From Gracilaria domingensis (lineage: Eukaryota; Rhodophyta; Florideophyceae; Gracilariales; Gracilariaceae): a stretch of 64,000 nucleotides of DNA. The stretch is taken from NCBI GenBank assembly GCA_022539475.1, contig VCMS01000173.1, positions 53,468-117,467 of the forward strand, read 5' to 3'. Of the stretch, positions 1 through 64,000 are shown piece after piece. A model generated the notes under the pieces. That model saw only the letters and a program-made list of their open reading frames with translations, made no database searches and had not been told where the DNA came from. The position numbers and the translations under genes are program-made. Numbering within the stretch: position 1 is the first letter of the stretch; each line of letters begins with the position of its first letter.

Positions 1-117
1 ATTATCTGCAAATTTTGAAATAATTGATCTCGATATTTTTTCAAAAAATTTACTGGACGACCCTTGCCAATTTCTGGACGACCCTCGCCAAAAACTAGCA
101 TCTGCAAGAGACAGACG
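1..117. mobile_element. Right terminus of X-family DNA transposon (copy X0)
   Basis: These 117 bases match 36649-36765 with a single difference, at position 6. They contain two copies of CTGGACGACCC (53-63, 74-84), the motif CCAAAAACTAGC, and end in GCAAGAGACAGACG. The match stops abruptly at 117, where the RNase H coding sequence of gypsy element A begins; the last bases (AGACG) occur in both partners, so the junction is uncertain by about 5 bp. I read it as the right end of a transposon whose body lies left of the window. The near-identity to X1 suggests recent activity. Confidence 0.75.
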
Positions 118-2436
118 GAGACGCCAGCGCATTAACCTGCCAGAGGGTTCCGATATTCTGAAGAGCCAACGGAGGGCCGAATGGTCGGTATGCACCACGA
201 AGTGAGTACCCATTAAGTAGAATCGCAGTATGTTCAATGCCCAGATGACGGCTAAACATTCTTTCTCAGATACTGAGTAGTTCTTCTCATGAACATTCAG
301 TGTCCTTGACGAGTAGCCATTCGGTCTACGGGTTCCGTCTTCCAAGGTTTGGAACAAAGCGCAAACAAATTGGTAGGCAATAACGTCTGTGTCAACCGAA
401 TATTGTAAACCAGGAGTTGGTAAAGCCAAAACTGGTGGTGACGTTACAGCGTCCACAAGGGACTGAAATGCGGAAGCTTCCGCTTCCCTGAAGGGTTCCA
501 GCTCAACTGGCCTGCCCTTCTTCAAAAGCTCGTTAAGGGGAGCCGAGATTTCCGCAAAATTCGGAACGAATCTACGATACACGTTACAAAGTTCAAGAAA
601 AGAACGGAGTTCCGTTTGGTTCGTCGGGTGCTTTGCTTCCTTCAAGGATTTCACACGAACTTCGTCAATCGAAAGCTTTCCGGGAGGGATCGTATGTCCA
701 AAATACTGAACCGAATCGGTGAAAAACCCGCACTTCTTTAACTTCAGAGTTATTCCGGCATCGCGGAGAACACGCATGATTTCTCGCACATGAGACAAAT
801 GATCGTCTATGTTGTTGGAAAAGATGATGATGTCATCAAGGTATACCAAAACAGGTCTTCCACTTGTATGGAGCCAGTAGAATATCCAATGCTCTTTGGA
901 ACGTAGCGGGCGCATTTGTGAGCCCAAAGGCCATTCGTTTGAAACGATACAAGCCTTGATGGCACTCGAAACCGGTTTTGTCACGGTCTTCCTTGCGGAT
1001 AGGAACTTGCCAATATCCCCAATTCGCGTCGAGCGCCGTGAAAATCTGAGCACTCCCGAGTGAGTCAATGCATTCGTCCATTCGTGGAATCGGGTAGACG
1101 TCCTTAACTGTATCCGAATTGAGGCGACGGTAATCAATACAGAATCGCCACGATCCTTCCTTCTTAGGAGCTAGTACTACTGGTGATGCCCACGGGGATT
1201 GGGCCAGTATGATGTCTCCAGCCTTAAGCATCTTCTCAACTTGAGCTTCTTCTTCTTCCCTAGCCTTAGGGCCAGCCCTATAAGGGTGTTGCGCTTTCGG
1301 CCGAGTGTTCGGAAGGAGATCAATTCTGTGCTCGGTAATCGAGATCTTTCCTAGGGAACCATCCCACATCGGGGTAAACTCCCTCAACTTATCACGTAGT
1401 TTCTCACGGTGAGTGTCTGGTACATGTTCCAGATTCACTTCTTCCAATTCCTTAACAGGATCCTTCTGTTCTTGTCCCAGGGGACTAGCCTTTTCCTCAG
1501 ACTCTAATGGTTGGTTCGGCGTACCGACATCCGAAACGGTTGCAATTATCTCCTCTTCCCCCTTCTCAGGGTGTTGTACGCCGAGTACGTCCGCGAGGGT
1601 AACCTTTGTAGGTATTACAGCGGCCGGATGCGGCATTACTGAACCAATAACCTGCTGTTTAGTTAACCATTGAGGTTGAGGCCCCAAATTGGCTATGAAA
1701 AGCTTAAAAGGCTTCTGAGGTTCAATATGAACAACTCCATTAGCGAGAGCAAGAAGACAAGAATCATATAATGATTGTATCGGTTGCACGACACGTAAAC
1801 CAGGTTGGTCGAGCTCACAGTGACCAGGTTGGGATTCGGCGGAACAAATGAACGGCGCACCGAAACGAGTAGAACTTCTATCCATGTTGGATATGCGGCC
1901 CGGACGTGAATCGGCTTCGGCACCGAAACCTGTCGCTAAAAGTCGCAGCCCAGAATAACGGGAGCAGCTAGTGATTCGCATACGAGAAATTCTAATTGGA
2001 CTGTACATTGGCCGAGCCGAACCATCAGGTCAATGAAGCCTTCCGTCCGTAACGGATTGTTGTTTGCATCGGCAATATGCAGCGATGGACCTTTACGAAT
2101 CAACGGCCGTAACGAGGCAGGCAACAACGATTTAACCAAAAGTTTAGGACCACCTCCAGTATCTAGAACAGATAACTGTCAAACCATAAACTGTTTAGAC
2201 AAGCCAAGGTCAGCGTAAACCTTGTAGTTACGCTTGGCCTTGACCATAACCTGATCCGGGATACGGCGATTTCTATACCGCACCCACGGTCGACGCAGAA
2301 CACCAAAGTGTCTCGAGTTCACGTCGGATTCAGCCGATTTCCTAGTAAGGATCTTGACTGGGAAGCGAGGCGATGACGCCTCGGGCGCCACACTCCTCGA
2401 CTCTGTGGGCGTCCCTCCGTTCGGGGAGACTCCCAA
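118..2436 (-). pseudogene. Gypsy element A protease-reverse transcriptase-RNase H, broken and truncated
   Basis: This is the pol region of a Ty3/gypsy element on the minus strand. In coding order it has a retropepsin motif VLDTGGG near 2150, a linker, the RT (WRFCIDYRRLN near 1145, TALDANWGYWQ near 1020, the catalytic YLDD near 830) and RNase H ending at 118. Breaks visible: TGA before the protease motif (2179), TAG after CDF (1936), a frame change between about 1900 and 1936, and another near 840, just before YLDD. RNase H is cut off by the X0 terminus, so integrase is absent here. D's homologous frame serves as the reference. The element cannot make active enzyme. Confidence 0.88.
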
Positions 2437-2448
2437 AATTAGTTTTTC
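2404..2448 (-). promoter_or_regulatory. Putative -1 frameshift site between gag and pol, element A
   Basis: On the minus strand gag ends AAA AAC TAA. The pol frame is -1 relative to gag and is open through this point. The heptamer GAAAAAC (2442-2448) sits directly before the stop, and a short hairpin-prone stretch (TCTCCC-CGAAC-GGAGGGA) follows about 12 nt later. The same layout occurs in D and E. The heptamer is not a textbook X XXY YYZ site because its first base is G, so single-tRNA slippage on AAC next to UAA is an alternative. Confidence 0.5.
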
Positions 2449-4462
2449 GAAGGCGAATCCACCGAAGCGGTTTTGCCTCCGTCTGAGGACTGAACGACCT
2501 CAGAGGTTTGAGCTCTTAAAGATACCGGCACCGGGTTGGAGACCGATGCAACGATGTTTGGCAAGAACAGCGAACGGAACTGTTGGTAGGACAAATTCGG
2601 AACGCGCGCACGTTCTTCTTCCCTAAGGGACTCATAAGCTTCTATAATCTTCGACATATCTTTCAGATTGAACTGACAGTGAGTCGAAACATGACCACGA
2701 TGGTAGCAAACATGGCAGATAAGCGTTGACCTATAGAAGCATGGACGGGTATCCGTACGGTTTTCTATCCGATGTTGCGGAGTAGTGTTATCCCGCCAAC
2801 CGGGTCTACTGAAACGTGTGCTGTTGTTGGCATATGGGACCTTCGGTGGTACAACCTGTGTTCCCACGTACAGAGCCGGGTCTTCCTCAGAGGAAATTGA
2901 GGTTGGCGGAAACTCCGTACTAAGCAAGGACTGTCTGCTCTGGCTTTGAGCCAAATGAACATTTTCCACACCTGGATTTTCCTTAGAACGGTGGACTAAC
3001 GACAGTGATGGTGAGTTCTCCGCATGGAGTATCGTAGAAGACCGATGTTTCGAGTGTTGGCGAGCATGCAAAGCATCTCTCTCTGCCTGGGAGAACTGAA
3101 CCAGTTCCAGGTAGGTTGCCTTCCTGTCGGATTCCCGATACCCGGACACAAGTGTCCTGATGGCAGGATCTAAACCATCGCAAAACAAAGCGCATCGCTC
3201 ATGGTGAGAATACACATTTCCACAACGATGAAAAGCCTTATTGAGGCGAGTCGAATAAAGCGTTTCCGTTTATGCGGATTTCTGTTTTGTATCGCGTAAA
3301 GCCAAGATGGCAGACTGAATCGCAGTACCAGTGGCATATGAACTCAGAAGATATTGAACAGCTTCCGGCCAATAAGTTACACCTTCCTCCGAGGCACGGA
3401 AAACTCCCATGACGGAGCGAAACTGATCTTCGGCCATTCCTTTAACGAAATACGGTAGTGGCACGAAAGCCTGGGCTTCACTCATCATGAGTATGTCGGC
3501 TTCCGATACGAAACGGGCGAGGAAGTCCAGTACAAAAATTGAGTCTTCACAACTGAAAGCGTGATACTTCATCGTGAGGTCCATCCTCTTGATATAGTCC
3601 TTCACACGACCTGTCCCACGGGGAGTACGATCAAGTGATGAATCGTCTAAGAGATAATGTCGATACGATAACAGTTTCCGAAACAGGATGTTAGAGGGCT
3701 TCAACTCTTTGAGTCCAATGTGCTTCCTACCCTTCTCGCGGGTCATGATGGTGCCGTGCGCAGCATAGGTAACCTTGAACCGTGTCGGTCGCTCGCGGTG
3801 GTCACGATATCCATCATTGGACGAGTCAGACGACGAAGTAGTAGAACTGTCCGAGTCGGAGTCAGGACGAACCAAACGGTCTTCATACGTAGTCGGTCGG
3901 TCCTTTCGGAACTTCTTTGAAGAATGACGGATTGAAACCCGAGGGCGGGCATCTTCCCTTGCTTGGGCAGCAATGAACTCTTCATCTGCCCGGAAAGTAG
4001 CCTCGAGCGTATCGATGCGACTGTGAGCTCGCTCCATCATACTCTGGAGAGTCTCGAAACGAGTTTCGATGTTCGATACGAATATGTTCGGGGCACCGAA
4101 ACCTTCCAATATGGAATTAATATCCTTACGCATGGTGCGTAGTTCTGCACTAACATCCCTAACTTGGGCTTCCTCGACACGAGCCCGGAGATCTTGAATA
4201 TCCTGCAGATGATCGGTATTCGATATACGGAGAACCTGCAGGTGGGTCTTCAACTCTTCAACCTCGTGTACGAGAGAACCCAATTGGGTAGATATCACAT
4301 CCAACCCACCAGCCTGGGTAGCCGGGACATCCGGGGTGTGTTTCACTGTTTCACTTGGGCCGATGTAGGCTTTTCCTGCGTAGGATTCCGCGACACCTGC
4401 TTCGACGCGCGGGCGGCGGAACGGTTCGAAACTTCACGAGATCCCTCTGAAGGGCGAGCCAT
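2439..4462 (-). pseudogene. Gypsy element A gag, two inactivating lesions
   Basis: Gag-like structural protein. From the ATG at 4462 it has a basic N-terminus, a coiled-coil stretch, Ser-rich acidic and basic segments, a conserved core with HIGLKELKPSNILFRKLLSY (about 3690-3730), and a CCHC-type knuckle (CHVCYHRGHVSTHC, about 2670-2715). A tandem 8-bp duplication (GTGAAACA twice, near 4340-4355) shifts the frame after about 38 codons; with one copy it would be open. A single in-frame TAA at 3270 interrupts it where D has Glu. Otherwise the frame holds to the AAC-TAA end at 2439. Confidence 0.85.
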
Positions 4463-4644
4463 ATCAACCAGACGTGGTCAGACTGATTAATTCAGTACAA
4501 GCAACAAACCAAGGCCAAACAATGGCAACAACAGCAACAAAGATATCCAAACTGGACAACAAGAAACCAATAGAAAACTATCAACAACAATTAACACCAA
4601 TTGAGGTTAACCCGTTCTTAAGCTTCTAGGTCGGGAGACTAATT
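4463..4644 (-). promoter_or_regulatory. Element A leader with primer-binding site
   Basis: Directly inside the LTR, on the minus strand, comes AGTCTCCCGACCTAGAAGC (about 4622-4640). The corresponding sequence in D is TGGTCTCCAGACCTAGAA and in E TGGTTTCCCGACCTAGAA, so A's site has lost its leading TGG (TAG here). I could not assign the tRNA. The rest of the leader, to the gag ATG at 4462, is T/G-rich without other signals. Confidence 0.6.
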
Positions 4645-5540
4645 TGTGGAGCAATCCCAGAAAGGGAAAAGCCACCGAGGCAGTTCGAATCCCCGCTCTC
4701 AAGAGAGGTTCGCACAGCGACAGCGCACCCCGTTTCCTCCGGTGTGGGTGTAAATCCACGAGGACTTCAGGCTATACCACAGCGTTGAGAAAGAACGCCC
4801 GAACGGGAAAAAGGCCAGGAAAGGCGGATACAGTAGTGTAGATCGTAGCTGACCAATGACGGTATCTGTAGCCAAATGTAGATATCCAAAGGTGGAACAA
4901 CGAAATAGAAATAGGCGGTAATGAACCAAACCAATGATAAAAACGAAAGAAAGAACAGAAACAAACCCAAGCACTGGGGCGAAGAGAAAGTACCGGTCGG
5001 TAAACAGATATGTGTGCACTCCACGAGTCACAAGAAAAACAAAAGAAAAACAAGACCAATGATGGTATGCACTGCGTGCACTCTCCTGGTTGGAGCCGGG
5101 GGATAACTAGACCGTGCTGCGGTAACTCGCTCCGCGAGGAGTTGGAGTTCTCGCGCAGGCGAAATAGTTAGAGCCGCACACCGGGTTACATTTACTAGGT
5201 TGGTGATGGCGGTGAGCCACCACCTAAGTAGTAGAATTAGCGGCCCTGTAGAGGGTTATCAAAAATATCTAAATAATAGATTAATCTAAGCACCTCATGT
5301 GCACCTCCTGTCCCGCGCAGTCCTGACAGTTGCGGACCAAAACCCACCGGGTATTTCTAAAAATTATGAAAAGATTCACTCCTTCCAAACAACCAAATAG
5401 TGGTACACATGTACACATTCCGGGTCCGGATCCACGTAATCGTGCCACTCATAACCTCGAGTTCCCCATCGATGGGCGTCTCCATAAGTTATGATGGCCA
5501 CTACCGAAACGGCATCCCTGAGGAGGGTTTGCTCTACACA
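4645..5540 (-). repeat. 5' LTR of gypsy element A (896 bp)
   Basis: As written on the plus strand it starts TGTGGAGCAATCCC and ends GGTTTGCTCTACACA, with imperfect inverted ends. It lies directly upstream of A's primer site and gag. It contains the family hairpin (arms 5202-5210 and 5216-5224) followed on the minus strand by AGTAAA, and a GC-rich segment related to the other LTRs. Its outer edge abuts integrase coding sequence of element C at 5541, so A inserted into C. A's other LTR is not visible. Confidence 0.8.
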
Positions 5541-6743
5541 TTACTTCAGAAGAGTTAGTCCGTGAACAACAAGTGGATGCCTTCTGTACGCAGATTCGTG
5601 GTCGACTCAACGCAGGATTTAAGATACCCTTTTCGATTAACGGCAGGGGAGTTTTTGTCAGGATGGTTGAATCTAACCAACAAATTGTGGTTCTCCACTC
5701 TTTACAACAACGGGTGCTGCATCTCTCACACTATGTCAAAGTAGGCGCACAACCTGGGAGCAGGAAACTCTATTTGATTCTCCGAAGATATTTCTATTGG
5801 CCAGCGATGGCTTTCGACTGCTACGCAGTTAGCCGTTCGTGTACGGAATGCGCGCAAAACAACGTCAGACTCCGACGGTATTCTAAGAAGTTGTCGCTGT
5901 TTCCAGCTCGCGCTCCCTTGGAGTTCATGGCTATCGATATCCTTGGTGAATTGATCAAGACTGCTCGCGGTAACCGGTTTCTCCTGGTTATCACGGACAG
6001 GTTGTTTCAAAGCTGGTACGGATAGTTCCGTTAAAGCCTATCACCGCTCGCGTGGTCACGGAGGCGTTTGTCACGCATTGGGTCTTTTCATTCATCTGTT
6101 ATCAGATAATAGACCGCAATTCACTGCGCAGTTCTTTCAGTACGTGTGGAGAATCTTGGATATAAAGAACTTGTTGACGACAACTTATCATCCCCAGAGT
6201 AATTGGCAAGTTGAAATTTTTAATCAAACAGTGCTGAACGCATTACGATACTATGTCGCGGATCACCCCAAGAACTGGGACCTATACAGGGACTCGATTA
6301 CTTACGCGTACAACACCCAGGTTTATCGGGCTACCTCGATATCACCATTCGAGTTGGTTTTACCCAGAAGACTGCCGCCGGTTGCAATAGAAGCTGAACC
6401 GACACTGTCAACGTACCCGTCGCCGGGTAAGTACAAGGATGCCTGGAAATCTTGATTAACGAAGATGGTACCGGTTGCCGAGAGGGCCATGAATAAGGCG
6501 CAGCTTGCCTACAAGCGTAACGTCGATAAGCGAATTCGACGTCCCCTACCTATAATTCGTAAAGATGACTACGTGTTCTTACGCAGAGAACACTATAATC
6601 CTGAAAAAGAACGGCGTCATAGGCTGTCCCCGATTACGGACGGTCCTTATCGAGTTGTCGAAGTCGCTTCTGACACTGTCGTCCTCGAAATTGACAATCA
6701 ACACGAACTTATTTTTCGTGAACCGCGTTACGCTCGCGCCTAA
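5541..6743 (+). pseudogene. Gypsy element C integrase
   Basis: The Ty3/gypsy integrase resumes mid-gene right after the element A LTR. Seen: a degenerate HHCC zinc domain (about 5700-5860, CTEC intact, second His replaced by Gln), first catalytic Asp in AIDILGEL (about 5935), second Asp in LLSDNRPQF (about 6100), catalytic Glu in WQVEIFNQT (about 6205), and the C-terminal GPYRVVEV motif (about 6640) ending at 6743. The frame changes near 6005-6080 and a stop interrupts at about 6455. The upstream RT, protease and gag must lie outside the window, beyond A. Confidence 0.87.
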
Positions 6744-8281
6744 TCCAAATGTGCAGCTGTCTACTGGCCCCGCCGCTTCAGTTGATTTTACGCAGGAGGA
6801 ATCCGCTTGCGTATCTACGCACCGGGCATCACAGCGCCCTGCTGTTCTTCCGCACCCGGGTCGAGGTTTAACTGATCTACCTTTGGAAGTTTATTCTCCA
6901 TTACGACATGATACCGCTGATACTCGAAATGTTCGAGGGACTCTACTCGAGTTACCCCGCCCATACATATCCTCGCGAAACCCGTGGCTCTGCCTAAGGA
7001 GGGGGAGGGTGATGCTGATTCGTTCGTAAACGATTTTCCGGCGTCCCACGGTTCTCCAGCAACTGGACCTGGTACTGCTGTTGCCGAACATGGCACTGCT
7101 CTTACCCGACATACCATATCTAGTGACGCAATGGCCTCCCGGAGTGAGACACATTCGCAAGTTACGAAGTCTCCCCGCAGGGATGGTCCAAGCGCTCGGA
7201 GTATCATTACAGCTGCGGCCTCGGTTCGTCGAGCTGAGAAGAAAGTTTCTGTTGATCCTGAGTCGCAACCGCACGAGGAGAATGATAAGGACTTCGATGA
7301 TATAGAATCGGATCCAGCATGGATGGCTGTGTGGATTCCAGAGTATTTCTGATAACATGGATACCATGGAAGGTGCATACCAGTTGGTCACTTGGTACTT
7401 CACCGTCACAAGGTGATCCACGACGTGGAGAGACCGTTTGCACGGTGCGCTCATCTGCCTGTCACTTCAGGTGCAGTGCCGCAATCTCGCGAAGGAGGGC
7501 AGTCGCATGCGCTGCGCGCGAGCACTGCTATTCTGTGGAATCTCCTTATTGAGAATTGGATTACATATTTATCCGTGAAGGGCCGAATCCGGCGCTGTGC
7601 GCATTGCCGCATTTCGAAAAAACTCAAATTTTCCTGTTGCCAACCGCTCACGGTGTCCTCTCGTGGCACTCGTACCCCCTGCAACAGCGCGCGCAATTTA
7701 ATTGCCTGATTTTTTGGCTTGCCACGGCGCGTGGACTCCGGTGCAAACAGATGGCATGGCGCATGGACACTTGGCACCTTTGCAGACCCAAGCAGGAACG
7801 CTTGCACAAGAACACGTGGCAACATGCATGGCCAATGAGATCACGTTGCACTCCGTGCAACCGGTCAACCGGTGTGACAATGCAACTGCCCACGTGGCGA
7901 CCGCCGCACCAATGGCGTTGAAGTGCACAATCTTCGTGGCCCGGTGAACCTCCGGCAAGGATAGGAAGAGCCTGAAGACGGTAATCACCGAGAACGGTCA
8001 GCCTCGTGAATACGAATATATCGTGTATCGTTGTTGACACCGTTTATCGGTTTGTTCGTTGATGTTCATGAACGGATACCCGTTGAACTCAGAAAGCTGA
8101 GGAGTATTAATTGCACTTCGATATTCGAAAACTGGGTGTATCCAGGTGGGGCTCTAGTACTGCTGTCACATCGCGCGCTCGCGAAGCTCGCGCGAATGAA
8201 ATTGGCAAAAGCCGTTGCCGTAGCCTCCACCAGAAGAGTCTTGAAGCAAACCTCGTAAGGTGTTCTCATCGTCTGAGTATC
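6744..8281 (+). other. Decayed C-terminal extension of element C pol
   Basis: Variable region between the integrase C-terminus and the chromodomain. It contains the short coding motif PKEGEGD (about 6990-7015), also seen as PKEGED in D (about 18830) and KEGEGD in E (about 45205). A stretch at 7690-7930 matches E around 46130-46330. Frames change repeatedly and I see no intact gene. The nucleotide string CTAAGGAGGGGGAGGG here resembles the polypurine tract next to the 3' LTR, so an internal second-strand priming site is conceivable but unproven. Confidence 0.5.
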
Positions 8282-8452
8282 TCAATGGTTAATCCAGAAA
8301 CGGATGTCTACCGGCAGAGGTATGTCGTCCACCAAATTATGCGGCATGTTGCAGGTCCCGATGGGAGGTTCCGTTATCAAATCCGTTGGTATGGATACCT
8401 CGTGAAGAACATACGTACGAACATATTGGAAATTTACCTCGTTCAAAGGTAA
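8282..8452 (+). pseudogene. Chromodomain of gypsy element C, degenerate
   Basis: A chromodomain-like module: YVVHQIMRHVAGPDG, then YQIRWYGYLVKN, matching the consensus start (Y-V-E-x-I-h-x-H), the aromatic K/R-W-x-G-Y strand and the beginning of the E-N-T-W-E-P region, which is corrupted. The better-preserved copy in D (17546-17779) makes the call firm. Such domains in chromoviruses are thought to direct integration by binding histone marks. Confidence 0.7.
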
Positions 8453-8867
8453 TAGCCTATCACTGGCGTTCGCGTACAGCTCTTCCTCCATATCTGGATT
8501 GCGCCCAGGTGGGATAACTCATGACCGAGCACGAGCGTTCTCATTGTTGTCCACTCTGCAGAACGGTTTGGTTATCAAGGTATTACTCGTTGGTTCGAGA
8601 GAATCTCAGGGATGAAGAAGAAGCATAACTCCGAATTAACGGAGTCACCGAATTAACGGTTAAGAAGTAACAGAAGTTCATGAATCATGAAGTACACTGA
8701 ATCGTGAAGTAAAAAGATGAAGATGAAGAATCGGAAACTATAAATTCAGAAGTTGAAGAAGAAGAAATGAAGAAGGAAGATCTATCACTGTAATTCAGTC
8801 TTACCAGAAGAGTGGTTCTAAGATGATTTATGCTACTTGCGTAGCAAGGGGTCACGAGAGGTTGTTG
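8453..8867. other. Spacer between C chromodomain and antisense ORF
   Basis: No gene seen. 8640-8810 is rich in GAAGAA-type purine repeats, including GAAGTTGAAGAAGAAGAAAT. Confidence 0.5.
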
Positions 8868-10784
8868 TCACGTCGTCGGGTTCTTTATTCCCGCCGCTGG
8901 AGCACCTCCCGGATTGGTGGGGCCACCCTGGTTCAGGGAAAGCGAAGGGTAGCTCTGCGCAGCTAACGCCAGCATCTGGCCGATATCCGTCATCACCGGT
9001 GGAATCGGGACGCCCATCTGGGTGAGCTGGTTTCGCAACGCAGCAGCCTGCGGATCAACCGCCCCAGTCTGCGTGATGTTCCAACCAGGTGGAGCGCTAC
9101 ACCCGCTTGCTCCCGTCGTTGGGATAACCTACATGCTACTCACCGGCGTCGGTTGCACCCCCTCTCCAGGGTTCACTGGTTCGATAACCGCCATCGGATC
9201 GTCCTCCCTGTCTCGGTCATAGTAACTGTCGGAAAACATGAACCTGATCCGGTGATCACTCGTCACGACACTAGGCACTTGCTTCAAGGCACGAGGTTCC
9301 GCGAAGTCGGTCACGGTCCTCTCCCAAGGGTTGAAGTATACGAAGTCTCCAGCCCCTGGATATCCTCTACCTGGCGACTTATCGAAGCGCGTACGCTGAC
9401 CCGCTGAAACGTTCTCGGGCGGTACTCTGCTCCAATCGATATCATCGATGACGTCGAGAAGGTACAGAAATTCATCCACGTTGGTGGAGGAACAGAGAGC
9501 GGTGCGTAAATCCACTTGTCGAACGAGCTGCCTCAACTTCGGGGGAAGGTATCAAATACCGCACTGGTCGTAGACTTCCCAGAGGGTGAACGCGGCATCG
9601 CGGGCAGCTCATTCGCACATCATCAGAGCCCAGTACCCGGATTTCGGATTTGCAATCATTCGGAACCCAATGTAGGCAATGCAGGGAGGACACTCCGCGA
9701 AACAACCGCGTGGAACCTCAAGGTTGCTCCACGACGGAGGAAATGGGACGTAGCGACCCGGTAGTGCGTCATGTCGCAGACGATCCACTTCGGAATTCGT
9801 GTAAGGTACGAAGAACCCGGACCGGGATCGCCACTTCCTTTCACTTCAGACAGGGTCGCTGAAGGTCCCCTCGCCAGAAGGGCGTCGCATAAAGCGAAAC
9901 TCTGCTAGCAGAATGGATCGGTTGAAGAGCAACCTATCGGGATCCATCGGAGCATTCCGGATAATCTTCGTCGGATCGAACCCAGCGAGATTCCCTCCAT
10001 AGAGATTTCACGGTACGTTCGGTATCGGGAGAGATCGAACCCGTACTGGGGCGGTACCACTTCTGGTGGATTGTGAGCACGGTTCATTCGGAAGTACGAA
10101 AGACGCGCCATACCTGCGCGAGCTTCGTCCAGCATCTCGTACTACCTGCCGGTTCTTTTCCTGTCAAGGAGGTGTGGTGCCCCCGCAATGCGGGTTCTCC
10201 ACTCCCCGGAGGTCACCATATCTCGTTAAAAACCGCCTGGAAATGTGCCGTCTTCCGTGAAGGAATCGATGTGTCTTCATCCTTCACCGGTTGAGGGTGG
10301 AACCAGGGAGCTCTGGAATACGCCCAACCGCCGTCTAGTCGCGGATCTCGAACGAGAAGCGATTCGCGTGTGATCCATCCGATGTGTGCGCCGTAACCGG
10401 CATAGCTCTAGAGAAGTTCGAAGCCGATACCGCGGCAACGTTCATAGCTGAAGCGACGGGCTGCTGACTCCCCTGTGGCGGCAGGGCTGTGGCGAAACCG
10501 CCGAAGTATCCTGCTCCTGTGGAAGACGTTCCGGCACCGGAGGGAGCACCAGACTGGCTGGGACCCCCTGAGGAAAGGAAAGCGCTGTCGTTAGAATTCG
10601 GATTCATCGAAAAAGCGACTTCTCGCGTGGCTTGGTGGTTCGGAATGTTGAACTTCGCTGCAGGCGTGTGTTCACTTGAGAGTGTATCACTGTTGAGCGT
10701 TGGTTTTCTTGGTATCGGGATGTCGGAGTCACTAATGCTTGAGCTTATATGTTCTCGCAAACTAGGTGGTAATGTCGCCCACAC
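8868..10784 (-). pseudogene. Antisense accessory ORF of gypsy element C (aORF-C)
   Basis: A long protein frame on the strand opposite to pol, between the chromodomain and the 3' LTR. It is homologous along its length to 15351-17156 in D. Shared landmarks in order: a Ser/Pro/Gly-rich N-terminus (YFGGFATALPP versus YLGGFASTPLP), GGWAYSRAPWFHP, YGFDLSRYRTY, EVPRGCF, a W-x-YLPP-K/R-LR segment, IDWSRVPPENV, SPGRGYPGAGDFVYF, MFSDSYY, and a C-terminal NQL...GVPIPP...LALAAQ stretch ending at 8868. It carries frame changes (one near 10380) and in-frame stops, including TGA at two positions where D has Trp. I recognise no family. Confidence 0.75.
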
Positions 10785-10798
10785 GGTATTGCTCGATG

Positions 10799-10812
10799 TA
10801 AGGAGGGGGATG
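10799..10812 (+). promoter_or_regulatory. Polypurine tract of element C
   Basis: TAAGGAGGGGGATG lies directly before the 3' LTR. D has TAAGGAGGGGGATA in the same position and E a weaker GAGGGGAATA. This is the expected plus-strand primer. Confidence 0.75.
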
Positions 10813-11805
10813 TGTACAGCAATCGCGACTTCGCGTTTGTGACGTATTCCGTTTCAGAACACCTCGGCTCTTCCAGGTGCCTCTACCGCAAGGTTATGAA
10901 TTTGGGTGGCATTTTGACACCATATTGCATGGTGGCACCCGATGGGTTTGATGGATTGGTAACTGGTTGTGGCAGTGGATCGCGTGTACGCGTGTATAGA
11001 TTGGCTCTGTTACAGAGAAAACTAGATTGGTTTTTAGAATTAGTGGCCGCCAAGGCGGGTCTACACAAGTGCAACAAGTGTGTGGCTCTGCCTTATTTGG
11101 CACTACGTATTTTAATTATTTAGTTTAATTTTGTGGAAACCTACTTAGGTGATGGCGACCTCGCCTTCACCATCACAAAGTAAATTCAAACTTGTCCGCG
11201 GCTCTGACCTGAACGCCTGCGCGTAGTGCACAACTTTGCGAAGAGGGTCACCGCGTACGGTTTTGCTTCTTTCATCCCCAGGGGATCACTCAGGTACCCT
11301 GATCTATCACTTCGTTTGTCTTCGGACTGTGTTCGCACGTTTACTTGCAGGTGTCCGCTACTCTGGTGTTCAGATATTGTATCGACTCCGTGTAGAGGTC
11401 GGCCGCATGGGCTCAATACACATCGTCACCCTCGGCCCGTGCCTGTTGCCGCTCGTCGCACGACCCCGCCCTCGGGTTTGTCCCATTTCCTTTTCTCTCC
11501 TTTCCCCTTTTTCCCATCCTTTTTCCTATCTTTTTCCTATCTTTCTCTCCTTTTTCGAGGCACCCCGTCGACCTGAGTTTCTTCCCTTCCGCCTCCGATC
11601 AGAGATATACGACTCTCGAGCGCTTGCTTACAAATCCTTTCTTGTCGATTTCCGCCCTCACCTCCGTGGTATTTCCTAAGTACGGGCGGTTTTACTCCCA
11701 CTTTGTCCGTTACGGAGGCCTCTTCTGCTGAGTCTACCTCCCAAGGGAGCAAGGACTCGAGCAACTTGTGTGTCATTTCTCCCAAGCGGGATTTGCACTA
11801 CACAA
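10813..11805 (+). repeat. 3' LTR of gypsy element C (993 bp)
   Basis: Starts TGTACAGCAATCGCG right after the polypurine tract and ends GATTTGCACTACACA. It carries the family hairpin (GTGATGG 11149-11155, CCATCAC 11170-11176) followed by AGTAAA (11179-11184), a CGCCTGCGCG motif shared with the other LTRs and a long pyrimidine-rich run (about 11480-11560). The 5' LTR is outside the window, so its target duplication cannot be checked. Confidence 0.82.
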
Positions 11806-13579
11806 CCCATGCCCGGTAGGTGTGAAATCATGACCTCCAACATTTTTAACATTCTATGTGCTTGCACTATTGCGGAAAGCCAGCTCAACTACGTATTCAA
11901 GGCTTCACAGTCTGGTTTCAAGTATTATGGATACGTCGAACTGAGCAAACCTTGAACAGAGGCTACTGACCGCGATTTCTGCACCACGCCAAATGAAGTG
12001 CCAGTGCGCTGCGTTCAAGCGTATCCGTTGAAATAACACAAAAATTAAAAAAATCTGTTTCTTGGTTGCGTTCAAGCGTTAGAGCGCATGCGCTGACAAC
12101 ATGAGAACGCTTAAATCAGTTCCAAAACGCTCGATGCAATCCGAGCTATATATATATATGTGGAAATCAGTCAAAGGCGCAATTGTCAGCGCCTGCGAAC
12201 ACGATCTTCGCCTCTGCTCTCCACCGTCAGGTCCGCTCACGCGCTGCCTGGAAGCCTTCTGCCTGCGCCTTTCTCCCTTATACATTTTTATTTGCGTCGC
12301 AATAGAGATAATTGTAGTTACAAGCATCGAGGATATCGAGATCGCCTTCGTGCAAATGCGAAATAGAGAACGATTTGGCAACGGTGTTGCGAGGCGGCTG
12401 GCTCAATCTTCCCCGAAAAGGCCCGCTTTCTACCTGTTTACCTTCGAACTGGCTATGGTACTCGCGTTTCATGCATCCCGCTTCCTATCTTACAGATATT
12501 TTTTTAAGTGCCTTGGCTCATCTATTTCTCTTGCGAGTTGGGAAATCGCGGGAGATGATGGTATGACACTTTAACGTGTCCGCAGTAATATGATAATGGC
12601 ATAATTAAGCGCGGAGGTGTATATTTGTCAGGATAACCTGCAGTTGCACGTGAACGGGGAATATGGACTATTTTTGACGCAGGGTTTACAACGCTGAACA
12701 GGGTTGGTACCAATCACTCCGGACGTGGATGGAACCAGCTACTATTGCGATCGCTAGGACAAGTAGCGATGAGGAAGGCTAAGATGGTGCCGGTATTTTG
12801 TTCTTTCATCGTTCAAATGAAATTCAAGAGAGCTAGAAAGGGTTTATATGTTCGGATTGGGCGTCGTGATTTTGTTGTAAGTGGCGATGAATCTGATGTC
12901 CAATTCTGTCTTGGTGGCGATGGAGTCACACCAATGGACGTGGTTGGGGAAGGGGATCCAATTGATGAGCTGTGTAACATGTTTCGCCCAATGCTACAAA
13001 TTTAACAAGGTGTTTTTTCGTTCTCGCTCTTTGGTCGAAAACGTTGGTCTTGCGTAGGTCGGGTATGCTCGAACGAGTTCACACGGGTCGAATAGCATAG
13101 ATACGTCTTAAGATGAATCGCACTGCTGAAGAACACTTGGGAGCCCTGAGTGAGTAAATAAGATATGGATGGCAGAGGAAGAGAGACACCGTAGCGATCT
13201 TCTGTGAATTTTTGAAGGCTTCTGATTGCGCGTACCACCATAGATTGATGGCTTAATATCTCTTCTGGAATGCCCTGTTCAGTTGTCAAGATTAATACGT
13301 CGCTTTTCATGGGCCGGAGGTGGACTTGGAGATTAAAAACTTCCGATACGAGCCCGTTCGTCCTTCCCCGAAGATTACCACAAAGGGGATTGCTTCGCCA
13401 GCATTAGAGATATCGTACGTAATTGACCTCTCAGACCACGTCAGCGCGCTCTATCGTACGCGAAATTTAGGATATTGTACGTATAAACATAAAGAGAGAG
13501 AGAGATGTCCGCAGTGAAGAATTATAAATGAAGTTGTTGGAAGTTTCTGGTGAACATTTCATTTACTCAGACATGATGC
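11806..13579. other. Older intergenic DNA, no supported gene
   Basis: Short ORFs at 12745-13005 (+) and 13002-13310 (-) overlap tail to tail but show no recognisable motif or family. An AT microsatellite lies near 12150 and a GA repeat near 13490-13503. It may be decayed upstream or downstream sequence of the recombinase-like fragment that follows. Confidence 0.4.
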
Positions 13580-14244
13580 CTAGAAGTTTAGAAGAGCCGC
13601 CGTGTCAGTTCTGAAGTGTAGGGCTATCTCTCTCATGTACGTATGTTGCAATTGTTCCGGGGATGTGTTCATTTGGAACGCTATCTTCTTGAGCAAATCT
13701 GCTTCATTTACATTCTCGAAAATGTGGCTTCGATGATACTTTTCGTGTATCATGGAGACGTAACTTTGCCAAAAATCGATCTTCGTCACACAGCAAAGGT
13801 TTTCATTGTGCGAACTCATAAATTTCCGGAGTGCTGTTGTAATTTGTGGAGGTGTCAGCATTTTTGCGGTGCTTGTGTGAATCAAGAGTGGCTTCAATGG
13901 CCTACACTCAGCACTACCGAACCTCTTCATTATCGCTGGACGAAAATTTTCGATGTGAAACCTCAACTATAGTATCACTGCTGTCGCAGGTAAAATCGGA
14001 TTCGGCAGATCCAGATGTCGTGGAGCTTCTCATCTAACGTTCGCAGCTCGATGTTTGAGACTGAATCGCTGCAACAGAAGTACTGCTCGTACTCAAATTT
14101 GCTCGGTAGTTGAAGCTGACTCAATACTTGGGGTCTTTGACCTCCAGAAGCGAGCCCAAGCAGAGCAATAATGTTCACAGACCAGTTCGCTTCATATGAG
14201 TATACTACCGACGCGGGATCGCTCATGGTTTCTCTTTTGGCCAA
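13580..14244 (-). pseudogene. Tyrosine-recombinase-like relic
   Basis: Two minus-strand frames together resemble the catalytic half of a tyrosine recombinase. LLGLASGGQRPQVLSQLQL (about 14100-14160) has the shape of box I with its Arg. The second frame (13580-13966) gives PLLIHTSTAKMLTPPQ, then KIDFWQSYVSMIHEKY where box II would carry Arg (Trp here), then FQMNTSPEQLQHTYM, where Tyr could be the nucleophile. A frame change separates the halves and the box II Arg is lost, so it is inactive. Element D inserted 46 bp upstream. A crypton-like source is possible. Family call moderate. Confidence 0.42.
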
Positions 14245-14290
14245 TCGAAGTTGTCAGGCAGCCCGCATTTTCTTGATCTGTCTGAGAAGA

Positions 14291-15270
14291 TGTAGAGCAA
14301 AACCCCAGCGATGGGATCGTCTTTCAAGGCGTTCGAGTCTTTGCCCTCTAGACGAGGTGAACTCAGTGGTGAGCCCTCCGAACACGGATAGTGCGGGTGT
14401 AAGACCGCCCGTGGTACGGGATATACCTACGGAGGTTGATGGGTGAACGGGCCTGATCCAGGAATCCGGCGAAAAGCGACGGAATGGTTCAGAAGGGAGG
14501 TACCGTAGAGCGATGTGAGCTCTAGGTAAAAGAGGGAAAAGGAAGGGAAACCAAAGGAGGAAAAGAGAGGAATCCCGCGGCGGGACGTGTGGCAAGCGGC
14601 AACAGACCTGGCGCAGGGAGACGACGATGTGTATTAAGCCCACGCGGCACAACTCTATACAGAGACGGAAACGCTGCCAATTGTGGTGAAAGCAGTACAA
14701 CTGCACAGTAAAAAAACAGAAAGTCCGAAGACACGGAATAAATAAGCCCGAAGGCAAAGCCAAAATGGTCAGTATTGCCTGAGTGATCCCGAGGGATGAA
14801 TCCAATCCGTACCGTACGCGGTGACCCTCCTGAAGGAGTTGTACACTTCGCGCAGGCGAACTTGGTTCAGAGCCGAACTCGGTTACCCTTTACTGAAGGA
14901 GGAGGTGACCGGGAGGTCACCTCTTATATCGTAACCGATAAATTAGTTAAACTAAATTCAATAATCTAGTGCACACCTATGCAGGTCCATACACGTGGTG
15001 CACGTGACAACCCGCGGCAGCGGCCAGTAAAATATCCGAGAATCATAAGAAGACATGTGTGAACACACCCATTCCTACACACGCGTACACGCGACCAATA
15101 CTCATCTGCGCCACGTCATGGCCGACCCCTCAGGGTGTCATACCTCAATACTGCCAAAACGTATCCCATCCGTGGGCCAATACTCATACCTTCCTAGTAC
15201 CCGGAATCATCCTTACCAGGAGTTTATGAAATCCTTCCCTGTGTACCGGGCGAGCACGTTTTGCTCTACA
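14291..15270 (-). repeat. 3' LTR of element D (980 bp)
   Basis: On the plus strand it begins TGTAGAGCAAAAC and ends GTTTTGCTCTACA, so the ends are inverted copies. It is the same length as the LTR at 36786-37765 and differs by scattered substitutions. It contains the family hairpin (14902-14910 with 14915-14923) followed on the minus strand by AGTAAA, and the TTCGCCTGCGCGAA motif. Confidence 0.92.
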
Positions 15271-15284
15271 TATCCCCCTCCTTA
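15271..15284 (-). promoter_or_regulatory. Polypurine tract of element D
   Basis: The minus strand reads TAAGGAGGGGGATA immediately before the LTR start TGTAGAGC. It fixes the orientation of D as minus although the nearest long frame (15351-17156) is on the plus strand. Confidence 0.8.
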
Positions 15285-15350
15285 GCGTAGGAAACATCCG
15301 GTTTGCAAGCAGAGACTCATCAGCGAGCGAGTATGTAAGCGCGGTCTACC

Positions 15351-17156
15351 ATGGACATATCCGAGATTCCGGTTCCTCGTCACAACGAGACACACGCGCA
15401 AGCGCACTCAACCTCTCTGCACTCAGACGATTCAGTACCTGAAGTTTCCTCCGCGATCGACGATTCGATGAACCCTCACCAGGGCGACGAGCAGCACTCC
15501 CAAGCCAGGGCTCCGAACGTTTCGGGTCCCGCAACTCCTGCGACAGGATATCTCGGCGGTTTCGCGTCCACTCCTCTGCCTCGGAGTCAACATCACATGA
15601 CTACACCGAACCCAGTCGACGTCGTGGCGTGGAATTCCGCTCAGGCGGTGCCCTTGCTGGCGACCCCGGCTGGCTGGATAGCGCGTGAATCGCTCCTTGT
15701 TCAAGATCCGACTACCGGAGGAAGCTGGGCCTATTCCAGAGCGCCCTGCTTTCACCCGACAGCGGTTCGCAACAGTGCGTTGATGGATTCATACACCGAG
15801 AACGGTATGCTGCCTGGCGGCCTACACCGAGATATGGTGGAGTCCTGGGATTGGAGACACCGCGTGGCGGTCGCACCTCACGTGTTGTCACGGAAATGGC
15901 GCGGCCGTGGATACGAAACGCTAGATGATGCGCGAGCGGCTATGGCGCGATAGGCATACTTTCGGAAGGACCGAGCCTCATTCCCCGAGAGGATTCCCGA
16001 GTCATACGGGTTCGACCTTTCCCGTTTCCGAACTTACGGAGAGATCAAGTATGGCGCGAACCTCGCGGACTTCCAAGCGGCGGAAAACTTCCCGGAAGCG
16101 ATGCCGGTGGGCATTCTCCTGTTCAACAGGCCTATCCTGCGAGCGGAGTTCCGATATATACATCGCCCTTCGGGAGAGGGAAGCTTCTTCGACCGACTGC
16201 GAAACGAACGCAAATGGTGATCCCGGTTCAGGTATCTGATTCCACACCAGAACATGGAGGTTGAACGTTTGCGTCCGGACGCACTAGCGGGTCGATTCGC
16301 TCCACTCCCATCGTGGTGGGCTCACTATGAGGTACCACGCGGGTGTTTCCCGGAATTGCCTCCGTGCATCTCCTATGTGGGGTCACGCATGATTGCGAAT
16401 CCGTACTCGGAGTATTGGATGCTCTTCATCGCCAAATGGGCCGCTCGTGTTGCCGCGTTTATGCTATGAGAAGCATACGACCAGAACTGTGTTTGGTATT
16501 TGCCTCCGCGGTTACGGAATGTGATTAGATCACTGGACTGATACACCGCGCTCGGTTCGGACGACAACGTCAGCAAGGTCATCAGCCTTATCGATTCCAT
16601 TGATTGGAGTACCGTTCCGGCGGAAAACGTCCCCAGGGGCACTCGTTCTCACTACAACCGTTCGCCAGGGCGAAGACATCCGGGTGCCGGTGACTTCGTG
16701 TATTACGATCCGTGGGAGGAAGTTACCGTCCCGAAGGAGCGGGCTCTTGTCCTACGCGGACTTCCTCGAGTGGTTCCGAGCGATCACCCTATTGGGTTCA
16801 TGTTTTCCGACAACTATTACTCCGTAGCAGAGGAGGACGATCCAATGGTGGATGACACTGTGAAAGACCCGGCAACGGGAGGCCCGTCGGCGGCTTCCGC
16901 AGGAATTCCGGTTGTCGGAGGGGCGGCTGCCCCAGTTGCTCCTATCAGTTGGGATGTCGGCCCTTCGCAGGGGAATATTGACCCTCGCGTGATAGCGATG
17001 CGCAACCAACTCCTTGGACTTGGGGTGCCGGTTCCACCGGATATGTACGATCTCGGCCAGCTGTTGGCATTGGGCGCGCAGGCTTTCGCGAGTCAGCCTC
17101 CCCAAGCAGGGCCGTCCAATCCTGGAGGTGCCGATCCTTCGACAGGATGGCAGTGA
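15351..17156 (+). pseudogene. Antisense accessory ORF of gypsy element D (aORF-D)
   Basis: Plus-strand frame inside a minus-strand element, from ATG 15351 (an in-frame TAA lies just upstream) to TGA 17156: 602 codons in one frame, broken only by TAG at 15951 and TGA at 16218, 16467 and 16539. No frameshift occurs over 1.8 kb. N-terminal 150 residues are Ser/Pro-rich. Then come GGSWAYSRAPCFHP, YGFDLSRFRTY, EVPRGCFPELPPC, CVWYLPPRLR, IDWSTVPAENV, HPGAGDFVYYDPW, PIGFMFSDNYY and a C-terminal Gly/Pro/Ala-rich tail. The homolog in C shares all these blocks. No transmembrane segment or known enzyme motif is evident; function unknown. Confidence 0.78.
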
Positions 17157-17545
17157 TCTCAACGGTGGGTTTCCTCCATGATGGGCTGTGGTACGCTCTG
17201 CGACCAACGCACTCCGCAATAGCTAGCGGTACAACTTCTTCTTAGAATAAAATCGACTTCGATATCAGTTCCTTCATAACCGGATTACGGTTCAATGCCT
17301 TTGGCGCACCATCGTTCCAATACGGTTCTCCCTTGCGCGTGTAGCTTCACGACATGTTCACATGAACCGTTAGACGGTAGTTCGCTTCTTTCCGATAAAT
17401 CGGCGTCCGTTACACGGAAATCCTCTTTCTTCTTTCATCCCTTCGATACTTCCTTCCGTAGGAACAACCCAAACTCCTTGGTAATACCATCAATTATTCT
17501 CCCACAAATGGGCCCGTCGGTTCACCTCGCGGCACAGTAGTACTG
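17157..17545. other. Spacer between antisense ORF and chromodomain of D
   Basis: No gene seen. This is where aORF-D and pol end tail to tail, about 390 bp apart. Confidence 0.5.
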
Positions 17546-17779
17546 TCACCCTACCTGGGCTGCGTCCAAGTTTGGAGGTGGCGGTAAGCGCTTGCGCCGG
17601 TAGTAGGCGAGAACATTCGACCAAGGCAGATGTTCGATCGGCTCGAGAGTATCCTCCTCAGGGGAGTATCCGTACGAACGGACTTGGTATTCAGTCTCCC
17701 CATCGGGGTTCACGACGTGACTCACGATGCGTTCGATAAAGAATTCTTGTGGGAACACCTCCCGTTCGCGGGACTCCAT
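17546..17779 (-). pseudogene. Chromodomain at the C-terminus of D pol
   Basis: A well-kept chromodomain: FFIERIVSHVVNPDG, YQVRSYGYSPEEDTLEP and LPWSNVLAYYRRK follow the consensus (Y/F-x-V-E-x-I, K-W-x-G-Y, E-x-T-W-E-P, helix). Trp is replaced by Ser in YQVRSYGY and by Leu in DTLEP, which would weaken the aromatic cage. It ends in a Pro-rich tail. It places the A/C/D family among chromoviruses. It is separated from the integrase by a decayed linker, so its reading is no longer continuous. Confidence 0.85.
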
Positions 17780-18492
17780 GGCGTATGGGTCACTCCTGCT
17801 GACGCAGTTTCACCTGGAGAGGTTATGTAGCTGCCTAAAATCACGCACGTGAATCTTTCCAACGTTGGAGACGGGCTTACTTCCGCGGTTTTCCACGCAT
17901 GCCGCTGCGGCGGCCGTACTGTAACTCGCGTCCTACGCGTCCTATCCTCGAGCTAGAGAGGTAGTTGCAAAGCTCTCGATCAGACGAGTGCAACGGTATC
18001 ACTTTATTCGACGAGAGTCGAGAGACTGACAAACGGTAGTACTTCCGGTTGACGAATCTCCCGGCTTTCACGGGGATAACCGTTTCGGTGACGGAAGTGC
18101 GTTAGGCACTCACTTGGCAGGGCGGCGGTTTACCCGGTCTACGGGGCTTGTGCCAAGAGCTCTGATTGGCTCTACGCCACAGATTGGCGACCACGACAAT
18201 CGTGCGCGTGCCGTACTCGGCCATCCGTTCGCGAAAGGTCGCCGACCGCTCATTAGGGCTTCTCACGTTGTAACGTGCGTTGCGTGGCACGCGCCTGGTT
18301 CTGTGGCCCCGTGTCACGGAGGTTGCACTTCTTGCAGTGGTGGCGGAGTTCCAAGTCTCCACACGCGATGTGGTTCACACTGTAGAGTGTCGGCTTCCAA
18401 GAAAGCGTTAAAAATCCCACAAATGAATCCATAATGAGTGGTAATACTCAGCACAACTCGTTCACGAGGCTTCCCATTTCAGGGTTGCAATG
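17780..18492 (-). other. Linker between D integrase and chromodomain
   Basis: Variable, decayed coding region. One frame near 18310-18350 contains the motif HHCKKC, suggesting a small Cys-rich patch. Frames change and no domain can be named. Confidence 0.4.
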
Positions 18493-20330
18493 CTATTCTT
18501 CCGCGTCCAGCGGCTGGTCCGGATCAGCGGAAACTGTTTTCACAGTTCGGCTATGCTTCTCAGCGCGGATACGCGAGTTCAAGCGGTTAGAGGTCCCAGA
18601 GTGGGTAGCTGCTTCTGCGTCACCGCCGCGCCTTTCGCGGGCACGTTCCGTGATAACGGAGACCGACACGGCGGAGTCTTCACGGTTGGGGTGCGACGAA
18701 GCAACTGTGCCACTAGATTCTCCCACGGGAGCGACTGGATTGTCAGTGTGGATCACATTTCCCGTGGTTGGGGAACCGCGGGAGACCGATGCGTCAGTGC
18801 CATTCGCAGCAGCTGCAGTATCCTCCCCCTCCTTAGGTGGCGCCACGGGCTCCATCAGGAGATGGGATGGGGGGGTTACTTTTATAAGTACCCGTGCAGA
18901 GTCTTTGGAATTCGTCCAAGTAGTAGGAAGTTCAGTTCTGTGGTCAGAAGTACCTACTGTAGGTAGATCAATTAATCCTCGATCGGGGTGCGGAAGAATC
19001 GCCGGGCGCGACGGTAGTGTAGCGGCTGTTGACGGTTCTGTCTCCTGTTGAGAATCCCCTGATTGGGTATTGCTTGAGGTGGGCCCGGTTGCGGTGGGTG
19101 GCGTTGCGGCGGGCACAACGCGGTCGCGCAAGATTCGTTCATGACGTCCGTCAATGTCGAGTACGACGGTATCCGGATTGACATAAATGACGCGATATGG
19201 CCCATCAGCGATGGGGGAGAGCTTATGTCTCTCTTCCTTGTCAGGATTATAATACTCCTTCCGAAGGAAGACAAAGCTGTTGGGCTCTACCACCACTGGT
19301 GTACCGCGAATTCGGCGATCGAAATTACGCTTGTACGTAAGCTGTGCCTTTTCCATGGGCTCCCGGGCTACCGGTACCATCTTGGTTAACCAATTTTTCC
19401 AGGTTTCCCTGTACATCCGTGGTGACGGGAAAGACGCTAGCGTCGGTTGTGATTCGATTGCTACCGGTGGCGGTATCCTCGAAAGAACGAGTTCAAACGG
19501 AGAAAGCTTCCTTACCCGATGCACCTGGGTGTTATACGGCTACGTAATAGCATCGGTGTACAAGTCCCAATCCTTTAGGTGATCCGCAACATAGGATCGT
19601 AATGCGTCAAGCATTGTACGATTCAATCGTTCTACCTGCCCATTACACTGGAGATGAAGGGTTGTTGTAAACAAAATTCTTGACATCCAAGATACGGCAT
19701 ACGTCTATAAAGAACTTTGACGCAAACTGAGAGCCATTGTTAGAAAGCAGATTAACGGGTGGCCCGTAAGTGAAGACCCAGTGCGTCACAAATGCTTGTG
19801 CAACTGCTGCTGCAGTGATCCGCTTCCACGGAACCGTTCGCATTAGCTTCGAAAACCTGTCCGTGATAACCAGGAGGTACCTGGGACCGCGTGCGGTTCG
19901 AATTAATTCGCCCAGAATGTCGATAGCGACAAACTCCAAAGGGGCCCGGGCTGGGAACAGCGTCATCGACTTAGAATTTCGTCGGAGTTTGACGTTGTTC
20001 TTGGCGCATTCCGTGCATGAACGGCGTACTGCGTAGCAGTCGAATGCCATATCTGGCCAATAAAAGTCTTTTCGGAGAGTTAGATACAACTTCCTGGCAC
20101 CAGGGTGTCCCCCAATCTTTGCATAATGGGATATGTAAAGAACCCTCCATTGTAGGGAGTGTGGAACCACAATTTGAGGACGTGGCCCAACAATCCTAAC
20201 AAGAAATCCCTGATCGTTGGTTAGAAAAGGTATCTTGAATCCCCCGTTGAGTCGGGTCCTTATCTGAGTACAGAAAGGATCCCCGTGTTGTTCACGTATT
20301 ACCTCTTCAGCGGTAATGGGTTCGGATGAG
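18493..20330 (-). pseudogene. Gypsy element D integrase
   Basis: Seen in coding order: HHCC zinc domain (HYAKIGGHPGARKLY and CTECAKNN, about 20000-20140), first catalytic Asp in AIDILGEL (about 19920), second motif LLSNNGSQF (about 19740) where the expected SDNG has become SNNG, then a frame change around 19640 that removes continuity through the Glu region, and the C-terminal domain with GPYRVIYV (about 19195). The C-terminal extension carries PPKEGED. Loss of the second catalytic Asp and the frame change make it inactive. Confidence 0.88.
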
Positions 20331-22258
20331 CCAGGCGGTGGCTTGGCCGTTTCTGCGGCGAGAACATCGTCACAGACGTCATCCGTAATTTCGGAGTCTT
20401 CCTCCCAGTCTTCCACCAAGAAGCATGATATGTCATCGTCTTCGACAGATTCTGCTTCTCCAGACGTTCCTAAGCGGGAAAGCGCATCAATCTGCATATT
20501 CAGGGTGCCCCGTTTGTACCGGACATCAAAATCAAATTCCGATAGACGGAGACGCCAACGCATGAGGGACCCGGCGGCTCGGAGATCTCCATAAGCCAGT
20601 GGAGAGCCGAATGATCGGTATGTACCTGGAAATGGGTTCCCATGAGATAGGGTCTTAAGGTAGACAGCGCCCAAACGACGGCGATACACACTTTCTCAGA
20701 GACTGAGTAATTACGCTCATACACTTTCAATGAACGGGACCAGTATCCAACTGGACGTCGCTCGCCTTCCTTCGAGACTTGAAACAAGGCACACCCCACT
20801 TGGTGGTCACTGGAATCAGTATCGACTTCATATGAAAGCTCTGGAGTGGGCAACGCCAAAATCGGCGGAGATGTAACAACGTCGATTAAGGACGAAAAGG
20901 CGGATGCTTCCGCATCGCCGAATGGTTCCAGTTTAACTGGCTGTCCTTTCCTGAGAAGAGAGTTGAGAGGAGCTGCAGTATCAGCGAAATTCGGGACCAA
21001 CCGACGGTAGACATTACAAAAACCGAGAAATGATCGGACTTCCGTCTGAGTTGTCGGATGTTTCGCTTCCTTCAGCGACTTCACCCTTACCTCGTCGACC
21101 GAGAGTTCCCCTGGGCGGATAATGTGGCCCCGGTATTTCATCGAGTCGGTAAAGAATTCGCGTTTCTTGAGATTCAAGGTAACACCTGCGTCACGCAGAA
21201 CCTGCATCACTTCCCTCACATGGGACATATGTTCATCCATACTGTTGGAAAATACGACAATGTCGTCCAAGTACACAAGACAAGTCTTCCACTTAACTCT
21301 GGCTAACAGAATGTCAATCGCGCGCTGAAACGTAGCGGGAGCATTCGTTAGCCCGAAGGGCATCCGTATAAAACGGTACAGTCCTTGGTGACATACAAAC
21401 GCGGTCTTGTCGCGATCTTCCTTTCCCCTGCCAGTAACCCCAATTGGCGTCAAGGGCGGTAAATACTCTGGCGCTTCCCAGCGAGTCGATGTACTCATCC
21501 ATCCGTGGAATCGGATACACGTCTTTGACGGTAACGGCGTTAAGTCGCCTGTAATCGATACAAAAACGTCACGATCCATCCGACTTCGGAACAAGTACAA
21601 CGGGCGATGCCCATGACGACTGAGGTGGCTCAATTACGTCGGCTCGTAGCATCTTCTCGACTTGAGACTTTTCTTCTTCCCGCGCTTTCGGGCCTGCCCG
21701 ATACGGGTGTTGCGCGATTGGGCGAGTATCTGGGAGCAGATCAATACGGTGCTTCGTAATTCCAATTGTTCGAAGGAAAACGTCCCACATGGGAGTAAAT
21801 TCTCTGACCATGTCTCGCAACTTCTCGCGATGAGACGCTGGTACATGGCCCAGATTCAACTTCTCTAATTCCTCAACAGGATTTGTCTGCTCTGTGCCAG
21901 GGGGTAGCGCTGATTTAACCGGAATGAACGGTCGTTCGTGGCCCGAACCAACTAGATTCATCTCTTTAGTAGCAACTGCTTCCGGTACGGCGGAGTTTCC
22001 CTTTCTGGAGGAATCCGACAAAACGGAGTTTTCAGAACGCACCTCCCCCTCCTTAGCTTTAGGCACACCGAGAACCTCGGACGTTGGGATTCTCGTCTGT
22101 ACGAGCGCCTTAGGATGCGGCAGAACCGAACCCAGTACCTGGTGTTTGACTAGCCATTGAGTGGTTTTGCCAAAGTTGGCAACCAGTACCTTGAAATGTT
22201 GATCGGGCTCGATAGAAACAACACCATTAGCTAAAGCGAGCTGTCGCTGATCGTACAA
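20331..22258 (-). pseudogene. Gypsy element D reverse transcriptase-RNase H
   Basis: The RT contains TALDANWGYWQ (about 21450), FGLTNAPATFQRA (about 21330) and the catalytic YLDD (about 21265). RNase H follows with DTDSSDHQVG (about 20815) and HTDHSALHWL (about 20610). Lesions: TGA at 21569 where A has Trp in the SWRFCIDY block, a frame change near 21430 after YWQ, and one near 20600 in RNase H. The N-terminal linker includes HPYRAGPKAREEE. Confidence 0.9.
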
Positions 22259-22270
22259 CGATGAAGATGG

Positions 22271-23038
22271 TTAAACTAGTCGAATTCCATGTTGTTTGGA
22301 GACGCACTGCACCCACATCTGGGATTCTGGTGGGATTGAAACGGATTTCGCAATGCGAAGCTCTGTTGACTTCGGATCCACGTTCGGAACCTCCTGAGCC
22401 ACAGGTAATGGAACGCGCTTCCGGATTGCGCCCCTCAACGGCTTCCGAACGATCGGAATGGTTGTACTGTCTTTCGTTTCCACGGTTTTCGCCCTTGGGC
22501 GTATCGCTTTGACAAAGCGGTCGCAAAAATCACAACGGAGTACAACCGGTTGAGCGAGTGAATCGCAGACAACAAAGTCAAGTTTCACCACGTAGGTGCC
22601 AAGTCTCTCTGTGAGAGTTAAGTAACCAACCGTGCGCAACGGGTTATTGTTCGCGCCAGCGATATCCAAGCCTGGATCATAGCGAACGAATTCCCGAAGT
22701 GCCGCGGGCACTAACGAAGAGTGAATGAGATTGAGCGCAGCGCCCGTGTCTAACACAGACAGTTGACGAACCATAAAGTGGTGTGATAAGCCGACGTCGG
22801 CGTAAACCTTATAATTCCTTTTGGCCATCACAAGGACTCTATCCGGGTTACGGAAATTTCGGGACCGTACCCACGGACGACGGAGAACCGTTAAAAGCTC
22901 TGAGTCCACGTCAGATTGAGCCATCTTCCTCGTAAGGATCTTCCTTTTAAGGAGAGTGACCTGGGAGCGAAGCGGCGGCGCCTCGGGCGTCTCCGACTTC
23001 GGCTCAGGAGACGCCCCTCCCGTAGGGGGAACTCCCAA
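22271..23038 (-). pseudogene. Gypsy element D retropepsin
   Basis: Aspartic protease domain with the active-site motif SVLDTGAALNLIH (about 22720-22755) and the hydrophobic flap-region strand LDFVVCDSLAQPVVL, ending before a frame break at 22271. It lies in the -1 frame relative to gag and has no own start close to the gag stop, so synthesis would need frameshifting. A's copy keeps DTG; E's copy has lost the Asp. Confidence 0.82.
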
Positions 23039-23050
23039 GTTTAGTTTTTC
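22985..23050 (-). promoter_or_regulatory. Putative -1 frameshift site and stem, element D
   Basis: GAAAAAC (23044-23050) precedes the gag TAA (23041-23043). Downstream on the minus strand are a short hairpin (CCCCCT/GAGGGG region) and then a perfect 10-bp stem GGGCGTCTCC / GGAGACGCCC (22985-22994 with 23007-23016). The pol frame runs open through the site in -1. The spacer to the perfect stem, about 24 nt, is longer than usual; the nearer short hairpin fits better. Confidence 0.52.
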
Positions 23051-25137
23051 TGGGCGGGGTTGGCCGGCGAGGGCAAACTCTGCTCACAGTGGGAAACAGA
23101 ATTCCCGGGTTCGGGGTTGGTCACAGTTACCTGTTCAGCCTGGTTTCGAGGTTGCTCAGTTCGAACGTTCTGTCCTGTAACAGGATTGCCAAACTTGGCC
23201 CTTTGCTCTTCATAATTCTTACTCGGAACGCGAGCACGGTCAGCTGGTGACAAAGACTCATACCACCCGATAATTTTCGGTAACTCTCGAGCCGGCAACA
23301 TGCGCACAGCTGCAATATGACCGGGTCGGTAACAAATATGACAGATGGTCGTCACCGACTTATCGAAAGATCGAATACCATCTGGCCGTCGTTGCGGTTG
23401 CGCTTTCACCCATCCTGGGCGTGCGAAACGGCTGCCGTTGGTCGCGTAAGCGAGTGGAGCGGCCTGTACCCGTGTTCCTACTATATAGAGTGCGGGATCA
23501 CCTTCCGAGATCGGAGTCGACGACGACGGAATGTCAGAAGACCCGTACGAGTCGGGAGCACTTCCAAAGAAGTGGACATTACCCAGATCCGGGCTCACAG
23601 AGTTTCCATGTTCCAAGGAAAGAGATGAAGATGACTCGTTGACGAGCAACGCCCTTGAGCGACGGGGTTTCGGCGGGCGCCGAGCACGGAGGACTTCGCC
23701 TTCAGCCTGGGCGTACTGGACCAATTCCAGATAGGTAATCCTACGTTTCTCTTCGCGATATCGCGCCACCAAAGCCTTGATAGAAGGGTCCAACCCATCC
23801 ACGAACATCGTGCATCTCTCCGGAGCGGAGTACACATTTCCACAGCGATGAAACGCTTTGTTCAACCGAGTTGAGTAAACCGTTTCGGTCTCTTCAGTCT
23901 TCTGTTTAGTATCTCGCAGAGCGAGCGTCGCGTTGTGAATCGCGCCTCCTGTTGCATAGGACCTCAGGAGGTATTATTCCGCTTCCGGCCAACAGCTAAA
24001 ACCTCCCTCAGATGCACGGGACGACCCTCGGACCGAGTTAAACTGATCTTCAGCCATCCCTGACAGAAAATAGGGTAAAGCGAGAAACGCTTGCGCCTCG
24101 TTCATACCGAGAATGTCGGCTTCCTGCACAAAGCGGGCCAGGAAGTCCAGTACCAGAATTGGATCTTCGCCATCGAATTTCTTCGTAAAGACGATATTCA
24201 GTCTTCTGATGTGGTCCTTCACCTTACCGGTGCTTCGCGAGGTGCGACTTGAGGATGAATCTTCCAATCGGTAATAACGATACGACAGCAGCTTCCTGTA
24301 GAGGAGATTCGTTGGTTTCAACTCCTTGAGTCCAAGATGACGTCTACCTTTCTCGCTAGAGCGAATCACTCCTTTAGTGCCATATGTCGCCTTCGACTTC
24401 GTCCCGCGGGATCTACTACCATACCGTTTTCCGTCTTCCTCACTGTCCGAAGAACTGGATGAAGTAGATTTCGCAGAGCGAACGCTAGAATTGGAAGTAG
24501 ACGAATCCGAGTCGTATCGGAGTTCCTTTTTCGATCGTCGATTTCCTTCATACGAAGATTGGCGTGCCGAGCGCTTAGAGGCTTCTTCCTTAGCATTCTT
24601 CGCATCAGATGCGTTATCCATCCGGAGGATCTCTTCGAGAGTAGACAACCGAGTGGTTAGGCGATCGATTTCGGTTCGATGCTCCTGAATAGAGGAATGG
24701 TGAGCTTGAACAAAAGTGGCTGGTGCACCCAGACTTTCCAAAATGGAATTCACGTCTTGACGTAAGACACGAATGTCATTGGTCGGATCTCCGATTTCAG
24801 CTTGGTCAAGCTTCCGTCTGAGATACTGCAGATCCTCGAACAACGAGTTTTGCGCGAGCCGACTGACACGCAGTTGAGCCTCGAGGTACGAGCATCCAGG
24901 GGTTTCAACCACATCGTCTGGTCTCTCCGTGGCCGGAGTACCCGTAACGGGCGGAGCTCCTGCCGTAGAAGCGGCCATCGAACCCGACGTGACTAACAAA
25001 GCTCTCCAGGGTTCCGGGACCTGTTCATTGTCAGGTGACCTTGCAGGTACGGAGTCGCGAGAACGCGGGGGCCTAGGTGGAGGCACACCAGTTTCTCTGG
25101 CCACACCGTTTCGAGAATTCGGCGCAGGTGGCGCCAT
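23041..25137 (-). pseudogene. Gypsy element D gag (one nonsense codon)
   Basis: From ATG 25137: a Pro/Arg-rich start, a coiled-coil region (about 24620-24850), Ser/Arg/Lys-rich stretches, the conserved block RRHLGLKELKPTNLLYRKLL (about 24280-24340), a capsid-like helical part (VLDFLARFVQEADIL), and a CCHC-like knuckle (CHICYRPGHIAAVRM, His/Cys incomplete) near 23300. A single in-frame TAA at 23974 sits where A has CAA (Gln). The rest of the frame, about 700 codons, is open. Confidence 0.87.
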
Positions 25138-25336
25138 ACCGGGCCACCGTGTACCAAACTGCGGTGAGATCAACTTAACAACGAGAGGTCTCGATACTCC
25201 AAAGAGTAAGTAACGAACAACAAATAAAACACTCTAGAGAGTCCAATGTTCCACAGTAGCTTCCCAAAAACCAATTGATCACTAATTGTGAGACTTCTCG
25301 ACAAGAACGAAAACGAAAGAAAGAATCCAGCCCGTT

Positions 25337-25636
25337 CGTCTGTGTTCTGCAAAGTGGAATATAGTCTGTTCGCTTTGGAAACTGAGCTAGTTTTGGGGCT
25401 ATTTGGGGCGCGCGAGGGGGTAGCAGAGGCTGGCACTCAAAAAATTAAGAAATTTTGGAATATTAAATTCCATCTCGCGCAGTTTAGTTCTTGGGTCCCC
25501 TAGTTTTTGTAGAGGTTCTACTTCGCCGCACCACCCCATTCACTCTTTTCCGCGACCCTTTCTCAAAACTGCACTCGTGCTAGTTTGCGTTTCCATTTTC
25601 TCCCATGTTGCAATGCCAATCGCAACTCATCCCACC
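25337..25636. repeat. X1 left subterminal region
   Basis: About 300 bp, highly similar (over 90 percent by eye) to 51799-52098 of X2, with similarity starting exactly at CGTCTGTG and ending where the cargo diverges. It includes GCTAGTTTTGG and runs of G. Because both copies start at the same base but continue into unrelated sequence, this marks the element's left end. Confidence 0.85.
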
Positions 25637-25774
25637 TCAATCATCCCATCACTTCTTCCCAGTCCACACCACCCCCGCTATTTACCCATTTCTCGCCCAT
25701 CACGCGTTCATTTTGTAGAAGTCAGGTGCACAGCTCTCCCCCTTCTCGTATACCCGCCTCGCCCGAAAACGGCT

Positions 25775-26704
25775 TCAAATCCCTCCCATCCTTCTCTCCT
25801 CCTGTCCCCTCAGAATCCCCTTCGCAGTCCGCGCTATCTCCGCCGCACTCCTAAACCCAGTCACCACCGGAGCTCCCACTCCCTCCCGCGGCACCTCCTC
25901 CACCACCTTCTTCATCTCCTTACGCCTCTTCTTCAGACGGCTCTTCCCATCCCAAACCCCACCACCCTTTGTCTTCGGTGTCACAGGAGACCCCTTCTGC
26001 ACCGCCACCCTTCCCACGCTTCCCTTCTCCGTCTTTCCCTCCACACCTCCTTTCACCCTCTCCTCTTCCACCAATCTTTGCCTCTTGCACAGCTCCTTCA
26101 CCTCCTTCTCCAGCACGTCCAACCTCTCGTTCAGAACCCTATTCTCCTCCCGCAACTCTCCAACCTCCCTTCCCGCACACTCCACTATCCCATACACATG
26201 ATTTCTCATCTCCACTCCCAATACAGACAACGAATTCCGCAAGCTCGAAATCGCCTCAACCGAAACACCACTACCACCCCCACTCAGCACCACACCGCCC
26301 ATTTCCGTTACAATCTCCACAATTCCATCGTCCAGTTGCTCCTTCATCACCAACCCCAACATCCCCACCCTTGCCTTCATCTCCCCCACAAACCGCATCT
26401 CCCTGTCACCCTCTCCGCCCCCACTCTCTATCTGGTCTCCAACCTCTAACTGACTCAGATGCACCGCACCCCTTCTCTCCATTGCGACCCCCTCCACCTC
26501 CAATTCTACCCCCTTCTCCACCTCATCACCATCCCCTCTCCCCGCCTCACACTTCTTTCCTTCCTCAGCCACTTCCTTCTTCTGCGACATCCGACCAGCC
26601 GCCGTAATCACGTCCTCTTCCCGCTTTGGTGACGGCGTCTGCGGTACCTCCTTCCCCTCCAACAGCACCCACAGCTCCTCATCCTTCACGTATCCGTTCG
26701 ACAT
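25775..26704 (-). CDS. Unrecognised coiled-coil basic protein carried by X1
   Basis: ORF of 309 aa from ATG 26704. The start is chosen because the upstream extension lacks an ATG and reads as untranslated sequence. It is rich in Glu, Lys, Gly and Val. A leucine-spaced coiled coil runs through LREENRVLNERLDVLEKEV (about 26080-26140), followed by a Lys/Arg cluster (SRLKKRRKEMKKVVEE). No catalytic motif. The opposite strand shows a Pro/His/Ser-rich frame that is only its shadow. The gene is intact, next to X1's left end, and could be an accessory transposon protein or captured host gene; I cannot tell. Confidence 0.55.
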   Translation of the reverse strand: MSNGYVKDEELWVLLEGKEVPQTPSPKREEDVITAAGRMSQKKEVAEEGKKCEAGRGDGDEVEKGVELEVEGVAMERRGAVHLSQLEVGDQIESGGGEGDREMRFVGEMKARVGMLGLVMKEQLDDGIVEIVTEMGGVVLSGGGSGVSVEAISSLRNSLSVLGVEMRNHVYGIVECAGREVGELREENRVLNERLDVLEKEVKELCKRQRLVEEERVKGGVEGKTEKGSVGRVAVQKGSPVTPKTKGGGVWDGKSRLKKRRKEMKKVVEEVPREGVGAPVVTGFRSAAEIARTAKGILRGQEERRMGGI

Positions 26705-26937
26705 CTTCAGAAAAAGAAGTAGTAGTTGGATCGAAGTTTCCGCTGCGATACAGTGCAATCGAGCTAAACTGTGCTGTCCACCCCCACTGTCCAACCACAC
26801 GGGCTATATCCAGCACCATGATTGTCCCTGTTTCCCTCATCCCATTTCCCGCCAAAACATCCACTGTACACCTCCGCACCTTCCACTATTTAAGCGCCAT
26901 CTCTCTGTCCCCTCTTCACATAGTCCCCACCCACCTC

Positions 26938-27268
26938 GCCTCGACCGGCGATATTTTTCTCTTCCACCATAACCCCACTCGATGGTTATAGCAAAACAGG
27001 AAGATATTGCCAGTGGAGGCAAGCTAGGGACTAGTGATTGTACTTAGAGTTGCTCACCCTCTGTCGACTGGGGGCATGTTCTTCTTCCGTCACATCCTTT
27101 GTGGGTTGTGACAAAAAAAGAATATGTCACCACTCGACACCGGATGGGTAACAATGATAGCACGTAGAGTAGTTCATCCTCCCTCTCAGCGTCCACTGGG
27201 GATATATTTATGTTCTCTCACATCCTTTCCCGGTTGTGATACAAGAGAAATACATCTCCAATGGAGAC
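26938..27268. repeat. Three tandem hairpin units in X1
   Basis: Three diverged units with a period of about 127 bp, each folding into a long hairpin of 75-85 nt: 26938-27020, 27063-27138 and 27191-27268. Arm sequences differ between units while pairing persists (for example CCGTCACA...TGTGAC in unit 2, TCTCACA...TTGTGAT in unit 3). Spacers share a block like GATAGCACGTAGAGTAG. Could be structured RNA or a decayed inverted-repeat satellite. Confidence 0.6.
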
Positions 27269-27335
27269 GGAGAATTTAGTTGTGATAACACGTAAAGGTA
27301 ACAATGTAATAAACAATAAATTTATGCTACTATCT

Positions 27336-27656
27336 CTAACCAACCTTTCGAAAACCAGCTATGACATGAGCTGGGTTACTCGAGCCAAAGATGGCAGATC
27401 CTGCAACTGAAATGTTTGCACCGGCCTTCACTACTGCTTTCACAGTACTCAGTCCAATACCTCCATCCACCTGTATCCCTATTCTTGGGTACAACTCCCT
27501 TGCATGTCGCACCTTATCAAGAACACCCTCCATAAACGCCTGTCCTCCAAACCCTGGCTCCACCGTCATCAACAATAACATGTCTACAACTCCTTCCTTC
27601 ATAAGTGCTTCTACGACCTTTATAGACGTATTCGGGCGCAATCCAACTCCATCCTT
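27336..27656 (-). pseudogene. RPE: Ribulose-phosphate 3-epimerase fragment
   Basis: C-terminal part of the TIM-barrel pentose-phosphate enzyme that interconverts ribulose 5-phosphate and xylulose 5-phosphate. Family signatures: GVGLRPNTSI, LMTVEPGFGGQAFM, IQVDGGIGLSTV (catalytic Asp) and the phosphate-binding VAGSAIFGS, ending in the typical helix. Only about 105 codons are open, against about 220 in intact enzymes. A TAA (27657-27659) stands immediately upstream and no N-terminal half with the metal-binding His residues is seen. It is a 5'-truncated copy inside transposon X1. Confidence 0.88.
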
Positions 27657-28053
27657 TTAATTATGGCAATCTGATTGAAGCTATAAAACCCGTTCACCTC
27701 ATTTATGAAGCCAAAATGGCTCCTTTCATCCTGTATTCAAGCTCCCCGTAACTCGTACTTTACAACTACTTTACAACTCAGGTTCGAAATCAGTTTCATT
27801 CATTGCACACTTTCTACTCTTCCACCTACCTTTCATAAAACATCATCACACTGTGTGGCTTGTCGTCTCATACAAGGCCTATCATTCATTCAGTACAATC
27901 ACATATCATACATTTCGCTCACTTTCACAAAGTGAACCATGTTCCCGTTCTGCGCTTCCCAACCGTTTGTACTTACGTATCACTCTTTACCCCAGCAGTT
28001 CTCCGCCCCATCTTCCCTTTTTATCGTCACACAAAAACAATCGAACACTTGCA

Positions 28054-28924
28054 ATGAAATCCAAGTCCGACATGCCTCCGACTCCGCCTCCGAGTCCCAG
28101 ATACTCTGACGTCCCTCAGGCCTCATCTCCTGCCCGAAGGACTCGGGCCGTTATTGTTGGAAGGGGGCGTATAGGTACCATGCTGGCGAACGAAGAAGAT
28201 ACGGTCATTTCCGCACACGAATTCTGCAGCATGGCTGCTACCTCTCATCTTTCTGATGTACCGATACTAGTTTGTGGAAGAACGAACACCCTGGAGACCG
28301 TAATTCAGGCTTGCCCTTATTCGCTCAGAGAGAATCTCGTTTTCTTCCAGAATGGAGACATCATACCATTGCTTTCGAAGCTCGGTGTGGACAAATGTTC
28401 AAAAGTTGTCCTATACGTTCTCACCATGTCACTCCAAAGTCGGATGGTCTCACTGTCGCAACAGGAAAGTGGGCCTCCAACGTTGCAGACAGGTTTAGGT
28501 CTATGGGTCTCACTTGCGGGTTGTCGACGAAGACACATTTCTCGTAAGCTATTATGAGAAGCTCGTGTGGCTATCAGCGTTCAACATCGTCGGGGCCTCA
28601 AGAGGTTTCATTCCTATGGACGTAGTCGCTACGGAGTGCAGTACGGTTGTGCTCACAATAATGAAAGAGCTGTTGAAGATAGTTTCGTTTAAGACAGGTA
28701 CTACTTTCCACCTGGAAGAGACCGTTGGGCGACTTCTTGCATATGGGAAAACTCTCGTTGGCTTCCCTACTTCTTTCTCCGACTTTCAGTTTAGGAACGC
28801 GTACTTCTACGACTTTTCCCGCCAAGAAAGAAACATTGTAGGCGGTGACCCCGCTCCTTTTCATACAAACTACGTCAACGTTGTTAAGGAAAAGTTATCC
28901 CCCTCCCCATTCCCCCAGCTTTGA
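28054..28924 (+). pseudogene. Ketopantoate-reductase-like NAD(P)-binding protein, two frameshifts
   Basis: From ATG 28054: a Pro-rich start, a Rossmann motif AVIVGRGRIGTML, then FFQNGDIIPLL resembling the QNG segment of ketopantoate reductases. The frame then shifts by -1 near 28430 (DGLTVATGKWASNVADRF) and again by -1 near 28515, after which YYEKLVWLSAFNIVGA resembles the family's K-x-x-x-N helix carrying the catalytic Lys. The C-terminal part runs to TGA 28924. Two single-base losses would explain the pattern. Located in X1 between the epimerase relic and ORF1. Family call by motif only. Confidence 0.6.
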
Positions 28925-29238
28925 GGTTAGAACACATGACTTTTCGGTGTTGTAAACCTTTTAGAGATAGTTAAACATAAAAGTTACTTTATCGAAATGA
29001 CCTGTTCCTATTACATTACTTATATTGTTCGTCCTTCTGTGGTTCAAATATGCCCCTTTAAATCCTACATCCCTTATCACTAATACTTCGCTAAGACTTT
29101 GCTAGATAGAAAATGGTCATTCCATATCATTAAAGTGCACGATACTAGTAACGAAACAAGTACAAAAATTGTGATATTTCTGAAGAAGTAAGCGTTTGCA
29201 TTACTTGGGGCACCCGTATAAAGTAAGGTACACCTTTT

Positions 29239-31491
29239 ATGCGTCCTTCTACAGGACTCTCTCGCCCATCTCGCAGCGGAGCATCTTCCGGGATTGCGTC
29301 AAGAATTCGTGGATCAGCGAACGATGTCGTGCCGTCAACTGCCGATAATGCAAATCGTGCATCTGTCTCTGCTCCTCAAGAAGATGAGGTAACTCGGCCC
29401 AGCGGGTCAGGACAGGAGGGCATGACAACTGGAACCGAAGAGGTTCGTATGACACCAAAACCTTCATGTCCCCGGCCGATATCGAAGACCGGAGCTACTG
29501 GGGCGCGGGTTACGCCGCCCAGTGGATCTGGACAACAAGGGACAATGACGAGAAGTCGTGAGAGTCCTATTATATTAAGATCGTCACGTCCATCCCTCTC
29601 TTCTAGAACTGGGGCCGCTATGAATCGTATCATGCCTCGCAATGGGTCCGGACAAGGGAGAAACACAATAAGAAATCGAGAGACAACTGATAGACGAGTT
29701 ACTTTTCGACCTTCCCCTCTTTCCAGAACGGGGGCCGTTGCAGCTCGTACGAGGCCCAATTCATCTGATATACCATGCCATGGAGGAGGACATACACGGG
29801 AGTTGGAGCTCGGAGCCGTGCCAAGGGTGGACACAGAACGCCTGCAGCCTCTCGTGGCTAAGGCTATGGCACATGAGGATAGTTCCGATAACGAAATAAC
29901 ACCGAATCCTGCGGCATTACCGGGGCCTGTCGCCGAAGAAGCTAGGGAAATAACGGAAGATATCCAAACTGGTGTGAATTCAAGCTCTATGAACAGACCT
30001 GATCTTTTAAATGAACTGAATTGCTTGAAAGAAAAGGTTAAGACGCTACAAGAGGACTTGATGGTTCGGGGAATTCTAGTGAAGGTCGCCCAAGAGCAGA
30101 GTACGGCTTTGAAAAAGAGGCTTGAAGAGAAGGATCTAGTCATTGAAGGGCTAAGAGGGGCACTGAAACAGGAGGGAGATAGGAGTACACGTGCTGGTGA
30201 ACCTGGGCAGACAGGTCGAAAGAAGCATAAAATTGAGGTGTGCGACGAGTTTCGAGGGGTTGCTCGAGCAGTGTATCACAACATGCTGACGTGGGCAAGG
30301 AGAGAAACAAGTGAGCTATGGCTCGAAGGTGAGTCGCTCACCCGAAATTGGGGTAACCGTGCCGAGAAGGTGGAAGACGCAACTGAGAGTGGGGAAGGGC
30401 TTATTGAGCCGGAGGAAGGTGGTTCATACATGGTTCCTAAAAACCCCGTGGAGCTCTTGGGCAGTTTTGGCATGTTCACACCTTCGGTAGAGGGGGGGCC
30501 AGATGCTTTGCTGAAGAAAATGGTTGAAAGCGAGTTGAAGGAGTTGAGCTGGGAAGGTATTAGAAAAGCATCTCTTTCCGACAGGTGTATACTGGAACTT
30601 TGTGCAGATATGTGCCTTAGGCAGAGAATGCGGCAGACCATGAGTGACGTCGTGGGCGTTCGTAAGAGAAATACGAGGGATAAACTATTTCTGCTTCTGG
30701 GGTACGATCTGATTTGGAGAAGAACAAAGCTGGTAGAAGAGAATGCTGACGAACTCACAATGCAGTTGAAGGAAGCGCAGGAGAACATACTGCGTCTTGA
30801 TGAAAATGGTGTACCGAACACTTCATGGTGGAGAAAAGCCCCATTTGTTCGTCTAAAGTACTCCAATGCGGACAATGTCGAGGATATGCCGACGGAAGAT
30901 CAAGACTTGTTCTTCCGAAACCGTGTCGGGGTACAAGTGCTGAAGGAGTTTATTGGGTATGATGTGGAAGACAAGGATACGGGCACCTTTTTAGATGGCA
31001 CAATACTGTTGCTCGCACGTTTGGACGCTTGGGTGTTGACGGTTGTGAGCCTTCTAAGTACGGATGTGTCAAGGGGTGGCCAGAGACAGAAACTGTTTAC
31101 AAAGAAGTTTGCTGAACTGCTACCTCTGTGTTTAAAGAATGTTCTGGGGGATGTTAGGCAACATGTCTTGAGGACCAATTCCAGCGAGTTTCATAATTTT
31201 GGAACGACAACGGAAGATTGGACTAAGGTTCTTGGTAATGACATGAGAGAGGCTACATTTGGATATCGAATGCCGTCGAACGGAAGACTTTACCTCACTG
31301 TGAAAGAACAATTTTTTATTGACAGTGTGAGCCGAAGATTGGGGTCTATTAGCGATTGCTTCGTTGGTGAATGCGAGGAAGGGGATATGGAGTTCAAGGA
31401 AATGGACATGAACGATTTCGGAATTAACACAGGATCACAAGAAAAGGCACCACAAGGTGAACATGTAGAAGATGGAGCCCTTAATGTTTAA
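29239..31491 (+). CDS. X1 ORF1, unrecognised 750-aa protein
   Basis: Intact ORF from ATG 29239. Residues about 55-170 contain imperfect repeats with SGSGQ and SRTGA/SKTGA motifs spaced about 37-45 residues, giving a basic disordered region. A coiled coil follows at about 255-315, then a larger, probably folded region (about 330-710) with no motif I recognise. Its stop overlaps that of the transposase on the opposite strand by two bases (31488-31491). A decayed N-terminal copy lies at 61034-61270 in X2, next to decayed transposase, so the pair travels together. By analogy with two-gene CACTA elements it may bind subterminal repeats; that is inference. Confidence 0.72.
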   Translation: MRPSTGLSRPSRSGASSGIASRIRGSANDVVPSTADNANRASVSAPQEDEVTRPSGSGQEGMTTGTEEVRMTPKPSCPRPISKTGATGARVTPPSGSGQQGTMTRSRESPIILRSSRPSLSSRTGAAMNRIMPRNGSGQGRNTIRNRETTDRRVTFRPSPLSRTGAVAARTRPNSSDIPCHGGGHTRELELGAVPRVDTERLQPLVAKAMAHEDSSDNEITPNPAALPGPVAEEAREITEDIQTGVNSSSMNRPDLLNELNCLKEKVKTLQEDLMVRGILVKVAQEQSTALKKRLEEKDLVIEGLRGALKQEGDRSTRAGEPGQTGRKKHKIEVCDEFRGVARAVYHNMLTWARRETSELWLEGESLTRNWGNRAEKVEDATESGEGLIEPEEGGSYMVPKNPVELLGSFGMFTPSVEGGPDALLKKMVESELKELSWEGIRKASLSDRCILELCADMCLRQRMRQTMSDVVGVRKRNTRDKLFLLLGYDLIWRRTKLVEENADELTMQLKEAQENILRLDENGVPNTSWWRKAPFVRLKYSNADNVEDMPTEDQDLFFRNRVGVQVLKEFIGYDVEDKDTGTFLDGTILLLARLDAWVLTVVSLLSTDVSRGGQRQKLFTKKFAELLPLCLKNVLGDVRQHVLRTNSSEFHNFGTTTEDWTKVLGNDMREATFGYRMPSNGRLYLTVKEQFFIDSVSRRLGSISDCFVGECEEGDMEFKEMDMNDFGINTGSQEKAPQGEHVEDGALNV

Positions 31492-34400
31492 GGCTGTACA
31501 AGATCAACGTGCTCAGTTGGTCCTTCATCTGAATCATGATAGAATCGATTGATGTAGAATCGGTGTTGGAACCATTGAAGTGGAGGACAAAAAGATGGAG
31601 CAGGGTAGTTTGATCGAACAACATGGACAGTTCCCTGTAGTGCAGAAGCCGGAACCATCCCGTACCAAGGAGTTAACTCTACGATAGTCTCCGCTTTGGA
31701 ATGAAGAGGGAACGGAAGAGTGTGGTTCTTTTCATCGTTTGTAGCCCACCGTAAAGATATGCATTTCAATATGTGGTCGATGTTTGTTGCGGGGGGTAAA
31801 ACCTCGAAATACCGGACGAATGCCACCTCTGGTACGGTAAGTGCAGAATCAAGGAGAGATATTCGAATCAGAGCGACTACCTGGGCAACCCAAGTCTCTG
31901 AATCTTCTCCGCTTACCAATACAGTGGAAAACTTTGGCTTTCTACTGGGACCAAATGCTGGAGAAGCGAAGACACGTTGGATGATGGGGTATTTGGGTCG
32001 TCCCAGCTTAAGTGCCTTAGAAGACGAATCGAAGTGTTCAAGAGTCGGAACGAAACCGCCTTTCACGAGGGCCGAATTCACCAGAGTTATCCTTGTCTTT
32101 TCTGGGAAGTATGTAATAGAGTGCTCATCCAGTGTTTCTTTCACGAGACTGAGGAAAGGAGGAAGGGCCTGTTCACCAATTTGATCAAGAATCGACCTTT
32201 TGTCCGTACTTGAGAACATTTCTCTAACAGCAGTCCATGTTTTTGAACTGGACATACTTGAAACACAATGTTGAAGAGCTCGTAAAGTGAAAGAACGCCC
32301 TCTCATTGCAAACCGAGGAAGCTGTGTGGAAGTTCCTGGTAAACCTGGATTACGCTGGTAAGGAGTATTGCCATTCCATTGCTTTCTAACATGTCTGTGC
32401 TCAATGGAGCGAATAGTCTCCTCCACAGCCGTTGCTGTTCTTCTGGACGTCTTTTTGTAGTGTCTCTTAAATAGCAGGTGTGCATGTTCGTATATGCCTG
32501 CGTCGTAGTACTTGATACTTCCCAGACGGCGAATATCGTCCACGAGATGATCGAGAAGATGAAACTTCAGAGTTCCCAGTCTGGAAGGATGAAAATCCGC
32601 CAGAGTCTTTGTTGCGGAACGCTTGAAGGCTTCAATCTCCGAACTAAGACACAGGAGAGAGCTTTCAGTCCAATACGGGTCACGATTGTATCTGAATAAG
32701 GTCGAGAGCAAGTCCGAGTACTGAGAGAAAACGGTTGTGATTGGGGCAACGTCCTGTTCTCCATAGCATATGTCAAAGAATGCTCCTATGAAGGGAAAGA
32801 CCATGTCAAGTGCTTTGTAGTTTTTGGCCTCCAGCATACCACGGAGACCGTCTTTCGTGAAGATACCATTCAAAGATTTGCCTTTCTCCTGCGTGGAGAA
32901 ATCGATATGTAAACCTTTGGCAGGAGAATCGCGTTCTATGGCAGCTAGAATTGCGTTTGCATGGTTGAGGAGTTGGGTGCGTATCGTTCGAAATGAACGC
33001 GATGCAGATGTTCCTATTGTGGTGCACAGGGTGTCTGACTGCAGTCTCTCGATTGTGGCCGTTTTTATCAACTTTGAGATGCCGAGATGCAAGTTGTGTA
33101 ATGGTTCGAATGAGAACAGACTGTATGGAGACAATCCCGGGATCATTCCAAGGCTTACGGAAGTTTCGAGGAACGAAGGAATGAGAGATATGGAATTTGA
33201 ACGCATCAGAGTATCCGCTTGAGATCTCCTCTCCCTCGCACGACGTGGACGTCTTTCCGCCTCGTCTTTTTGTGCATGTTGCAAGATAGCTGTGTATGTC
33301 TTTCGGATGCTTTTCGTGTGCTTTTGAGAACGTCCGTTGAATGAGGTGGGAATAGGACTGCATAAAGATGAGCGAGGGGCTTTGCATCTATGACACGGGC
33401 TTTCCGTTTTGGTCCCATGAAGAATGGACAGAATGTCCTTAGCCTCAGGAATATCCGCACAATAACTTGCAAGCAGAGGATGGCACACTCGACTTAGTTT
33501 GTCTTCCCCGATGAACTGAAAACCTTTCTGCGTGAGATTTAGAATGGGCTCCAGGACTTGACGAAGAGATTCTTGAAGGATTTGCATCCTGGACTCGCGT
33601 AGAGACTTGCTAGAAACAAATGGCATTGCGTCTGCTTCAGATGCGGAAACCTCGATCAGTGTGGTAGGGAAGTATGCCACTACTGTGAGGTCATCACGGA
33701 TACACTTACGGCGAAGCTGGTCGGAGAAGTTGAGAAATATGAGGTGAAGAGGATAGGCGGTAACCGATGTTTGCTTTAGAGTTGTTGAAGACTTATCGGT
33801 GTATACCTGCAGAAGACCTACGAAAGATTCACTGTAACTTATTTCTTGGGAGTACCACACTATTCTACTATCCAAAGAGCCCATGACCATTTCCTTAAGT
33901 TTTGAGGTGGCGTCTCTTGCGAGAGAGCCGGACATGGGGTGAGATATTTTCGTGGAGTGGGTCTGAGGTATAGGGTGGAAGAATGTGTTTTCGTTGTTAG
34001 CCAACTGGAGCTGTTTCACAAGTGTCTGAACGGGGTCTCTCGTGTAGAGGGTGGCGCTGAACTTACATCCTTCTGGCGAGACAGTTCTGCGATTGAAACC
34101 GTCCTTTGAGGCGTATCGTTCGAAAATGGCCTTCTTCAGTTCTGTACAGCGCTTAGAACTTGTTATGGTCTCGTTGAATCGCTTTTGCGAGAATCGCGGG
34201 TCCCGAAGTAGCCCAATTAGCTCGTCCGCCTCACGATGACCAAGGTTGGAAGCTACTGAAGCCAGACAAACCGTGAGATAATCCATATGCAAATCACCGA
34301 GGGCCTCCTCAGAAGGCACTGGGCGGGAACTGCTTCCGTGTTCTCGCTCTAATGACGCGGGAGCCGGGGAAGGAGAAACACAATGCGAAGTGTCCGGAAG

Positions 34401-34763
34401 GGGAGGGGCGCACGGAGTGGGGTCGACGATGTCCTCGGACACTGGAGGCTCGGGAAGGCGACAAGGGGCAGTGACCGTTTCGGAAGATGCGGGCGCGGGT
34501 GCGGAAAGCTTGAGACGCTTGCTTCTCCGAATGGGCCGGCTATTGTCGTCTTCCAGCGCTGCTTTCAGACGAAACGGGCAATGGTTGACATGCTGTTGAA
34601 GGGATAAGACTCCTCGGCGAGTAACGAAGGGGCACCCACGCTTCTTATGTGTACAGTAGTAGACCATGGGAAGAAGAACTGAACGAGAAACGACGACAAA
34701 GACTGCAAGGGAAGGGCGTCCGAAGGGAGAAGGAGGTCGAGCGACAGTCAAGATCGACGTCAT
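31488..34763 (-). CDS. X1 ORF2, Plavaka/CACTA-like transposase
   Basis: Intact 1091-aa ORF from ATG 34763. It has an N-terminal Cys/His motif (YYCTHKKRGC...HVNHC, residues about 35-60), a disordered Pro/Ser region (65-155), and then a catalytic-type core. Family-like landmarks are YSFV-type strands followed by YPLHLIFLNFSDQLRRK, a GKTESPCHRC-like zinc pair (near residue 458), FEPLHNLHLGISK (near 555-567), matching the D/F-x-L-H-x5-G-x2-K motif, and YDAGIYEHAHLLFKRHYKK (about 755-775), matching the E-x-x-H...K motif near the end of Plavaka proteins. Decayed copy at about 61340-63600. It is the likely mobiliser of the X family; catalytic residues are not assigned individually. Confidence 0.72.
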   Translation of the reverse strand: MTSILTVARPPSPFGRPSLAVFVVVSRSVLLPMVYYCTHKKRGCPFVTRRGVLSLQQHVNHCPFRLKAALEDDNSRPIRRSKRLKLSAPAPASSETVTAPCRLPEPPVSEDIVDPTPCAPPLPDTSHCVSPSPAPASLEREHGSSSRPVPSEEALGDLHMDYLTVCLASVASNLGHREADELIGLLRDPRFSQKRFNETITSSKRCTELKKAIFERYASKDGFNRRTVSPEGCKFSATLYTRDPVQTLVKQLQLANNENTFFHPIPQTHSTKISHPMSGSLARDATSKLKEMVMGSLDSRIVWYSQEISYSESFVGLLQVYTDKSSTTLKQTSVTAYPLHLIFLNFSDQLRRKCIRDDLTVVAYFPTTLIEVSASEADAMPFVSSKSLRESRMQILQESLRQVLEPILNLTQKGFQFIGEDKLSRVCHPLLASYCADIPEAKDILSILHGTKTESPCHRCKAPRSSLCSPIPTSFNGRSQKHTKSIRKTYTAILQHAQKDEAERRPRRARERRSQADTLMRSNSISLIPSFLETSVSLGMIPGLSPYSLFSFEPLHNLHLGISKLIKTATIERLQSDTLCTTIGTSASRSFRTIRTQLLNHANAILAAIERDSPAKGLHIDFSTQEKGKSLNGIFTKDGLRGMLEAKNYKALDMVFPFIGAFFDICYGEQDVAPITTVFSQYSDLLSTLFRYNRDPYWTESSLLCLSSEIEAFKRSATKTLADFHPSRLGTLKFHLLDHLVDDIRRLGSIKYYDAGIYEHAHLLFKRHYKKTSRRTATAVEETIRSIEHRHVRKQWNGNTPYQRNPGLPGTSTQLPRFAMRGRSFTLRALQHCVSSMSSSKTWTAVREMFSSTDKRSILDQIGEQALPPFLSLVKETLDEHSITYFPEKTRITLVNSALVKGGFVPTLEHFDSSSKALKLGRPKYPIIQRVFASPAFGPSRKPKFSTVLVSGEDSETWVAQVVALIRISLLDSALTVPEVAFVRYFEVLPPATNIDHILKCISLRWATNDEKNHTLPFPLHSKAETIVELTPWYGMVPASALQGTVHVVRSNYPAPSFCPPLQWFQHRFYINRFYHDSDEGPTEHVDLVQP

Positions 34764-34796
34764 GCTGAGAACGGAGAATATATTTTGAGTTTAAAT

Positions 34797-35111
34797 CACG
34801 TGCTTTCGTTCAAAAAGGAACGTAGGTACACGTCGACCTCAACACAAGGGTGTACTTCTCGTATTATCTACCACTGGTTATAAACCTGTGGTTTCCCAAC
34901 GTTGTACGCTGTACACTTGTCCAATCTCGCACAGAAAAATAAATCTCTTCCCTTCGCCGCCGCCGCCGCGCCTCCGACGTCCGAACTTCCGTTACCGTCG
35001 TGAGCCATGCCATCGATATCATCGCGTTATACTCCGCTCCGTCGTACTTTTTCCCGCCCTCCACTTTATGGAGGCTCCATAAAGTAGAGGGCGGAAGAAA
35101 GTAGGACGGAG
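34797..35111. repeat. Upstream region of ORF2 shared with X2, ending in a long inverted repeat
   Basis: 34797-35035 aligns with about 63630-63840 in X2, including a CGCCGCCGCC tract. It ends in a 37-bp inverted repeat with a 1-nt spacer (35037-35073 / 35075-35111, four mismatches). The X2 copy has different palindromes at the corresponding place, so these fold-backs arose independently in each copy. Confidence 0.65.
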
Positions 35112-35386
35112 TCATCCGTATCTCAGGGATGTATTCCGTGCAGTCTTTTCGTACGTTCTTCCATATCCTTCCACGTATCTTTGCTCTAAACTAACCAATC
35201 CTCACCGCGTTTTTTCGCGCTCTGCGACATGGAAACGGCAGGAAATAAGCTAATCACCCTCAACTTCTTCTATTTGTTCAAGATATAGAACGAGTTGAAG
35301 GGTGAAAACGGGAACCCGGTAACCCAAACCGACGACTGTAAGTACGCGACCAATAGTTCATTTCGTTGCGCCATAGGCTCTAGCTC

Positions 35387-36143
35387 TGCCTGTTCGGGAT
35401 AGGCGATTCTGGTACTTGGTTGGGACATAGGCTGCTCTCTCGTTTATCGCATCTTGCGGTATGCTTGCTGCTTGGGCATTCTCGGTGTCGTTGCTTGTGA
35501 GTTCTTGCTTCGAGACCTTTCGCGTTTTACGATGAATGGATTGCTGGTAATCGAACCGATCACTTTCCTTCTTCTTCTTCCTTTTGCGAGTTACTAGGTC
35601 CCTCGACTTTTCTAGCGCAACGTTTCTGTTTTGCTTTATCAATGGTACGTTCCATCGCAATTCAAATGTTTCCAACGGAGCATTGACTAACTTATGGATA
35701 CTTTCTGCTTGCGTATACAGGTAAACGACCAATTTTATTTCATCTCTCCAGATCCATCATCGATCTTGAGAGACAAAATGAAATTGGTCGTTTTACTGTC
35801 TGACTGTTCGGGATAGGCGATTCTGGTACTTGTTTGAGATATAGGCTAGATTCTCGTTTATCGCGTCTTGCGGTATGTTTGCTGCATGGGCATTCTCGGT
35901 GTCCTTGCTTGTGAGTTCTCGCTTCGACACCTTTCGCGGTTTACGATGATATGGTGGCCTGGTAATCTAACCGATCCCTTTCCTGCTTCTTCTTCCGTTT
36001 GCGAGTTACCAGGTCCCTCGACTTTTCTAGCGCAACGTTTCTGTTTCGTTTTATCAATGGTACGTTCCATCGCATTTCAAATGTATCTAACGGATCATTG
36101 ACTAACTTATGGACAATTTCTGCTTGCGTATACAGGTAAATGA
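35387..36143. repeat. Tandem duplication of about 340 bp split by an inverted repeat
   Basis: 35387-35732 and 35806-36143 are diverged direct copies, both beginning CTGTTCGGGATAGGCGATTC and ending near TACAGGTAAA. Between them is a fold-back with 26-bp arms (35723-35748 / 35768-35793). On the minus strand the first copy has a 124-codon Lys/Arg-rich frame (35358-35732); the second copy's frame is broken, so I do not call a gene. Confidence 0.65.
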
Positions 36144-36181
36144 CTTTTGATGCGGACGTAGCTCACGAGTTGCAGGTGCAG

Positions 36182-36341
36182 GTTCCTCAAGTAGGGAACC
36201 ATGCATCTGGGCATGGTTCCCTACATGAGGAACGGAGAGGATGAGGCGCTTCGCGCCTCATCCTCTCGGAGTGCGTATGTGTTCTACCGATACCGCAATT
36301 TCGTGCAGGTGCCCTCTGCGGCATCTGCCGCAGATTGCGCC
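36182..36341. repeat. Cluster of three palindromes in X1
   Basis: 36182-36204/36211-36233 (23-bp arms, one mismatch), 36235-36249/36253-36267 (15-bp perfect arms, 3-nt loop) and a shorter one within 36306-36341 (CTGCGGC/GCCGCAG). None is an obvious terminator in this context. Confidence 0.65.
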
Positions 36342-36632
36342 TACACCCGCTCCATTATGGGGAAATGGTACATGTAATATAGCGAAGTAGTGGTTAGCAA
36401 AAGCGGTCGATAGAAGAATAGATACGAATAAAACGGTATGATTTCAGAATGGGCATCATCTGTACTAGCACTAGTATTCCATGCGTTGCAGGGTATCATT
36501 CCGCAGAAGGTATCGTGTAATGTGCACCTTAATGGAAACTGAACCTAGACTTCGCGAAATACGGTTCAGGTAGCCCTCGACTAAAGAACTAGCACGAGTG
36601 GAAAACCCCCCAGTATTTACTGCACAGAGATT
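36342..36632. other. X1 right-end proximal DNA without a gene
   Basis: No supported coding sequence or known motif. Confidence 0.4.
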
Positions 36633-36765
36633 CTGGACGACCCAAGCAATTATTTGCAAATTTTGAAATAATTGATCTCGATATTTTTTCAAAAAATTTA
36701 CTGGACGACCCTTGCCAATTTCTGGACGACCCTCGCCAAAAACTAGCATCTGCAAGAGACAGACG
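36633..36765. repeat. X1 right terminus with subterminal repeats
   Basis: Three copies of CTGGACGACCC (36633-36643, 36701-36711, 36722-36732), CCAAAAACTAGC (36736-36747) and the terminal GCAAGAGACAGACG. The last 117 bases are virtually identical to the window start (X0). Repeated short motifs near an end are typical transposase-binding sites in CACTA-like elements. Confidence 0.75.
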
Positions 36766-36767
36766 TT

Positions 36768-36785
36768 CTAGGTCTGGAGACCACT
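36768..36785 (-). promoter_or_regulatory. Primer-binding site of element D
   Basis: On the minus strand the LTR ends CTCTACA and is followed by AG and then TGGTCTCCAGACCTAG. The sequence agrees with E's site except for two bases. X1 inserted right behind it. The priming tRNA was not identified. Confidence 0.65.
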
Positions 36786-37765
36786 TGTAGAGCAAAACCC
36801 CAGCGATGGGATCGTCTCTCAAGGCGTTTGAGTCCTTGCCCTCTAGACGAGGTGAACTCAGTGGTGAGCCCTCCGAACACGGATAGTGCGGGTGTAAGAC
36901 TGCCGGTGATACGGGATATACCTACGGTGGTTGATGGGTGAGCGGGCCTGATCCAGGAATCCGGCGAAAGCGACTAAATGGTTGAAGAGGGAGGTACCGT
37001 AGAGCGGTGTAAGCCCTAGGTAAAAGGGAGAAAAGGAAGGAAAACCAAAGGAGGAAAAGAGAGGAATCCCGCGGCGGGACTTGTGGCAAGCGGCAACAGA
37101 CCCGGCGCCGGGAGACGACGATGTGTATTAAGCTCACGCGGCACAACTCTATACAGAGACGGAAACGCTACCAATTGTGGTGAAAGCAGTACAACTGCAC
37201 AGTAAAAGAAACAGAAAGTTCGAAGACACGGAATGAATAAGCCCGAAGGCAAAGCCACAATGGTCAGTATTGCCTGAGTGATCCCGAGGGATGAATCCAA
37301 TCCGTACCGTACACGGTGACCCTCCTAAGGGGGTTGTACACTTCGCGCAGGCGAACTTGGTTCAGAGCCGAACTCGGTTACCCTTTACTGAAGGAGGAGG
37401 TGACCGGGAGGTCACCTCTTATATCGTAACCGATAAATTAGTTAAACTAAATTAAATAATCTTATGCACACCTAAGCAGGTCCCTACACGTGGTGCACGT
37501 GACAACCCGCGGCAGCTGCCAGTAAAATATCCGAGAATCATAAGAAGACATGTGTGAACACACCCATTCCTACACACGCGTACACGCGACCAATACTCAT
37601 CTGCGCCACGTCATGGCCGACCTCTCAGGGTGCCATACCTCAATACTGCCAAAAGGTATCCCATCCGTGGCCCAATACTCATACCTTCCGAGTACCCGGA
37701 ATCATCCTTACCAGGGGTCTATGAAATCGTTCCCCGTGTACCGGGTGAGCACGTTTTGCTCTACA
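36786..37765 (-). repeat. 5' LTR of element D (980 bp)
   Basis: TGTAGAGCAAAAC...GTTTTGCTCTACA as in the 3' LTR, followed by the duplicated target GAAGA. Family hairpin at 37397-37405/37410-37418. Substitutions between the two LTRs could date the insertion. Confidence 0.92.
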
Positions 37766-37770
37766 GAAGA

Positions 37771-38625
37771 CCTCACGCCGCTGACTGCATCCATCTTAAA
37801 ATGTTGGCATGAAAAGATGGGAACGAGAGCGCGCACTTTCCTTGATTGCGTCCTACGGTTCCCTTCGAACCCCCTGGTTTCCCACCGTCAAAACAATTTT
37901 TCGCCGACTTCCCTTGAGAAATGCCGCGTTCAAATAAACTGCAATGAAACAACATGCCGGAATAAGAGAATACAGATATGAAGTTAGAATGGCCATCTGT
38001 TTCTCCAAAGGAAAATTTTGAAATTAGTATTGCTGGGTACGATGAGATTAAAGTTATGCTCGAACTGTATTCGTGTGAATATCGAGATTGTTCACTGGAC
38101 ATTCAATATCAAACAATTTTTTCCAACTTGTGTTGCTTTTTATTTCAATACTTACCTTGAGATTTTTCGAGTTGACATTATTCATAGATGCATGTCAACC
38201 TTTCAGCGGCTTTCCTTCATTTTTAGATCGTACTAGGAATATTATTTTGCACGTCATAATTTTCCTTCTTTGAAAGTCTTGTACGCTCTTCTCAACAATA
38301 GTGAACTATGTCCAACGAGAACTACCTCCTCAATATCTATATTAATATCTCTTGTTTATCCTGCAGAAAACTATCTGCATCACTTCAATATTTCGATTTC
38401 CTTTTAAATTTTTTGAAACTTTTCTGCGATTTATACTAAAGAGCTTTCTGTCTGTTTCTCTTCAGTATTCATGTGCTGTAATTATTAACCCATATTTTGG
38501 GCACTGCGTTCTGCCCTTTTCATTCATTGTTTATATGTCGCATAACGCGGAGCTAGGGAATGTAGGCACCTTGCTAGTCTAGCCAGTGACCTACGGCGTA
38601 GAAACGGAAACACATATACTATAGA
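37771..38625. other. AT-rich intergenic DNA right of element D
   Basis: It continues the sequence interrupted by D at 14290. No gene or motif recognised. Confidence 0.5.
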
Positions 38626-38850
38626 TTATACAACCTCTGAAAAACCCATGCTGGCAACGACAAGGAGACAATCGCCCGTCCGCTGAATCGTGAACATGGC
38701 CTCCCGACGCTCATATCTGTATTCTATCGTTTCATCACACGCAAATGCCGCGATCCGGCCATCTTCGTCGAATACGGAAACCTGTTTCTTCAGCACGGGC
38801 TTTTCAAACGTGCAGCTGATGGTGTAACCTCGCTCCAAGAAATCAAACAT
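38626..38850 (-). CDS. Small unrecognised ORF (74 aa)
   Basis: ATG 38850 to stop 38626. The sequence begins MFDFLERGYTISC and has an alternating pattern (VSVFDEDGRIAAF, MFTIQRTGDCLLVV) that would suit a small beta-rich domain. It is divergently placed, about 345 bp from the plus-strand ORF at 39196, with GC-rich, GCGCTGCGCGAGCG-type sequence between them that could be a shared promoter. No homolog recognised; a truncated relic is equally possible. Confidence 0.35.
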   Translation of the reverse strand: MFDFLERGYTISCTFEKPVLKKQVSVFDEDGRIAAFACDETIEYRYERREAMFTIQRTGDCLLVVASMGFSEVV

Positions 38851-39195
38851 GTCTTAACAGCGGCAGAGGTTGAGCGCGCTGCGCGAGCGGGGAAGACGGG
38901 CGCGAACTTGTTTTTGAGAGGCGCTGAGCGCGACGCGCGAGAGCGGCTGCCGTGGCAGACACTTACGCCGTGGGGTGATGGGCGATGACGATTGCGGCGC
39001 GGCGAAGATCGCAACAGGTCAGGGAGAATTCGATAGGTCAATCCGAATGTCCGCCCTTTGAGCAGTTTGGATAGCGGCAAGAGAGCACTGGAGCAGCGAA
39101 TCGATGAACTGACAGTTGGACACCATTTCTCAGCACCATTTCATTTCAAACTTCGATTGCGATATGCTGCGATCTGTTTCTCGAGCGCAATCATC

Positions 39196-39792
39196 ATGAC
39201 CACTCGCAGGAAGAAAAAGAAGACCGCTTCTCAACACGAGCCCACCCAGATGGCCACGCCTTCAACGCCGCCCTCGAACATAATAGATTCCAACCCCGAT
39301 TTCCATGTAGTTGGACCCGGAACTCAAGCTGAAAAGGATATTGTATACGATATGTATCAGGGCATGAAGCTTAGGACCAAAAGAAAGTTCCGCGTTCAAG
39401 CCGCATCGACTCTCTCGTCAGTCACGCTATCTGACTTCCGAAAGCTGGAGAATGAACTTGATCTCTTGGTCGCACGAATCCCGGTCAAGCAGGAGAAACA
39501 GGAGAAGCAGGACAACAATGAAGATAACGAAGATCATCATATCAAGGAGGTAAATCGCATGGGAAAGGTATTGAGATCCTTGGTTACCCGTTACGTCGAT
39601 ATTAAACAGTTACTGGATCACCAGCAAATCAAGGTTCGGCAACTGCAGCAAAACCGGAGTTTCATGGGTCCGCCCCCGACTATTGTCAAGTCGCGGGCCA
39701 CCCCCCAATCGATGACGACGAAGAAGATGTCCGCTCAAGCACAGCAGTGCGTGGCTTGTAACATGGGCATTTGTTATGATCATGCGAAGTAA
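39196..39792 (+). CDS. Unrecognised basic protein with C-terminal CxxC motif (198 aa)
   Basis: ATG 39196, chosen because it is followed by a Lys/Arg cluster and is the first ATG near a plausible leader. Central acidic/Gln-rich region (KQEKQEKQDNNEDNED). The C-terminus ends CVACNMGICYDHAK, a compact C-x2-C-x4-C-x2-H arrangement that could bind zinc, somewhat like the truncated Cys-rich tail of PiggyBac-type transposases. That similarity is weak. Intact ORF, not part of any element recognised here. Confidence 0.42.
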   Translation: MTTRRKKKKTASQHEPTQMATPSTPPSNIIDSNPDFHVVGPGTQAEKDIVYDMYQGMKLRTKRKFRVQAASTLSSVTLSDFRKLENELDLLVARIPVKQEKQEKQDNNEDNEDHHIKEVNRMGKVLRSLVTRYVDIKQLLDHQQIKVRQLQQNRSFMGPPPTIVKSRATPQSMTTKKMSAQAQQCVACNMGICYDHAK

Positions 39793-40221
39793 CTGCTTCG
39801 TATTTAGATTCGATTGCCATTCTTGTATCGCAGCGGACCTAACGTGAGAAAAACGATGGCAATTAAGTGCATATGCTTTCTCTACGACGGACTTTAGTTA
39901 TATGTAGCATCTTCGACGCGAAATAGCCTTCAACCCGAAACACCGGGCGCGACTGTAGAAGCGGATGACAGACGGAGACTCTGTCCCATAGAAGTAAATT
40001 CTCCATGGGTCCAGTGCATAGATTATAGCCAGCAGTTTTCGTTCGTGTGTAGTTTAATCTTGTTCTGTGGCTGATAATTTACGTGATGAGTATGCGACTG
40101 GTCTACTACCTTGTTCGTCCGTTCGTGTTAACACAGCACATATTCCTGTTTGGGACGCGTCAGCTGTAAGTTCATATGACAAACTTGGATGAGCGCAGCG
40201 TACGACTGGTGTATTACTCAG

Positions 40222-41175
40222 TGTGGAGCAAACCCCTTAGGGTCTCTTGGTTTTGTCAACTTCTTTAAGGATTCGAACCTTGGTGATGAAGGTGTGGGTG
40301 AGTCATGGATATGATCCCTTCATGGGAGGAATGAACCCAGGTTTGACCTTTCTTAGGTGGACTGGGTTCTGACACAATTGCCTGACGTGGAACTCGTGGG
40401 ATATGTGCAGTATGCATGGGTGCATTGTACCGTGAGCTACCCTGACACTGGGCTATCCACGTGTATGGACCTCATGAGGTGTGCACTACTTTAGTTAATG
40501 TTGTTAGTTTATTGTGTAGTTATACCTACTTAGGTGAGCGCGACGTTGCCGTCGCGAGCACTTAGTAAAGTCAACTAAGTCTCGCATTTGAGAACTGCCA
40601 CTCGGAAGTGGGAACAGTTGAGACTCATCTCTTGAGTGTGGGCCCTTGTCGTCGCTGCCCTTGCCGGTGCACAACTCCACACAGAGGGTCACCTCAAGTG
40701 GTATCAGTGCGTAAACTCCCCTTGGGAAGCCTTACGATCTCTGAATACCCAGTGAGGGTTGACGTTTTGTTCGTTTCTTATTCCTGATTGCAGAACAGAT
40801 TTCCGCCCCAGTATTAGGTTCTTTTGTTGTTTCTCTTTTGTTTTTCCCCGTCTTTCGAGCCTGTTGCCTGCTTGTGCACGGCCCTCTACTCCTTTTCTCT
40901 GGATCTTTCTTTCCCTTTTCTTTTCGGGCTACGCCTCCTCCCGGAGTCTACAGTCCACTCTTCCGAGTTTCTCTACCATTTTCCCATTTTTTCTGAGTTT
41001 TGCCTACCTTTCTGGCTTCTCTATTTCACCTCTGTAGATTCTACCTCAGCCCACTACTGGCTTTACACTCAGGTCCTCGGTGGCAACAGAGGCTCTCCAG
41101 CCCAGCTTCCATCCCAACAGGGAGCAGGATCTCGAACGTCCTGTGCGTGTTTCCCGTTTCTGGGCTTGCACCACA
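40222..41175 (+). repeat. 5' LTR of element E (954 bp)
   Basis: TGTGGAGCAAACCCC ... CTTGCACCACA. Hairpin GTGAGCGCGACG / CGTCGCGAGCAC (40534-40545, 40550-40561) followed by AGTAAA (40564-40569). The 3' half is pyrimidine-rich. Confidence 0.92.
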
Positions 41176-41177
41176 AG

Positions 41178-41196
41178 TGGTTTCCCGACCTAGAAG
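41178..41196 (+). promoter_or_regulatory. Primer-binding site of element E
   Basis: TGGTTTCCCGACCTAGAAG lies two bases inside the LTR, corresponding to the sites of A and D. Confidence 0.7.
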
Positions 41197-41381
41197 AAGT
41201 CTAGATCACTTGGAACACCTACAAGGTTTGGAATTGTTTTCTCCCGTTGAAGGAATTGGATTGTGGTTTGGAATATTCACTGTCCTGACTTGGTAACCTG
41301 TCGAAGGTTTATCTCGTCGCTCTTTGCTTTTCAGAAGTCGTGTTTGACGCTTTTTCTGACCGCGTTTTCAGTTCATCGACA

Positions 41382-42672
41382 TGATGTTTTTGTGGTCACT
41401 GGGTGACACCGATAACGATTCTACCCATTCTGGGGTTACTGCGGATTCTCCTCATTTGAATTCTCGCTATGTTGCCCAAGCGATTGATGCTGAAAAAGTT
41501 TCATCCGACTGTCCGAAAGTTTTTTCCATTTTTTTCGGTACCCAAAGCCGGTTGTTCTATTGATCCTAAGCATGTGGATCATGACTCATCTGACTCTCGA
41601 CCCCGTTGGAGTCAAACACCAGAAGTTTGGTCTTTGGTCAAGGCTCCATGGTAGAGTTGCTGCTGAATCTCAGACGAGAGATTTCTGATCTCAAACTCTG
41701 AAAGCTGTCAACAGATGTTAGTGAGTTGCAAGTCAATGTTTCCTCGATTCTTGAGGGTTCCGCTTCTTCAAAAACCTCATGTGAGGATCTCACTGTGAAG
41801 TTACACCGTATTGGTGAGCGCCTGGATTTATTTGAGACATCTACTAGGCGCCATGGTAGCTTCACCGATTCGCCGGTTGTTGGATATCGTTCTCGTAAGA
41901 GATCTGCTCCTCCTCAGAGTTCAACATCCGATACTGACTCATCCTCTACGGATTCTAGTTCACCACACATCTCATTGAATACAGAATTCCGTCCACGGAG
42001 GAGTTTCAAGCGTTCCCATTTACAAGGTCGTAACTCTCGAAAGAGATTGAAGAAACGTCGCACCAAGTCATCAGGTATTGTTTCCGCTCACCGCAAGTCG
42101 GTTCACTCTCATGTGAGTACGTTTGAGACGGAGACGTCCACGTCAGACGCATCCTCATCCTCTTTGGATTTGAAATGGTACGAGAACTGGCAGCGTGAGC
42201 TTGCTCAGTTAAAGTCTACCCATGATTCCGGGTTCTCTCTTAAACAGGAAGTGCATCCAAGGCCGTCACCGATGGCCGAGAATGATCTCTGCTTGTACGT
42301 GGAAAGTATTCATGTTGGGGTTCGAAGAGATGCTCTTGCAATGGATTCCTTTGAGTACACAACACCTGTGGTGAGGTACACGACGCCACAACTCCCTGTG
42401 CACGTTCGTCATTATGATGAACAGACCAGGTTGATGTGTTACGCTTGCCAGCAAGTGAGTCACACAACATCGCAGTGCACGCTCCCTAGGCAGGAGAGGT
42501 CAAACCCTGTGGGGTATTATGAATTGCTTCCACCTATCGAAGGTGTGGGACAAAATTCCACCTTGGAAACCCAAGATGGGGTGCAAGGATTCATACCCGC
42601 AGCCGGGGATTTTTCAGTTCCCCAAGATGGGTTACACCAGAGTCATTGGTGAAGCCTTCTCCGAAAAACTGA
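41382..42672 (+). pseudogene. Element E gag, internally deleted
   Basis: Begins around ATG 41382. The frame at 41726-42652 includes VSSILEG (compare NSILEGFGAP in A), a Ser/Arg-rich region and a CCHC knuckle CYACQQVSHTTSQC (about 42440-42480). The conserved GLKELKP capsid-like block of A and D is missing. It ends PSPKN-TGA at 42672 in a frame different from most of the gene, so at least one frameshift is present, plus a stop before 41726. Confidence 0.78.
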
Positions 42673-42711
42673 TTTAGGGAGCCTCCCATACGGGATAGGT
42701 GCCCTTTACAC
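42663..42711 (+). promoter_or_regulatory. Putative frameshift site, element E
   Basis: GAAAAAC (42663-42669) followed by the stop TGA and by GGGAGCCTCCCATACGGGA, the counterpart of the A and D sites. Confidence 0.45.
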
Positions 42712-42751
42712 GGGTTCATTGACACTTGCAGCCTGACGGCCTCGCTCCCAG

Positions 42752-43372
42752 ATGACGATCATTTCTAGGAAAATATCTTTATCCCGTGCTGATTCGCATC
42801 CTGAGATGGGTCAACTGGTTCGGCCGGGGATACGTAAGAGTAATCCGAAGTATCCGGAACGCGTGATGATGCTCTCGAAGAGAAGTTACAAAGTTAACGC
42901 CGATATCGGGTTCTCAAACCATCTCATAGTTCGTCACATCGCTCTACTTATCACCGGAGCCGGTCCTAACTCTATACGGGAATCGTTCCTTGCAAAGAAG
43001 TGTCGTGAATTTATCCGTTACGGTCCCCTGATGGAAATCGCTGATCCGAGTAGTCACCCAATTGTTACGAGGGGTATTTTACCAATGATGGTTCTTTTAG
43101 GATTGACCACTGTGTCGGTTGATTTTGTTGTTTGCAAGACGCTTGCTGCCCCGATTGTTCTCGGTTCTGATTTCTGTGATCTCCACGTGGAGTCCATTAA
43201 ACCCAGTCTTTCGCGGGTGGAGTTGGTTGACGGTTCGTCAGTTCCATTTGCTGGAAAACCGTGGGAACGGGCGAAGAAGCGGTCTGATCGAAATGCCGCA
43301 CCGTTACCTCCTGCCCATCAGTATGTGTCATCAATTACTGGTTCATCGAAGCTACGCGTTCGTGCTTTGTGA
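42752..43372 (+). pseudogene. Element E retropepsin, active site lost
   Basis: Homologous to the D protease over its length (KVNADIGFSNHLIVRH, YGPLMEIADPSSHPI, VDFVVCKTLAAPIVLGSDF). The catalytic triplet reads ITG instead of DTG (ATC for GAC), so it would be inactive. The frame is otherwise open for 206 codons, ending at TGA 43372. Confidence 0.8.
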
Positions 43373-43416
43373 GGATTCCTCCGATGTCCCAAGCTTGGGT
43401 TACTGTCTAAACGAAG

Positions 43417-44288
43417 ATGCGTGGACTCTACATGATTCATCATCTGCCCTCTCTTTTAGAGAAATCTGGTCTCGCAGTTGCTCAAGGCATTGCCCTTTGC
43501 GAAGGTAAAAAACCTTTTCAGGTGCTGATTGCGAACGTTTCAAATTCGTTGCAGACGTTGCAGAACCAACAGGTGGTGGGTCAAGTTACTTGGCACCCAC
43601 AGGGTGCTTTGCAACGCAGCTGAATGTTTCCGATGTCGTTGGTGTGTCCTGTACAAAGGAGGCTGATGAAATGAACTCCCTTTTGGATGCAAAGACGTCG
43701 ACGCACGATGAAGTTGGAGCACGTACGGAATCGTTTGTTCCTAAACAGGATTTGAATTTGTATATGCTGTCCAGGGGTGGAAATGTTCAAGAGATGAAGT
43801 CTGGTTCTTTACTTGAATCTCTGACCAATCTTTGGTTTTCAATGATTGATGCAGTGAAGCAGCGAACTCGTCTGAGTATTGTACAGTTCGTACGGTCCTT
43901 TTGCGAGGCGAGCCGTAGCGGTCATTCTGTTTCACCAGTTGTGGTTGTTTCCATGAAGGAAAATTCTCTCCAGTTCTGTCTGGGTTATCGTAATGTTGTT
44001 CCCAACGTTTCAGGAATGTTCCACTTGAAACCGGTGAAGAACGGTGTGTACCCTGATATTGGGTTTGTTTTGGATGATTCGCCGCCGGATGTTCGGGAGA
44101 ACGCATTGAGCATAATGTTGCCTGACTCAAATGAGTCAGATGAAGCTCCATTTGGAGAAATTGACACCGCTCAAACGGTTGCTATCCCTGAAGGGATTTT
44201 CGCTACTGTTCTGGATGTCTCGTCTGAACGAGATGCACCCGCAGGGTTGGTCAAGTTAAAACCCGTCGCTGAGGGTACAGCTGCATAA
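43417..44288 (+). pseudogene. Element E linker and remnant of reverse transcriptase N-terminus
   Basis: Two frames. The first (about 43417-43623) matches D's ALANGVV...FKVLVANFG linker (GIALCEGKKPFQVLIANVS). The second (43590-44288) contains SPVVVVSMKENSLQFCLGY, aligning with the ASPVVL...RFCIDYRRL block of the RT. Nothing after this aligns with the RT catalytic part, so the polymerase is deleted. Confidence 0.65.
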
Positions 44289-47200
44289 GTTGTATCCCTT
44301 TTGGGAAGTGAAAGTGTGGATCGGAAACCAATCACTGGTAATCTGGTTGCTGATCACCATCTGGAAGGTTCTGCTTCACCCAATGACTCTCAAGGCGAAG
44401 AACTATGCTTGGACATCCGCATGAGTTGACGCTATGTTCCTTTTCCGAAGGAGAAGTTTGGCTGATTGCTTGTGACTCGATTTCTGAGTTAATCACTTTT
44501 AGTTCACCGTGGAACGATTCGTTTCTCTCAAGATCTGATTCCTGTACAAGGAGAAGTGATGATACTCGCATATTTGCCTCTTTTTTTCGGTGTACACCCT
44601 ACATGGGTGACGCCAGCTGCTTTGGATTTGCTTACATGGTGGTTTTTTTTCACCCGACTTGCCGGGGTATGCATCCCCGCTTGCACGTTTTTTTCCCATC
44701 GTTGGAGATTGTTTCGTCTCATTTGAGAAGTCTCCGAATCCAGAAGTATCTTTTGTTCTGAAATCTCACGAGTTATTTCTGTTTTGTTACGTGGTAAGGT
44801 TTTCTGAACTCTTGCTGAGTAGTTACCACTGTTTTTGGTTATTGTTGTTCTACACATGTCACTTTGTGTGAATCTCCAGCTTTGGATTTATGCAATGGTG
44901 CTGGGCTGAAATGGACTTTGCCCTTTACCGTAGGTATTCGAATTATGGATTGAACCGATTGACCCGGACACGTGTTTGTTTACGATCTGAACTTGGATTT
45001 GATTTACTCATTGGAGTTTCTTTCTATTATTGAAAGTACCTTTATAAGGTTTTTCACCAATTTCGAATGGTCTGGGTAATGGTTCTTTACCTTTTCTACG
45101 GTTGCACCCTGTACGTTTGGAATCTACAATGGAAGTTGCTCAAATCCCTCCCATGGAGTTACCCCACCCACCTTTTGTGGTACTACCACCCATGGGAGCT
45201 CTGCATAAGGAGGGGGAGGGAGATGGCGAAACCGCTTTGGTTTGATCGGCGTCGCCGTTTACTCCATTCTGTAGATGCACTCTTGTTCGGGAGTTGGAAT
45301 TTTAGTGACCGCAATCGGTGATATTGACTCGCTAAGCATCCATTGTGGACACGTAACGCACATCGTGCGGGCTGGTATCACTCTCGTTATTGAGTTTCTA
45401 ACCCTCGATTGGGAAGATATCGCTGTGTTATGGACGCTCCTGTTCGGGAATTTTATGCTGTACCACTCATGGGAACGCTCGGATGTCGCGTCGAACCGCT
45501 ACCATCATCATGGTGTTGAACCCGTTTCATGGGTCTCGTTGTTGCTCACTAGTCGCCGCACGCGCTGTTGGTTGACATTCATGAAAACCCCAGTTGGGTG
45601 ATACGCAATGGTGGTAGAGAACCCTTGCAGAGGGATGTTCAATTGGCTCCGCTTGGTTCGGATATCGCCCTGCTTTGACCAGATATGTGGTGTTGGTGCT
45701 GTCTCCTATTCACCCACTGGACGCTTTCTACCAATTGCCGAGTCACCCCTTTGGGTCAGTGAGATTGTCGCTCCAATACGCCGGATTGCGCCGCGCATGC
45801 TGCGCAAGACTCTGATGAGTGAGGAGAAATAACCCGCAGAAGGTATGGCTGAACAACAACGGTTCTCGGTACGCTGGAAGACGGCAAGGGATCTAGACCC
45901 AGTTGCGGGTGAAGAATGAGGCGCGCTACCTGAAGAGGTGAGAAGACAAGGCACACTATGCTTGGGATAAGTAAACAGCGATGGGTTCATTTTGAATTGC
46001 CGCAAGGCAACGCGCGCGCACGCGTGCACGTGCGGCCGGTCAAAAACTTAATTTTTCGGAGTGCAAACCATCCCTGGTGCATGCCACGTACTGTGCACCG
46101 TCTTGGTTCCAGCCCTGGCGGGCGCGCCAAATTATTTTATTTGATTTTTTGGCTTGCAACGGCGCCTGTGCACTCCGCGAACGGATGCTAGTGCACATGG
46201 CTACTTGGCACTGTACTCATCCAATCGGGTTTCGTGGCAACATCTCCATGTGTCGGAGTGCAGAACCAATGATATGGTGTTGCATTGCTGTGACATCGCG
46301 CTGACTGCAGGACCGTTCTGGCGAGTGTTTTGGCACCCACCATGGGTTTTGTGATGCAGGTTGAAGTGTCGGTAACAAAACATACGGTGCTGAACACGAA
46401 TCTGACCATTGTTTTGGTAGGGGAGGTCATTTTAGCACCAATTTACACAAGAACAACATCACCGAACTTCGTTTTTACTTCCCAGATGAAACACAAAATT
46501 GTTTTCAAACTCCATCAACGGAGAAAGTCATATGCAATTACCTCCATCACAGGAGTGATGCACCTGCGATAAGGTTTTATTTGGCAATGCCACTTTTTAT
46601 CCGCATGAGGTGTCAGCTAAGCTGTCGTAGAGTGTTAAGTCTGGTTTTGATGTGGGACACTCGGAAACGTAACCTACGTTGGAACGGCCGCACAGCGAGG
46701 TGTATCGTGCAACCACTGCGGTGGCAGGTGCGAACTCATCTTGAGTAAATGTGGGCGGGAATGCGATGAAACATGTCTTACTCTGGATGAAGACAGGGCT
46801 TTGATATGACTCCGGCAAACCGGATGTATCTCAGAAACGAGTTTGGACATGGAAAGAACCCAGTTGAAGGGTGATGCAATGAAGATGTCACTCGAACTCA
46901 ACTTAGTTGTGATCCCGTTCGTAGGGGTGTAACGTTACTCACTCTTTTGAGTACCACGTCGTGAGGCAACCATGCGGCTGGTTCAACTGCACCGAATCCT
47001 GGTGGATGGCGACAATAAGGAATCGTTTGCACCCTGTTTCGGGTTCTGCTGTGTGAATCCTTGTGGATGAGAACGTCGCTTGCGCACCCTATGTGGGTCA
47101 CATGGAGTGAAGCGTCACGCTATGAAGGCGTCTGGAACCAGTCTTCTGGTGATGAATATCAAACTATTGTGGGTCGGAAACCCTGATTCTTGGAATAGTT

Positions 47201-47791
47201 CAGGACAGCGACAAACGTTCTTCTTCACCACCTTTGGTGCGATCACCTATGGTGCTACCGTAATCGGAGTGACTCGCATAGAAGGAATCTCTGAGCGTTA
47301 CAGATGGATGATTACCTTGAGAAGTGTATGGCGCTCGAGTGAACGGCTCTATTATAGAAACCGAATGTCGGTGATGCTGTGCCACCCCATTTGGGTTTTG
47401 TTGGTCCCTAATTTATTTGGAAAGTTGCACGTTGTTGGGGAAGAACCTTTGCAGGTTCGTGAACTCAGGAGGTGTGCAAGCAGATTGCTAGAGTCGGGAT
47501 GGAACTACCGCAGGTATGGAACCTCACAAGTGTAACAGAGATCCCATACGGGAGTACATCGGTGACTCTGGAACGCTCACTGTCGTAAACGTTATGCATG
47601 GTGTGACTTTGAGCATCGTGTGACTCCGGGAAAAGACGGATATCTGCTGTAGATCAGAGGCAAGAGCACCAGCACGCGGTTTGGGGGATGGACATTCTGG
47701 AAATTGTACATTCGTTGTGGTTGTTTTTGGAAACTCTTGAGTGATTTCGTTGTCGTTGGACTTCCGCTTGCGGACGTATGCACCCTTAGCT
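44289..47791 (+). other. Non-coding or decayed 3' half of element E
   Basis: 45190-46430 parallels the C-terminal pol extension of C (KEGEGD motif; the 46130-46330 stretch matches C 7690-7930). On the minus strand of 46900-47800 fragments such as PAAWLPHDVVL might be remnants of the antisense ORF (compare PAGWIARESLL in D), but they are too weak to call. No intact gene. Confidence 0.5.
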
Positions 47792-47804
47792 AACGAGGGG
47801 AATA
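47792..47804 (+). promoter_or_regulatory. Polypurine-like tract of element E
   Basis: AACGAGGGGAATA directly precedes the 3' LTR; a weakened version of the AAGGAGGGGGATA found in C and D. Confidence 0.6.
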
Positions 47805-48764
47805 TGTGGAGCAAACCCCTTGGGGTCACTTGGATTTGTCAACTTCTTTAAGGATTCGAACCTGGGTGATGAAGGTGTGGGTGAGTCATGGATATGATCC
47901 ATTCATGGGAGGAATGAACCCAGGTTTTACCTGACCTTTCTTAGATGGACTGGGTTCTGGCAGCATTGCCTGACGTGGAACACGTGGGATGTATGTAGTA
48001 TGCATGGGTGCATTGTACCGTGAGCTACCCTGACATTGGGTGATCCACGTGTATGGACCTCATGAGGTGTGCACTAATTTAGTTAATATTGTTAGTTTAT
48101 TGTGTAGTTATACCTACTTAGGTGAGCGCGACGTTGCCGTCGCGAGCACTTAGTAAAGTCAACTAAGTCTCACCTTTGAGAACTGCTACTCGGAAGTGGG
48201 AACACTTGAGACTCATCTCTTGAGTGTGGGCCCTTGTCGTCGCTGCCCTTGCCAGAGCACAACTCCACACAGAGGGTCACCACAAGTAGTATCAGTGCGT
48301 ACATTCCCCTTGGGAAGCCTTACGATCTCTGAATACCCAGTGAGGGTTGACGTTTTGTTCGTTTCTTATTCCTGATTGCAGAACAGATTTCCGCCCCAGT
48401 ATTAGGTTCTTTTGTTGTTTCTATTTTGTGTTTCCCCGTCTTTTGGGCCTGTTGCCTGCTTGCGGACGGCGCTCGACTCCTTTTCGCTGGACCTTTCTTT
48501 CCCTTTCCCTTTTCAGGCTACGCCTTCTCCCGGAGTCTACAGTCCACTCTCTCGAGTTTCTCTATCATTTTCCTATTCTTTCTGGGTTTTGCCTACCTTT
48601 TTGGCTTCTATATTTCACCTCTGTAGGTTCTACCTCAGCTCACTATTGGCTTTACACCTAGGTCCTCGGTGGCAACAGAGGCTCTCCAGCCCAGCTTTCA
48701 TCCCAACATGGAGCAGGATCTCGAACGTTCTGTGCGTGTTTCCCGTTTCCGGGATTGCACCACA
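47805..48764 (+). repeat. 3' LTR of element E (960 bp)
   Basis: TGTGGAGCAAACCCC ... GATTGCACCACA, followed by CTCAG. Hairpin at 48122-48149, with AGTAAA just after. Confidence 0.92.
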
Positions 48765-48769
48765 CTCAG

Positions 48770-49700
48770 AGCTTCTTTGAGGTGTTCAAAGACCTTTTGC
48801 TTCTTTGCGGTCTATTCAAAAGGAATTTTTTTCTTCGTAAGATCAGTAACTGGTGCAGCGATTCGGGATAAATCTCTGACGAATCTTCTGCAGTAATTAA
48901 ACAAACCTAGGAAACTCTGCACATGGGTTACGTTGCTTGGTACTTCTCAGTTGCGAATGGGTTCTGGCTTCTCGGGGTTAACTTTAATACCATCGGATGT
49001 GATGATATGTCCGAGATATTCGGTGGAGTCTTTCATGAACTCACATTTTGACAGCTTAACATATAACCTATTTTCTCTCAGGATCTTGAAGGCTTGCTCT
49101 AGATGTTTTAAATTTTCTTCTTTATTCTCACTGTATATTAAAATACCATCTAGGTAAAGAAGTATAAAACTATCCAAATTCTTTCTGAATATCATATTCA
49201 TGTATGTCTGAAAACGCCCGGGAGCTCCAGCTAAACCAAATGGGCTTACTAAATACTCGAACTGTACATACCTTGTTCGGAACGAGATTTCTTCAATGTC
49301 ACATTTTCGTATTCGTATCTGGTTGTATCCAGATCTTAAGTCTATAACGGATAATACTTTAGCCCCTCCTACTTGATCCCATACTTCATGAATTCTTGTT
49401 AGTGGTACTTGATTCTTGATGGTCTGCTTGTTTAACGCTCGGTAATGAATACACATTCTTAGACCACCACCCTTCCTTTTTGTTAACAGTACCGGATTTT
49501 CACAAGGACTAATACTTGGAAGATTGAATCCGTGAGCCAAGGCTCTTCTATTTGCGTCTTCATTTCCGCAAGCTCTGCTCGGGATAACTTGTACATTTTT
49601 TCTAATTTAGGCTTCGCGCCTTCTTTTAAGTTAATCCTCATTTCGACTTCCCTATGAGGCGATAACTTTTGAAGTAGTTCCTTCAGAAATATATCCTCGT
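48770..49700 (-). pseudogene. Element F reverse transcriptase
   Basis: Ty3/gypsy RT of a lineage distinct from A, C, D and E. Seen: MCIHYRALNKQT (about 49440), VIDLRSGYNQIRI (about 49350), FGLAGAPGRFQTYMN (about 49220), the catalytic block LLYLDGILIYS, where YLDD is changed to YLDG (about 49145), and YLGHIITSDG (about 49000). The frame ends at 48947 and continues shifted toward the tether (LTKKKIPFEW). Upstream (49550-49700) KMYKLSRAELAEM matches the typical region before RT. Confidence 0.88.
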
Positions 49701-50094
49701 ACTTATTTAATAATTTCTATAATTGAATATCCAGGCCTTTATTTTCTTCTGCAGGTTGTGACTCTGACTTAGCCATGCTTGGACTTGCCTTCATAACAAT
49801 ATGGTATACCGTACTTTTGTTCTTCCTTGAAATCCTTGAAAATTGTTTACTGGTAAGCATATATGTCGGACGGAATGCAGTCCCATGCCAACCAGCCTCT
49901 GCGTCCAGAGTGACGAGTTCGACGTTTACTCTGACCAGTAAACGGTTAGCTTTCCAGTCAATAAGTGGATTGACATCTACTGACCAAGAAATGCCTGGAA
50001 TTATGTCAAAGAATATGAGATCTACCCCACATATGGTCGAACTTTAAAGGTCGTATTTCCAATCTGAACAGAAACTGGACTTTAACTAATGTCC

Positions 50095-50240
50095 ATAGGA
50101 ACAAGAGTTCCATCCCATAACTCAGCTTGTGATTCAGTACTTTGAAATTGCAGACTTAATTCTTCTGCGTATTTCTTTGAGATTAAAATCTCTTCGCAAC
50201 CACTATCAACTTATATATATATGAGTGGTTTGCTTCTGAA
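50095..50240 (-). pseudogene. Element F retropepsin fragment
   Basis: VDSGCEEILISKKYAEEL (about 50160-50215) is a recognisable aspartic protease active-site region (DSG). It is preceded directly by an in-frame TAA, and flanking frames are broken. Confidence 0.65.
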
Positions 50241-50453
50241 CTTTTCCTCTGAAAACTAAAAGGGTTTGTCTTCTAGTCTTCCTTCTTCTCTTGTAAGAAA
50301 AGAAGGCACATAACTTGACAATATCACTACTTAATCATTGTTTTCTTTTTGTCATTTTCTTTTTTGTAGTTTTTCTTTTGGTTTTCTCTTTTTCTTAATA
50401 TACAAGTTCTCCGTTAGAACTGGGTTCTGCGCTAGGGCTCTCTAGCGCCCCTT

Positions 50454-51330
50454 TTAGTTTTCTTTTTTACGATTGTTCTGACTACCTTTATTGGTGTAGT
50501 GATTCTTTGCCATACAACCTTGCTTTTTGATTAAAAGACATATTCTTTCTTGTAAACAGCTTTTTTTCACTTCTCCGGAGACGTGAGTAACGAATTTTGT
50601 ATTAAAATTGCCAACTTGCATTTGAACTGGTCCTTGTCTCTTACCATTGCCAGAACTATTAGAAGACGTTTTCCAATTGCTTGCATTTCTAAATATATTA
50701 TCTAATCTGTCGACAACTTTCATTGCTTCTTGTATTGATTCTGGTTCTCAACGTCCTACTTCGATTCTAGTCTTGGTTTTCAACCTTTGACTATAACGAA
50801 ATACTTGTTCGGCTTCAGTCATTGTTGGTACATGAAATAACCACTTAGTAAATTCTTGGTTATAGGATCGTACAGTATTAAACCTTCCAATTTGTATTAA
50901 TTTGCTTTGAATACTTAATTTTCTAAATAAACCCGTGCACACTCCGTATTCAACCTACGACAAAATGATTCTACTAAGGATTTCAAAGAATCTTCTGCCA
51001 TATAACTTATTGCGAATTGAATATTTTGCTCCTCATAGGGTGGAGGTAACTTACTTTTAAAATTGTTTTCGAGTCCTGTGAGCCAAATACGTATATTCTC
51101 TCAGTAAAACGTCTCTCTGTTTCTTTCTTTCAGGGTATTATTTTCGCTTTCCGTATTTAAATTAAAGAAAGCTTGATTAGCATTTTGAAGTTGTTCTTGT
51201 AAATTGGCGACTTGGTGCTGTAATTGTTGAATGGCAACATTATTTTCGTGTTTTTGTTATTGATCTATTTTTTGCAGATTTTAGAGGTGAAAGAACAGTT
51301 TTAAATAAAACCAAACAATTCAAACAATTT
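50454..51330 (-). pseudogene. Element F gag
   Basis: In coding order: a short Gln/Asn-rich coiled coil (IQQLQHQVANLQEQL, about 51190-51230), the retrotransposon gag core (LIQIGRFNTVRSYNQEFTKW, about 50860-50920; RYSQRLKTKTRIEV, ending in a stop at 50748) and, after it, a degenerate Cys-rich knuckle (about 50510-50560). Frames are broken at several points. Confidence 0.72.
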
Positions 51331-51354
51331 TACTTAATATTTGTCAAATTAAAC

Positions 51355-51615
51355 TTAATCTCTTTTGAACTTCAGGCTCTTGACTACTTTGCTAATAGAA
51401 ACCGCAGATTCTCTAGGAGTCTCATTAATTGAATATAGAGGAGTACCGTCTATTTCTGAAGCAGCTTGAGCGTACTCCTCAAAAGCGTGAACACCGTCCA
51501 AATGCTCTTGCTTCAAGTAATGATGGACGTAAGCCAGAACGTTCTTGCACCACAAGTTGCAGACTGCGCAATTAACTTGCAGCTTGTCTGCGTACAACAT
51601 AAAACCTTTCGACAT
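51355..51615 (-). CDS. Small ORF with a Cys2-His2-like finger
   Basis: 86 aa from ATG 51615. CAVCNLWCKNVLAYVHHYLKQEH fits a C-x2-C...H-x5-H zinc finger of the kind found at single sites in RNA- or DNA-binding proteins. It ends in a Lys-rich tail. It lies between F gag and the X2 boundary on F's coding strand, so it may be an extra ORF of F's leader or a remnant of the sequence F entered. The ORF is intact but short. Confidence 0.4.
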   Translation of the reverse strand: MSKGFMLYADKLQVNCAVCNLWCKNVLAYVHHYLKQEHLDGVHAFEEYAQAASEIDGTPLYSINETPRESAVSISKVVKSLKFKRD

Positions 51616-51798
51616 AACTCTCCAAATCCAGCTGATTTTGATTCCAACTTAATGAGATGGTTCTCGAAACAATCCCAGTGAGACACGTTGATGCGTTACG
51701 GATGTCTTTTGATGTACTGTGGATGTTTGAGGGTGCTCGTGGATGTTCCGCAGATATCCTTGAGACGTACCAAAAACTTACGCTGAAAATTCAATGCG

Positions 51799-52098
51799 CG
51801 TCTGTGTTCTGCAAAGTGGAATATAGTCTGTTCGCTTTGGAAACTAAGCTAGTTTTTGGGCTATTTGGGGCGCGCGAGGGGGTGGCAGAGGCTGGCACTC
51901 AAAAAATTATGAAATTTTGGAATATTGAATTCCATCTCGCGCAGTTTAATTCTTGGGTCTCTTAGTTTTTGTAGAGGTTCTACTTCGCCGCACCACCCCA
52001 TCCACTCTTTTCCGCGACCCTCTCTCAAATCTGCGCTCGTGCTAGTTTGCGTTTCCATTTTCTCCCAAGTGGCGATGCAAGTCGCAACTCATCTCATG
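51799..52098. repeat. X2 left subterminal region
   Basis: Counterpart of 25337-25636. GCTAGTTTTTGG at 51848-51859 is identical to the reverse complement of the right-end motif. Confidence 0.85.
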
Positions 52099-52214
52099 TC
52101 AACCACCCTGCTATTCATTCTCATCTATCATGGCTCCCCACCTTAGCATTCTAGAAGCAAATTTTATTTACTTTGCGCTCTTTGCCGCGAGAAGAGACCC
52201 GCCGACTGCACCTA

Positions 52215-52667
52215 TCACTCGCTGTCGCCTACCGATTTCGTCGTGCGTCCCGCCGCTTCCAGGTACAGCCCGACCATGTACTCACGGCACATCGCCGGTG
52301 CCGTCTTCGCGCCCTCCGCCTCCCGCGCGTTGGACGCCACAACCATTGGCAGCGCGCTCATCACACCCCAGAACAGTTTCATCCTCTCGCCAAACTAGCC
52401 CTGTTGGAGATGATGCCTTTCGTGTCGGTACTGTTCCCGCAGCAGCGTCAGGCTCGGCTTCATTGCCACCAACTCGCAGTTGCTCCATCGCGCGATGTAC
52501 GCAGTCATCACTCCCGTGTCGGTTACCCCGTAAACATCCGCACGGCATCCACCACAGAAGCTTGGGAACGCTTCCTTCATCTTCCCGAATGATACAGATC
52601 CACTTTCGTCCTTTATTTCAGTCCTAACCTCTTCGAATGCACCTGCTGCCACGATTTCGGAGGACAC
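52215..52667 (-). pseudogene. Unidentified coding relic, possibly the LCB2 C-terminus
   Basis: About 150 codons in one frame with a single in-frame TAG (52395). Segments include ADVYGVTDTGVMTAYI and MSALPMVVVASNA. They lie just where the C-terminal domain of the adjacent LCB2 copy is expected and loosely resemble its YG-x-x-DSPV and AVVVVGFP motifs, but spacing is longer and the frame differs. I rate the identity as uncertain. Confidence 0.35.
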
Positions 52668-53552
52668 GATGCCGACGCATAGAGAGAAGCTGGAGAAAGC
52701 GCGAAAATACGTTCAGTTAGAGCAGATTCGGAAGAGAAGTAACCTCCAACGGTCCTGAACGATTTAGTGAAGGTACGTATCATAATATCAATACTACGCG
52801 TATCTACACTATCATAGTGATGATGCCCCGAAACACCTCGTTTGGTCGGTCCAAGGGCGCCAATGGAATTCGCCTCATCCACGTATAAGCAGGCATCATT
52901 CTTATTTTTGACTGCGACAACCTGGCAAAGATTGCACATCTGACCTTCCACTGAGTACATACTCTCGACAACCGTCATGATTCGTTTCCACAGAGGGCTC
53001 TTGTCAGGGTATCCCGTAGCAATGCCAACAAGAATATTACTTTCCTACGATTCTGCCAAATTATGTTCAAACACGCGAATCCTGGCGCCGAATGAGCGAC
53101 CGTCGACCATGACAGACGCGTCATTCATCAGGCCGGAGATGGCGAGATCGCCCCTACCCACAATAGCTGGGATGATCTGCCAGTTGGTGGTAAGGACGGT
53201 GCCAACCACGATGGCATCTTTCTTACCAAAATCTTTGGCGACCGTGCGCTCCAGGTTGCGTACAAGCTCAGAGCGCCCCGTAGACACAGACACATTGCAC
53301 GAAGCGACACCACACTGATCTAAGACATCGGTGACGTACGAGTGAACACTTTCAAGAACCTCAGCATACCCCAGGTAATTGCACCTGCCCAAGTTACGAA
53401 ACCTCGTAACCCTGGCAGTAGGGTCCGGAGACATGGAAGAATGCTCGGCCGCGGGAGTGACATCGGCCTGAATGGGTGTGTACGCTGGATGAACCAACCA
53501 ACCAACGGGGCATCATGCGTGCTCCTTAGCTCTCTTCAAGACTTCGCCCATA
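52613..53552 (-). pseudogene. LCB2: Serine palmitoyltransferase subunit LCB2, truncated and mutated
   Basis: Catalytic subunit of the ER enzyme joining serine and palmitoyl-CoA, the first step of sphingolipid synthesis. Recognisable: CNYLGYAE, STGRSELVRNLERTVAKDF, RVFEHNL, VVESMYSVEGQ, YVDEANSIGALGPTKRGV and TFTKSFRTVGGYF, which contains the PLP-binding Lys. The DEAHSIG His has become Asn. In-frame stops: TAG at 53045 and TGA near 53510. The membrane-anchoring N-terminus is missing, and the coding runs out at 52613. One frame over about 295 codons with a single stop indicates decay by substitution. Confidence 0.85.
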
Positions 53553-53829
53553 TGAACATCAATTTCGGGCTATAAATGGCCGATTAGTGGCCGTAATTAT
53601 TTCCAAAATAGATTTAATTGGCCGTATAATGGGCGTGTACAGTACAGTGGCCATTTGGATGCCTTGCCGTATTGTATTCTATGGATCGTTATTGGTACAA
53701 AATGTAGCTGCAGAGATAATGATGACGAAATATGGTCTCCATTGGACCCAGATCATACGACGCAATTATGATTTGGACCAGTTCCACGTCATTTATTTCT
53801 ATTTCGCTACTCTTCTCAGCTCACGTCCT

Positions 53830-56800
53830 GGCGCGCCTGCTACCGGCGCTGGTCACAACGCTCTCTACGCCGTCCGCTGCCGCGTGCGGTGGGTGCCTGC
53901 ACCAAAGGCGCGCCGCTCCTCCGCGACGCGCTGCGCGCCATCGGCTACACCGCGCTGTTCTACCTAGCGCTGCGCATCCCGTCGCTGCTGCTGGCCGACC
54001 CCACAGCCGCCCCGCGCTTCTCCTCCAGCGCGAGCGCGCTGGCGCCCCCGCCGCCCGTGCCCACCGCCGCCGAGTAGGCGCTCGTCACGCTGTCGCTTTT
54101 CGTGTCGCTGAGCACGCGCGACTCGTCGCCATTTCGCGCCGCCGCGCTGGGCGCGCTCATGCCCGCCATGCTCGACGCGCGCCCGCTGTGAGAGCCGGCG
54201 TGCGCCACCGCCGTACACTGGGCTGAAGACATCTTCTCCTTAGCTGACACGCACGCGCGCCTTATCGAAGTCCTCGCCGCCTCCAACGCCAGCCCACGCG
54301 TCATGCAACTCGCCGCTGCCGGGATGCGCCGGCGCAAACTCGCGCGCCACGCCGCGCTAGCGCGCGGGAGCCACCCCCGCCGCTTGCGCCCATTATCGCA
54401 GTGTACGGAGCGCATTGCGAGCGCCACTAGCCGCGTAGCTGCTCCGTGGCAGCATATCTGCTGTTTGCGCTGCGCTACCTAGTGCAGCAGCTCGCGCCGG
54501 CACGCCGGTTGCAGCTGCTGCCCGCCGCCAATCTGCACGTGCTGTTGCGCGCCGACGCGGACGCGTTGCACGCGCTGCGAGCCGCGCTGAGCACCGCGCA
54601 GCAGCGGCTGCTGCAGCCGCGCTGGCGGTGGTGCTGCTGGCTTCGAACGCGCCCTCGCTGGGCGAGCAGGTGGCACGCGCGCTACGGCATGAGCTGCAAG
54701 ACTTGTTCTCGCTCATTGCCCCCCAGTCTGCCTTGGGAGATGTATTTGTGCGCTTCTCGTCGCCGTCTGCTGCGACGCGCTCTCCAATATCGTATACTTC
54801 CCCCCAAGGGTCAGCAAGATATTGTTGGAAACCTCGTCCGGTCTCTGACCGCCGGCGAGCGGGCTGCGGTGATCGTCCCGGGCAATCAAGGAGTGTTTCT
54901 CGAGTTCAGCGGCGTGGAAGTGGAATCAAAAACGGCTGGCGCGCGCTCTGGTACCAACGAGAAGCTCTGTAGTCCGGCTCAAGACATGGGTCAACCTGGA
55001 ACAGTCGCAAGCGCGCAGCATTGGCAGTTCCCTCTTGAATAATGATATCGCCGCCGAACAGCTTCGACTGCACGTGAAGAGTCTTTTGCTGCGCTTGTAT
55101 GTGTACTGCCATCACCCGATATAGAGCGTTCGCATTGCTATGCGCTCAATTATATCCGCGGTGGTCAAGGCTTCTGGTCACGGCTCAGTGGCCGAGGCGA
55201 TCAAGGCGAACTTGCTTGCAGTGACGGACCACTGCATCAAGTCAATCGTTTCCCGGCAATGGCGTTCGCGAGAAGCGGGGTGCGCCGCGCTTCGCGACGT
55301 TCTTGCCTCCCGCACATGGGAGGAGGTGAAGGACTCTTTAAAGGATTTCTGGTACTACACACTGAGGGCTATGGATGATATGAAGGAAAGTGTGCGAAAG
55401 AGTGCTCAAGGCACTGGAAGGGCACTCTCGGAACTTTCGATATATCTACGTAATCCAAACTATTTGGGTGAAGAGGAATCGGCTCAAGCCGTTGACGTTG
55501 TACTGTCTGTGCTTATGACGTCCTTCACACACAGGGCCGAGGAGGTGAGAGCGCTCGTGTCAAAGACTCTGTCCGAGATCACACGACATGGAGGAACGGC
55601 CTTGCGGTCGTCTGTGCCGGATTTGATCGCGAATCTGTTGGACGTTGCGACAGAGCTCGAGCCGCAAATCTTAAACTACGCGGAGTATCATGTAGCCTCA
55701 CCGGAGGAGCTGCAAAACGCTCTGGTCACTGCATCGAGTATGTCCTCGTCCTCTTTGATCGAGTCGATTGAAAGGCTCATAGGGCAAGTTGACGAGACAA
55801 TCGCGGCGGAGGTGGTTCCGAATCTGGCACGATTGGCTCGCGTAGGAGTGGGAATTCCTACGCGTGCAGCGACGGCAAGGTTGATGTCGAGCGTTCTGCA
55901 ATCCAGAGCAGTGGGCATGGAAACATATGCTGCAAAGCTGCAGTTTTCAGCGGCAAGCGCTGCGGGCATGGAGCGCAACGCAATGCTTCGAAAGGCATGG
56001 TGCAAGGCCGCTGGCAGAGGTTCAAAGTTGTGCCGCGTCGATGAAGTTGCAAAGTATTGCAAACAAAATTAGCAAGAAGGCCACATCGGAGTATCCTCGG
56101 GATCGCGCGCTTGCCTCGTCTCTCGCTGCTGGGTTGTGTCGGATGGCGCCCGATACGACCCAGCAGCACGCAAGCTCTATACGGCCCTTCGCATACATGG
56201 GGCGCCCTGAAACAGACGACGACGTAGGAGATGACAGCAAGAACTGGAAAGACGCCTGGAATAAAGGTGCGCCAAGTACTCAGGCCGGGCTTCGTTTGTA
56301 CGCAAAGGCGATTGTTGAAATATGTGAGCAACGGCTATCTACTTCTGCTCAGTACCGCGTGAAAAGGAACGCCGCAGCCACGCTAGGGGACCTCACGAAC
56401 GCTTCAAATGACATTGTCGATGTACAGTACATGTCGCGAAGCGCAAAAACGTTGTTAGCGGTGCTTCCAGGTCATATTTGGAAAGGACAGCATGTTGCAA
56501 TTGAGGCCATTGGGTCTTTGGCAGATTTCTGTTCAAGCGCATCTTTGTGGGAGTCGTGCGGAGGGAGCGTAGCTGTTGTGCAGCCTGTGCTGTCCGAATC
56601 TGATCGAGGGAAGAAGGATTATCGAATTGCAGCAATTGATGCGGCGAGGAAGGTGCTGGTTAACACCCGAGAAACCGTTTGCATGTACGAGAAAGTCAGG
56701 GATCACTTGTCAGAGCTCGTGTCTCCAAACTCGTCGGATGTAAACGCTAGCGTACCAAATGTGTCACAGATGGTGTGGGAAACTGGGTCTGATGCAGATG

Positions 56801-57309
56801 CTGTTGATGCTTGGAACAAAGCGCGAAAGTCGCAAAAGCTATTGTGCAAAGCAGCGATTCAGTGCCTGCAATCTTCAATCACAGGGGTGGCGGGCGTTGA
56901 GAAGCTAGAAGAACACGTACTTAATTTGCTGTGTGTGTTTGAAGAACTGATGCAGAACGATTGGGACATTCGACTAACTGTACTTCAAGCCATTGAGAAG
57001 TTGTCCGAACGTTTCTCCAAACATGAACTGCAATTTAGAAACTCCCTGGAGCGCACTGAGGCATTGATTAAACGATTAGTAAACCTCAGCAAAAACGGCA
57101 TTCACGAACCCAAGTATAAAGTGCTAAGAAATAGTGGGTTAACAATTCTTGATCACTTGGTCAACGTTTCCAAGGATTCTACGGCAATGAAGGGTGTGAT
57201 TGTAGAGGACACGCGATCCAGAGGTCTCGGAACGAAGATTCCGAGCCTTGGGTGCGATCCGTTGCAATTAAACTATGCACGGCGTTGGCATTTCGTGATC
57301 ATAGTTTAG
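53830..57309 (+). pseudogene. ECM29: ECM29 proteasome scaffold, C-terminal half, broken
   Basis: HEAT-repeat protein that tethers the 26S proteasome. Matching blocks in order: LRDALRAIGYTALFYLALR (about 53920), ASNAPSLGEQVARALRHELQ (about 54650), GNLVRSLTAGER and TNEKLCSPAQDMGQP (about 54830-54995), YVYCHHPI-stop-SVRIAMRSI (about 55100-55150), WRSREAGCAALRDVL (55260) and LRAMDDMKESVRKSAQGTG (55360-55420), diagnostic of the family, and then helical repeats to 57309. Frames switch several times at 54430-55040 and once near 56020; stops include 54075, 54189 and 55123. The region 55140-57309 is almost open, in two frames. The N-terminal half is absent. Confidence 0.85.
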
Positions 57310-57827
57310 GCTGGGGCTTTTGAGGTTGAAAAGTAGAGCTTAGGCAGTTAGGCAAAGAGGTTCGGCTAATCTGTGTGTTTACGTATCTACCTGGTGACCG
57401 TCCAACGACTATGAATAACTCAATCGCGCGCCACTCACTTGGAAGCGCGGTCCCTTTTAGCTCATTCTAGGTAATCCAAGTAAGCTTTGAACGCAACTGA
57501 AGCTAGTTGTAATCGCCTTTACATGCGTGCGGTGTACGCGTCGGTAGTTACTCGTTGGGGGATGCTGTGCTTGAGACCTTGGGTGAGCACCAGACGCATG
57601 TGTTCCATCTGTTCATGCCGAATGAAAGCGCGTTAACTCTGCATCATCACCCGGGGTGCATGTGTATAAAAGAAGAACAGAAAGCTAATGGTCTGAACTC
57701 GGAACCGGCGACCACATTCTGATGACGACGATAGAGTGCATCAGTGACGGCTTTTCAGGATAATCTTGTTTCCCTCGACGTGCCAATGATGTCGCCCAAA
57801 GGCTGGCAGTAAGATTTTCTCGTGGTG
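57310..57827. other. Gap between ECM29 and lectin relics
   Basis: No coding or RNA feature seen. The two relics are convergent, so this is shared 3' sequence. Confidence 0.5.
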
Positions 57828-59400
57828 TTAGACCATTCGATGCACTTTCCGCACGGCCAACGACATCTTATTGACATGGTATACGCCAACTCTCAAAAGC
57901 GCTTGAATGATTACGAACATGATAAGGGTACCACTTCCGCCAGGAGACTGCTCGGTGATGCTCTCGTGATGATCCACCAACTCCTCGTTCAGATCATCAT
58001 GCGAATCAGAAATGTTATGCGTCTTCTACTTAAGCGCACGCCGCGAGTTATGAAGGCCTTGCAACTGGCTAGAAAACCTGCCCGAAGCACGCGACAAGTC
58101 GCCTGCAGTAGCCTTAAGAGGTTTCAAAACGGCCACCAACTGCCACATGTCGCCCTTTTGTTTCTCCATCTCGCGAATGAGTTGCGCAATGATTTGGCGC
58201 ACACCCTCCAGTCGAAGCTTTCTTTCTTGCGCATTCTCGTCGCCGAGGCCCTTGAAAATGGACGTCATAGAGTTGTACACCTCGTACACCTGCAGGTCTG
58301 AAGAGCCTGAGATCGACGAGGTGGCGTCCTCTCTGCGGTGCATGCGCGCGGTAGGGTTCAGATCGGTGCGATGCGGAGGCGGAGCAGGGGCGGTGCTGTC
58401 ATTGCTACACCACTGGAGCTACCATTGAAAGCCGGCGGCACGTAGCCGCGCGAATTATCGCTCTGCTGCTGTTGTTGATGCTGTTTCCGCTGTTGTTGCT
58501 GTCACTGACCACGGTGGTCGGTCCGTAGTTCCGGAAGCAGAACCGGCGCCATACTGCTGCGAATAGTAGTCGGATCGATAAGTGTGGGCAACCTGAGCGG
58601 ATTCATGAATTAAGACGGCGTCATGGACCTCATGATTGGCAAAGAAATGGCCGGTCTCAGCAGGTAGTGCGAGGAAGCCACCACCAGAGAATGGCAGCTG
58701 CACACCCCAAACCTTGAAGCACGTATGCCAGCGTTGTGGGGCGCGTGGGTTCATAGCGACGCCCACGTGAAGATTGCCACCGAGCAGCTGGACTTACACG
58801 CGAATCGGGTGGTTCATCTCAAGCGAGCAGCCCTCGAAAAGCTTGGTATCCGCGCCATCGGTGTCAGGCTTTCATTGCTTGGTTCCGTCCGACACATAAA
58901 CGTACATATGGGCCACATTTCGCGTTCGAGAGTTGGAAAAGGTGTCGATAATGATGCCAAGCCCCACAAATATATGCGCAATACCCATGGCATAGCCTAA
59001 CCTCGGGCGGTCCCACAAAAAGAAGAAGTCCATACCATTGGCAGGGTCATGCGAATCGCGCACGGTATCTAACTCCACGTCGAAGTAGCCGTTGAAGTTT
59101 TGCGTATCGGTGGCAATGTCGTTGTAGAACAGCGCTTAATTTGACTGGCTCGCCGACATGAGGAGGACCACGTCGCGACCGGTGCGGCTGCGCGTGATCA
59201 TGGTCGTGCCCAGCTGAAACCCGTCGGAGACGGGGTCACCGGCGGCGATGGGCCTCGTTCGGGTGCCGAAAGAAGAGGTCCGGGCCTCCCGCGCCCAGGT
59301 AGAGAAACTGGAATAGCTGCGGGTTTTGCTGCTGTCACTACAGCAGCGACGGCAACGCGAGGGCTCTGGCAGCCAGCAGTAGCAGCACGCAAATCGGCGC
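57828..59400 (-). pseudogene. L-type lectin cargo receptor (ERGIC-53/VIP36-like), nonsense-riddled
   Basis: Type I membrane lectin of the early secretory pathway. Signal-peptide-like CVLLLLAARALALPSLL (about 59330-59385), then the lectin fold: GTTMITRS, YFDVELDTVRDSHDPANG, VGLGIIIDTFSN (metal-site strand), FKVWGVQLPFSGGGFLALPA and TGHFFANHEVHD, typical of the last strands. Gln/Ser-rich linker (about 58440-58560), coiled coil (KQKGDMWQLVAVLKPLK), transmembrane segment LIMFVIIQALLRVGVY and a basic tail to 57828. In one frame from 59136 on there are stops at 59136, 58872, about 58806, 58455 and 58026. The linker is better read in another frame, implying compensating indels. The N-terminal part also switches frame. 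Confidence 0.8.
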
Positions 59401-59835
59401 GAGACGCGGCGTCGACGACGACTCACGGCGGGATGGCGGCGACGGTGAACGAGTGGCGCGCGCGAAAGTTCGGGAGGCTGGAAGCGAGGTCCGTGAGCGA
59501 ACGGAGGGCGTGGTTTACGGGCGGTATGGCAGGGTGCCAGTGATGACGGGCAACGGCAGCGATCCCCACGCGGAAGTGCACGCGGGGGTGGAGCGCGAAG
59601 GAGCCTAGTGCAATTGTACTGCACGTACAGCGCGCATAAAATGACTGAAGCGCGCAACATGCGCACATTGGAAGGCGTCGCGCGCCACGTCACATCGACG
59701 ACGCACAGCTCTGCGGCGCGAGACAGCCGCGCGCGGAGTGCGCCGCGCACGGGAATGCGCGCCCTCGCGCGCGTCAGCGAGGCGCTTCAGCTCGAACAGC
59801 ATGCGCTACGTTTTGGCTGGCGTTGCGTGCGGTGT

Positions 59836-60223
59836 GTGTTTTAGGAGGTCTGTGGACGCTACCAGAATGAGGCGAAAACGTGCCCGCGGGTGGATGGGGT
59901 CGGTCGTGTTAGGGTAGGTACCCTAACACGACCGGACCCCCCGCCCGCGGGCATAAAATCGTACATTTTTCAAAAAATCGGCCAAAACGTGCCCGCGGGC
60001 GGGGGGTCCGGTCGTGTTAGGGTACCTACCCTAACACGACCGACCCCCCCCGCCCGCAGGCATGAAAAAGCACATTTTTTAGAAAACCGGCCAAAACGTG
60101 CCCGCGGACGGGGGGGTCCGGTTGTGTTAGGGTAGCCACCCTAACCCAACCGACCCCCCCCCCCCACGCCCACGCGCACGTTCTGGCCATATTTTGGCAC
60201 CATGCAGAGACCTCCCAAAACAC
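59836..60223. mobile_element. 388-bp inverted-repeat element with three TTAGGGTA palindromes
   Basis: The ends are imperfect inverted repeats (GTGTTTTAGGAGGTCT... / ...AGACCTCCCAAAACAC). The interior has three tandem units of about 108 bp, starting near 59876, 59984 and 60093. Each is a large GC-rich palindrome centred on GTGTTAGGGTA...TACCCTAACAC. No coding capacity; MITE-like. A partial terminal match (CCTCCCAAAACACA) recurs near 60478. Confidence 0.68.
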
Positions 60224-61033
60224 CTTCCTCCACACTTCCCGCACTCATTACGGTGCACCTGCCCGCCAACACGTGAACGCTGCTGGCCACGTGGATTGGC
60301 GGGAGGTAAAAGAGCTGTATATACAACGCCGGCTATACATCAATGAGAGTATATCTCGAGTATTATAAGCTCTTAAAAAGCACAATTCGAGAGCGCAGTG
60401 ATTACTCGCATAAGTCTAAATCCACTACAACCACCTGTTCACAGACAAATTTTTAAACCGTTTTGCAGCGTTTCCAAACCTCCCAAAACACAGTTTGATG
60501 CATTACTCACAGTTTTTTTGTTGCAAGCACAATATACATTCATTAGACAAGACTCAACTAGTTTTCGTATCCAAATGATGCTCATCTAGTAAAAAAAACT
60601 CACGACCATGTGTTTGCTACAAGTTGTGTACTTATTGACAAACTACACTATTTACACTGCTCAGAGCAGCACGGTGACGAACTACGAAAGCGCCTCAACA
60701 CTCTCACGCACGAAAGTGGTAATGCGCCGGGATGAGCTGCAGACAAACAGAGTGATGACAGTAGGTAGCTACTTAAAATACTCGCCACTCTTGTTTTCGG
60801 TGAAGATACAAATTCACCGATGATGTAGATGAGGTAATATCGTCTAGCATGAGCCCATCGGCTCTGGCTTTTTACGCTAATATCGAAATTTAATTGGTTC
60901 GTTCTGACGGGCTGGTAAACAGCAAAGAAGGCCTTCAACGATCATAGAATCCCTGAATTATAGTGGTAGTGGATTTCTCTGCGGAACACTAAAAGAACCA
61001 AATGGAGTTTTGATCAGCTAACTACTACATGAT
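60224..61033. other. X2 DNA without a supported gene
   Basis: TATATA-type sequence near 60320-60350 could be promoter remnants. No conserved protein frame seen. Confidence 0.45.
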
Positions 61034-61270
61034 CCTCACAGATTTAGAGAACGGGGGCTGTAGCAGCTCCTATATGCTAAATTCATTCAGTATAAAAATC
61101 TATGGAAGAAAAACGCAACCAGAGTGGTAGTTGAAAGCAAAACATATGGTAGTTATGAAAACCCTTCAGCCCGGCATGCTTGGGCTTGTAGCACATGACA
61201 ATAGTTCCAATATTGAACTCCTATCGCTTCGCCTCTCGGTAACAAGGCCTGTCAGCAACAATACAAGAGA
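61034..61270 (+). pseudogene. X2 ORF1 relic
   Basis: Aligns with 29715-29965 of X1 ORF1 (AGAACGGGGGC... and ...GCACATGA-GATAGTTCC landmarks), with many indels and stops. Only this N-terminal stretch is preserved before a large deletion. Confidence 0.7.
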
Positions 61271-61339
61271 AGATATAAATCGGCGTGTTGTGGAGATACC
61301 GTAAAATGCTGCCAAAGGTGTTAGTTCTTCTTCTGTTAA

Positions 61340-63600
61340 GAGCCGTTATAAAACTTCAGAGTTCCACTTCCAGAGCTATGAATTGCTGCCGACTACGTTG
61401 TCGAGCAGCATTTGGAGGCTTCAATCTGCCACCGAAGAGACGAAATAGAGCTTTCATTACATCATGGCCCACTAATGCACCTATAATTATTCCAAGCAAC
61501 GTCCGAGTACTGAGAGAAAATTTTTCTGATTGGGGCCGTGTCCTGCGCTCCCCATCAGATTTCAAAGAATTCCATCATAAAGGAAAAATATGTCAATGTC
61601 TTTGTATGCTTTGGCCTCCATCATTCAAAGGAGATCTGCCTTGGTGAAGGTTCCATTCAGTAACCTGCCTTTCTTCGTCGTGGACAAATCTAAAGGCAAA
61701 CTTCTGACAGAAAAGTTGCATTGCATGGAAGATAGATTTGCGTTTGTAAAGTTCTGGATTTGAGTACGTATCGTTCGAAATGAACGTGACGCGGATCATC
61801 CGCTCTAAGCACTGCAATAGAAACATGATGATTCTATTGCAGTGCTTAGGGTCTCTGACTACAGTCTCTCGATTTCTGGAATATTAATCAGTTTCAATAT
61901 GCCGAGATGCAAGTTGCGTAACTGTTCGAAGCGAGCTCTCCTTGTTTCGAACAGACTGCATAGAAATAACCCTTGGATGAATCTTACGGTCAAGGCGATT
62001 TTGATGGACGAGAGAATGAGAGATATGGAATTGGAACGCATGAAAATATCCGACTTGGATCTCGTCTCCCGTGTACGACGTAAGTTTGTTTCTCCTTCGC
62101 CTTTCTTTGCATATTCGAGAATAACTGAGTATGTCTTTCTGACGCTTTTAGTGTGGTTTTGGGAGAGTCCAGTGAATGACGTAAGGAACATTACCGCCTA
62201 AAGATGAGGGAGGGGCTTGCATCTATGACAAGGGCCTTTCCGTTGGCTCCTATGAAGAGTAGACAGAATGTACTTAGCTCAGAATATCCACAAAAACTTG
62301 CTGAGGATGGCACCACTCGATATTACTGCCGTCTCGCGAATGAACCGAAAACCTTCTGCATTAGATGTATATTTGCCTACAGTACTTGACGAAGCAGATT
62401 CTCCTTGAGGGCATGTGCATCTGGAATCGCCGTAGAGACTTGCTAGAAAACGAATGGCATTGCGTCTGCCTAGACTGCGAAAAACCTGTACCAGTGTTGT
62501 AGGAAAGTATGCCACTACTGTGAGGTCATCACGGATGCGCTTACGGCGTAGCTCGTCGGAGAAAGTTGAGAAATATGAGGTGAAGAGTACAGGCGGTTAA
62601 CCGATGTTGCTTGAGCAGTTAGTTGAAGACTTTATCGGGATACTACATGCAGAATACCTACGAAAGATTCACTGTAACCTTATTTCTTGGGAGTACCCAC
62701 TTTCAGCTATCCAAAGAGCCCATGACCTTTCCTTAAGTTTCGAGGTGGCGATCTCTGGCGAGAGAGCGGACATGGTGAGATATTTTCGCTTGAAGTGGGC
62801 GTCGAGGTAATGAGGGTGAAGAATGTGTATGTTTCGTTGTTAGCAACTGAGCTGTTTCACAAGTGTTCTGAACGGGGGTTCTCGTGTAAGGGTGGCGCTG
62901 AAACTTACATCCTCTGGCGAGGACAGTTTTCGTCGATTGGAAACGTCTTGAGACGTATCCGTTCGAAAATGGCGTCTTCAGTTCTGTACAGCGCTTAGAA
63001 CTTGTATCGTCTCGTAATCGCTTTTGCGAGGAATCGCGGGGTCCCGAAGTTAGCCCATTACTCGTCTGCTTCACGATGACCAAGGTTGGAAGCTACTGAA
63101 GCCAGACAAACGTGAGATAATCCCATATGCAAATCACCGAGGGCCTCCTCAGAAGGCACTGGGCGTGGACTGCTTCCGTGTTCTCGCTCTTAACTGCCGC
63201 GGGACCCGGGGAAGGCGAGAAACACAAGCCGAAGTGTCCGGAATGAAGGGCGCACGGAGTGGGGTCGACGATGTCCCTCGGACACCGCAGGCTCGGGAAG
63301 CGACAAGGGGCAGTGACCGTTTCGGAAGAGCGGGCGCGGGGCGCGGAAATCTTGAGGACGCTTGCTCTTCCAGGCCGCTATTTTCATCTTCCAGCGCTGC
63401 TTTCAACGAACACGGGCAAACGTTAAATGCTGTTGAATAGATAGCACTCCTCGCGGTAACAACGGGCACCCACGCTTCTTATGTGTACGGGTAGTTAGAT
63501 CATGGGAAGAAGAAATGAAGGAGTAACGACGACAAAGACGGGCAAAAGAAGGTCATTGGAGGGGAAAGGAGGTCAGGCGACAGTTCAGATCGACGTTCAA
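61340..63600 (-). pseudogene. X2 transposase (ORF2) relic
   Basis: Aligns with X1 ORF2 from about 32570 to its start. The N-terminal frame (63149-63469) shares SLKAALEDENS with X1's RLKAALEDDNS. The middle frame (61859-62191) shares NLHLGILKLI and RTRETRSKSDIFMRSNSIS. Small indels are dense, so frames change every 50-150 bp. The C-terminal 360 codons are missing. Confidence 0.85.
61804..61849. repeat. Perfect 18-bp fold-back inside the transposase relic
   Basis: CTAAGCACTGCAATAGAA and its reverse complement with a 10-nt loop. The homologous position in X1 (near 33010) has only the right arm, so the left arm arose as a local inverted duplication. Confidence 0.75.
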
Positions 63601-63629
63601 GCTGACGAATGGAGAAATAAATTTGAGTT

Positions 63630-64000
63630 AAATCACGGCTCTTTCGTTCAAAGGAACGTTAGGTACACGTCTGCCTCAACACAAGGGTGTACTCTCTCGT
63701 ATTATCTACCACTGGTTAAAACCTGAGGTTTCGCAACGTGACGCCTGTACACCTTCCAATCTCGCACAGAAAAATTAAATCTCTTCCCTCCGCCGCCGCC
63801 CGCGCGCCTCGCCGTTCCGACTATCGTTCCTCGTATTCCGTGCCATCCACATCCCTCGCGTTTCTACTCCGCCGAAGTAGAACGCGAGGTGTGCGATGGC
63901 ACGGATCACGAGCGCGGCCGCTCCGTCGTACCTTTCTCCGCCCTGCGCACTCGCCTACCGAAGTAGAGGTGCGGGGAAGAGAATGGCAGGTACGCTTCAT
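63630..64000. repeat. X2 counterpart of the region upstream of ORF2, with palindromes
   Basis: 63630-63840 parallels 34797-35035. Next come an inverted repeat at 63841-63868/63874-63901 and a weaker one at about 63928-63995. The window ends inside X2. Confidence 0.65.

Follow-up and report, generated by a model that had tools for sequence, protein, structure and literature searches.

A giant Plavaka-type transposon family with captured host-gene sequence in the red alga Gracilaria domingensis

The stretch of Gracilaria domingensis DNA analysed here (64,000 nucleotides, in the following called the window) contains a complete giant element, X1, and a second copy of the same family, X2. Their features are:

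25337..36765, no strand assigned: X1, complete giant Plavaka-type element copy, 11,429 bp, TT target duplication
25337..25353, + strand: left terminal inverted repeat, CGTCTGTGTTCTGCAAA, 13 of 17 bases matching the right end
25775..26704, − strand: ORF3, about 309 aa, no Pfam family
27336..27656, − strand: ribulose-phosphate 3-epimerase fragment, C-terminal half (PF00834, E=1.1e-25)
28054..28924, + strand: orfK, orphan gene, broken in X1 (32 bases missing compared with L087)
29227..31491, + strand: partner ORF, orphan, 754 codons (750 aa from the first Met)
31488..34790, − strand: Plavaka-type transposase, 1100 codons, open in X1 (PF18759, E=1.1e-18)
35385..36144, no strand assigned: 346-bp subterminal repeat in two direct copies (35385-35729 and 35799-36144), about 90% alike
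36634..36731, + strand: TGGACGACC motif, three times, close to the right end
36749..36765, − strand: right terminal inverted repeat, on the + strand TCTGCAAGAGACAGACG
51799..64000, + strand: X2, second family copy, cut off at the contig end; left 310 bp 93% identical to X1
52613..53512, − strand: X2 cargo, aminotransferase fragment (PF00155, E=1.7e-6 on 52613-53044)
55125..57309, + strand: X2 cargo, ECM29 proteasome adapter fragment (PF24492, E=5.6e-34 on 55125-56072)
61999-63872: X2, degraded transposase

The ends of X1, its length and its TT flanks are as an earlier note on this DNA had given them. The inverted repeats at the termini are short and contain mismatches, and none of 20,000 shuffles gave a match as good as that of their first 17 bases. 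The termini CGTCTGT..ACAGACG are common to X1, to four full copies fetched from elsewhere in the genome and to the listed ends of the family; the four full copies share both ends with X1 and differ from it in their interiors. An Rfam scan of X1 gave no match at the gathering score. The earlier note had also proposed that removal of X1 restores the leader of a gypsy element, alignable with that of element A. This holds for the right flank, which aligns to 14291-14870 (94%), but on the left only about 7 bases continue the alignment, and when the left flank by itself was compared with the sequence upstream of element A its score was 17, while shuffled sequences reached 33. The empty site deduced from the gypsy leader is thus weak, and it is by the other copies and their target duplications, not by the leader, that the insertion of X1 is established.

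With up to two mismatches allowed, the end patterns were found 570 times (left) and 553 times (right) in the alga's own genome, and the reversed patterns, taken as controls, not once at either end. The giant DNA transposon postulated from the window alone does have further copies, and at the loci that were read the flanks vary right outside both ends instead of running on past them. A partner right end was found for 44 of the 99 typed left ends, and the resulting paired copies span 6.4-24.3 kb; since the pairing drew on the listed exact-match ends and left out those with one or two mismatches, some long pairs, including the six at 22.3-24.3 kb on C23, C34, C29, C54, C5 and C51, could span two elements, and the only one of these six tested for a duplication, on C5, failed. 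Of 17 paired copies, 13 are flanked by a 2-bp target duplication, among them copies of 21.4 kb and 20.2 kb, and none of the 17 by one of 3 bp; the copies with matching duplications measure from 6.4 kb to at least 21 kb. Flanking dinucleotides are unequal in the other four, which may be composites or mispaired ends.

These four pairs could be taken to mean that X1 consists of independent insertions nested together, or is an artefact of the assembly, as could the 14 of 99 typed left ends that run into the start of a contig within 15 kb, because of which the family seems to break contigs. However, contigs independent of each other carry the same two ends with 2-bp duplications, and many copies keep the left-hand parts in the same order. 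We therefore consider this explanation highly improbable.

The transposase has its first Met at codon 10, giving 1091 aa, and matches the Plavaka family with 68 bits (cutoff 26.3) over residues 243-500; no other Pfam family was found up to E=1. The assignment to Plavaka made in the earlier note is borne out by this match. The protein contains the motifs YTDKSS (330), ADIPEA (445), CHRC (466), HLLDH (744) and YEHAH (767), each pattern once, and its sole C-x2-C and sole H-x3-H both fall after the second Asp and before the Glu, as these were assigned by eye, independently of a family alignment. A DDE triad in which the second D and the E enclose C(2)C and H(3-4)H is the order described for Plavaka (PMC12730594). 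Among 8000 candidates scored for each, neither the transposase nor the partner protein had a homologue at E<=0.001, so that no alignment could be built, and a search of PDB sequences gave weak, chance-like matches for the transposase and nothing for the partner. A single-sequence fold model of transposase residues 230-830 (mean pLDDT 36.6) was too poor for a fold search.

Could X1 be an ordinary giant EnSpm (CACTA) element, new only in its species? Families of En/Spm elements of 16-20 kb with four to five ORFs are known from another red alga, Chondrus crispus (PMC6431247, citing Kojima, Bao and Jurka 2013), and X1 resembles these large, multi-ORF elements in size and ORF number; moreover, the transposases of Plavaka and of EnSpm are relatives of each other (PMC12730594). 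However, the EnSpm families described in the same source have CAC..GTG termini and a 3-bp duplication, neither of which is found in the X1 family, and Pfam recognises Plavaka in the transposase. The Chondrus giants, classified as EnSpm, enter this comparison by their published description alone. We regard the EnSpm reading as unlikely. X1 very probably belongs to a family of giant cut-and-paste elements of a red alga, amplified recently and equipped with a Plavaka-type (CMC/CACTA-related) DDE transposase.

The partner ORF overlaps the transposase ORF tail to tail at 31488-31491. It was described in the earlier note as unrecognised, and it is indeed an abundant orphan without a family match: 59 scored places in the genome are 93-100% identical, and 28 of them are free of stops. 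ORF3 is of full length, with neither stop nor indel, in 23 of 38 matching left-end sequences (six more left ends had no match). Its mean dN/dS of 0.56 (34 sequences, one copy counted twice) is no more than suggestive of selection. Ten more ORFs of X2 and the copy C27a gave no match in Pfam.

The ORF at 28054..28924, orfK, had been read as a ketopantoate-reductase-like gene. This identification is not supported: there is no ApbA/PanE match in Pfam, NCBIfam or PDB sequences, where only weak, chance-like matches were seen in the PDB search, and orfK is an orphan. One protein in a large database matches it and is annotated as a hypothetical protein. A single-sequence fold model (mean pLDDT 38.3) was again too poor for a fold search. 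The gene lies 2881-2949 bp from the left end in at least 15 of the 44 paired copies, and it is free of stops at 130 of 144 scored places; these are the best 144 of 831 candidates, so that intact copies are favoured. Among four sequences the synonymous distance is about 0.02-0.04 and dN/dS about 0.5-0.8, which is no more than suggestive of selection on orfK.

The epimerase fragment seen in X1 by the earlier note was confirmed by its Pfam match. It lies 2004-2047 bp from the left end in at least 16 of the 44 paired copies (16 of 35 typed epimerase places fall within pairs); like orfK, it is common to other copies and not specific to X1. No host progenitor was found among 150 scored of 456 candidates. 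X2 carries different cargo. Its aminotransferase fragment, which by eye we take to be serine-palmitoyltransferase-like, has no Pfam match over the remaining part (53045-53512), and the ORF that follows the ECM29 match, up to 57309, gives weak HEAT matches only. The ECM29 sequence was found in 27 full or nearly full-length rows of 97-100% identity, X2 included, and four of nine ECM29 places typed on contigs C1-C67 are inside pairs that span 13.8-14.0 kb, at a distance of 3.3-3.6 kb from their left ends. A 93% match lies within an open frame of 1884 aa on C113, which is likely, judged from its sequence, to be the full-length ECM29 progenitor. Further pieces, of 86-87% identity, lie in larger open frames and hint at more than one generation.

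One family thus carries at least two cargo sets, epimerase with orfK and aminotransferase with ECM29. Host-gene sequence has indeed been captured, as the earlier note held for X1: captured coding DNA lies between the terminal inverted repeats and has been multiplied with the element at near-fixed offsets (ECM29, epimerase), as in Pack-TYPE elements.

Whether capture continues and cargo is selected is a different matter. The captured pieces and orfK might be passive passengers that entered once and were spread in a single burst by drift. The low divergence of the orfK copies is compatible with this, since open frames could survive by youth alone, as are the only moderately reduced dN/dS values among the four sequences and the bias of the scored places towards intact ones. 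The two cargo sets and the diverged ECM29 pieces argue against a single entry, and stops are present in only 14 of the 144 orfK rows, although the bias towards intact copies applies here as well. We take passive carriage to be a serious alternative whose probability falls a little short of even.

For the family as a cut-and-paste system we infer the following mechanism. The transposase, probably with the partner as helper, would bind the short inverted repeats and the subterminal repeats, excise the element and reinsert it with a 2-bp staggered cut. TnpA is a DNA-binding helper of plant CACTA elements, and by analogy the partner probably acts like a helper of the TnpA type. Copies with broken transposase genes would be moved in trans. 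Of six copies compared, X1 alone keeps its transposase frame undamaged, whereas that of X2, C8a, C19a, C6a and C27a is damaged, which one would expect if trans-mobilisation were common. New cargo may be acquired by the route proposed for plant Pack-CACTA elements, in which neighbouring copies would lose complementary ends and the host DNA between them would come to lie inside a hybrid element. Among 191 typed ends there were four cases of head-to-tail neighbours, at distances of 1.3-4.9 kb.

How does the X1 family compare with known systems? With the Plavaka elements of Agaricomycotina (PlavakaA and PlavakaB; Kojima 2025, PMC12730594) it shares the PF18759 domain, the order of C(2)C and H(3)H and the 2-bp duplication, which is 2 or 3 bp in PlavakaB, and some Plavaka members also carry an extra gene (TET/JBP in PlavakaB). 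However, the termini given for the two subgroups in that paper, TGT..ACA or CATCA..TGATG, are not those of the X1 family, which differs further in its red-algal host, in its orphan partner, ORF3 and orfK and in its captured ECM29, epimerase and aminotransferase fragments. The expectation that Plavaka in a genome outside fungi would be new was too strong: the green alga Auxenochlorella is reported to have EnSpm-Plavaka elements (PMC12633428), and Amoebidium to have giant repeats flanked by Plavaka (PMC11244446). These repeats are also large and have a Plavaka transposase, but carry tyrosine-recombinase genes and form clusters of up to 50 kb, whereas Pfam detected no such gene in the six X1 ORFs scanned. 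Plant Pack-CACTA and Pack-TYPE elements likewise are transposons with terminal inverted repeats that multiply host-gene fragments, with several loci per element, and are mobilised in trans (PMC8903248, PMC13317346), a movement that in the X1 family is deduced. They differ from the X1 family, whose copies are at least 6 kb long, have a Plavaka-type transposase and live in a host that is not a land plant; furthermore, many copies of the X1 family have orfK as an open gene, in contrast to the fragments carried by plant Pack-TYPE elements. No description of the X1 family was found in the titles and abstract openings of the papers listed on Gracilaria and red-algal transposons, the EnSpm elements of Chondrus included, and on CACTA gene capture.

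The X1 family is a red-algal Plavaka of giant size that shows Pack-type gene capture, and its termini differ from those of both described subgroups. It is tempting to go further and to see in it a third Plavaka lineage with termini of its own, a continuing gene-capture system in red algae in which an autonomous giant with an orphan partner and a selected orphan gene would mobilise hundreds of cargo-bearing derivatives in trans and spread repeated copies of host genes, ECM29 for instance, over several percent of the genome. This we offer tentatively, as possible and rather doubtful.

The literature examined describes gene shuffling by transposons with terminal inverted repeats in plants, and Plavaka mainly in fungi. 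The X1 family of a red alga is recent and of high copy number, its copies carry different cargo sets, and with an ECM29 progenitor that is probably intact and an open transposase frame it makes capture, mobilisation in trans and the fate of captured genes datable and testable. It may also help to explain why red-algal genomes are rich in repeats, and why ORFs of such elements, as in the database match of orfK, are annotated as hypothetical proteins.

The ends of X1 (25337-36765; 11,429 bp) read CGTCTGTGTTCTGCAAA at the start and TCTGCAAGAGACAGACG at the finish, with TT on both flanks, and 13 of 17 terminal bases agree between them, a value reached in 0 of 20,000 shuffles. A search for further copies with these ends, proposed in an earlier note, returned 570 left-end and 553 right-end pattern matches (≤2 mismatches) in the 77.9-Mb assembly of 680 contigs, and the reversed-pattern controls gave 0 matches for either end. 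The same dinucleotide was found on both sides in 13 of the 17 copies with both flanks (chance P about 5e-13) and a 3-bp duplication in none of the 17; the four copies lacking matching dinucleotides measure 22.9, 11.2, 14.1 and 19.0 kb. The recurrent ends, empty controls and 2-bp duplications thus bear out the earlier view of X1 as a mobile unit with short inverted-repeat ends and flanking TT. Two stretches that are 95% alike, 14291-15270 and 36786-37765, are apparently parts of putative gypsy-type elements around X1.

The assembly holds 11 matches to PF00504 light-harvesting genes and 14 to PF00427 phycobilisome linkers, four of the latter on contig C680, which we take for the plastid genome. 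These genes point to a red-algal host, and from the sequence the species is very probably Gracilaria domingensis.

Features of X1:
25775-26704, minus strand, ORF3
27336-27656, minus strand, epimerase fragment
28054-28924, plus strand, orfK, an orphan gene, broken in X1
29227-31491, plus strand, partner ORF, overlapping the transposase by 4 bases
31488-34790, minus strand, transposase (PF18759 Plavaka, E=1.1e-18)
near the right end, two subterminal repeats of 346 bp each
near the right end, three TGGACGACC motifs

The transposase has a single CxxC and a single HxxxH, both located after the second Asp and before the Glu as these residues were assigned by eye; with the PF18759 match, this upholds its assignment to the Plavaka type. 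Its frame is open in X1 and cut or shifted in copies C8a, C19a, C6a, C27a and X2. The partner is still unrecognised, having no match in Pfam, NCBIfam or PDB and no homologue at E≤0.001 among 8000 database candidates scored. A first look at the genome gave 891 partner candidates, of which the 59 scored were 93-100% identical, 28 of them, X1 included, being free of stops. ORF3 is full length without stop or indel in 23 of 38 matching left-end sequences, a set that includes one copy twice and seven sequences chosen as best matches to the X1 left end; six further left-end sequences gave no match. For orfK, the former label of ketopantoate-reductase-like gene found no support in Pfam, NCBIfam or PDB sequences. 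At E≤1 orfK matched one entry of a large protein set, a G. domingensis hypothetical protein (97% over 77% of the query), and its fold model (mean pLDDT 38.3) is too weak to settle the fold. Among the best 144 of 831 genome candidates, 130 are free of stops and most have a 415-codon open frame in common; one copy was read over its whole length. Four sequences differ at synonymous distances of 0.02-0.04 and show dN/dS near 0.5-0.8; given such recent copies and a scored set that favours the best matches, selection on orfK is possible but unproven.

The family comprises several copy classes. C8a and C19a are 94-98% identical to X1 over its left 3.7 kb and through most of the transposase region, but their middle is unlike X1, with a palindrome array in place of the partner. 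This array, of units of about 110 bp, lies at 5540-6040 of L081 (the C8a locus), occurs also in C19a, L085, L086 and X2, and was not found in X1. In the slot of X1's partner, L081 carries two orphan ORFs on the minus strand, 4045-5169 (375 codons) and 5160-5630 (157 codons), neither with a Pfam family. Left-end likeness to X1 extends over 310 bp in X2, 373 bp in C27a and only 137 bp in C6a. Among 30 left ends taken by contig order (L021-L050), 25 match X1 over essentially all inside sequence read (90-99%); likeness to X1 is lost at 310 bp in L022 and L026 and at 137 bp in L030, L039 is rearranged, and L029 reaches only 76% identity over some 1 kb.

Size and pairing figures rest on exact-match ends among the matches listed (100 left, 100 right), leaving out mismatched ends; 99 left and 92 right ends were typed, on contigs C1-C67. 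Among these, 44 adjacent same-strand pairs span 6,378 to 24,310 bp, with clusters near 10.3, 13.8-14.4 and 22.3-22.9 kb and none below 6.4 kb. Since further ends may lie between those listed, a long pair could in some cases comprise two elements. Agreeing duplications mark the pairs of 20,150 and 21,352 bp as single units. The six longest pairs measure 22.3-24.3 kb; the duplication was examined only in the one on C5, where it failed. In the five pairs with a typed partner match, the distance from the partner end to the right end is 5.0-5.5 kb (X1, 5.3 kb), whereas that from the left end to the partner start ranges from 5.8 to 15.4 kb, versus 3.9 kb in X1. X1 may therefore derive from a longer element by internal shortening, with the proviso that long pairs may span two elements. 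We estimate the family share of the genome at 4-9%, roughly 9% being an upper figure in which each end counts as one full copy at about 13 kb (median pair), and 4% reflecting that fewer than half of the typed ends pair. Fourteen of the 99 typed left ends (among matches listed) face a contig start <15 kb away with no listed right end in between, so the assembly probably breaks inside near-identical copies.

Host-gene cargo was confirmed for the ribulose-phosphate epimerase, of which X1 holds a genuine fragment (PF00834, E=1.1e-25; C-terminal half only). Among the best 150 of 456 genome candidates, 149 are free of stops, 46 have the identical protein sequence (X1 being one of these), and no host progenitor was recognised. 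Of 35 typed places, 16 lie within pairs, where the fragment sits 2,004-2,047 bp inside the left end; 19 are outside pairs. X2 (51799-64000), which runs off the contig end, has a decayed transposase and other cargo, matched by PF24492 (ECM29, E=5.6e-34) and PF00155 (an aminotransferase fragment, E=1.7e-6). ECM29 gave 136 genome matches with 126 of 174 candidates scored: 27, X2 included, are full or nearly full length at 97-100%; one at 93% lies within an 1884-aa open frame on contig C113, likely the host gene; and others are at 86-88%, among them three in frames given as 1408 aa whose match contains stops. Further stretches match at 33-50%, mostly with several stops (e.g. on C459, C164 and C316), and look as if earlier rounds of this capture, or another family, had already dispersed the gene. 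Four of nine typed ECM29 places are inside pairs of 13.8-14.0 kb.

DDE elements with terminal inverted repeats and short target duplications move by cut-and-paste, and the X1 family would do likewise. In plant CACTA elements a second protein binds subterminal repeats; by analogy, the partner is a putative subterminal-repeat-binding protein. Pack-CACTA elements are described as forming when tandem insertions lie close together and complementary ends are lost (PMC13317346), and neighbouring copies of the X1 family may have captured cargo by this route. The tandem arrangement needed seems to exist here, as the 191 typed ends (among matches listed) include four cases of head-to-tail neighbours separated by 1.3-4.9 kb.

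The X1 family termini fit neither PlavakaA (2-bp duplication, TGT..ACA) nor PlavakaB (2-3 bp, CATCA..TGATG) as described by Kojima 2025 (PMC12730594), nor EnSpm with CAC..GTG and a 3-bp duplication. The nearest red-algal precedent, likened by description, are the giant En/Spm elements of Chondrus crispus (16-20 kb, 4-5 ORFs; PMC6431247). Plavaka is on record in a green alga (PMC12633428) and in Amoebidium (PMC11244446), so that novelty outside fungi does not hold for Plavaka as such and, given these precedents, the kind of element is already known. Within the Plavaka, red-algal EnSpm and CACTA-capture literature searched, the features of this seaweed family that appear to be new are its termini, its orphan genes and its Pack-type cargo.
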